Of a DNA stretch of 33,514 nt, positions 1-33,514 are shown in pieces; position 1 is the first letter of the stretch; each line of letters starts with the position of its first letter. This DNA is from a virus, in IMG/VR virus record IMGVR_UViG_3300009154_000151, positions 1 to 33,514 of that record; one strand, given 5' to 3'. The translations under genes were made by a program, and so were the position numbers. Under the pieces are notes generated by a model. It was not told where the DNA came from. It was given only the letters and a program-made list of their open reading frames with translations, and did not search any database.

Positions 1-117
1 CAGTCTCGCGCACCGGCATATAACGAACCGCCGTGCATGGTGGCTAACTACGACAAAGATGGCAACCTGTTGTACACGCGGTTCATTTTTAAAGACGGGA
101 CATGGAGAGATGAATAA
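1..117 (+). CDS. C-terminal fragment of an unknown small phage protein (cut by window edge)
   Basis: Frame 1 is open from the first base to a TAA at 115-117 and gives 38 residues ending in KDGTWRDE. An internal ATG at 37 followed by VANYDKDGNLLYTRFIFKDG could be a start of a 26-residue peptide, but the frame continues to the edge, so truncation of a longer gene is more likely. The alternating polar and aromatic pattern suggests a small beta-rich protein; I do not recognise a family. Its stop overlaps the next start (ATG at 110), as expected for genes in one operon. Confidence 0.45.
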   Translation, partial: QSRAPAYNEPPCMVANYDKDGNLLYTRFIFKDGTWRDE

Positions 118-256
118 GTACGGAATCCTTGATGACGAAGGCAAGGTTGTCCGGTGGGTCTGGCATATGCCGCCATATCCCCACATTGTCAGTAAGCCTA
201 AGCGCAAACGTAAACCAAAGCTGGACTTCTCCAAGTGCGAGCCAGCACCTTTTTAG
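110..256 (+). CDS. Small basic hypothetical phage protein (48 aa)
   Basis: The protein begins MNKYGILDDEGKVVRWVW and has a basic segment (KPKRKRKPK) near residues 30-38. The frame is open further upstream to an ATG at 59, but that start would run far into the preceding gene. The ATG at 110 has a purine-rich GGAGAG just before it and overlaps the previous stop by 8 bases, so I chose it. The last codons end at 256, nine bases before the next ATG. No family is recognised. The basic tail could bind nucleic acid, which is speculation. Confidence 0.55.
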   Translation: MNKYGILDDEGKVVRWVWHMPPYPHIVSKPKRKRKPKLDFSKCEPAPF

Positions 257-264
257 GGAGTAAC

Positions 265-447
265 ATGAAAATAAACGCAATACAGCTTAGGTGGGACAAT
301 CTGCGGGGTGAGGGCTGCGTAAAAACGCTTCCTTACTTTGAGTCTGCCCACTGGGTAACCAAGCTCGATCTACTGCAAGACTGCATACACGACCTGCAAA
401 ATCTTTACGACAGCCTATTGGCAAAAGAACCAAATGCAGATCATTGA
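265..447 (+). CDS. Small hypothetical phage protein (60 aa)
   Basis: The protein starts MKINAIQLRWDNLRGEGCVK and ends in a probable amphipathic helix (KLDLLQDCIHDLQNLYDSLL). The start at 265 is supported by AGGGAG at 255-260, four bases upstream; an in-frame ATG at 235 lies inside the preceding gene and has no such site. Its last 14 bases overlap the helicase gene, which suggests translational coupling. I recognise no family. The position directly upstream of a helicase suggests it belongs to the replication operon. Confidence 0.6.
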   Translation: MKINAIQLRWDNLRGEGCVKTLPYFESAHWVTKLDLLQDCIHDLQNLYDSLLAKEPNADH

Positions 448-1996
448 TAACAAGGCGCTGCTGTTTCGCACGCGCAACCCGAATAAGTACTCAATAATCC
501 CCAAGCACAAGGTCTTGGAAGCGGATGAAGACGGCATCCACGAGGTGGCCGTCTACTGGGGACTAGACGAGGCGAGGGTGTTGCACAACCTCGGGGTAAG
601 GAACGTACCCTCCCCTATCGTGGGGCGTTATCAATGGCCCGGACGCTACAGGCCCATGCAGCATCAGATAGATACTGCCGCTTTTTTGACGATGCACCGC
701 CGAGCGTTTTGTTTTAATGATCCGGGTACGGGCAAGACGATGTCGGCGCTCTGGGCGGCAGACTACTTGATGTCACTCGGCTATGTGCGCAGGGTGCTGG
801 TGTTGTGCCCGCTCTCGATTATGCAGTCAGCGTGGATGCAGGATCTAAACAACGCCATCATGCACCGCAGCGCCATCGTCGCGCACCACCAACAATCTTC
901 TCGGCGTATTGAGATGATTCAGCAGGACTACGAGTTCGTGATCACCAACTACGACGGGTTGGCGCTGGTTGCGCCAGAGATTGTCCGTGACGGGCGGTTT
1001 GACCTGATCATTGTTGACGAAGCCAACGCATACAAAAACGCAACGACCAACCGCTGGAAGGCGCTTGCCTCTATCCTCAAACCCGAGACCTACTTGTGGA
1101 TGATGACCGGCACACCTGCTTCGCAGTCGCCCGTGGACGCCTACGGTCTGGCCAAGCTTGTTAACCCGGCGGGCATACCGAAGTACATCTCGGCGTGGCG
1201 CGACCAGACGATGCTCAAGATCACACAGTTTAAGTGGGCACCCAAATCTAACGCCGCTGAACTGGTCTTCGAGGCGCTACAACCCGCGATTAGATTCACC
1301 AAGGCCCAGTGTTTGGATCTGCCACCCGTGATCACGGTCACCCGCGATGTGCCCATGACGCCACAGCAGAGCAAGTACTACCGGCTACTTAAAGAGCAGA
1401 TGATGGTCAAGGCCGCAGGCGAGACGATCAGCGCAGTCAACGCGGGCGTAGCGGTGAGCAAGCTCTTGCAGATTAGCTGCGGCGCAGCCTACACGGACGA
1501 CAAAGAAGTCGTTGAGTTCGACGCCAGCCCACGGCTGTCTGTGCTTGAAGAGGTGTTGGAAGAGACCGAGCGCAAAGTGTTGATCTTCGCAATGTTTCGC
1601 AGCAGCATCGACGCCGTAACGGCCCACCTAAACAAGAAGGGCTACCCTACAGAGCAGATCCAAGGCGACGTTAGCCCAGCAAAGCGCAGCCGCATCATCC
1701 ACGACTTCCAGACCACAAACAACATCAGGGCGCTGGTAATGCAGCCTGCGGCTGCGGCACACGGGTTGACGCTGACCGCCGCCGACACAGTGATCTTCTA
1801 CGGACCGCTGATGTCTGTTGAGATGTATACACAGTGTATCGCCCGCGCGGATCGTAAGGGTCAGGACTCGGACAAGGTCACCGTTGTGCATCTTCAGAGC
1901 AGCCACATCGAGCGCGAGATGTTCAAGGCGATGACGAGCAAAGTCAGCGAGCACGCGCTGCTGGTCAATCTGTTCAACAAAGAAATCGAGTCCTGA
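434..1996 (+). CDS. SNF2-type superfamily 2 helicase/ATPase
   Basis: This is a 520-residue SF2 helicase of the SNF2/DEAD-like type common in phage replication modules. In order: a Q-like MQHQ motif (75-78), Walker A DPGTGKT (96-102), Walker B-type VDEAN (194-198), motif III MTGTP (224-228), then the second RecA-like lobe with VLIF (382-385), GDVSPAKRSRIIHDF (411-425) and motif VI QCIARADRKGQ (467-477). Motif II reads DEAN rather than DEAD/DEAH, and motif VI lacks the usual Gly before the first Arg. Both are tolerated variants in phage proteins of this type. The start overlaps the previous gene by 14 bases and has no strong ribosome site, so coupling is likely. The expected role is ATP-driven DNA remodelling or unwinding during replication or recombination; the exact substrate cannot be read from sequence. 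Confidence 0.9.
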   Translation: MQIIDNKALLFRTRNPNKYSIIPKHKVLEADEDGIHEVAVYWGLDEARVLHNLGVRNVPSPIVGRYQWPGRYRPMQHQIDTAAFLTMHRRAFCFNDPGTGKTMSALWAADYLMSLGYVRRVLVLCPLSIMQSAWMQDLNNAIMHRSAIVAHHQQSSRRIEMIQQDYEFVITNYDGLALVAPEIVRDGRFDLIIVDEANAYKNATTNRWKALASILKPETYLWMMTGTPASQSPVDAYGLAKLVNPAGIPKYISAWRDQTMLKITQFKWAPKSNAAELVFEALQPAIRFTKAQCLDLPPVITVTRDVPMTPQQSKYYRLLKEQMMVKAAGETISAVNAGVAVSKLLQISCGAAYTDDKEVVEFDASPRLSVLEEVLEETERKVLIFAMFRSSIDAVTAHLNKKGYPTEQIQGDVSPAKRSRIIHDFQTTNNIRALVMQPAAAAHGLTLTAADTVIFYGPLMSVEMYTQCIARADRKGQDSDKVTVVHLQSSHIEREMFKAMTSKVSEHALLVNLFNKEIES

Positions 1997-2005
1997 AAAA
2001 ACCGC

Positions 2006-2033
2006 TTGCACTGTCAAACGGATCGTGTAGAAT
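2006..2033 (+). promoter_or_regulatory. Candidate sigma70-like promoter
   Basis: TTGCAC at 2006-2011 and TAGAAT at 2028-2033 are separated by 16 bases. The -10 box matches the TATAAT consensus at five of six positions; the -35 box matches at three of six (TTG). It lies in the only clear gap of the left arm (1997-2063), just before the accessory and ssDNA-binding genes, so it would drive the second half of the replication operon independently of the helicase gene. No transcript data can be seen here. Confidence 0.5.
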
Positions 2034-2040
2034 GTCAAAC
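2012..2040 (+). promoter_or_regulatory. Direct repeat TGTCAAAC overlapping the promoter (possible operator)
   Basis: TGTCAAAC occurs at 2012-2019 and again at 2033-2040. The copies are exactly 21 bases apart, two helical turns, in the same orientation and flank the -10 box. A degraded third copy (GACAAAC) follows at 2044-2050. Same-face spacing over a promoter is what a repressor or activator site would look like. The small HTH protein encoded at 3481 is an obvious but unproven candidate to bind here. Confidence 0.4.
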
Positions 2041-2063
2041 ACTAGACAAACTTGGAGGTTGAA

Positions 2064-2471
2064 GTGAACGGAGAGACTATTCAGATGGATAAACTTGTCC
2101 GCGTGTACCGTAAGATGTCGGCTCGGATTCAGGAGCTGACGGCAGAGTATGAGAACGCTGTTGAGCCGATCAAGGCGCAGCAGGAGCAGGTGAAACTGGC
2201 GATCAAGGATCAAATGCTGGCGCTTGGGCTGGCGTCCGTTCGCACGGTAGAAGGTACTGTAGTGATGTCACAAAAGACGCGCTACTCTACGCAGGACTGG
2301 GACTCGTTCAAGAAGTTCGTGCTTGAGCACGAGGCTGTGGACCTACTGGAGCGCCGTGTTGCGCAGAACAATATGGCCACTTTCTTGGAAGAGAACCCCG
2401 GTCTTGTTCCCCCCGGGCTGAACTCCATGTCGGAGTACAGCATTACTGTCAAAAAGCCAACCACTAAGTAA
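2064..2471 (+). CDS. Conserved phage coiled-coil replication/recombination accessory protein (135 aa)
   Basis: The frame can be read from TTG at 2052, but GGAGG at 2054-2058 sits 5 bases before a GTG at 2064, so the GTG is the better start. The protein has a long N-terminal helix (about residues 10-60, ELTAEYENAVEPIKAQQEQV) likely to form a coiled coil, then a short beta region (VEGTVVMSQKTRYS), then a helix and the motif NPGLVPPGLN near the C-terminus. This layout resembles small phage proteins encoded next to single-strand-binding or recombination genes (Gp157- or Gam-like in outline), but I cannot assign a named family. It directly precedes the ssDNA-binding-like gene with an 8-base gap and should act with it. 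Confidence 0.65.
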   Translation: MNGETIQMDKLVRVYRKMSARIQELTAEYENAVEPIKAQQEQVKLAIKDQMLALGLASVRTVEGTVVMSQKTRYSTQDWDSFKKFVLEHEAVDLLERRVAQNNMATFLEENPGLVPPGLNSMSEYSITVKKPTTK

Positions 2472-2479
2472 GGCGATTT

Positions 2480-3442
2480 ATGTCCAACGTAACCCTTTTT
2501 AATCCAGCGCAAGTTCCTGCCCATGTCCGTGCGCGTACCGAGCTGTCTGCTATGGCCAAAGCCCTTGGTGGCGGTGGTTCAAGCGGCGGTAAACGAATCA
2601 GTATCGCGGGCGGCGTGTTCCGTCTATACCACGGCAGTAAAGAGATTGCTGCAATCGAGGATCGTTTCCTCGATGTAGTGATCGTCAACGCTGCTCCGCA
2701 CATTGGCCGGGTCTGGTACGCCAAGTCCTACGATGGTGAGGCAACCTCTCCTGACTGCTGGTCTGCGGATGGCATGACGCCAAGTAACGACTCGGCCAAC
2801 AAGCAATCCGAAGCCTGCGCAACCTGCCCCAAGAACATTGCTGGGTCTGGCCAAGGTAACTCGCGTGCCTGCCGCTACCAGCAGCGCTTGGCTGTTGTGC
2901 TACCGAACGATATCGGCGGGGATGTTCTGGCGCTCCAAGTGCCGGCCACCTCAATCTGGGACAAAGACGCCAAGGGCGACGACCGTCCGCTGCAAGCTTA
3001 TGCCCGCTATCTGGGTGCGCAGAAGATTGAGCCTAGCGATGTTGTGACTCGCATCAAGTTCGACACGAAGAGCCAGTCGCCTAAGATGTTCTTCAAGGCA
3101 ACGGCGTGGGTCGAGGGCGAGGATCTTCCGGTTATTGAGTCGCAAAGCAAATCGGACGACGCACTCAAAGCAATCACGATGTCTTTTTCTAAGAGTGAAG
3201 CTGCTGCGCCAGCCCCGCTGGCAATCGGCGCGCGCCCCGAGCGCAAGGTAGAAGCTAAGGTTGACGCCAAGGCAGAGGCTAAAGCTGCGAAGCTGGAGGC
3301 TCTCGTTGCGGATGATGCGGTGGATGAGGTTGCGGCTGAAGCCGCCGCCGAAGAGCCTGTTGTTCGCAAGGAAGAGAAGAAGACTACCGCAGTGCCGGCC
3401 AAAAAGAGTAGTCTTATGGCTATGGTCGATGACTGGGAATAA
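2480..3442 (+). CDS. Putative Cys4 single-stranded-DNA-binding protein
   Basis: A 320-residue protein with AAGG seven bases before its ATG. After a glycine-rich turn (about 29-37) comes a probable OB-like beta region with four cysteines, C93, C113, C116 and C131 (CATCP in the middle), arranged like a zinc site. A strongly charged Ala/Lys/Glu-rich linker occupies about 240-305, and the chain ends in the acidic tip MVDDWE. A core domain, flexible linker and acidic C-terminal tip is the hallmark layout of phage and bacterial ssDNA-binding proteins, where the tip recruits replication partners. The neighbours (helicase, primase) fit. The assignment rests on layout and context, not on an alignment. 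A hairpin follows the stop. Confidence 0.65.
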   Translation: MSNVTLFNPAQVPAHVRARTELSAMAKALGGGGSSGGKRISIAGGVFRLYHGSKEIAAIEDRFLDVVIVNAAPHIGRVWYAKSYDGEATSPDCWSADGMTPSNDSANKQSEACATCPKNIAGSGQGNSRACRYQQRLAVVLPNDIGGDVLALQVPATSIWDKDAKGDDRPLQAYARYLGAQKIEPSDVVTRIKFDTKSQSPKMFFKATAWVEGEDLPVIESQSKSDDALKAITMSFSKSEAAAPAPLAIGARPERKVEAKVDAKAEAKAAKLEALVADDAVDEVAAEAAAEEPVVRKEEKKTTAVPAKKSSLMAMVDDWE

Positions 3443-3456
3443 ACCTTAACGGGGTT

Positions 3457-3473
3457 GGGGGCTTCGTGCCCCC
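3457..3473 (+). terminator. GC-rich hairpin after the ssDNA-binding gene
   Basis: GGGGGC (3457-3462), loop TTCGT, GCCCCC (3468-3473) form a perfect 6-bp stem. No T-run follows, so this is not a textbook Rho-independent terminator; it may slow RNA polymerase, protect RNA ends, or limit translation of the next gene. It is similar in sequence to the hairpin at 6686-6718. Confidence 0.5.
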
Positions 3474-3480
3474 GCTAATT

Positions 3481-3759
3481 ATGGCGTACACACAAAAAAC
3501 AGTTGACATCGTAGCTGGGGCACCCAAGACATTGGGTAACCAGCTTGGGCGCTGGGCAGTCTATCGGGACTTCTCGGTCCTGCGCATATCTAAAATCACG
3601 GGCGCTACGCGCCAGTCCGTCTACAACTGGTTCTCCGGCAGGGAAATCTTTCCGGCTTATCGACCTATCATCGAGGCTTTAATTAAAATTCTTCGGGCCA
3701 ACCCAGACCCCGAGAGCGCGTATCAAGAAGCGTGCAAGAAGTTCAATATCAACCCGTAA
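3481..3759 (+). CDS. Small helix-turn-helix DNA-binding protein
   Basis: A 92-residue protein. The segment ISKITGATRQSVYNWFSG (about 38-55) is a clear helix-turn-helix of the Cro/XRE style, with the recognition helix around ATRQSVYNW, followed by a C-terminal helical tail. It probably regulates phage transcription or helps replication initiation. The start is uncertain: ATG at 3481 has no good ribosome site. An in-frame GTG at 3466 lies in the loop and 3' arm of the preceding hairpin, with the G-run just upstream as a possible ribosome site. The latter would add five residues. It sits between the ssDNA-binding and primase genes, with the primase ATG 12 bases after its stop. Confidence 0.75.
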   Translation: MAYTQKTVDIVAGAPKTLGNQLGRWAVYRDFSVLRISKITGATRQSVYNWFSGREIFPAYRPIIEALIKILRANPDPESAYQEACKKFNINP

Positions 3760-3771
3760 CTTGGGGCGTTC

Positions 3772-6684
3772 ATGGTGCCGTTGCGTTTTTTGACGCAGGT
3801 TCTGCCGCCTCCCGGCAACGGGTATTACTGCGCTGCGGAACTATCGCGTAAGAAAGAGCATGTCTTTGGCGAAAGCATCGAAGACTTGCAAGCCAAAATT
3901 GATGAATGGAACGAAAGGAAGTATGACGTTTATTTTGCGCTAGCCACCTTCAAAGAAAACCGTAGCAGGGAGGCGGTAAATGCGCAGACCATCAAGTCGT
4001 TTTTCATCGACATGGATGGTTACGAGACCAAGAAAGCTGCGGCTATTGCGCTAAACGATTTTCTTGAGAAGACCGGCCTGTCTCGGTTTGGAATACCGTG
4101 GATCGTTAGTTCCGGCGGGGGCATTCACGCCTATTGGCCATTTACTGAGACCGTAAACATCGGGATCTGGAAACCAGCGGCGGAGAACTTTAAACGCCTT
4201 TGCAAGCAAGAAGGTTTACACATCGACTGGACGGTCCCAGCCGACGCTGCCCGGGTGCTTCGCGTTCCCGGTACTTGGAACCACAAGAAGAAGTACGCAG
4301 AACCCCGCGAGGTCAAGATCCTTGCGGAAGGGGACATGTTTGTCTTTGAAGAGTTTGTCGGGCAGATACTCGCAAAGCTCGTTGCCCCCATGTTTGAACC
4401 TGTCGCCCCACTGAATCTACCGGGGAAGCGCCCGACCAAGTCCGCTACGCAGCTAAAGCTTGTGGCCAACACAGCGACTGTATTTCGTTTGGTTGAGGAA
4501 AAGTCAGGCTGCGCACAGATCAAGTACTACCGCGAACACGCAGCGCAGGATGGGATGGAGCCGCTCTGGCGCGGGCTTTTATCTTGGGCCAAGGTCTGCA
4601 CGGACGCAGAGGAAGCGGCAACCGACTTGGCTGCACTGCATCCGTACACTAGCGAGCGAATGAGTGCGAAGCTCGCGGAGATCAAGGGTCCGTACCCGTG
4701 CGTCAAGATGGACAGCGAGAACCCGGGTGTGTGTACATCGTGTGTACACTGGGGGCAGATCACCAACCCGCTCAAGTTTGGCCGCGAGTTACAGACCGAC
4801 AACACTGAGAAAGAGATTGTCATCAATGCGGTTGACGCGGAGTCTGAAGAGGCGCTCTTCGGCACAGACGCGGAGGATGATGACGACGATCTTCCGAAAC
4901 TTGCGCCTATCACGGTCACTCGCCCAGAGCCGCCGCGTGGGTTTAGCTACGGGGCGAACGGTGGGATCTACGTAGAGAAGGAAGAGAAGGACGAGGAAGG
5001 CAAGAAGATGATGGTGCAGAAGCAGGTTCTGCCATACGACTTGTTTGTCATCGACATCCTGAAGCACCAGAACGATCATCTAGTACACATGGTAGCGGTG
5101 CGCCCGGACGGGCCAGTGCTGATCAACATGCCACAGAAAGCGGCAGTAAGTAAAGATGAGACTGTTAAGTGGCTGGCGAACCAGAATATTATTTCTTCGT
5201 ACGGCCAAGGCAGCGACATCAACCTGTTTAGCTACGTGCGGGCGTGCGTCGAGCAGGCGTCGCTCAATAAAAAGGTAATCACCGTACCGCTACAGGCTGG
5301 CTGGCAGGACAACGGGTCGTTCGTTTACAACGGGCGCATCTTCAACAAGGACGGCTCGGTGACCACCGTGCCTATGCCGAACCTAGAGAACATCACGCGG
5401 ATCACCACATCTAAGGGTAACTTGGATGACTGGCGCAAGGTGTGGAACCTGTTCATCGAGCGCAAGATGTACACGCTCTTGGCTGTGGCACTCGACTCGT
5501 TCGGCTGTCCGCTGATGCACTTTACTGAGTATGAGGGGTTTGTCTGGCACATCGGCGCTAACAAGTCGGGTACGGGCAAGTCGCTAACGCTGAGCGCCAA
5601 GGCTGGAGTCTGGGGGCACCCAGTGCACTACCGCACAGGAAAGGGCACATCCCCCGTAGCAATGCAGAACCGGGCGGGGCTGCTAGGCAGCATGCCGCTG
5701 CTTGTTGATGAGATCACGGGCCAGCATCGCAAGGACATGGAGTGGGCACCACTCTTTATCTTTGACATGTCCGAGGGCAAGGGCAAGGAGCGTATGGAGG
5801 CCGGAGCCAACAAAGAACGTGTTAACGATACTACGTGGGCTTTAACATGTACGCTAACTTCAAATGAAAACTTAACAGACTACATGGCCGGAGCGCGGAA
5901 GTTCAGCTCAAACGGCGAGCTGCTACGGATGCTTGAGTGGACGCCCAACATAAAGCTGCACTGGAATGCGGAGGAGCGCGCGATCCTGAAGTTACTCAAA
6001 CGTAACTACGGCGTTGCCGGGGAAGCGTGGGTACGCTGGATGGTGCAGAACCGCAGGGTCATTAAAGACCTCATGCCGCAGGTTCACGTGCAGTTAGAGA
6101 AGGAGTTTAACTTCACCGACGATGAGCGGTACTGGCACGTTGGATGCACGGAAACCGTAGCTGCCGGCATTATGTTAGGCAAGCAGTATGCCAACATCAT
6201 TGATGTTCCCGTCAAGTCGGTTATCGAGTCGCTCAAGGAGTTGGTGTTCAAAGCACGCGCCAGCATATCAAACAATGTGCGCAGCGCGGACGATGTTCTC
6301 AACGCCTACACCCGAGACAACTACGGCGGCTTCATCGTGCTCAAGAAAGCCGAGGGACGCCTGCTGGCGGCATGGGGCGACGGCGACACGGTAGAAAAGT
6401 CGATCACGCGATCTAAAGTTATGGGCCGCGTTGAGCACGGGTTGATTCGCCCGGGCTTTATTGACTACTTCATCGAGGAGAACCTGCTGCGGCAGCACTG
6501 CGTGAGCATGAGCTTTGCCTACCACGACTTTAAGACTGAGCTGGCGCAGACGCACTCAATAACGTACGTCAAGAAAGACATGCTGGCTAAGACGGGCGGG
6601 CCGTCTATGCGGGTAAACGCGCTCCACATACGCCGCAAGAAAGCAGATGCAGAAGAAGATCCGATACCCGTGGAAGAAGACTAG
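3772..6684 (+). CDS. AEP-type primase fused to DUF927-like helicase
   Basis: A 970-residue two-part replication enzyme. The N-terminal archaeo-eukaryotic primase core shows FFIDMD (77-82, metal-binding Asp80 and Asp82), SGGGIHAYW (114-122), HID (150-152) and RVPGTWNHK (164-172). A possible metal site C310, C321, C324 (CTSCVHW) follows, then an acidic linker near 350-370. The C-terminal half is a DUF927-type ATPase: GANKSGTGKS Walker A (595-604), LLVDE Walker B (643-647) and a TSNEN sensor-like motif (696-700), in a region with the usual GWQDNGSFVYNG strand pattern. It should prime and unwind the phage origin or fork. The ribosome site before ATG 3772 is weak. It is the last long plus-strand gene, and a strong hairpin overlaps its end. 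Confidence 0.9.
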   Translation: MVPLRFLTQVLPPPGNGYYCAAELSRKKEHVFGESIEDLQAKIDEWNERKYDVYFALATFKENRSREAVNAQTIKSFFIDMDGYETKKAAAIALNDFLEKTGLSRFGIPWIVSSGGGIHAYWPFTETVNIGIWKPAAENFKRLCKQEGLHIDWTVPADAARVLRVPGTWNHKKKYAEPREVKILAEGDMFVFEEFVGQILAKLVAPMFEPVAPLNLPGKRPTKSATQLKLVANTATVFRLVEEKSGCAQIKYYREHAAQDGMEPLWRGLLSWAKVCTDAEEAATDLAALHPYTSERMSAKLAEIKGPYPCVKMDSENPGVCTSCVHWGQITNPLKFGRELQTDNTEKEIVINAVDAESEEALFGTDAEDDDDDLPKLAPITVTRPEPPRGFSYGANGGIYVEKEEKDEEGKKMMVQKQVLPYDLFVIDILKHQNDHLVHMVAVRPDGPVLINMPQKAAVSKDETVKWLANQNIISSYGQGSDINLFSYVRACVEQASLNKKVITVPLQAGWQDNGSFVYNGRIFNKDGSVTTVPMPNLENITRITTSKGNLDDWRKVWNLFIERKMYTLLAVALDSFGCPLMHFTEYEGFVWHIGANKSGTGKSLTLSAKAGVWGHPVHYRTGKGTSPVAMQNRAGLLGSMPLLVDEITGQHRKDMEWAPLFIFDMSEGKGKERMEAGANKERVNDTTWALTCTLTSNENLTDYMAGARKFSSNGELLRMLEWTPNIKLHWNAEERAILKLLKRNYGVAGEAWVRWMVQNRRVIKDLMPQVHVQLEKEFNFTDDERYWHVGCTETVAAGIMLGKQYANIIDVPVKSVIESLKELVFKARASISNNVRSADDVLNAYTRDNYGGFIVLKKAEGRLLAAWGDGDTVEKSITRSKVMGRVEHGLIRPGFIDYFIEENLLRQHCVSMSFAYHDFKTELAQTHSITYVKKDMLAKTGGPSMRVNALHIRRKKADAEEDPIPVEED

Positions 6685-6685
6685 C

Positions 6686-6718
6686 GTTGGGAGTGGGTTC
6701 TTTGTGCCCACGCTCAAC
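6686..6718 (+). terminator. Imperfect hairpin at the end of the plus-strand arm
   Basis: GTTGGGAGTGGG (6686-6697) can pair with CCCACGCTCAAC (6707-6718) around a 9-base loop, with one A-G mismatch and one G-T wobble. It begins two bases after the primase stop. Six A bases follow at 6722-6727 rather than a T-run, so efficient Rho-independent termination is doubtful. Its sequence theme (GTTGGG, TTC loop, GTGCCC, CGCT) repeats that of the hairpin at 3457-3473. Confidence 0.5.
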
Positions 6719-6835
6719 CCAGAAAAAACAACGGAGGAGGGGCTACGGGCTGCGGTGCGCTACCGCATAAAGCCCGTGGCTACCTACGGGATCAAGGACG
6801 GCCTTATCGGAGTGTGGTTCCTTCGGCGACTTTGA
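6704..6835 (+). CDS. Possible small protein at the convergent junction (43 aa)
   Basis: The C-terminal part (EEGLRAAVRYRIKPVA then TYGIKDGLIGVWFLRRL) has the amphipathic pattern of a real small folded protein. The frame is open back into the primase gene, so the start is unclear. GTG at 6704 has GGGAG ten bases upstream; GTG at 6755 follows GGAGGAGGGG (6733-6742) at 12 bases and would give 26 residues. The stop at 6833-6835 makes it overlap the end of the minus-strand polyvalent gene by 32 bases, tail to tail. No family is recognised. It may instead be a chance frame over the terminator region. Confidence 0.4.
   Translation: MPTLNPEKTTEEGLRAAVRYRIKPVATYGIKDGLIGVWFLRRL
6742..6780. terminator. 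Two-tier hairpin between the convergent arms
   Basis: An outer 10-bp stem (6742-6751 with 6771-6780, one G-T wobble on the plus strand) encloses a second stem GCGGT/ACCGC (6752-6756 with 6762-6766) and a 4-base bulge (ATAA). It lies 24 bases beyond the stop of the minus-strand polyvalent gene. Read in the minus direction, a T6 run appears about 15 bases after the stem, further than in a classical terminator. It is positioned to stop both converging transcripts. If the small plus-strand gene is real, the hairpin is inside it. Confidence 0.45.
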
Positions 6836-9800
6836 GGAAGTTGCGCGCTTGCGCAAGCTGGTTGATATACAAGTTCTCCAGCGCCGCGTCCTTTTGTTCG
6901 GTGGTCATTTCTGGCGAAGCTTTGATCATGCGCGACTGCTTAGCCATTTCCCCAAGCGTCTTCTTCATGTAGCCGGCCATGCTCGATGCGGCCAAGACCG
7001 AGGCATTTTCATTAGCGAACCGGGCGGCTTCTTCAGGCTTACCATCTTGCAGCAGTTTGTTGTACGCACCCTTGGTCTGCTGAATTTCCTCGATGAGCTT
7101 GTACGTAGCATCGAGCGCGCCGCGACCTTCAGTCGTTTGGAAGAGTGAACCAAAGAGCGGGACTTCTGACAGTTTCATAGTGGGCTGCGCCACGTTCGCC
7201 GCCTCGGGCGCACGCAGAAAGACGTTGGCCATCTGGGTTATCGCCATGCCCACACCGCCGGTATAGCCACGGATCAGGTAGTCAATCTCAATCGGAGATA
7301 ACCCACCCACACCGCCGAGCATTTTGGCAATCTCAGTACTGTTCGCACGATAGCGGTACTGCGGCAGGATCTCTTTTTCGTGCGGCGATTCAATAGGCCC
7401 AGAATAGAACGAAGAACCAAGCGCCACCTCAACACCCGGTTTAAGCGCCTGCGGCATAGCGAACGGCTGCGACTGACTAAGCAGACGACCAATAGCCTCA
7501 AGTGCCGGTCCAGCCTTTTCATCACCCGCCGCCATATTAACAATCGCTTCAGGCAGCGCTTTGAAAAGGAACCCGACCTCGTATGGGATAGGGATTTTTA
7601 TCCAGTTTTCTTTGGTCAGCCCCAGCGTTGGCAACCACCAGTTGCCGTAGCGCTCCTCGGGCTTGGCGCGCTTATAGTCCTCGTCATCCTGCATGATCGC
7701 GGCGTACGCAAGGGACGACACGGCGAGCATCGTAGCCCGAGCCGCGAACCGTTGGGCAACCTGAAGTTTGTCTGCGCCGGGTAACTCCCCACGCATCGAG
7801 CGATACAAAACATCCAAGCTCTGCATCTGCGAGTGCATAAACGGTGTCACGCTTGCCAGCAAATACATACTGGGGGACGTACCTCGGCGGCTAAAGTTCA
7901 TCGACTCAAGCGTGCGCATCAGCGCCTGCTGGTGGGACATTCCCTTCTTGATCGAGTCTTCGTAGATTACCTGCCGAGTAGCCGCATCGGACTGCTGGGC
8001 AATCGTGTCGAGCTTAGAGAACGCCCGTTGCAGACTCCACTTGCCGGCGGTCAGGTCTTCCAAGAACTTAGTCATGTCGCGGGCGTCGCCCACTAAGACG
8101 TTGCTGCTGGTTGCGCCTGCACGCTGAAGCCGCTGCGCGGTGGTGTCTTTGCCTGTGGCCATCTTGGCCAGCGTTGAGAACGAATCAAGGATTGGGACCG
8201 TGCTAGTCCCGTTCTGTACCCACGCCGCCACAGGGTCACGCACAAGCTGACGGAACATATAGAGCGGATTGCGAACCGTAAACTTGCGGAAGATATCCCC
8301 CGGCACACCAAGCATGCGCACAATCGCGGGCATCGCAAGCTTAATACCCTCCAGCCCCTCAACGATCATCTGCGCAGGGATGCCGTACATGTCGTTATCA
8401 ATGATCGCGTGATGCTCAACGCCATGCACTCGGAAGTGAACGACGTTGTCTGCGTACGGACCCTTAGACGCTACGATTCTGCTGGCAATCCCTAGATCCT
8501 TGAGCACAAACGCCGTATCCTTGACGGTCTGGTTGCGCATCGCCATGTTAATCAGCATGTTGGTGTTCTGGATTGCGCTGGTAAACACGGGCAGAATCTG
8601 CTCACTATCGCCAAGCAGTTCCTTTAGGCGCGGCTCGTCTTTAATGTTGCCGATACGGATAGCGCGGCGCTCGTCTCCGGTCTCCATGCGGATGTTGCCA
8701 TCCTTATCTACGCGGTAGAACGGCACGTAGGTGATCTGCTTGAGTTCCTCAGCCTTTTGTTTGGACATAGCGCCGGTCTGAACCAAGAAGTCCAGCAGCC
8801 CAGCGTTGTAGTTTTGATAAATCTTTTCGGCTTCTTTGAACGCGGCTTCGTCAGCCTTGTTCTGCTTCAGGTGCGCAAGCACAGCCTTGTATTCGTTCTC
8901 GGCCTCAACCGGATTATCAAAGCGTAATTTGTTCCAGCCAACTTGCTCCGCGCGTTTGCCTGCTAGGTAAACCGTGAATGCGTTCTCACGCTCTTGTTCC
9001 TTGTAGCCCTTGGCTTTCTCCAGCGCCTGCGCCATGCCGACCAGTGTCGGGCCACCGGCTTCGTTCTCGTAGAAGTACTCAACGCCGTTCTTTGTTTTTT
9101 CGCTACGGACGCGCGGTGGGCCGCTGGTAATTGTCTGTCCGGCGATATCGCTACGCTGCTGACCAAAGCGCAGGAAGTACATCAGGTTCTGAGCACGGAG
9201 CGCATCAATAACTTTAGCGTCAACGCCCTTAGTAACCGCCGCAACCAACGGCGCGTACTGGTCAAACACACGCAGACGAAGCTTCAACGCGCGGGTATCG
9301 GTCTTGTCTTTGATCCCAGCAAGTGTAGCTTCCCGGCTACTAGCGCCGGTCAGTCCCGTTACGAGCGACATCAAATCATCGACAGCACTTGTGCGCTGAG
9401 CAACGACAGACTTGGTGGGCTTGCGTTCGCGGTAGAGGACATCGTTTGCCTTGGCTGCTGGCGTACCTGTTGGTGCAAAGGCTTCTGCCAGCGCTGGGTT
9501 GCGCATCTGCTCCCGCGTAGCTGCGTCTTTTTCTCCAGCATTGTTTAGGATGTCCGCAATTTCTTTGTTTGAAAGAACGCGATTGACCTTGAGTGCGCCA
9601 CCTATAATCCAAGCACCGCCCTGCATCTTGCTGGTCTTGAATCGGTAGTGCCCGCCAACCGGCACGCGGTCGCGAATGTCTCTAGTCTTTTGCGTGTCCG
9701 CCACATCTTGCCAGTTAACATCTGCGGGGATTTCCACTTCGGCCCACACGCGGTCGTCCGCCATTTGGTTTTCTTTTGTGCGTAGGTGCGGAGCCATCGG

Positions 9801-12800
9801 CAGTATGCCGGCGTGCCAACCCGGACGTTCTGCAAACCCCTTAGTTGGAAGGTGCTCTGCCGGGACCCACTCGCCAATAGCCGTGGCTTCGTTTTTCCCA
9901 ATAAACAGCGGGTAAATTTTGCCGGGTTCGTTTTTCTTAACGCGGAAAATTTTGTACGCTTTTATGGTTTTTACGGGTTCTTTGAAGTTTTTTTGCCCGC
10001 GCCCAGAATAGAGCGCCTCTACGCGGTTGTGCCCCTTTATGTCTGCTTCGGTTGGTGCAATCTTTGCCAGCGTCCGCACCGTCTCGCTTGGCTTGGTGGT
10101 CACGCCGTGTACGTACTTGTGCGAGTCGCGGATCAGGCGAATGATCTCGGACTCCCCGATTGGTGCGTTCCTCCAGATGCCCCACTGCCGCAGCTTAGTG
10201 CGGATAAGATTCACCAAGCGGTGCATCCACGTTAGGGACACATCATTCTCGGCGCGCTCGGCGATGCTCTCCTCGGTCGCTACGTCCTGCGATAGGTTCG
10301 GGTTACGCTGCATCCGCGCGTTGGCCTCGGCACGGACCTGTTTACTATTCTGATAGATCGCCCGCATCACTGCCGGGTACTGCTTATCCAACACCCCACG
10401 CAGACCGAAGTGGCCTACCAACTCGTGAGCGATCGTCTTGCCAGCATCTCGCGCGTCAATCAGGTTGTCGCCAACCATGTAGATTGTTTTGGTAGGCGGG
10501 TGATACATACCCGGCGCGCCCTGCGTGCCATCGCGCTCCATCTGCGCCTGAATCTCGGGAGGCAGCTCAGTAACAGACTGCACCGTCTCGATCTTGGGCG
10601 CTACTGGCAACTCACGAAACGGCGCGATGTGGGTATCAACCTCTTCAACGCGCATCCCAACCGCAGGCTTCTCGCCCTGCTCACGGAACAGAGACCCTTG
10701 AGCTTCTTGTGCCAAGCTACCTTGCGGTACAGGCGCAGCCTCGGCAGGCGCAGCCTCGGCAGGCGCAGCGGTTTCTGGTTTAGTTTGCGGTTGTTCAACA
10801 GCCTCGGCAGGCGCAGCGGTCTCTGGCTTAGTCGGTGTAGCCGGCGTCTCTATAGCAGGTGTGCCCCTTAATACTTCACGCTGGTTGCGTTTGTTTAGCG
10901 GGGAGACGACCTTTTCTTTTTCAAGTTGTTGGATTAACGCAGCGGCTTCTGGGCGTTTGATGCCTAGCCCTTCCGCAATATGGCTGACCGTGGCTTTGTT
11001 GGTCTCCAACACAAACTTTTTGGCCTGCTCAAGCGGCGTATTTTCAAACAGTTCTGGCTGAGCTAACTGCGTCTCAGGCACTGCCGCTGGGATTATTTGC
11101 GGCGCGTACTTTTTCTGGAACTGCTCTTCTTCGTAGCGCTCAACGTCATAGGGCGTAGTAGCAACCGTTCCATCAGGGAACACATACTTGGGCACTGAGA
11201 GTGGTTTGTTCTCAAGCAGGGGGACTTGCGGAGTTGTTGGTTCAGCCGGTTCTTCAGTCGTTGCTGGCGTTGTAGTTTCGGGCTGTTCAACAACCGCAGT
11301 ACTGGGCGCTCGCCCCCCAACAAGTTTGCGTTTATCTTGAAGAGCGGCAAGTTTTTCTGCCTGCTTGCGCACGGCATCGAAGTCGCCCACTTCAGCGGCC
11401 TTGGCCATTTCCTTCTGGGCGGTGTCAAGTTTTTTATCTAGCGCAACGGCGGTCTCCGTCGTACCGCCGGCAGCCTCAACAGCCTTGCCTGTCTGGTCGA
11501 TATACTTAGTCAGCGCTTGCCACTGATCGTGCAGCGTAATGATTGCCTGCGGATCGCCGCCGGCTGCGGCCTCCTGCATTTGAGCACCAATATCGTCGCG
11601 CTGTTGGTTTAGCGCGTCATACTGGTCCATCAAGTCTGTGACTGTCGGTGCCGTAAATACCGGCTCAGGTGCAGCCGCAGGCTGTGCTGCTGCCTGTTCT
11701 GCTTGGCGCTGGGCAACCAGCGGCTTAATTAGGTCTTCGCGTTGGGTGTAGTCTCTGCGTAGTGGGCTAAGAACGCTCTCCATAAAGTCTGACGCCGCTT
11801 CGCGTGCGCCAGCCGTGGACTCTTCCCACTGCTCATACTCTTTAGATTTTTTCTTTTTGTTTGGCGCTGCCGGTATGGCGTCCTTTAGCCGTATCGCTTC
11901 TTCCTTGGCAGCAGTGTACTCATCAAACAGTTTGAGCAGGTTCTCAGGGCGATTCTTTTCTGCTTCTTCTGCGGCGTAGCGGGCGTCGGCGGTTTCTTTT
12001 TGCTGTTTGTCATAGCGGGCCTGCATGCCCATGCGCTCAAACTTGCGCCCGGGTAGCGCGATTGTGCCACCAAGTACAGCGCCGCCAATAAAGTTATCAA
12101 AGTATTCTTTACGCGCTTCGGGGTCCGCAATGTTCAGCCCAGCCTGCGCACGTTCAAGCACTTGCTGCGCAGATTCAGTCAATCCCTCAACACCCATAGC
12201 CTTGCCGGTGGCAAGCGAGTAATCAACCGCTGCTTTCTTTAAGCCCTGCTCGGCAATGTTTTTTGCTACGTTCTCGGATACGCCCAGCACTTTGCTGAGT
12301 CCCGGCATCATACGCAGCGACACCGTATCGAGCGCGGCCTGTGGAATTGCGGCCAGCGCTGCCGCACCCAGATCAGTTTCTTTAAGAGACTTGCCTTCTT
12401 CTACTTGGCGCGCAAGGTTCGACCCAACAAACTGCCCAGCAGACGTAAGCCCAGTAGCTCCAGCACCCGCCGCAAGCGCCGCCAACCCGGTAATAGGAGC
12501 AGCCTCAACCGCAGCACCAGCTAGGAATGGCGCGGCCATATACGGCAGTGCGCCGCCAATTAACTCCTTAGTCTTGAGCAGGGGCGCTTCTAGCCAGCCC
12601 TCTTCAGTCGGCTTGTAGGCTTTGGTTTTCTGTTGCTCGTAATACTTCTGCGCTTCCGCTTCATCCATCAAGCCGAGCTTGCCGGCTGTGAGCGCAGCCT
12701 CGCCCTTCATCGTCTGGAACGACCCCTTGAGCGCGGGTATCAGACCCTTTTCTTCTGGCGCTTTGGGCGTCTGCGGCTTAGTTCCGAACGCATCCGGGTA

Positions 12801-12893
12801 CAACTGCGACGCGGCATAGAAGCCGTCCATCGCGTCCTGTCCGGGCTTTAGTTGAAAGTACGACCCGTCAGGCAGTTGAATGTAGCCGGCCAT
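6804..12893 (-). CDS. Giant polyvalent virion protein with metallopeptidase motif and LPD38-like C-terminus
   Basis: A 2029-residue multidomain protein. It has a hydrophobic Gly/Ala-rich segment (about 111-150) that could meet membrane and charged coiled-coil stretches (about 290-400 and 420-520). A winged-helix-like segment follows at about 620-675 (ATVSHIAEGLGIKRPEAAAL), resembling FtsK gamma. Next comes a Pro/Ala/Glu linker with short repeats, then a peptidase-type motif HELVGH (823-828, HExxGH), an uncharacterised globular module (about 955-1115, containing RPGWHAGILP and WAEVEIP), and a long helical C-terminal region. The stretch GNWWLPTLGL and KIPIPYEVGFLFKALPEAI near 1750-1775 is typical of LPD38 of polyvalent phage proteins. 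Such proteins are packaged and enter the host with the DNA. It is the last gene of the virion operon, two bases after the previous stop. The role as an ejected effector or ejectosome component is inference. Confidence 0.85.
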   Translation of the reverse strand: MAGYIQLPDGSYFQLKPGQDAMDGFYAASQLYPDAFGTKPQTPKAPEEKGLIPALKGSFQTMKGEAALTAGKLGLMDEAEAQKYYEQQKTKAYKPTEEGWLEAPLLKTKELIGGALPYMAAPFLAGAAVEAAPITGLAALAAGAGATGLTSAGQFVGSNLARQVEEGKSLKETDLGAAALAAIPQAALDTVSLRMMPGLSKVLGVSENVAKNIAEQGLKKAAVDYSLATGKAMGVEGLTESAQQVLERAQAGLNIADPEARKEYFDNFIGGAVLGGTIALPGRKFERMGMQARYDKQQKETADARYAAEEAEKNRPENLLKLFDEYTAAKEEAIRLKDAIPAAPNKKKKSKEYEQWEESTAGAREAASDFMESVLSPLRRDYTQREDLIKPLVAQRQAEQAAAQPAAAPEPVFTAPTVTDLMDQYDALNQQRDDIGAQMQEAAAGGDPQAIITLHDQWQALTKYIDQTGKAVEAAGGTTETAVALDKKLDTAQKEMAKAAEVGDFDAVRKQAEKLAALQDKRKLVGGRAPSTAVVEQPETTTPATTEEPAEPTTPQVPLLENKPLSVPKYVFPDGTVATTPYDVERYEEEQFQKKYAPQIIPAAVPETQLAQPELFENTPLEQAKKFVLETNKATVSHIAEGLGIKRPEAAALIQQLEKEKVVSPLNKRNQREVLRGTPAIETPATPTKPETAAPAEAVEQPQTKPETAAPAEAAPAEAAPVPQGSLAQEAQGSLFREQGEKPAVGMRVEEVDTHIAPFRELPVAPKIETVQSVTELPPEIQAQMERDGTQGAPGMYHPPTKTIYMVGDNLIDARDAGKTIAHELVGHFGLRGVLDKQYPAVMRAIYQNSKQVRAEANARMQRNPNLSQDVATEESIAERAENDVSLTWMHRLVNLIRTKLRQWGIWRNAPIGESEIIRLIRDSHKYVHGVTTKPSETVRTLAKIAPTEADIKGHNRVEALYSGRGQKNFKEPVKTIKAYKIFRVKKNEPGKIYPLFIGKNEATAIGEWVPAEHLPTKGFAERPGWHAGILPMAPHLRTKENQMADDRVWAEVEIPADVNWQDVADTQKTRDIRDRVPVGGHYRFKTSKMQGGAWIIGGALKVNRVLSNKEIADILNNAGEKDAATREQMRNPALAEAFAPTGTPAAKANDVLYRERKPTKSVVAQRTSAVDDLMSLVTGLTGASSREATLAGIKDKTDTRALKLRLRVFDQYAPLVAAVTKGVDAKVIDALRAQNLMYFLRFGQQRSDIAGQTITSGPPRVRSEKTKNGVEYFYENEAGGPTLVGMAQALEKAKGYKEQERENAFTVYLAGKRAEQVGWNKLRFDNPVEAENEYKAVLAHLKQNKADEAAFKEAEKIYQNYNAGLLDFLVQTGAMSKQKAEELKQITYVPFYRVDKDGNIRMETGDERRAIRIGNIKDEPRLKELLGDSEQILPVFTSAIQNTNMLINMAMRNQTVKDTAFVLKDLGIASRIVASKGPYADNVVHFRVHGVEHHAIIDNDMYGIPAQMIVEGLEGIKLAMPAIVRMLGVPGDIFRKFTVRNPLYMFRQLVRDPVAAWVQNGTSTVPILDSFSTLAKMATGKDTTAQRLQRAGATSSNVLVGDARDMTKFLEDLTAGKWSLQRAFSKLDTIAQQSDAATRQVIYEDSIKKGMSHQQALMRTLESMNFSRRGTSPSMYLLASVTPFMHSQMQSLDVLYRSMRGELPGADKLQVAQRFAARATMLAVSSLAYAAIMQDDEDYKRAKPEERYGNWWLPTLGLTKENWIKIPIPYEVGFLFKALPEAIVNMAAGDEKAGPALEAIGRLLSQSQPFAMPQALKPGVEVALGSSFYSGPIESPHEKEILPQYRYRANSTEIAKMLGGVGGLSPIEIDYLIRGYTGGVGMAITQMANVFLRAPEAANVAQPTMKLSEVPLFGSLFQTTEGRGALDATYKLIEEIQQTKGAYNKLLQDGKPEEAARFANENASVLAASSMAGYMKKTLGEMAKQSRMIKASPEMTTEQKDAALENLYINQLAQARNFLKVAEGTTLR
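10731..10769. repeat. 15-bp tandem repeat inside the polyvalent gene
   Basis: AGGCGCAGCCTCGGC occurs at 10731-10745 and 10746-10760 and starts again at 10761; a further partial copy lies near 10803-10818. It encodes PAEAA-type units in a low-complexity linker between the winged-helix-like and peptidase-like segments. In-frame unit changes would only lengthen or shorten the linker. Confidence 0.75.
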
Positions 12894-12895
12894 AG

Positions 12896-15052
12896 TTATT
12901 GCGGGTTGCGGACAAGAGCGTTTGCGGGGAGTTTATCTACCACTTTACCTGCACCAAACATCGCCAAGTACTCGGGATACGTGAGCATCCTCTCTTCTGG
13001 CTTCATTGGATTGGATTTCCATTCCGTCAAATACTTAGAGTAAGCAGCTTGCGGATTGAATTTTTCGCTATTAATCAGCGTAAGCCCCGCTTTTATTTGT
13101 TCTGGCGTACCCGTTTCTCCGGGCTTAGCGCCGCCCAAAATAGCCGCAGCCCGTAGTGACTCTGGTGGTAGCGACGCTTTAAACAAATCGGACTGCCTTT
13201 GTGCGGCAATCTGCGCATTAGACCTTGTGGTTGCTCCCGCTTCACGAAGCTGCGTATTGTACGCCTCGTTTTTCGCGTTAAAGTCTGCAATCTTGAACTG
13301 GTTATACACGTTTTCCGAGTGTTGGAATGCGGACAGAGCGCCTTGAGCCTTATTGCCCCAAGCCGTTTGTGCAATCTGCGCCTTAAGGTCTTCTGCCCTA
13401 TCCGAAATTTGGTCGGCTCGCGTGCGCAATGCAATCTCTCGATCAAAATCTCCGCGCTTGGCGGCATCCTGCGCTGCTTCAATGGTGACCCGCATCTGCA
13501 TACGCTTCTGCGCAAGCTCTTTAAACTCTTTGTTAGCCTGTTGAAGTTCTTTAGCCCCAACGGTAGCGCCTGCCCCCATATTGCGTAAGAACGCGCCTAG
13601 TCCCTTGCCGCCGTAAGGCGACTCCATCATCTTGAAACCGGCCATCATCAACGCCATGCCTCGGGCTTTTTCTTTTTCCCCAATCTCGTTGAACTCTTCA
13701 GTATCAAGCTTTTTAGCCAACTCTTGGAAAGGTAGCCCGGGCTTATTAAATTTTACAAACTGCGCCGTTTCTTCCGCCCGCCCAAGCGCTTCTGCTCTGG
13801 CTTTGTCTGCCTGTGCGTAAAGATCTTTAGTGTCAAAAAACTGACCCACGTTTTCCATTGCTTTCGCTGCTGTGAGCTTATCGGGCATAGCTAATGTCGG
13901 CGGTCCTTTCATGCCTGCACCAATCCCAGCTCCTGCGCCAACACTCAAACTTGGGCGCCCACCACCACGACTAACTAAATCATAAATACCTGCATATGTT
14001 TGTGTAGGCGCAGCCGCAGCTTCTTCTCCAGCAGGTTTTACAAACGGCTGCGCATATTCGCCTACACCCAAACCGCGCCCTTGCGCTGGTTTAACGCCGG
14101 CCGGCAGAGGCAACTGCCCAGAAGCCGCCGCTTTTTGTTCTTGCTGCCTAATGGCGTCCATGTATGGTGTTGCGCTGGATCGGTCGCCGCCATAAAAAGA
14201 TTCTGGCAAATACGGCATGGGAACACCGGCAGCGCGTAAAGGGCGAGTAACCGCCGTCTCAAACGCTCCTGCAACCCCCCGCCCGGGCAAGGTCAGCACA
14301 TCTTTGGCGGCAGCATACGCTTTCCCCAGCCCACTCCCCATTGCCAAACGATCTTTTGCACGCTGCGCTTTTTCTTGCGCGTCCGCTGAATCATCCCCCA
14401 TCAAGTAGTCATACATTGGTGGTTGATTTGCCCACAATTCTTGTCCAGTAAGCGCACGTTCAGAAGTCGGCGTCATAGAAATATTAGGCGCGCGCACAAC
14501 GCTAGTCTCAGCACCATCGTACCGGGGCACACCACCCTCGGCATAGCCAACAGCCTCGTCGCCATCCGCGTACCCAGCGATCCCGCCGTCGGCCATACCC
14601 TGCATATTTGGAGCAGGCAAAGCGGCGATACCCGGCTGGGCCGCGCTAGGACCGGAAGGTGGAGCCTGTGGAACAGGCGGAGCGGCAGGGGGCATCTGCA
14701 TTCCCGGCCCCCCTTGTGGGGGCATACCCTGCGGTGGCATCGGACCTTGTGGTCCTCCGGGTGGCGGCATGGGCGCCCCACCTTGTCCTCCCATCCCGGG
14801 AGGAATCATGCTTTGAGGACTAAGCGCGGCTACGGCTTGCGAAATAACTTTCGGTTGCTCGCGCCCAGTCATCAGCGCTTGCAGACGCTGCATCTCTTCT
14901 TTGCGATCCTTGTCCACCTGCATGGCGAGGCTGACGTAGATGGCGTTATCTTGATGCGCAGCAGCGAACTGTTGAAGCTGGGGGCCGTCCATCTTGGACA
15001 GCATGGAGTGAACTTTGGCGATGTCTGGGTGGGCGACGCTTTGCAAAGACAT
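12896..15052 (-). CDS. Putative internal virion (ejection) protein with Pro/Gly/Met-rich linker
   Basis: A 718-residue protein. The first 75 residues form a helical domain (PDIAKVHSMLSKMDGPQLQQF). Residues about 80-150 are a Pro/Gly/Met-rich linker. MADGGIAGYADGD follows at 153-165, a Gly-rich motif that I associate with phage virion proteins. The C-terminal half (about 430-640) is highly charged, with helices such as KELQQANKEFKELAQKRMQM that suggest a coiled coil. AAGG of the TAAGG stop-and-ribosome-site junction precedes the ATG at 15052. It sits between the hendecad protein and the polyvalent protein, the place a T7 gp15-like internal protein would occupy. This functional reading comes from layout only; no enzyme motif is visible. 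Confidence 0.65.
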   Translation of the reverse strand: MSLQSVAHPDIAKVHSMLSKMDGPQLQQFAAAHQDNAIYVSLAMQVDKDRKEEMQRLQALMTGREQPKVISQAVAALSPQSMIPPGMGGQGGAPMPPPGGPQGPMPPQGMPPQGGPGMQMPPAAPPVPQAPPSGPSAAQPGIAALPAPNMQGMADGGIAGYADGDEAVGYAEGGVPRYDGAETSVVRAPNISMTPTSERALTGQELWANQPPMYDYLMGDDSADAQEKAQRAKDRLAMGSGLGKAYAAAKDVLTLPGRGVAGAFETAVTRPLRAAGVPMPYLPESFYGGDRSSATPYMDAIRQQEQKAAASGQLPLPAGVKPAQGRGLGVGEYAQPFVKPAGEEAAAAPTQTYAGIYDLVSRGGGRPSLSVGAGAGIGAGMKGPPTLAMPDKLTAAKAMENVGQFFDTKDLYAQADKARAEALGRAEETAQFVKFNKPGLPFQELAKKLDTEEFNEIGEKEKARGMALMMAGFKMMESPYGGKGLGAFLRNMGAGATVGAKELQQANKEFKELAQKRMQMRVTIEAAQDAAKRGDFDREIALRTRADQISDRAEDLKAQIAQTAWGNKAQGALSAFQHSENVYNQFKIADFNAKNEAYNTQLREAGATTRSNAQIAAQRQSDLFKASLPPESLRAAAILGGAKPGETGTPEQIKAGLTLINSEKFNPQAAYSKYLTEWKSNPMKPEERMLTYPEYLAMFGAGKVVDKLPANALVRNPQ

Positions 15053-15061
15053 GGTTCTACC

Positions 15062-17740
15062 TTATCCCATCTGAGCGATTGCGAGTGCAGGCAACCCGCG
15101 TGGCTGACGAATCATACCGCCTTTAGCCTTAAACAGATTGGCCGCACCAATCGCAGCCGTACCAAAACCCGCAGCCTGCGAAGCCAAACTTGGCGGCTGT
15201 TGATATATAGCCTGCGTCTGCTGAGATAGCGGCACTCCGCGCAACACGTTTGATAGCTGCCCAATCTGTTGGAATGGGAAGTTTTGCTGGTTGAGGAAGT
15301 CGTTGTAGTTCTGCGTGAGCTGTTGCTGTACGTAGTTTTGAGCCTGCACGCCCATTTGGTTCTGCGCGTTGGCAATGTTTGTGGCCTGCTGGTTGTACAG
15401 CCCGCTCAGGTTGCCGTAGTTCTGCATTCCCTGCATCCCAGCCTGAAGCGCTTGCAGCCCAAAGCCTGCGCCGTATTGGTTTGCTTGCTCTTGTAGCTGA
15501 TTAGCTGCCTGACCATATTGCGCCTGATTAGCGAGCGCGGCCATCTGTTGCCCGTAACCGTATTGGTTTGCTGCCTCTTGTTGCTGCTGCGTAGTCATCC
15601 CGGCCTGCTGATTAGCAAGCGCCGCCTGCAAAGCCTGTTGGTTGTACAACTGTTGTACGCCCAAACTAGCCGCAAGATTTTGTTGCCCCGTCGTAAGCCC
15701 AGCCTGCTGGTTTGCAAGGTTTGCTTGTTGTAGCATCTGAGCGTTTTGTAGCGCAGCCGCCTGCCCAAACTGCCCCTGTGTTAGCCCGTACTGTCCAGCC
15801 AGCGCTTGATTAGCGAGCGCAACTTGGTTAGCCGCTTGTTGGTTGGCGGCGTTTGCTGCCTGATTAAATTGCCCTTGCTGTAGACCGTACTGCGCGCCGT
15901 ACTGCTGGTTAGCCAGCGCCGCCTGTTGCAAATTAGCAAGGTTAGCCATTGCCATCTGCTGGTTCATCTGCCCCTGTTGCAGACCGTACTGCGCACCGTA
16001 CTGCTGATTATTAGCCGCCGCCTGTTGCGCGAGCTGAGCGTTCTGTAGAGCAGTCGCCTGATTCATTTGGCCTTGTTGTAGGCCGTACTGTCCTTGCAGT
16101 CCTTGGTTAGCAAGCTGCTGCTGTTGCGCTAGCTGGGCGTTTTGTAGCGCGGTGTTATAGGCTTGCTGTGCGTTGAATTGTCCCGTCTGCATGCCCGCCT
16201 GCTGGTTAGCAAGCAAAGCCTGAAGTCCGGTCTGTTGATTTAGTTGCTGCGCCTGCAAGCCTGTTTGTGCGCCGAGACCCTGCGTCTGGAGCAGAGCGCT
16301 AAGATTCTGCACTCCGGTCTGTTGTTGCACGCCTTGATTAGCCAACGCCACCTGCAAAGCTTGTTGGGCGTTCATCCCCTGCGCTTGCAGATTGTTGGCC
16401 TCGTTTTGGACTGCGGCCTGTTGTTGGTTGTTAAGATTTGCAAGCGCTAGCTGCGTGCCAGTTTGTGTGCCAAGCTGCTGTGTGCCTAATTGCGCAGCTA
16501 AGTTTTGCTGTCCTACTGTAAGTCCGGCTTGTTGGTTTGCTTGTTGCGCAGATAGTCGTGCCTGCTGTTCAACATTGAATTGTTGTTGCGCTTGCTGGTA
16601 TGCCGACTGTAAACCTTGAGCTTGGATGTCGCCTTTCTGTGTAGCCAGATTGCGAGCAGCCTCGGCATTCTCAATAGCTTGACGCGACCCACCAAAAGCT
16701 CCGGCTTGAGCAAACTGAGCACCGCGCTTGGTCGATTGGATGTCTGCTTGGCGTTGCGCTTCGCGCTGCTGGATGTCCACCACGCTTTGCATGTATGGAG
16801 ACATGTACGCCGCAGCCGCGCTGGGGGTCGCAAAAGACTGCGTGCTTACTTGCTGCGCCGGTCCCATTGCATACTGTTGCAAGTTCGGGGCGTAGTTAGT
16901 AGTGGCAGCAGCTATTTGGTTGGCAGATACAGAAGGTAGCCCCGAGACATCCCGCGCGGCTTGCATTTGCAGATCGCGCAGAGGCAGAGCATTCACACGC
17001 TCCGCGCCAACCGCCTGATAACCAAGGCTTTGTGGGGAATAGTTAAGCTGCTGCCCGGTGTATGTAGGCGCTGCGTTTAGTTGCGTAAGATTGGCTTGCG
17101 CCGCCTGCATCTGGGGGGAAGCAGCAAGAAGCGAAGCCAGCCCTGTCTGCCCACTAACAGTGGGCGCTGCCCCCATCTGCGCGGCCTGCATTGCTTGAGC
17201 TGTGGCTGTTGGGGAGCCACCCAGTTGTGCTGCGTTTGCGGCTGCGCCTGCGACGTTCTGCGGCTGCTGCATTTGAAAATACTGCGCAGCCGGCGTGCTT
17301 ACATTTTGGTAACCAAACTGCCCCGGTCTATACGCACTTGGGGTTGCGTACTGGTTGCCATAAAAGCTGGGGGCGTACGCGGACGTACCTGCCTGCGCCG
17401 CCATGTTGTACATGTTCTGGAGTGTGTTACCTGCCTGAGCGCCAAGCCCCATGTTCTGGAGCGTGTTATATGCTTGCTGGCTAAGTACGTCCGGGCCGGC
17501 AATTCGCTCGCCGCCGGTATATGTTTGGTAGGGTTTAAGCCCGGTAATAACGGGCTGCGCGTCTGGAGTACCCGCAGGTACTATTTTGCCAGTGGCGTCT
17601 TTATATATCGGTTGATTGTCTGGACCGAGCTGATAATTATAAATCGACCCCTCAGTGACGCCAAGCAAGCGCTCGACCTGAGCGCGTGCGTAGTCCGGGA
17701 TCGTTGTCTGCGACTGGATAATCTGCTGTGGATCGGCCAT
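15062..17740 (-). CDS. Gln/Ala/Asn-rich hendecad-repeat virion protein
   Basis: An 892-residue protein of unknown family, extremely rich in Gln, Ala and Asn. The N-terminal part contains TIPDYARAQVERLLG and TGGERIAGPDVLSQQAY, and residues about 320-370 (QREAQRQADIQSTKRGAQFA) are a conventional charged helix seen in other phage structural proteins. From about 372 to 745 the chain is built of consecutive 11-residue units, most clearly as six 33-residue superunits from 515 to 712, with consensus endings LANQQ. Such hendecads form long, nearly straight helical bundles. The C-terminus carries KAKGGMIRQPRGLPAL. AAGG supports the ATG, nine bases after the previous stop. It probably is a structural or ejected virion protein; a rod, tube or length-setting role is inference. 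Confidence 0.7.
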   Translation of the reverse strand: MADPQQIIQSQTTIPDYARAQVERLLGVTEGSIYNYQLGPDNQPIYKDATGKIVPAGTPDAQPVITGLKPYQTYTGGERIAGPDVLSQQAYNTLQNMGLGAQAGNTLQNMYNMAAQAGTSAYAPSFYGNQYATPSAYRPGQFGYQNVSTPAAQYFQMQQPQNVAGAAANAAQLGGSPTATAQAMQAAQMGAAPTVSGQTGLASLLAASPQMQAAQANLTQLNAAPTYTGQQLNYSPQSLGYQAVGAERVNALPLRDLQMQAARDVSGLPSVSANQIAAATTNYAPNLQQYAMGPAQQVSTQSFATPSAAAAYMSPYMQSVVDIQQREAQRQADIQSTKRGAQFAQAGAFGGSRQAIENAEAARNLATQKGDIQAQGLQSAYQQAQQQFNVEQQARLSAQQANQQAGLTVGQQNLAAQLGTQQLGTQTGTQLALANLNNQQQAAVQNEANNLQAQGMNAQQALQVALANQGVQQQTGVQNLSALLQTQGLGAQTGLQAQQLNQQTGLQALLANQQAGMQTGQFNAQQAYNTALQNAQLAQQQQLANQGLQGQYGLQQGQMNQATALQNAQLAQQAAANNQQYGAQYGLQQGQMNQQMAMANLANLQQAALANQQYGAQYGLQQGQFNQAANAANQQAANQVALANQALAGQYGLTQGQFGQAAALQNAQMLQQANLANQQAGLTTGQQNLAASLGVQQLYNQQALQAALANQQAGMTTQQQQEAANQYGYGQQMAALANQAQYGQAANQLQEQANQYGAGFGLQALQAGMQGMQNYGNLSGLYNQQATNIANAQNQMGVQAQNYVQQQLTQNYNDFLNQQNFPFQQIGQLSNVLRGVPLSQQTQAIYQQPPSLASQAAGFGTAAIGAANLFKAKGGMIRQPRGLPALAIAQMG
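15506..16627 (-). repeat. 33-bp/99-bp periodic coding repeat (11-residue hendecads)
   Basis: The section encoding residues about 372-745 of the 892-residue protein repeats every 11 codons, with a stronger 33-codon superperiod. Units beginning at residues 515, 548, 581, 614, 647 and 680 are each exactly 33 residues, and earlier units at 405, 438 and 471 keep the same phase apart from one extra 11-mer at 504-514. At DNA level the copies are diverged but recognisable (for example GTACTGCTGGTTAGC-like segments), consistent with old tandem duplication. Confidence 0.85.
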
Positions 17741-17749
17741 GACTATTCC

Positions 17750-18949
17750 TTATGCGGGCAGCAGGCGTTCTGCGTTTGTGTCGGCGGCTACTTGATGTTT
17801 GCCTACCGTCTTTCTTCGTGCTCGTTGAACGCGGTCCATCATGGCGTACAGTTTACGCGCTCCTGCCTCGGTTGAGCCGTTGCCAATCTCAGACACGATG
17901 CGCGCCGGCACAACAAACTCCCCATCGGCTAGCCGCGCTGGTTGACGATCCCCAATAGTTGCCGGGATGTTGTCTGACACGCCATCACCGGGGCCGCGAA
18001 GCAAGCGCCCGCCATCAGAGTAGCCGCCCAACGAACCCAAACCGCCCTGATTAAACGCAACTACGCCACCCGTAGCAGCCTTGTACGGCGGAGCCACAGT
18101 GTATTCATCGTTAAAGAATCGGCGCTCACCAACATCGCTGTATGGGTCTGTGTTTTGCCGGCGATTAAGAATGATTGGCCGCACGTAACTTGTGGGAGTT
18201 ACCGACGACAGCGAAGGCATGTTTGTTTTTTGATTAGCTTGAATACTAGATATGACCGGCAACGTCGTGGCTGCTAGAACTCCTGCGCCTAAATACGGGT
18301 TGCCACCGCCCAAAGTACTAAGCGGAGCCTTCATAAAATCCTTTGCGCCAGCCACTAGTCTGTCCGTAATACTTGGCGTGACTGCGTTTGCTCCAGCGCC
18401 AGCTCCAGCGTTGCCTATAGAGTGCCATTGCGACGCACCCGACACTTGATTGGCGGCCCCACTTGCGGCATCCGTAGCAGCTTGCGTAGGAATCCCCGGC
18501 GCTGCTTCTACAATTGGTGCCGCTGCACCTGCACCTGCACCTGCACCAGCCGCACCGAGCGATCCTGCAAGACTTGCCCCACCATAAGCGCCTAACCCCG
18601 CCATGAGACCTTTTTGCAAACTGCCCGTAGCCAGAGCGCCAACGCCGCCAGTAAGCAAACCTGCCGCAGCCGCGTTGGATATGCCACCCATCATAGTGCC
18701 AAGTCCGGGCACAAAGTAGTTAAGCGCAGCGCCAGCCAACGGAGCAGCAACAGGTTTAATTGCTTTCCACGCCTGACTGAATATGTTTGCTTCCGGCAGC
18801 CCCGTGTGTGGGTTAATAGTCAACGAACCGCCGTGCGCCATAGCCAAGCGTTGGAGTCCGTGAACCTCGTCGGGCGTTACGTGCATAAGCATCGAGTCGC
18901 CGTTGCGTCCATAGGACGCCATATGCTGGGCAAGATTATGTAGGCTCAT
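17750..18949 (-). CDS. Putative small internal virion protein with hydrophobic Gly/Ala segment (399 aa)
   Basis: The frame is open six codons further upstream, but ATG at 18949 starts two bases after the previous stop and gives MSLHNLAQHMASYGRNGDSM; TTGGA lies just upstream. The N-terminal 60 residues contain HVTPDEVHGLQRLAMAHGGS, then comes a long Gly/Ala-rich hydrophobic stretch (about 75-145) able to span or insert in membrane. The C-terminal 120 residues contain ATGGVVAFNQGG, RGPGDGVSDNIPATIG and LADGEFVVPARIVSEIG, a conserved pattern I know from other phage virion proteins. The size and hydrophobic N-terminal half resemble a gp14-type ejection protein, a guess based on layout and on being first of the four presumed internal proteins. 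Confidence 0.65.
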   Translation of the reverse strand: MSLHNLAQHMASYGRNGDSMLMHVTPDEVHGLQRLAMAHGGSLTINPHTGLPEANIFSQAWKAIKPVAAPLAGAALNYFVPGLGTMMGGISNAAAAGLLTGGVGALATGSLQKGLMAGLGAYGGASLAGSLGAAGAGAGAGAAAPIVEAAPGIPTQAATDAASGAANQVSGASQWHSIGNAGAGAGANAVTPSITDRLVAGAKDFMKAPLSTLGGGNPYLGAGVLAATTLPVISSIQANQKTNMPSLSSVTPTSYVRPIILNRRQNTDPYSDVGERRFFNDEYTVAPPYKAATGGVVAFNQGGLGSLGGYSDGGRLLRGPGDGVSDNIPATIGDRQPARLADGEFVVPARIVSEIGNGSTEAGARKLYAMMDRVQRARRKTVGKHQVAADTNAERLLPA

Positions 18950-18951
18950 GA

Positions 18952-19245
18952 TTATCCAACTTTCCAATTTGTGCCATCTGAATATACAGGCACTTTAGTT
19001 GACCCGCCACCGGCTACAGTGGAGCCAAACGTAGACACAGAAGAGTCAACAACAAATCCCCTAGCACCTACACCCGACACAACCGCGCTTGATAACTGGG
19101 CTACCGTTAAGGGAGTACTTGGTCGATTAACCGCGCTATCAACTTGATTGAAGTACAACCGTAAAATGTTGGTAAGCTCGTTAATGTAGTTTTGATCGTA
19201 CGCAACCGTTGAGTTGGGTAGGCGCGGGGCTACGATATTACTCAT
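18952..19245 (-). CDS. Small conserved virion-associated protein (97 aa)
   Basis: The N-terminus (NSTVAYDQNYINELTNILRLYFNQVD broken by helix caps) is a helix that probably oligomerises. The C-terminal half (VSTFGSTVAGGGSTKVPVYS then DGTNWKVG) is beta and glycine rich and resembles the repeat end of fibre or tail attachment proteins. The ATG overlaps the stop of the 703-residue gene by four bases (ATGA), so the two are translationally coupled. Similar short proteins occur next to tail genes in other phages; a tail or neck role is likely but not shown. Confidence 0.65.
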   Translation of the reverse strand: MSNIVAPRLPNSTVAYDQNYINELTNILRLYFNQVDSAVNRPSTPLTVAQLSSAVVSGVGARGFVVDSSVSTFGSTVAGGGSTKVPVYSDGTNWKVG

Positions 19246-21353
19246 CTGCGACCATCATTGCGAATGTCGAGTCTGGGAGCGCCGAGCTGCCACTGCAACC
19301 CAAGCTGGTTACCTTCAATCTTAAACGCTAACTGGCGTCCGCGCACCCGGGTGTAGATCTGCCCCGTGTACTGTTCAATTGGATATGTAGCTGTGCGAGT
19401 AGATGTGGCGTAGGCCGTGCCGCCTTCTGATAGTGGGTTATTGTACCCTGAACCGGAGTTCTGCATGGGGTACAGTGTCATGGTTACTTGAGGCGAAGCT
19501 GCGGTAGATCCGTCAAATTTAAGGTCTGGCAACATGCGCCACACAAACCCAAAGTTGTGCCCGTCGTCAATATCAAACTCAGACGACAGAATATACGAGT
19601 CAATAGGAGCGCCCGTGATTGAGTCGGCGCAATCATCTACACCGTTTTCGTGCCACACAAGATTGTTGGAATAAGTCGCCGCAATCGGGTAGTCATTCAG
19701 CCCGCTATCAATCCAAGCGGTGCGCCCCATCGTGCCGTAGTACCAGACGTTTTCTAGGTAGTTGTAGATAACGTACCTGTCAACCACATTGCTGCTGGCC
19801 GAGCAGTAGAACCACCAGACCTCGTTAAAGCCTTCGTTGGTGCTACAAAAAACTTGGTCAAATTGGCTCTTATTTATGTTCTCAAATACATATTGCCGCA
19901 AGTCGCAGCTAAGCGTCTGAACCCGACCGTCGTATTTGTAGAACTTATCTATGCCCATCCAGTACGTAATACCAGAAGCAAGCGCCGTAGCATTTGGTCC
20001 GGCGATAGAAATGTTGTCACCAAGGAGCTGCGAACTCCAGACGTAGGGCGGCCCAAGATACTGCAACGAATATACGGAACTGTCGGTAAGCACAACTATT
20101 TCTTGACGGCTTTGTACGGTCGTAACTATTTTTGAGCCGTGCGACAACCGCACACTACCTGCCTGATTAGTGATTGCCGGATACCATGTGGTCAATGAGT
20201 CTTGGTCTGACCAACGAATTAACATCGGGTCAAGAATTGTGCTGCCGTAATCATTTGTCCCAAACATCAAGACAAACCGGCTGGCGTCTGAAACGGTAAA
20301 TGTGTTTTGATAGAGCGGGGTGTAGCCGTCAGACCCCCCTACGCTTGCAAGAGGGTACCCGCGAGCGGCGATATAATGCGTACCGGACTGAGATCCAGAA
20401 GTGTTAATTGCGGCTCCGCCGTAGGTGGCAGACAGGTTGCATGTAGCGCCGCTAGCATTAGTTATATAGTAAACAGTGCCCGGGACTAAGCCAGTAGGCA
20501 AATACCCAGTTGTAGTCAGAGTCACGGCGGTGCCATTATCCAGCGCGTACCCTAAACTTAACACCGCAGGACTAGCAATCGTTACGGTAAATGCCGTGTT
20601 TTGGTATCCCGTGTTAGCGTCCCAGTAATACAGCGGCGACCCTCGTGGGCCATAGAGCAGATTCTGCCCATAATTCATCTGGTTCCAGAGCTGGATTGCG
20701 TTGACGGATGTGCCGCCATTTCCCCACGTGCCAGAACCCCAAGCCCCTGCGCCCCAACCAGTAAGCGGCACAACATATTCTGGCCCGGTGTTCACTTGGT
20801 AGGAGATGTAAACCGTGCCGCCGCCAGTGGTGCTGGACGATGCTGTACCCGCAACAGAGATTGTGTATGAGTTTGTGCCCGCTGAAAGGATTGTGTACTG
20901 CCCCGCAGCAATAGTCACGCCCCCAACCGTGGGAGCCGCGCCGGGATAGTATATGGTTATGTAGCTCCCAGTTGTAGCGCCGTTAGCAGTATCTGCGACG
21001 GTGACGGTTGTGTACCCGCCAGAGTTAGTTGCGGTGCTTGTGGTGAATGGGTTGGTCAGCGTGCTGGTCTTGCGGATTGGGGTAATGTCGTAGTAAGCGC
21101 CGCCGTTCTGGATGTAGAACTTTAGGTTTGTGCCGACGCCCATCAAGGTCTGAGCACCAAGCGTCACCCAAGACCAGAGTGAGCGGCACACACCTAAAAA
21201 GGTATTGGCCGAAATTTGCAACCAACCGCCAATTTTCTCGGGCGTGCCTTGCCGGAAACGGATCTTGTCGGACTCGTAGTAGCCGCCCTCGTTGGTGTAG
21301 CGCGTATTTTCCCTGTTAACTCCGGGCTTAAATAGCAACTTCTTTAGGGGCAT
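19242..21353 (-). CDS. Large tail/neck structural protein with inserted beta modules
   Basis: A 703-residue beta-rich protein beginning MPLKKLLFKPGVNRENTRYT and GGYYESDKIRFRQGTPEKIG, a signature I associate with a widespread structural protein of uncultured podovirus-like phages. Regularly spaced strand motifs, for example WSDQDSLTTWYPA and YKYDGRVQTLSC, suggest a propeller-like fold. Two Thr/Gly/Ser-rich segments, about 101-187 and 253-330, look like inserted Ig- or adhesin-like modules. It likely joins head and tail or forms the tail hub; DNA-stabilisation proteins have a similar gene position, but I cannot show that homology. The ATG overlaps the holin stop as TAATG. Confidence 0.7.
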   Translation of the reverse strand: MPLKKLLFKPGVNRENTRYTNEGGYYESDKIRFRQGTPEKIGGWLQISANTFLGVCRSLWSWVTLGAQTLMGVGTNLKFYIQNGGAYYDITPIRKTSTLTNPFTTSTATNSGGYTTVTVADTANGATTGSYITIYYPGAAPTVGGVTIAAGQYTILSAGTNSYTISVAGTASSSTTGGGTVYISYQVNTGPEYVVPLTGWGAGAWGSGTWGNGGTSVNAIQLWNQMNYGQNLLYGPRGSPLYYWDANTGYQNTAFTVTIASPAVLSLGYALDNGTAVTLTTTGYLPTGLVPGTVYYITNASGATCNLSATYGGAAINTSGSQSGTHYIAARGYPLASVGGSDGYTPLYQNTFTVSDASRFVLMFGTNDYGSTILDPMLIRWSDQDSLTTWYPAITNQAGSVRLSHGSKIVTTVQSRQEIVVLTDSSVYSLQYLGPPYVWSSQLLGDNISIAGPNATALASGITYWMGIDKFYKYDGRVQTLSCDLRQYVFENINKSQFDQVFCSTNEGFNEVWWFYCSASSNVVDRYVIYNYLENVWYYGTMGRTAWIDSGLNDYPIAATYSNNLVWHENGVDDCADSITGAPIDSYILSSEFDIDDGHNFGFVWRMLPDLKFDGSTAASPQVTMTLYPMQNSGSGYNNPLSEGGTAYATSTRTATYPIEQYTGQIYTRVRGRQLAFKIEGNQLGLQWQLGAPRLDIRNDGRR

Positions 21354-21790
21354 TACTTACTCGCTACGCCTTTGTGCTTCTCGAATGAGCGCATCCCACC
21401 AAAACCAAGTAAACCAGACAGCAGCACCATGAGTTGCTCGGTCTCCAAGTTAGGTGGGGGAGTCAGTCCTTTTGGGATTATATCAACGCCCTGTAAAAAA
21501 GACCAGCCCCACTGCATTAGCGGGTATCCAAGAAATTGGTAAGCCAAACCTGCAACCCCAACCCAACCGACAGCAGGACGCCAACCACTGACAAATAGGC
21601 TAGATGAACCGGCTTCAATTTTATTGACCTCAACCTGCGCAAGATCGGTCGCTTGGTCAATCCTCGCCTGTTCAAGATCGAGCTTGCGGTCTTCCAGCGC
21701 CATCTGTAGGCGCTCTTTATCCGTTGTAATGAGCGAATCCGCAACCTTGCCAACACCTTCAATGATGCTGCCTATACCAATAAGATCCAT
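21353..21790 (-). CDS. Phage holin, 3-TM family type
   Basis: A 145-residue protein matching the layout of the phage/GTA 3-TM holin family. It has a charged helix (about 22-58, TTDKERLQMALEDRKLDLEQ), the conserved SGWRPAVGW motif (68-76) at the start of the first membrane segment (to about 92), and a second hydrophobic segment at about 117-133 (LMVLLSGLLGFGGMRS). The C-terminus is short and basic (KHKGVASK). A holin makes the inner-membrane lesion that lets the endolysin reach peptidoglycan. The gene directly follows the muramidase through a TAATG junction. Confidence 0.85.
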   Translation of the reverse strand: MDLIGIGSIIEGVGKVADSLITTDKERLQMALEDRKLDLEQARIDQATDLAQVEVNKIEAGSSSLFVSGWRPAVGWVGVAGLAYQFLGYPLMQWGWSFLQGVDIIPKGLTPPPNLETEQLMVLLSGLLGFGGMRSFEKHKGVASK

Positions 21791-22299
21791 TATTTCAATC
21801 CTTGCAGGGTACGATTGATCCAGCCCAACAGGAATTTGGACTGGGACCGATCCTTATTGCAAATTTGAGCGTACCGACTAATTTTGGCTAACGCGTACGC
21901 CGGCAAGAACTTTTCAGCGGTGCAAATATTTAACCGTTCAACGGTTTTTGGTCCGATTGAACCGTCTGGGGTGACGCCGACGATGAGCTGGGCGAGCTTG
22001 GCTGCGACCCCGACTCCGGTGTTGACTGAGAAGTTGAAGATGGTTTCCGCGATAGCTTGGTCCTTAACATCGTCACCTCGGACACGATCCCAAAAATGAG
22101 ATTTATAGAATTCACGGACCAAAGGCGTAGCTGACCCAAAGTCTTTACGGTCGATGTATTGCCATCCTGCCCAGTCTGGGTTTGGCTTTCTTGCGATGCC
22201 TGCATATGTCTGTCCTCCCCGGTCGCCCGGAATGTTGGTGAGTTGATATCCACCTTCATCGTGGATCATTTTTTCAAAGGCGGGTCCAAAGTCAGCCAT
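21790..22299 (-). CDS. Endolysin, GH108-type N-acetylmuramidase
   Basis: A 169-residue lysozyme. FEKMIHDEGGYQLTNIPGDRGG at the N-terminus holds the catalytic Glu15 in the DEGGY motif, and GQTYAGIARKPNPDW follows, both typical of glycoside hydrolase family 108. The C-terminal half (about 105-169, with VTPDGSIGPKTVERLN) resembles the peptidoglycan-binding domain usually paired with it. There is no signal peptide, so export should depend on the holin. It cuts the glycan backbone of the host cell wall at the end of infection. The start overlaps the preceding stop as TAATG. Confidence 0.9.
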   Translation of the reverse strand: MADFGPAFEKMIHDEGGYQLTNIPGDRGGQTYAGIARKPNPDWAGWQYIDRKDFGSATPLVREFYKSHFWDRVRGDDVKDQAIAETIFNFSVNTGVGVAAKLAQLIVGVTPDGSIGPKTVERLNICTAEKFLPAYALAKISRYAQICNKDRSQSKFLLGWINRTLQGLK

Positions 22300-22604
22300 T
22301 ACTTCACCTTCTGTTCGAGGATCACAATGCGTTCTTTGTTGACGTGAATCAGATCACGGTTGGCTTGAATCTCTTTCTCAAGGTCCTGCCGTAGCTTTTC
22401 TCGGGCAAGTTCTGCCCCAGAGTTTACGGCTTGCTTGTTGTCTGAGGTAACCACCAAACTGATTTTTGCGTTAAGTACCGTCACATCGTGCGTCAGTTTA
22501 TCCAGCGCAGACATCAGATAGACGACACAGGTAAACAAAATAGGTAAAACCGCAAAAGCAGTCTTTTCAATTAGCTGGCTTTTGGCTTCAAGTTTTTCAG
22601 TCAC
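22299..22604 (-). CDS. Membrane-anchored coiled-coil lysis-cassette protein (possible i-spanin)
   Basis: A 101-residue protein with one membrane segment (about 14-34, TAFAVLPILFTCVVYLMSAL) after a short charged N-terminus. A long charged helix fills the rest (KLTHDVTVLNAKIS and LAREKLRQDLEKEIQANRD). A single N-terminal anchor plus a coiled-coil outer domain is the i-spanin (Rz-like) layout, and it sits next to endolysin and holin. No o-spanin lipoprotein is seen nested in or after it, so it may instead be a holin accessory or antiholin. It overlaps the endonuclease VII gene by eight bases. Confidence 0.6.
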   Translation of the reverse strand: MTEKLEAKSQLIEKTAFAVLPILFTCVVYLMSALDKLTHDVTVLNAKISLVVTSDNKQAVNSGAELAREKLRQDLEKEIQANRDLIHVNKERIVILEQKVK

Positions 22605-23031
22605 TGCTGTTCCTCTTCACATATTGACTTCGTAAAAAAGTTATTTTTTTACGCCCATCGTGCTTCTTTACTTTACCCAAAGCAGGTGGATTGTTCAAGT
22701 ATTCAGCCGCACGCAAGAGAACATCCGGGTCATCACCAAACGCCCCAAGCGACGTATTGCATCGGATACACAGCACCCCGCGAACATCGTCGGAGTCGTG
22801 GCAGTGGTCTACGGCAAACTTGTACTGTTTGAGCTTAAGGGGCTGTTGACAGACAGCACAATTATACCCCTGAAGTTTCAGGAGCAGCGCATAATCTGCG
22901 GGGGAAAGACCGAAACGGTCAAGGCGATTTACGTCCGCTTTGCACGGACTGCACAGAAAGTATCGCTTGTTGCCGTGTACTATAAGATCGTCTTCGGCAA
23001 ACTCACCAAGACACACGGCGCAGGATGGCAT
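22597..23031 (-). CDS. Recombination endonuclease VII-like protein with extra zinc ribbon
   Basis: A 144-residue nuclease. The C-terminal domain has CAVC (58-61), VDHCHD (74-79), RGVLCIRCN (84-92) and LGAFGDDPDVLLRAAEYL (95-112), the zinc and HNH-type active-site pattern of T4-like endonuclease VII, which resolves branched DNA such as Holliday junctions. Before it lies a second CxxC pair set (C4, C7, C27, C30), apparently an additional zinc ribbon absent from classical T4 endonuclease VII. It would trim branched replicative DNA before packaging, or act as a mobile nuclease. The only purine-rich site upstream (GGGG on the minus strand, 23039-23042) is part of a strong hairpin. Confidence 0.85.
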   Translation of the reverse strand: MPSCAVCLGEFAEDDLIVHGNKRYFLCSPCKADVNRLDRFGLSPADYALLLKLQGYNCAVCQQPLKLKQYKFAVDHCHDSDDVRGVLCIRCNTSLGAFGDDPDVLLRAAEYLNNPPALGKVKKHDGRKKITFLRSQYVKRNSSD

Positions 23032-23038
23032 GACAGTA

Positions 23039-23060
23039 CCCCGGCGGGTTAGCGCCGGGG
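23039..23060 (-). promoter_or_regulatory. Strong hairpin over the endonuclease VII ribosome-binding region
   Basis: CCCCGGCG (23039-23046) and CGCCGGGG (23053-23060) form an 8-bp perfect stem with a 6-base loop. On the minus strand the 3' arm ends in GGGG seven bases before the ATG at 23031, and no other Shine-Dalgarno-like sequence is present. No T-run follows, so translational control is more plausible than termination. Confidence 0.65.
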
Positions 23061-23067
23061 ATGCGCC

Positions 23068-23319
23068 TTAGTTGTCGGTCTGCTCGTCGAACTCTGCTTC
23101 GTCGATGCCGTCGTCTTCGTCAATACCATCATCCTCATCTTCTGCCAGCACGTTTGCAGCAACTTCAAACTGCGCTTCGATGTGCGACGAGAAGAGGGAG
23201 CTAACGGTAAACTCGCTAATGCCGCTCTCAACAGCAACAGCAAAAGCAACAGAGAAGAGGGCGTTCAATGCGTCGATAGGCTCGGAACCATCAATCGCTT
23301 CAATGATCAAGTCTTTCAT
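23068..23319 (-). CDS. Small acidic hypothetical protein (83 aa)
   Basis: An 83-residue protein with a helical hydrophobic N-terminal half (IDALNALFSVAFAVAVE) and a strongly acidic tail containing the doubled unit EDDGIDEDDGIDE. GGAG six bases before the ATG (23326-23329 on the plus strand as CTCC) supports the start. Its leader holds a hairpin, and another hairpin lies between its stop and the endonuclease gene. No family is recognised. Acidic phage proteins of this size can be DNA mimics or chaperones, but nothing here shows either. Confidence 0.65.
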   Translation of the reverse strand: MKDLIIEAIDGSEPIDALNALFSVAFAVAVESGISEFTVSSLFSSHIEAQFEVAANVLAEDEDDGIDEDDGIDEAEFDEQTDN

Positions 23320-23329
23320 GAGAATCTCC

Positions 23330-23356
23330 GGGGTTAGGTGGGCGGACGCCCACCCC
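23330..23356 (-). promoter_or_regulatory. Leader hairpin before the acidic protein gene
   Basis: GGTGGGC (23337-23343), loop GGAC, GCCCACC (23348-23354) form a 7-bp stem, lengthened by GG/CC pairing across a TTA bulge. On the minus strand the stem ends right beside the GGAG ribosome site of the 83-residue gene. It fills most of a 66-base gap (23320-23385) and could be an RNA processing or stability element, or part of a weak terminator. Confidence 0.5.
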
Positions 23357-23385
23357 GAGTCTATGGTCTAAGTAAGACAGCCAGA

Positions 23386-23568
23386 TTACTTCTTCAAGCC
23401 CTTGAGCGTCTCGGCCAGTCGAGCGCGTTTACCCAGAGTACCGGGCTTCTTTGCGGCAGCGGCTAGTTTCTTCTCAGGGATGGGCTTACCCGGCTTGGCA
23501 CCGAGTTCAGCCCGAAGTGCCCCTTTTGTCTTGGGGTTGAGCGCTTTCTGAATCCACTTCTCAGCCAT
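23386..23568 (-). CDS. Small basic conserved phage protein (60 aa)
   Basis: The ATG at 23568 gives MAEKWIQKALNPKTKGALRA and a very basic chain with GAKPGKPIPEKKLAAAAKK and a terminal LKGLKK. The frame extends upstream to 23658, but that part lies inside the neighbouring gene. I recognise the pattern (MAEKWIQKA followed by GALRA and PGKPIP) from many phage genomes, where it has no proven function. Its charge would suit DNA or RNA binding. The start overlaps the previous gene by eight bases. Confidence 0.75.
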   Translation of the reverse strand: MAEKWIQKALNPKTKGALRAELGAKPGKPIPEKKLAAAAKKPGTLGKRARLAETLKGLKK

Positions 23569-23722
23569 TTTGCTCTTCAGCTTTTGGCACTTGAGGGATT
23601 GCCTGCTCGCGGATTGCTTGGACGGTGTCAGCAACCGCTTCGTACGGAGCTTTACCAAGCGCGGCCATAATCAGGTTGACTTGAGCCAGCGGCAGCTTGA
23701 GGGTGATTTCGGTGTTTTCCAT
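23561..23722 (-). CDS. Small conserved phage protein (53 aa)
   Basis: The sequence begins MENTEITLKLPLAQVNLIMA, continues ALGKAPYEAVADTVQAIREQ and ends PKAEEQNG. A beta strand followed by two amphipathic helices, with LPLAQVNLIMAALG, is a pattern I know from small phage proteins encoded near tail and lysis genes. The ATG overlaps the preceding stop as TAATG, and the stop overlaps the next ATG by eight bases, so it is embedded in a coupled series. Function is unknown. Confidence 0.7.
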   Translation of the reverse strand: MENTEITLKLPLAQVNLIMAALGKAPYEAVADTVQAIREQAIPQVPKAEEQNG

Positions 23723-24045
23723 TAGTGGACCCATGGTAGTGGTGGAGAAACGACAGGCGGATTTTTCGCGTTGTCAATTTGAGATTGTACAGCAGCCTCG
23801 GCAGATGCCTTGTCTACGCCGCTCGACCATATCCAGCCAAGCACTTGGTCTTGAGTTAGCTGGTCATAAGGCGTGTAGGGCGTACCGGCTACATAGGTAA
23901 CTGAGCAGGTCGAGTAGACCGAGCCGTTGTAAGTGCCGTCCGTGCCGGAGCAGGTCCAGTGGCAACAAAAAACAACATCAGATTGGCCCTCGGCTTGAGG
24001 GTAACAATTCATTTGAGTAATAGACCATTCAAAAGTAGTTGCCAT
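23722..24045 (-). CDS. Conserved small phage virion-type protein (107 aa)
   Basis: ATG at 24045, with AGGA seven bases upstream, is preferred to the in-frame TTG six bases earlier. The protein has MATTFEWSITQMNCYPQAEG, then DVVFCCHWTCSGTDGTYNGS (a beta sandwich-like pattern), then YTPYDQLTQDQVLGWIW and a proline-rich end (NPPVVSPPLPWVH). This combination is common to a family of small proteins in tailed-phage genomes, usually near tail genes; I know no experimental role. It follows the HNH gene by 11 bases. Confidence 0.75.
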   Translation of the reverse strand: MATTFEWSITQMNCYPQAEGQSDVVFCCHWTCSGTDGTYNGSVYSTCSVTYVAGTPYTPYDQLTQDQVLGWIWSSGVDKASAEAAVQSQIDNAKNPPVVSPPLPWVH

Positions 24046-24056
24046 TTTCAATCCTA

Positions 24057-24545
24057 TTAAATTCTGGCGTGGTCGCCGTGGTAAAGCAGTCTGGCTTCAT
24101 CAGCCACCAGACACGCAAGTTCAAAATCATCAAACACACCAAGGTGCTTTACTTTGTTTTGGAACTGTACTCTAGCCATCCATTTTTGACAGGGCTTGCT
24201 CCAAGCAACACCTTTGTGCCCAGACGTACTGTCTGAACGCAATTTTGAGTTACACGCATTAAACGACTTATTAGAAGCACGCAAATTTTCAATTTTATTA
24301 TTGTTTGTGTCGCCGTCAATATGGTCAATGATTTTTGGTATATATCCGAAGTACATCAAAAACACAATTTGATGTACATAAATTCGTTTTTTATTAATAG
24401 TGATTTTTTTGTAGCCATGCCCTGTCTTGGTTCCGGCCTCCAAACCAACTCCAGATTTGCGATGCCGTTTGCTTCGTTGTTTCCAAAACAATACCCCGTC
24501 CTTATGCTCAAATAGCAGACGCGCTTCTTCTTGTGTTAAGGCCAT
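24057..24545 (-). CDS. HNH homing-type endonuclease with AP2-like DNA-binding domain
   Basis: A 162-residue protein. The HNH core is around VHQIVFLMYFG (57-67) and DHIDGDTNNNKIENLR (74-89), followed by SFNACN (94-99). An AP2-like module occupies about 104-155 (SGHKGVAWSKPCQKWMARVQ then KHLGVFDDFE). This pairing marks mobile free-standing HNH endonucleases in phages. The gene is visibly richer in A and T than its neighbours and separates the tail fibre from small conserved genes, both suggesting insertion. Yet it begins with a TAATG overlap on the fibre stop, so it is expressed with the fibre. A 10-bp inverted repeat lies within it (24351-24377). Confidence 0.88.
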   Translation of the reverse strand: MALTQEEARLLFEHKDGVLFWKQRSKRHRKSGVGLEAGTKTGHGYKKITINKKRIYVHQIVFLMYFGYIPKIIDHIDGDTNNNKIENLRASNKSFNACNSKLRSDSTSGHKGVAWSKPCQKWMARVQFQNKVKHLGVFDDFELACLVADEARLLYHGDHARI

Positions 24546-27232
24546 TATTTGGCCTCCAGTTGGGTAATACGGATACGAAGGGATTGGATTTCTTTGACAA
24601 GCATTGGCACCAGTTTAGAGTAGTCCACAGCCATCATTTCATCTGGGTCTGCGGGTTGATGAACCGCTTCAGGTGCAACAGTCACAAGCTCTTGGGCAAC
24701 AAAACCAGCACGTTGATGTGTCTGATCTGTTTTCCAGTCAAAACTACGCACTTGAAGGGAATCAATAACGCTACCAAACTCAGGTGCATCAACAATGTTT
24801 TCTTTCAGGCGTTGGTCAGAGGTGACGTTGTAAAGAACAGCAGTTGTGCCTGATTGGGTGATGGAGCCAATGTTTGTTGCGTTATATCCAAAATATAAAT
24901 ATCCTGTCCCTGTTGCTGTGCCACTTGCGTGGTTTACATACATTGCTTTAGATTGGACATCTAAATCAAAACTGTCTGAGTTTTGTTCTGCTCTTGCTGT
25001 TTGTCCAACAAACAAATTCCCGCTTAAGTCTATACGGGCACGTTCTTGATTAGCAGTTTGATCGCGGAATGTTAAGTTTCCTGAAGCTGTTCCAACTGCG
25101 TACTCTCGTGGAATTGACTGGTCATTAAATGAAATTCCGACAGAACCGCCATTTGCCAAAGACAATGTGCGGCTGTAAGACGATGAAGCAGAAGTTGTAC
25201 CAACAAGCAAATTCCCACTCGCATCCAGCGTCATCGCCTGTGTGAAGGTGATTGCATTACCTGCTGTGCCGGAGGGGGCGTTGAAAAACTGATGTGCCCC
25301 GCCGTATTGGTTTACATACGATGCGCCAACGCCGCTGGTAATGTATTTCCAGCCACCGTTGTAATAGGCGTTTGCGCCGTAAGTCAGGCCACTGTTACCA
25401 AAGATGTTTGCGCCATTAAGCTGAATATTTCCACCATTCCCCCAAGCACTCGGAGTGACCCCCAGACCAAGGTTGCCGGAGGCGTCGAGGCGCATCCGTT
25501 CTGTTGGCGTAAAGTTAGTTCCAGCAGTTAACCCAGTATTAGCGGTAAAAATAGTATTTCCACTAAGCTGTTGAATTGACGATGCGGATGTTCCGTCTGG
25601 AGTCCACGGGCCACCACCGTAGTAGCGCATACCGTCAGCAACAACAATTCCACCGGCAGCAGGATTTTGCGATAAGTAACCGGATGTCGTTCCGTCGTTT
25701 ATTAAACGCAGGTTGTAGTTGTTTGCGCTAAAAGCGTAAGAGCCTCGCAGAATTGCAGTGCCCGCAGAACCGCTACTTACATCTAACTTTACCGCTGGCG
25801 AAGTCGTCCCAATACCAAGATTCCCACTCGCATCCAGTGTCATCGCCTGAGTGAAGGTAATGGCGTTTCCTGCTGTGCCTGATGGGGCGGTGTTCCAGCG
25901 GTGTTCACCACTAACTTGAGCATAATAAGAAGATGCAAATCCAGTATATGCGTATTTAAAAGCTCCATCAAAATAAGCGTTAGCAGAAAAAAGCGTATTT
26001 GATTGTGCGTAGGTGTACAGCCCACTCCCAAGATAGCCTAATTCAAACGCACGACGGTTAGATGTGGTTTGCCAAGCACTCGGCGTAACCCCAAGACCAA
26101 GGTTGCCGGAGGTGTCGAATGTTGCTACGGTTGTGTTGTTGGTGCGTAACAACAATGGCTTATTGGCATACACGCCTAGATAAACATTAGTTGCGTCTGC
26201 CGCAAAATATGCCTGAGTTACACCACCAATACCAATTTCATACGCAACATTACCAGATGCTGTGTTAAGCGTTTCAGCTTTATTCCACGTTAAGAAATTA
26301 GGCGAAGTCGTCCCAATACCCAGCCCCGTGCCGGTTAGGCGCATTTGTTCGGTGCCACCAATTTTTCCTACAACTGCCGTATCACCCGCCAAGTAAACGG
26401 TACTGCCAAACATTGACACTGGAAGATACGCATTTTCGGCAGAGTTGGTGCTTTCAATTGTTGCGCCATCAGTGGAATTTGCGTAAGGCTTAATCCTCCA
26501 CTTTCCAGTTGCTCCTGACAGCTTCATGGCAAAAGCGTTGTCTGCGACGGTGTTAAACAACGTAGTCCCATCAAACGTCAGCGCAGACCCAGTAGTCAGA
26601 GCACTTGAACTAGATGCATAGACAACACCGTTAGCAGTGAATGATGTAAGTCCGGTCCCGCCGTAAGTTGTGCCGAGTGCATTTGTTAGGTTCAGCGTGT
26701 TCGCGGTGAGCGTCGTGCCGTTAAAGGTCAGGTTTGCCGAGTCGGTCTCAAGACCGCCCGTGGTGCTATACACCACCCGACCCGAAGTCAAGCCGGTGTT
26801 GGTGATGGAACTGAAAACCCCTGCGCCGGAAATATTGCTAATCTTTACAAAGTCAGAACCGTTCCAAGCAACCTGAGCCTTTTCACTCACACCTAGTGTG
26901 ACACCTGTCGTGGGGCCGGTACCGCGAATCGTGACCGTGTACGTCCCTGACGTATTGATGATTGTGTAGATCTTGCTCGCAGCAGGAGCCGTGATGGTGA
27001 TGTTGGCCGACGCGGGGGATGCGATGATAATCGCATATTGAGATGAAGTAGACCCAAGGCTTGACCCGGTGGTCTTAGTTAGCGTGGTGTCCCCGGTAAC
27101 CGTCAAAGCGCCAGCAACTGCGGAGTCAAGATAGTTTGTCAGGTAGTTGTTGACAGTATCGCCCCAAGTACCAGACAGCTCCCCCGTAACAGGAAGCGCA
27201 AGTCCAAGCAGAGTGGTATACGAAGTTGCCAT
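24545..27232 (-). CDS. Tail fibre with C-terminal S74 self-cleaving chaperone domain
   Basis: An 895-residue fibre. The N-terminus (LPVTGELSGTWGDTVNNYLT) is a common fibre attachment region. The shaft has repeated units with GNLGLGVTPSAW, FTQAMTLDASGNLGIGTTSP and SGTAGNAI. The C-terminus is an intramolecular chaperone of peptidase family S74: SDQRLKENI at 805-813 holds the Ser805-Lys810 dyad, followed by FDWK, AGFVAQEL and VDYSKLVPMLVKEIQSL. Such domains drive trimer folding and then cut themselves off just before the serine, so the mature fibre would have about 804 residues. A ribosome site (AAGG) lies in the TAAGG junction nine bases from the ATG. It likely recognises the host surface. Confidence 0.9.
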   Translation of the reverse strand: MATSYTTLLGLALPVTGELSGTWGDTVNNYLTNYLDSAVAGALTVTGDTTLTKTTGSSLGSTSSQYAIIIASPASANITITAPAASKIYTIINTSGTYTVTIRGTGPTTGVTLGVSEKAQVAWNGSDFVKISNISGAGVFSSITNTGLTSGRVVYSTTGGLETDSANLTFNGTTLTANTLNLTNALGTTYGGTGLTSFTANGVVYASSSSALTTGSALTFDGTTLFNTVADNAFAMKLSGATGKWRIKPYANSTDGATIESTNSAENAYLPVSMFGSTVYLAGDTAVVGKIGGTEQMRLTGTGLGIGTTSPNFLTWNKAETLNTASGNVAYEIGIGGVTQAYFAADATNVYLGVYANKPLLLRTNNTTVATFDTSGNLGLGVTPSAWQTTSNRRAFELGYLGSGLYTYAQSNTLFSANAYFDGAFKYAYTGFASSYYAQVSGEHRWNTAPSGTAGNAITFTQAMTLDASGNLGIGTTSPAVKLDVSSGSAGTAILRGSYAFSANNYNLRLINDGTTSGYLSQNPAAGGIVVADGMRYYGGGPWTPDGTSASSIQQLSGNTIFTANTGLTAGTNFTPTERMRLDASGNLGLGVTPSAWGNGGNIQLNGANIFGNSGLTYGANAYYNGGWKYITSGVGASYVNQYGGAHQFFNAPSGTAGNAITFTQAMTLDASGNLLVGTTSASSSYSRTLSLANGGSVGISFNDQSIPREYAVGTASGNLTFRDQTANQERARIDLSGNLFVGQTARAEQNSDSFDLDVQSKAMYVNHASGTATGTGYLYFGYNATNIGSITQSGTTAVLYNVTSDQRLKENIVDAPEFGSVIDSLQVRSFDWKTDQTHQRAGFVAQELVTVAPEAVHQPADPDEMMAVDYSKLVPMLVKEIQSLRIRITQLEAK
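25211..25889. repeat. Duplicated 70-bp segment in the tail fibre gene
   Basis: Segments 25211-25280 and 25820-25889 are nearly the same, both encoding SGTAGNAITFTQAMTLDASG in the minus frame. They lie 609 bases (203 codons) apart. The adjoining GLGVTPSAW-coding segments near 25445 and 26080 are also duplicated, so the fibre shaft contains a large internal duplication of about 200 residues. Recombination between copies would change shaft length in frame. Confidence 0.8.
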
Positions 27233-27241
27233 CTTGAATCC

Positions 27242-30200
27242 TTAAATGTCCTGCCAGTTAGGCGTCTGACCAGTAGAAATTGTAGCCCAATTTGCGGTCT
27301 GCGTTGTGCCTATTGTAGCCCAATTTGCGGTCTGCTGGTCATCAATCGGTTCCCACAAAAGTCTAGCGCTAAACACTACCGTTCCGGTAGACGCTTCAGT
27401 AACCGCGATATTAAACGTACCAATGTTAGACGGCTGATCTTGCCCTGCCGCAGCCTCAGTAACTGCAATATTAAACGTACCAATGTTGCCGGAGGACTCT
27501 AGCGCCGACGCTACCTCATTAATGAGGGCCGTCATGAACGTAGTCGGAACTAGGGCTTCTAGCCCAGACGCAATCTCAGAAACAGAAAGGTTAAAAGTAA
27601 TACTAGGTGTTACGTTGTCTAACCCGGAAGCAGCCTCAGAAACAGAGTTGTTTGTGATTGTAAGTGAAAAGGCTGAATCGCTTCCAGCGGCTGATTCAGA
27701 AACGGAAATGCTAAAACTGCCAGTAGGAAAAACTTCGTCTAATCCAGAAGATAACTCTGAAACTAAAATATTAAAGTTTACAGTAGTGTCTATTTGGTCT
27801 TGGATAGAGCCTGTTTCATAAACACTAAGACTAAAATTAATTACATTAAATACCTCATCTAGCCCCGCGCCCGTCTCTAGTATATTAACAGTAAGTGTAC
27901 CAATAACAGATTGCAAATCTAATCCAGACGCAACCTCATCAATTACACCGTTAAAATTAAAGCCGCCGGATACAGACTCAATTCCAGATGAATTTTCGTC
28001 AATCAAGCTAGTAAAAATAAACCCGCCAGATATCGAATCTACCCCGGATGCAGATTCAGAGATTAATCCTACTAATGTAACTGCGCCCGCAGAAAAAATC
28101 CAACCGTACGAACCAAGATTTGTTGAGTTTGCTCCTGCGTACCATGTATTAGAAACCGGAAACGCGCGGACGTTTGAAAGCGAAAGATAATCAGGCGCGG
28201 TAACTCTAAAAGAACTGTTTAATATTAAAGTCCCCGGAGATGCTGCGCTTGTACCTGTAATAGACAATACCCTACCCGACGCGCCCGTTCCAGTGAACTG
28301 ACTTAGCGTTTGATAGGTTGAACCAAGGGCTATGGTTGCAGCTCCAGTCGCGCTATAAGTATTAGTAATGTCGTAGAACGTATTACTGTCATTAAGCGTT
28401 AACGAGCCAGCACCACCTTGGTTTAAAGTAGTTCCGGAGTAGGAGATTCCACCACCAGCGAAAGTTTTTGCAGAAGCACTGGTTAAGCTAATTGTGCCCG
28501 TGCCCGTAACGGTAAGGCCAGTAGACGTTGTGCAATCCCAAGCTGTTCCACTACCAGCAATAGTCCAAGTACCAGAACCTATTGCTATCGCTCTTGTAGA
28601 GGAATAAGAAGAAAGAAATGTAGAAGTTGAACCAGTAAGACTTACATTGTAGTTGTTTGCATTAAAAGTTCCGCTAGTAACAGTAAGAGCGCCAGTAGAG
28701 GATGTATAGCTTACTGCAAGGGCGTCTTGCAGTGTAACTGTTCCACCGGGGGAGTTAATAATTAATTTATTAGCAAAAGGTCTCCCTGCGCTTGTGATTG
28801 TTTGAGCCGTTCTTCCAACAAAAGTAATTGCCGAGGTACCGACATTAGTAACTCCAGCTCCATTAATCCAATTTCCTACACATGATATCCCTACAGAGAG
28901 TGATAATGTCATTGTATTACTTGTGCGGGCGGACATATCAATTGTCCCAATATACCAATTAGCACCACTGATTGCTATGCTTGCTCCTGAGTTTAAACCA
29001 GTTGACTGAAATACGGCAGTGTCTTGGGCAAGCGGGAAATTGTTTACCGCTGGAGTTCCTCCGCTTGATGTGGCCCATGCCGTAGAGTTCCAGCTTCCTC
29101 CTCCAGCAAGGTTCCAGTAAACCGTCTTTGGCGCATCAAACGTGATGCCGCTGTTTCCTTTTTCGTCACCAAGCCTTGTCCCGCTAATAGGCGCTGCCGC
29201 TCCGGTTATATTAATGTCGCCAAAATTAACATCTGTTCCAGAAAAAGCATTTACCGTTAAACTTATTGGAGTAGCAAATGTACCCGATCTAATAGCTGTA
29301 CGGTATGTTGCGTTCGTCCCAGCGGAACATGTTAAAGTTCCATTAATGGTTTGATTGTCATTAAATAAAATTGATTTGTAACCTACAGAGCTTGGTGCAG
29401 AAGAAGTAAAATTGTTAAATGTGTTTGCTCCACTAACGGTTAATTGAGTGGCGCCCGAAAAAGAAAAATTATAAAAAGACTGGTTGTTTCCGTTAAAGGT
29501 CGCACTACTTCCACTAGATGTTATTGTTGATGTGCCTGCGTTAAAAGAAAAATTTGCTCTATTTGCTTCAGAAGTTCCAAAACCTATTGGCGTACTTCCA
29601 GATAGTGTAACAGTGCTTGAGCCAAGGTCAATTGATCTTTGGTTATTGTATGGCGAGTTTAAAGAGGCGGAGGTTACGCTATAGCCACCGGAACTAAAAC
29701 CGCCCACTACAATATTAATGTTGTTTGTTGAATTATTAAAGGCAGAACCAAGCAACCAATTAGACCCTAAACCAAATATTTGTACGAGATTAGTTATAGT
29801 GACCCCATTTGTTGTTATTGTTTTCCCTGCCGTGTTTCCACAAAAATCAATATACCCCGTGCTTAAACCCCAACTTACGCCGGTTCCTGATATTACAAAG
29901 TTTCCGAAAATAGCAAGATTTGCTGACCCCGACAAGGAAAGAGTACCAGATGTTGGACCAGAAAATGTTAAAGCGCCACAACGTAACAGAGTGCCTGTAC
30001 AAGTTACGGTATATGAGGTTGCGTTAGATGCTGAATTAAAAATAACCGTATCGACAGATGTTGGTACAGAAGCGTTACCTGCCCCACCAGACGTAGCAGA
30101 CCAGTTCGTAGTGGTCGTTAAGTCCCACGTTCCAGAACCTCCGCGCCAGTACCGCGTTACAGGAGCCGGAGCAACGGTAAGAATAAAGTTAGTCCCGCCA

Positions 30201-32611
30201 GTAGAATTTGCTCCGGCGTAAAATTCAGGGGGGCTTGATGCCGATAAAGTTGTAGTTCCTAACGCTAAATAATCAACGCCAGATACCCGTGCGCCAATCA
30301 GAACAATAGTTGCGGTTCCGGTTACAGTAACTACGTTACCTGCCGTGCCAGTCACGGTCCACGCGCCAAATGTTGGGGATGTTGTACCTAAAGCAATTGT
30401 ATGTGCGACTGTTTTAGTGGACGCAAGCTCTGAGAATACGTTGTTGCCGCTCATTGCAAGTGTGGATATGCCCGTTGTTCCACCAATTGTTAATTTGTTA
30501 TATACGGCTGCATTACCCGCAAAAGTTCTTGCTGTTGTGCTTGTATTGGATAAAACAATGTCGGCTGTATTTTTATATAATGTGCCCAACATTGACCAAA
30601 CGGTTCCTGTTCCTGATAGCGTCCATGTACCGGAACCCATCTTTGTAATTGAACCAGCAACACTGCTAAAAGAGCTGGTAGTTACGTTATAGCTAACTGC
30701 ATCAAATGTACCAGTATTAAGAGTAAGCGTACTAGAAGTTGTTAGCGCATCGGCAAGCTGAACGGTCGAGCCAATAGACGCCAAACTAATAGGCGCAGCA
30801 AAAGAAGTGCCTCCACTTGTTATGGTTTGAACACTTCTGCCGACAAAAGAAATTGAAGATGCACCAGAAATAGTTGCGCCAGATCCGTTGGTCCAATTTC
30901 CATAAACATTAATAATGTTTGAAACACTCAAAGTCATTGCACTTGTTCGTGCGGACAGATTAACCGTGCCAACGCTCCATACGGCATCAACCGTGACTGT
31001 TCCAGCGCTGCCCGTGTCATCAAACACCGCAGTGTCTTGGGCTAACGGAAATTGATTAATGTCTGGTGTGCCACCCGAGCTAGGACACCATCCAGTGGCG
31101 CTCCAGTTTTGTGAACCCGCTAGATTCCAGTAAACCGTCTTTAAAAAAGGAAATGTAATACCTGAATTTCCTCCGCGATCTCCAGCACGAGTCGGCGAAG
31201 AACCAGCAGCGGCACCTGCAATAGTAATATCTCTAAAGTCGCAGTCAGTCGCAGAAAGGCTATTGACGGTTAGTGTGCGAGTTGTTCCAAGGGTGTCGGA
31301 CTGAAGAGAAACGCGGCGTATTGGAGAAGCACCCGCACAAGTTAATGTGCTATTTATTGTTTGATCTGCGGAAAATGCAAAAGCGTATATACCAGAAGAT
31401 GCGCCAGCAGTAAGCGTCAAATTATTAAACGTGTTGGAACCAGCGGTTGATACGGTACCGCTACTAAGACCAATTGCAGAAACATTGTAAAAAGTTTGTC
31501 CGCCACCGTTAAAAGTATTTCCAGTTGTACTACTGCAAGTAATCTGCGATGTTCCAGCGTTAAATGTTAGATTTGTTGGAGTAGTAAAAATAACAGGTGT
31601 AGTGCTGCTTACTGTTACCGTGCTTGCGCCTAAATTAATTGCGCGGACGTTGGAATTGCTAGAAGACAAAACCCCTGCGGTAATAGCGTAATTATTTGTT
31701 GTAAACGTGCCGTTTGTAATGGTAAGAGTGTTAGATCCAATGTTTAACGCATCAGCAAGCTGTACTGTGCCGCCGTACGAGCTAACGATAATTGGACAGC
31801 TAAACGATTTTCCGGCGCTTGTTATAGTTTGTGTGTTGCGCCCACCAAAAGTTATGGCTGATGCTCCAGATATAGTCGTTCCAGAGCCGTTTGTCCAGTC
31901 TCCATAAACTGTAAATGTTGATCCAATACTAAGTGTCATGGCATTTGTCCTGCCAGACATATTAATACCAGAAATAGCAGCAAATAAGCTATCAACTGTT
32001 ACCGTAGCACTTGTGTTTAACCCCGTATTAACAATAGTTGCGGTGTCTTGCGGAAGAGGAAAATTATCCGTATTTACGGCTCCTCCAGCACTTGCTGCCC
32101 AGTTGTTCCCAGACCAACTTCCGCCTGCGGTTGTGGCCCAATATACAGTTTTAGGAGAACTAAACGTAATTCCGCTAGTACCTTGACGATTTCCAAGTCT
32201 AGTTCCAGAAATAGGTGAGGAACTGCCGATAACGTAAACATCAGAAAAATCGCAGTCTGAAATGCTTACCGCACCGTTAATAGAAAAATCTATGGCAATA
32301 CCAGTAGTATTACCACGAAAAACAATTCTATTATTCCCAGCCGTTCCGGTTGTTGTTAGCGCGTTTGTTGTTAATTTTGCAATAAGCGCAATTGTAAGAA
32401 CACCTGCACCGGAACTTGGTGTAATTGTTATTGAGTTAACGGTTTGGGCGGTATCTACCGTAGCAGTAAACTTACCGCCGGAGTTTGCATCAAATATAAC
32501 GTCGTCCACAGAAGTGGGTACGGATGCGCCAGACGCCCCTCCAGAAGACGTAGACCATTTTGTGGTGTTAGACCAGCTGCCACCACCACCTACCCAATAC
32601 CGATTTGCCAC
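27242..32611 (-). CDS. Giant repetitive fibre or adhesin (1789 aa)
   Basis: The start is a GTG at 32611, with GGAG seven bases upstream. The first 1500 residues are Ser/Thr/Gly-rich beta-strand repeats. YWVGGGGSW near residue 5 recurs as YW...W...SSGG near 155, 490, 820 and 1160, and most copies are followed by a D-x-x-x-F/I strand and an NGSG-type loop. This gives four to five modules of about 330-340 residues, probably beta-helical. Residues 1516-1755 are twelve exact 20-residue repeats (consensus around VSEASSGLD). The end has three QT-x-NW units at 11-residue spacing. No enzymatic motif is visible. A long host-binding fibre or surface adhesin is likely; its attachment partner is not evident. 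It lies between a small fibre-associated gene and the S74 fibre. Confidence 0.8.
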   Translation of the reverse strand: MANRYWVGGGGSWSNTTKWSTSSGGASGASVPTSVDDVIFDANSGGKFTATVDTAQTVNSITITPSSGAGVLTIALIAKLTTNALTTTGTAGNNRIVFRGNTTGIAIDFSINGAVSISDCDFSDVYVIGSSSPISGTRLGNRQGTSGITFSSPKTVYWATTAGGSWSGNNWAASAGGAVNTDNFPLPQDTATIVNTGLNTSATVTVDSLFAAISGINMSGRTNAMTLSIGSTFTVYGDWTNGSGTTISGASAITFGGRNTQTITSAGKSFSCPIIVSSYGGTVQLADALNIGSNTLTITNGTFTTNNYAITAGVLSSSNSNVRAINLGASTVTVSSTTPVIFTTPTNLTFNAGTSQITCSSTTGNTFNGGGQTFYNVSAIGLSSGTVSTAGSNTFNNLTLTAGASSGIYAFAFSADQTINSTLTCAGASPIRRVSLQSDTLGTTRTLTVNSLSATDCDFRDITIAGAAAGSSPTRAGDRGGNSGITFPFLKTVYWNLAGSQNWSATGWCPSSGGTPDINQFPLAQDTAVFDDTGSAGTVTVDAVWSVGTVNLSARTSAMTLSVSNIINVYGNWTNGSGATISGASSISFVGRSVQTITSGGTSFAAPISLASIGSTVQLADALTTSSTLTLNTGTFDAVSYNVTTSSFSSVAGSITKMGSGTWTLSGTGTVWSMLGTLYKNTADIVLSNTSTTARTFAGNAAVYNKLTIGGTTGISTLAMSGNNVFSELASTKTVAHTIALGTTSPTFGAWTVTGTAGNVVTVTGTATIVLIGARVSGVDYLALGTTTLSASSPPEFYAGANSTGGTNFILTVAPAPVTRYWRGGSGTWDLTTTTNWSATSGGAGNASVPTSVDTVIFNSASNATSYTVTCTGTLLRCGALTFSGPTSGTLSLSGSANLAIFGNFVISGTGVSWGLSTGYIDFCGNTAGKTITTNGVTITNLVQIFGLGSNWLLGSAFNNSTNNINIVVGGFSSGGYSVTSASLNSPYNNQRSIDLGSSTVTLSGSTPIGFGTSEANRANFSFNAGTSTITSSGSSATFNGNNQSFYNFSFSGATQLTVSGANTFNNFTSSAPSSVGYKSILFNDNQTINGTLTCSAGTNATYRTAIRSGTFATPISLTVNAFSGTDVNFGDINITGAAAPISGTRLGDEKGNSGITFDAPKTVYWNLAGGGSWNSTAWATSSGGTPAVNNFPLAQDTAVFQSTGLNSGASIAISGANWYIGTIDMSARTSNTMTLSLSVGISCVGNWINGAGVTNVGTSAITFVGRTAQTITSAGRPFANKLIINSPGGTVTLQDALAVSYTSSTGALTVTSGTFNANNYNVSLTGSTSTFLSSYSSTRAIAIGSGTWTIAGSGTAWDCTTSTGLTVTGTGTISLTSASAKTFAGGGISYSGTTLNQGGAGSLTLNDSNTFYDITNTYSATGAATIALGSTYQTLSQFTGTGASGRVLSITGTSAASPGTLILNSSFRVTAPDYLSLSNVRAFPVSNTWYAGANSTNLGSYGWIFSAGAVTLVGLISESASGVDSISGGFIFTSLIDENSSGIESVSGGFNFNGVIDEVASGLDLQSVIGTLTVNILETGAGLDEVFNVINFSLSVYETGSIQDQIDTTVNFNILVSELSSGLDEVFPTGSFSISVSESAAGSDSAFSLTITNNSVSEAASGLDNVTPSITFNLSVSEIASGLEALVPTTFMTALINEVASALESSGNIGTFNIAVTEAAAGQDQPSNIGTFNIAVTEASTGTVVFSARLLWEPIDDQQTANWATIGTTQTANWATISTGQTPNWQDI
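27279..27335. repeat. 24-bp perfect direct repeats at the fibre C-terminus
   Basis: The same 24 bases occur at 27279-27302 and 27312-27335, 33 bases apart. They encode QTANWATI in the minus frame, and a third diverged unit (QTPNWQDI) ends the protein. Identity at DNA level, unlike the other fibre repeats, points to recent duplication or gene conversion. Confidence 0.85.
27347..28066 (-). repeat. Twelve tandem 60-bp (20-residue) repeats in the giant fibre
   Basis: Residues 1516-1755 divide into twelve units of exactly 20 residues with no insertion or deletion. Typical units are LVSELSSGLDEVFPTGSFSI and SVSEAASGLDNVTPSITFNL. The conserved positions are hydrophobic-S-E near 2-4, A/S-S/A-G near 6-8, D/E near 10 and a strand ending F-x-I/L. 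DNA copies are diverged, so the array is old and length is under constraint. Confidence 0.9.
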
Positions 32612-32614
32612 GCT

Positions 32615-32785
32615 TTACTCCGGAGGAGTTTCTTGCGGAGGAGGATTAACTATGGCAAGCCAGTTATTTAGACGCTGCTGTTTCATCGCCTCAATCTCAG
32701 CGTCTGATGGGATGGTGTCATCGTAAAAGTGAAGGGCGTCTCGAAAGACGCCGTGAGGCGTGTCAAATTCAAAATCGATTTTCAT
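32615..32785 (-). CDS. Small conserved fibre-associated protein (56 aa)
   Basis: Reading from the ATG at 32785 gives MKIDFEFDTPHGVFRDALHF, then YDDTIPSDAEIEAMKQQRLN and NWLAIVNPPPQETPPE, stopping at 32615. The beta hairpin followed by a DAEIEAMKQQRLNNW helix is a pattern I know from short genes beside phage fibre genes; an assembly or attachment role is a guess. It starts four bases after the previous stop, and its last codons carry the GGAG ribosome site of the giant fibre, tying the two together. Confidence 0.75.
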   Translation of the reverse strand: MKIDFEFDTPHGVFRDALHFYDDTIPSDAEIEAMKQQRLNNWLAIVNPPPQETPPE

Positions 32786-32789
32786 GGGA

Positions 32790-33509
32790 TTAGGTCGCAG
32801 TCAAGCTGAAGGTGTAGGTTACGTTAAGCGTATCGCCGCTAACAACGGTACGGTCGCCGCCAGTGAAGTCAGAACCAGAAAACAAAGTCCCTGTCGTGCC
32901 AGATTTTGCGCTGCCGCTAGTTAAGAAAGCACCAGCAATAACAGCCGAAGTAGAACTAATTGCCGTCGAAGCTACGGTTTGTGATGGAGAAACTGTCCAA
33001 GTAGAACCACTTCCCGAAACAATATAAGTACCAGCCGTCACTCCAGTACCCGTAATAATCTGCCCCGGAGTTACTCCCCCAGTGACCAAAGTACCAATCG
33101 TCAACGTGGTTCCAGAAATAGAAGAACCCGTTGAGGTAAACGCAGCCGCAGAGCTAATGCTGAACACAGCAGGGGATGCGTTGGTGACTACTGAAGGATT
33201 TGCGTTGGTGGCCGCAGTAAAAGAAGGAGAAACGCGAGTTGATTGACTGTAACCAATAAACTCATTCCATCCGGCGTGGCTTGACATTGTGTCAGCGGCG
33301 GCAAAAGTAGTTGTAGTACCCGCATTACCAACAAGCCCAAGATACCAGCCTGCGTTAAGAATTTGCGTTGTACCAGTTAAAGCCACGCCAGCCATATACT
33401 GGATACCCGTATTGACAACTAGGTTAGAGTTGCCCTCTTCCCACTTTAGATCGCCGTTCTCATCGTAACAAAGAACGTGAAAACGGCCAGAAGCAAACAT
33501 CTTTTCCAT
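32790..33509 (-). CDS. Small tail protein with inserted beta module (239 aa)
   Basis: The chain starts MEKMFASGRFHVLCYDENGD and LKWEEGNSNLVVNTGIQYMA, a conserved N-terminus of tail proteins in related phages. It ends with TGTLFSGSDFTGGDRTVVSG and LNVTYTFSLT. Between about 125 and 187 lies a Thr/Gly/Ser-rich piece (GTTLTIGTLVTGGVTPGQII and TGTGVTAGTYIV) that appears to interrupt the conserved domain. ATG at 33509 is five bases from the window edge, so its ribosome site cannot be judged; ATG at 33500, with GGAAAAG before it, is an alternative. The role is probably a tail or baseplate component. Confidence 0.7.
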   Translation of the reverse strand: MEKMFASGRFHVLCYDENGDLKWEEGNSNLVVNTGIQYMAGVALTGTTQILNAGWYLGLVGNAGTTTTFAAADTMSSHAGWNEFIGYSQSTRVSPSFTAATNANPSVVTNASPAVFSISSAAAFTSTGSSISGTTLTIGTLVTGGVTPGQIITGTGVTAGTYIVSGSGSTWTVSPSQTVASTAISSTSAVIAGAFLTSGSAKSGTTGTLFSGSDFTGGDRTVVSGDTLNVTYTFSLTAT

Positions 33510-33514
33510 GATTA

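Follow-up and report, generated by a model that had tools for sequence, protein, structure and literature searches.

A co-scaling N-terminal arm and hendecad array in a putative podovirus ejection protein

The periplasmic α-helical tunnel formed by gp15 of phage T7 is cemented by an extended ‘molecular tape’ that comprises residues 157-228 of gp16 (PMC8954989). The DNA pilot protein H of phiX174 also forms a tube; the part of the published account drawn on here (PMC7354561) describes 11,3 α-helices built on hendecads, a lumen lined by amide side chains, and a decameric structure of 17 nm in which three hendecads are followed mostly by heptads. In phage SU10 the needle protein gp18 is a trimeric coiled coil of 26 nm that carries a β-prism (PMC9509320).

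The protein described here is encoded on the minus strand of the window, by which is meant the whole stretch of viral DNA that was analysed (33,514 nucleotides; IMG/VR record IMGVR_UViG_3300009154_000151). An open reading frame at 15062..17740 (-) encodes a protein of 892 residues, the compact homologues of which match PHROG 4287. An N-terminal domain (residues 1-119; 17384..17740, -), predicted by AlphaFold2 with a pLDDT of up to 92 (31-70) and with helices at 85-95 and 101-119, is followed by an arm and then by a core block (residues 308-392, MSPYMQ...AGAFGGSR; 16565..16819, -) that holds nearly all of the residues that are invariant in the family. Beyond a hendecad array the chain ends in a C-terminal block (residues 746-892; 15065..15505, -) with a helix of constant length and an LRGxP motif.

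Over 500 relatives with a core alignment were found in IMG/VR, where 80 loci had been collected at first, including one contig that encodes a 100% identical protein. The aligned members are 39-82% identical to the window protein, and in 30 of 33 the internal spacing is constant (351 to 388, 37 residues; 757 to 837, 80 residues); the distance between the core and the C-terminal block ranges from 98 to 780 residues in the same set. PHROG 4287, annotated as ‘DNA ejection protein’, was matched by 52 of 55 relatives (best 5.8e-24), a PHROG name being an annotation and not a test. The window protein itself gave no PHROG match at E 0.01 and no Pfam match, and its membership of PHROG 4287 therefore rests on intermediates. 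A search of 17 contigs with the PHROG 4287 profile gave a single match, and none came from 50,697 phage records searched by tblastn with either the full protein or a compact homologue; the relatives in isolated phages were reached via the nozzle gene and via gp27 of phiM5. A scan of genome contigs returned a single MAG contig, and BFVD yielded nothing but phage relatives with no name or a vague annotation. In the PDB no match was obtained by family profiles or by Foldseek, the models searched being of low confidence. This includes T7 gp15 and gp16, which belong to strongly diverging families and gave neither a sequence nor a Foldseek match to the family with these low-confidence models; phiX174 H, whose sequence was matched by neither family profile with a meaningful E-value; and the needles of the SU10 and P22 type, which had no sequence match to the family profiles.

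The hendecad array and its helical phase

An earlier note on this DNA had claimed 11-residue units in one constant register over residues 372-745, which correspond exactly to 34 x 11 residues at 15506..16627 (-). This was borne out by a mod-11 profile, derived from the same array against which it was scanned, that holds its register from ~366 to ~770, and by autocorrelation of residue identity within 372-745, which gave the proposed 11-residue peak (z 4.5). The 33-residue superunit repeats more strongly than the single hendecad, with a lag-33 autocorrelation of 0.41 (z 11.8) and further peaks at lags 66 (z 9.1) and 44 (z 5.1). The six superunits described in the note as perfect are so in register, but the identity between them is only ~41%. 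The summed residue-identity spectrum has its top at 3.667 residues (8.5, as against a maximum of 2.9 in 300 shuffles), and the autocorrelation lags track multiples of 11/3 also when multiples of 11 are excluded (p 7e-8). The expected Fourier peak of hydrophobicity at 3.67 residues failed to appear, the Kyte-Doolittle peaks lying instead at 5.5 and 2.2. For an 11/3 helix these are the values to which the third and second harmonics are aliased, from which we infer that apolar residues form stripes on at least two faces of the helix.

In the mod-11 profile Leu falls mostly at positions 3 and 7, Gln at 4 and 11 and Asn at 9, with Ala and Gly elsewhere. The array contains no Pro, no Cys and four charged residues (one basic, three acidic), and Gln and Asn together make up 42% of it. 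Across 54 array-bearing homologues charged residues make up a median fraction of 0.043 of the array, as against 0.133 outside it. Structure prediction, which the note had put forward as a check, was carried out on the monomer with AlphaFold2 and 35 sequences; at low confidence (mean pLDDT 59, pTM 0.29) it rendered the array mostly as helix (351-452, 475-596, 604-734 and 746-834), broken at 453-474 and 597-603, where confidence was low, and with no strand within the array. A second AlphaFold2 model was likewise mostly helical and of low confidence.

Array lengths across the family were counted by alignment and HMM. The gap between the core and the C-terminal block varies from -41 to 733 residues in 133 non-redundant homologues and equals 0, 4 or 7 mod 11 in 107 of them (80%; 27% expected). 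Since the sequences are related, the count of distinct lengths is the safer figure, and here 30 of 50 fall in these three classes (p 1.2e-6). A periodogram of the 50 distinct lengths peaks at 3.665 residues (R 0.50; null 99.9% level 0.42). The classes 0, 4 and 7 keep the helical phase within ~33 degrees. A long straight hendecad helix is thus well supported by the 3.667-residue periodicity, by the helix prediction and by the conservation of helical phase across array lengths.

The array could also be seen as a low-complexity Q/A/N expansion that drifts neutrally by slippage and has no structural meaning, and the 33-residue units and the large differences in copy number among relatives would fit such a process. 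Slippage by units of 33 bp yields class 0 only, however, and classes 4 and 7 are beyond its reach. TRF found no tandem repeat of 33 bp or 99 bp in the DNA of the window. Together with the coupling to the arm described below, these results make neutral drift scarcely credible.

The pitch is not uniform in the family. In L038, L068 and L076 the autocorrelation pitch is 3.58-3.59, near 25/7 and not 3.667, and the hendecad family may therefore span different supercoils. In the family member of Roseobacter phage CRP-902 (L084:19329-20771) the hendecads are replaced by 18-residue repeats (RFGAEDVMRGQFMEDRQA), equivalent to 18/5 = 3.6 residues per turn.

The arm, its co-scaling with the array and its direction

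The larger finding, and the most informative feature of the protein, is the arm (‘tape’; residues ~120-307; 16820..17383, -), which the earlier note had missed. It is built on a 16-residue repeat (lags 32, 16, 48 and 64) with xP near one and the same column. Lags of 5, 11, 16 and 27 in the arm are off the α pitch, and Pro and Gly are present. AlphaFold2 placed nothing ordered at residues 120-299, leaving the arm almost devoid of predicted secondary structure and with no helix. The units are rich in Ala and Gln, and the motif AQMQAAQ looks compatible with a helix, which counts against the extended tape proposed below.

The length of the arm is coupled to that of the array. In 121 homologues N-terminal length and array length gave independent contrasts, computed on a tree of the core and C-terminal block, with r 0.948, a slope of 0.51 and agreement of sign in 56 of 58. 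Among 46 close pairs the arm changes with the array at a slope of 0.4842 (r 0.9999; 16/33 = 0.485), and for the 21 distinct differences among such pairs the slope is 0.4836 (0.4808-0.4852). Indels that are not whole units are matched as well, with array:arm values of 29:14 and 87:42, and arrays that repeat by 66 tend to have arms that repeat by 32 (Spearman 0.69, uncorrected for kinship). Both the near-perfect coupling to a separate repeat of another length and the matching of non-unit indels count against neutral drift. Errors may have entered through the assembly of metagenomic repeats, although the coupling of arm and array itself speaks against random ones. In the papers that were searched no account of such co-scaling came up.

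The lengths of the neighbouring genes behave differently. Contrasts of array length gave r 0.20 with the next gene and r 0.07 with the previous gene, a 405-aa gene immediately upstream (17750..18967, -) whose length does not track the array across relatives. This bears on the length gauge suggested in the earlier note, in which the length of the array would fix a particle dimension or that of a trans-envelope channel. That the array changes mostly by whole hendecads with its phase kept would be in agreement with a gauge. Two members, L006 and L009, are nevertheless 94% identical in aligned residues and differ by 253 residues in the array, the lengths of neighbouring genes are little or not correlated with it, and the sole scaling partner found is the protein's own arm. 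A gauge that measures neighbouring gene products is not supported, and a length gauge in general appears improbable.

If the array is a straight α-helix with a rise of 1.5 Å per residue, the ratio of the two lengths gives 3.10 Å per residue of the arm, as in a chain of extended or polyproline II conformation. The relative direction of the two segments can be read from the indels. Compared with L010, the window protein (L001) shows arm indels of -31, -5 and -33 and array indels of -66, -11 and -66; compared with L007, -11, -5 and -33 in the arm and -66, -11 and -22 in the array; and compared with L006, +16, +75 and -33 in the arm and -66, +88 and +66, and +33 in the array. In all three comparisons the indel lengths correspond if one of the two series is read backwards. 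Among 106 pairs that have several indels in equal numbers and are not independent, 78 are better fitted by the reversed order and 23 by the same order; by strict distinct patterns 15 of 23 are antiparallel and 8 parallel, which is not significant (p 0.21), with 11 of 14 antiparallel among patterns with several indels.

The 16:33 ratio is, as a matter of arithmetic, equally compatible with the geometry of a three-helix bundle, with the array folded into a hairpin, the arm added as a third helix and each layer taking 16 residues of the arm and 2 x 16.5 of the array, and the Ala/Gln-rich units of the arm would suit such a helix. A bundle predicts two symmetric array indels for every arm indel, whereas the observed pairs, for example the window with L010 and with L007, show a 1:1 correspondence in reversed order. 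The phase is moreover conserved across the full array, and the arm, with its lags off the α pitch, its Pro and Gly and its lack of predicted helix, speaks against a third helix. A bundle is therefore considered distinctly improbable.

Tests based on the similarity of repeats are clearer on direction than the strict indel test. The arm of L009 contains three SPTATSQAMQAAQMGL units and three SPTAIAQAMQAAQMG[AM] units, and these triplets face, in reverse, three array units that end in QFALSN and three that end in QIALAN; the profiles correlate with r 0.87 and 0.94 in the antiparallel and -0.06 and -0.19 in the parallel orientation. Local repeat profiles gave a mean r of 0.64 antiparallel against 0.24 parallel. 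Unit-similarity matrices for up to 19 proteins gave a peak mean r of 0.455 at most 6 residues from the register predicted by the window indels, and the correlation falls to ~0.2 one unit off register, the parallel maximum being 0.25. A parallel tape is disfavoured by the reversed order of the indels and by the weaker parallel similarity of units. Several of these sequence comparisons, though not all, thus agree in supporting an antiparallel correspondence of arm and array.

The cassette and a possible delivery rod

The 703-aa nozzle or packaged-DNA-stabilisation-type protein of the window (19242..21353, -; PHROG 3287) marks the virion as podovirus-like. The hendecad protein is followed by a 718-aa gene in the second position of an ejection-type cassette (12896..15052, -), often fused to it in relatives, and by a third cassette gene (6804..12893, -) encoding a 2029-aa polyvalent protein with LPD38 (E 2.7e-31). 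The latter also carries an FtsK_gamma-like domain (621-675; E 1.3e-8); a DNA-binding module of this kind is unusual in a protein presumed to be ejected. Elsewhere in the window a 1789-aa protein (27242-32611, -) had no match in Pfam and PHROG searches, and a 970-aa DUF927 protein akin to phage primase/helicase families (3772-6684, +) is encoded on the strand opposite the virion genes.

In isolated phages the relatives have a similar location, between the nozzle/stabilisation protein and the large genes with which the cassette ends. In the LUZ24-like phage Pa223 a 313-aa member (Pa223_056) precedes two virion structural proteins, and the annotation of the phiM5 relative (gp27) states that it was detected in the particle. 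An apparent in-frame fusion to the downstream cassette protein was seen in ~28 contigs (L012, L018, L020, L113 and others), and of the 31 members that carry long C-terminal extensions, 28 match the family of the next gene. The placement beside presumed ejection proteins, as the earlier note had it, is upheld by PHROG 4287 in the compact relatives, by gene order and by the fusion to the next gene. Its position in the cassette, its PHROG name and this fusion make it likely that the protein takes part in genome delivery.

We propose that the chain would leave the N-terminal domain as an extended tape (~120-307), probably turn at the far end of a rod, where the conserved core (308-392) would lie, and return as a single straight 11/3 α-helix (~369-757; 388 residues) that would end at the C-terminal domain, at the same end of the rod as the N-terminal domain. 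Tape and helix would run antiparallel in a fixed register of 16 tape residues per three hendecads, which in the window protein may be written array = 427 - 2.0625 (arm - 280). Arm residue 120, the end of the ordered N-terminal domain, maps to array residue 757, the start of the C-terminal block. At 0.15 nm per residue the 388 residues would give a rod of ~58 nm, and the family would span 15 to 117 nm (98 to 780 residues). Taken alone, a straight rod with a co-scaling antiparallel tape is judged quite probable. The tape may contact the helix within or between subunits, and several copies may form a rod or tunnel, rich in Gln and Asn and with hardly any charge, which would help to carry DNA across the host envelope and which the tape would cement as the gp16 tape does the T7 gp15 tunnel. 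A narrower proposal, that extended units of 16 residues and helical units of 33 residues pair 1:1 in antiparallel and have co-evolved, so that an intramolecular tape templates or zips a delivery tunnel of 15-117 nm, is advanced tentatively, the case for it falling a little short of even. The whole statement, that the protein opens a podovirus ejection-type cassette and forms an antiparallel tape and helix rod or tunnel that aids DNA delivery, is somewhat favoured.

A straight rod of 58-117 nm is too long for a typical podovirus head. It would thus have to form on ejection, be bent inside the head or lie outside the virion, and of these formation on or after ejection seems probable. The external alternative would place the same helix-plus-tape rod in a trimeric fibre or tail needle, its length being the reach through surface layers, and such a rod would be free both to exceed the head and to vary in length among close relatives. 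Peptidase_S74 is present at the C-terminus of phiM5 gp27 and of DB2 gp18, a relative in an Ochrobactrum phage is annotated as a tail fibre and others as chaperone, features that are usual in external trimeric fibres, and the SU10 needle gp18 is numbered directly after the nozzle protein gp17. The domain is nevertheless absent from the window protein and from all 55 metagenomic members, and the phage already has a tail fibre with Peptidase_S74 at its C-terminus (805-858) encoded at 24545-27232 (-). The common fusion to the next cassette gene and the match of 52 of 55 relatives to an ejection-protein PHROG also argue against a fibre, and we consider this reading rather unlikely, while taking it seriously.

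The delivery rod, if correct, would extend the tape-and-tunnel idea of T7 to a modular form in a group of phages known mainly from metagenomes, and would make the length of the rod testable against host envelopes. The equal physical length of two segments of one protein over a large range of sizes is deduced from sequence alone, the arm:array ratio fits the geometry of an α-helix and an extended chain, and a rule for the lengthening of straight protein rods is suggested.

Comparison with described systems

The compact members of PHROG 4287 (phiM5 gp27, Pa223_056 and others) share with the window protein a homologous AGAFGGSR core, the C-terminal block and a gene position ahead of larger virion genes, but their arm is short and their hendecad array slight or absent. 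Tail tape measure proteins also place long repetitive helices in a virion protein; the window protein differs in its podovirus context and gives no sign that its length sets that of a tail. The needles of SU10 (gp18) and of the P22 type resemble it as long coiled-coil proteins that adjoin the nozzle protein in gene order. With phiX174 H it has in common the 11,3 hendecad helices and an amide-rich composition (42% Gln and Asn in the window array), the role of H being genome delivery, although H, in the part of its description considered here, has no tape and no variation in unit number. The nearest working analogue is T7 gp15/gp16, in which a hexameric helical delivery tunnel is combined with an extended tape and the ejection genes gp14, gp15 and gp16 are clustered in order. 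The window protein would differ from that pair in that tape and helix belong to one chain, are both built of repeats and scale together.
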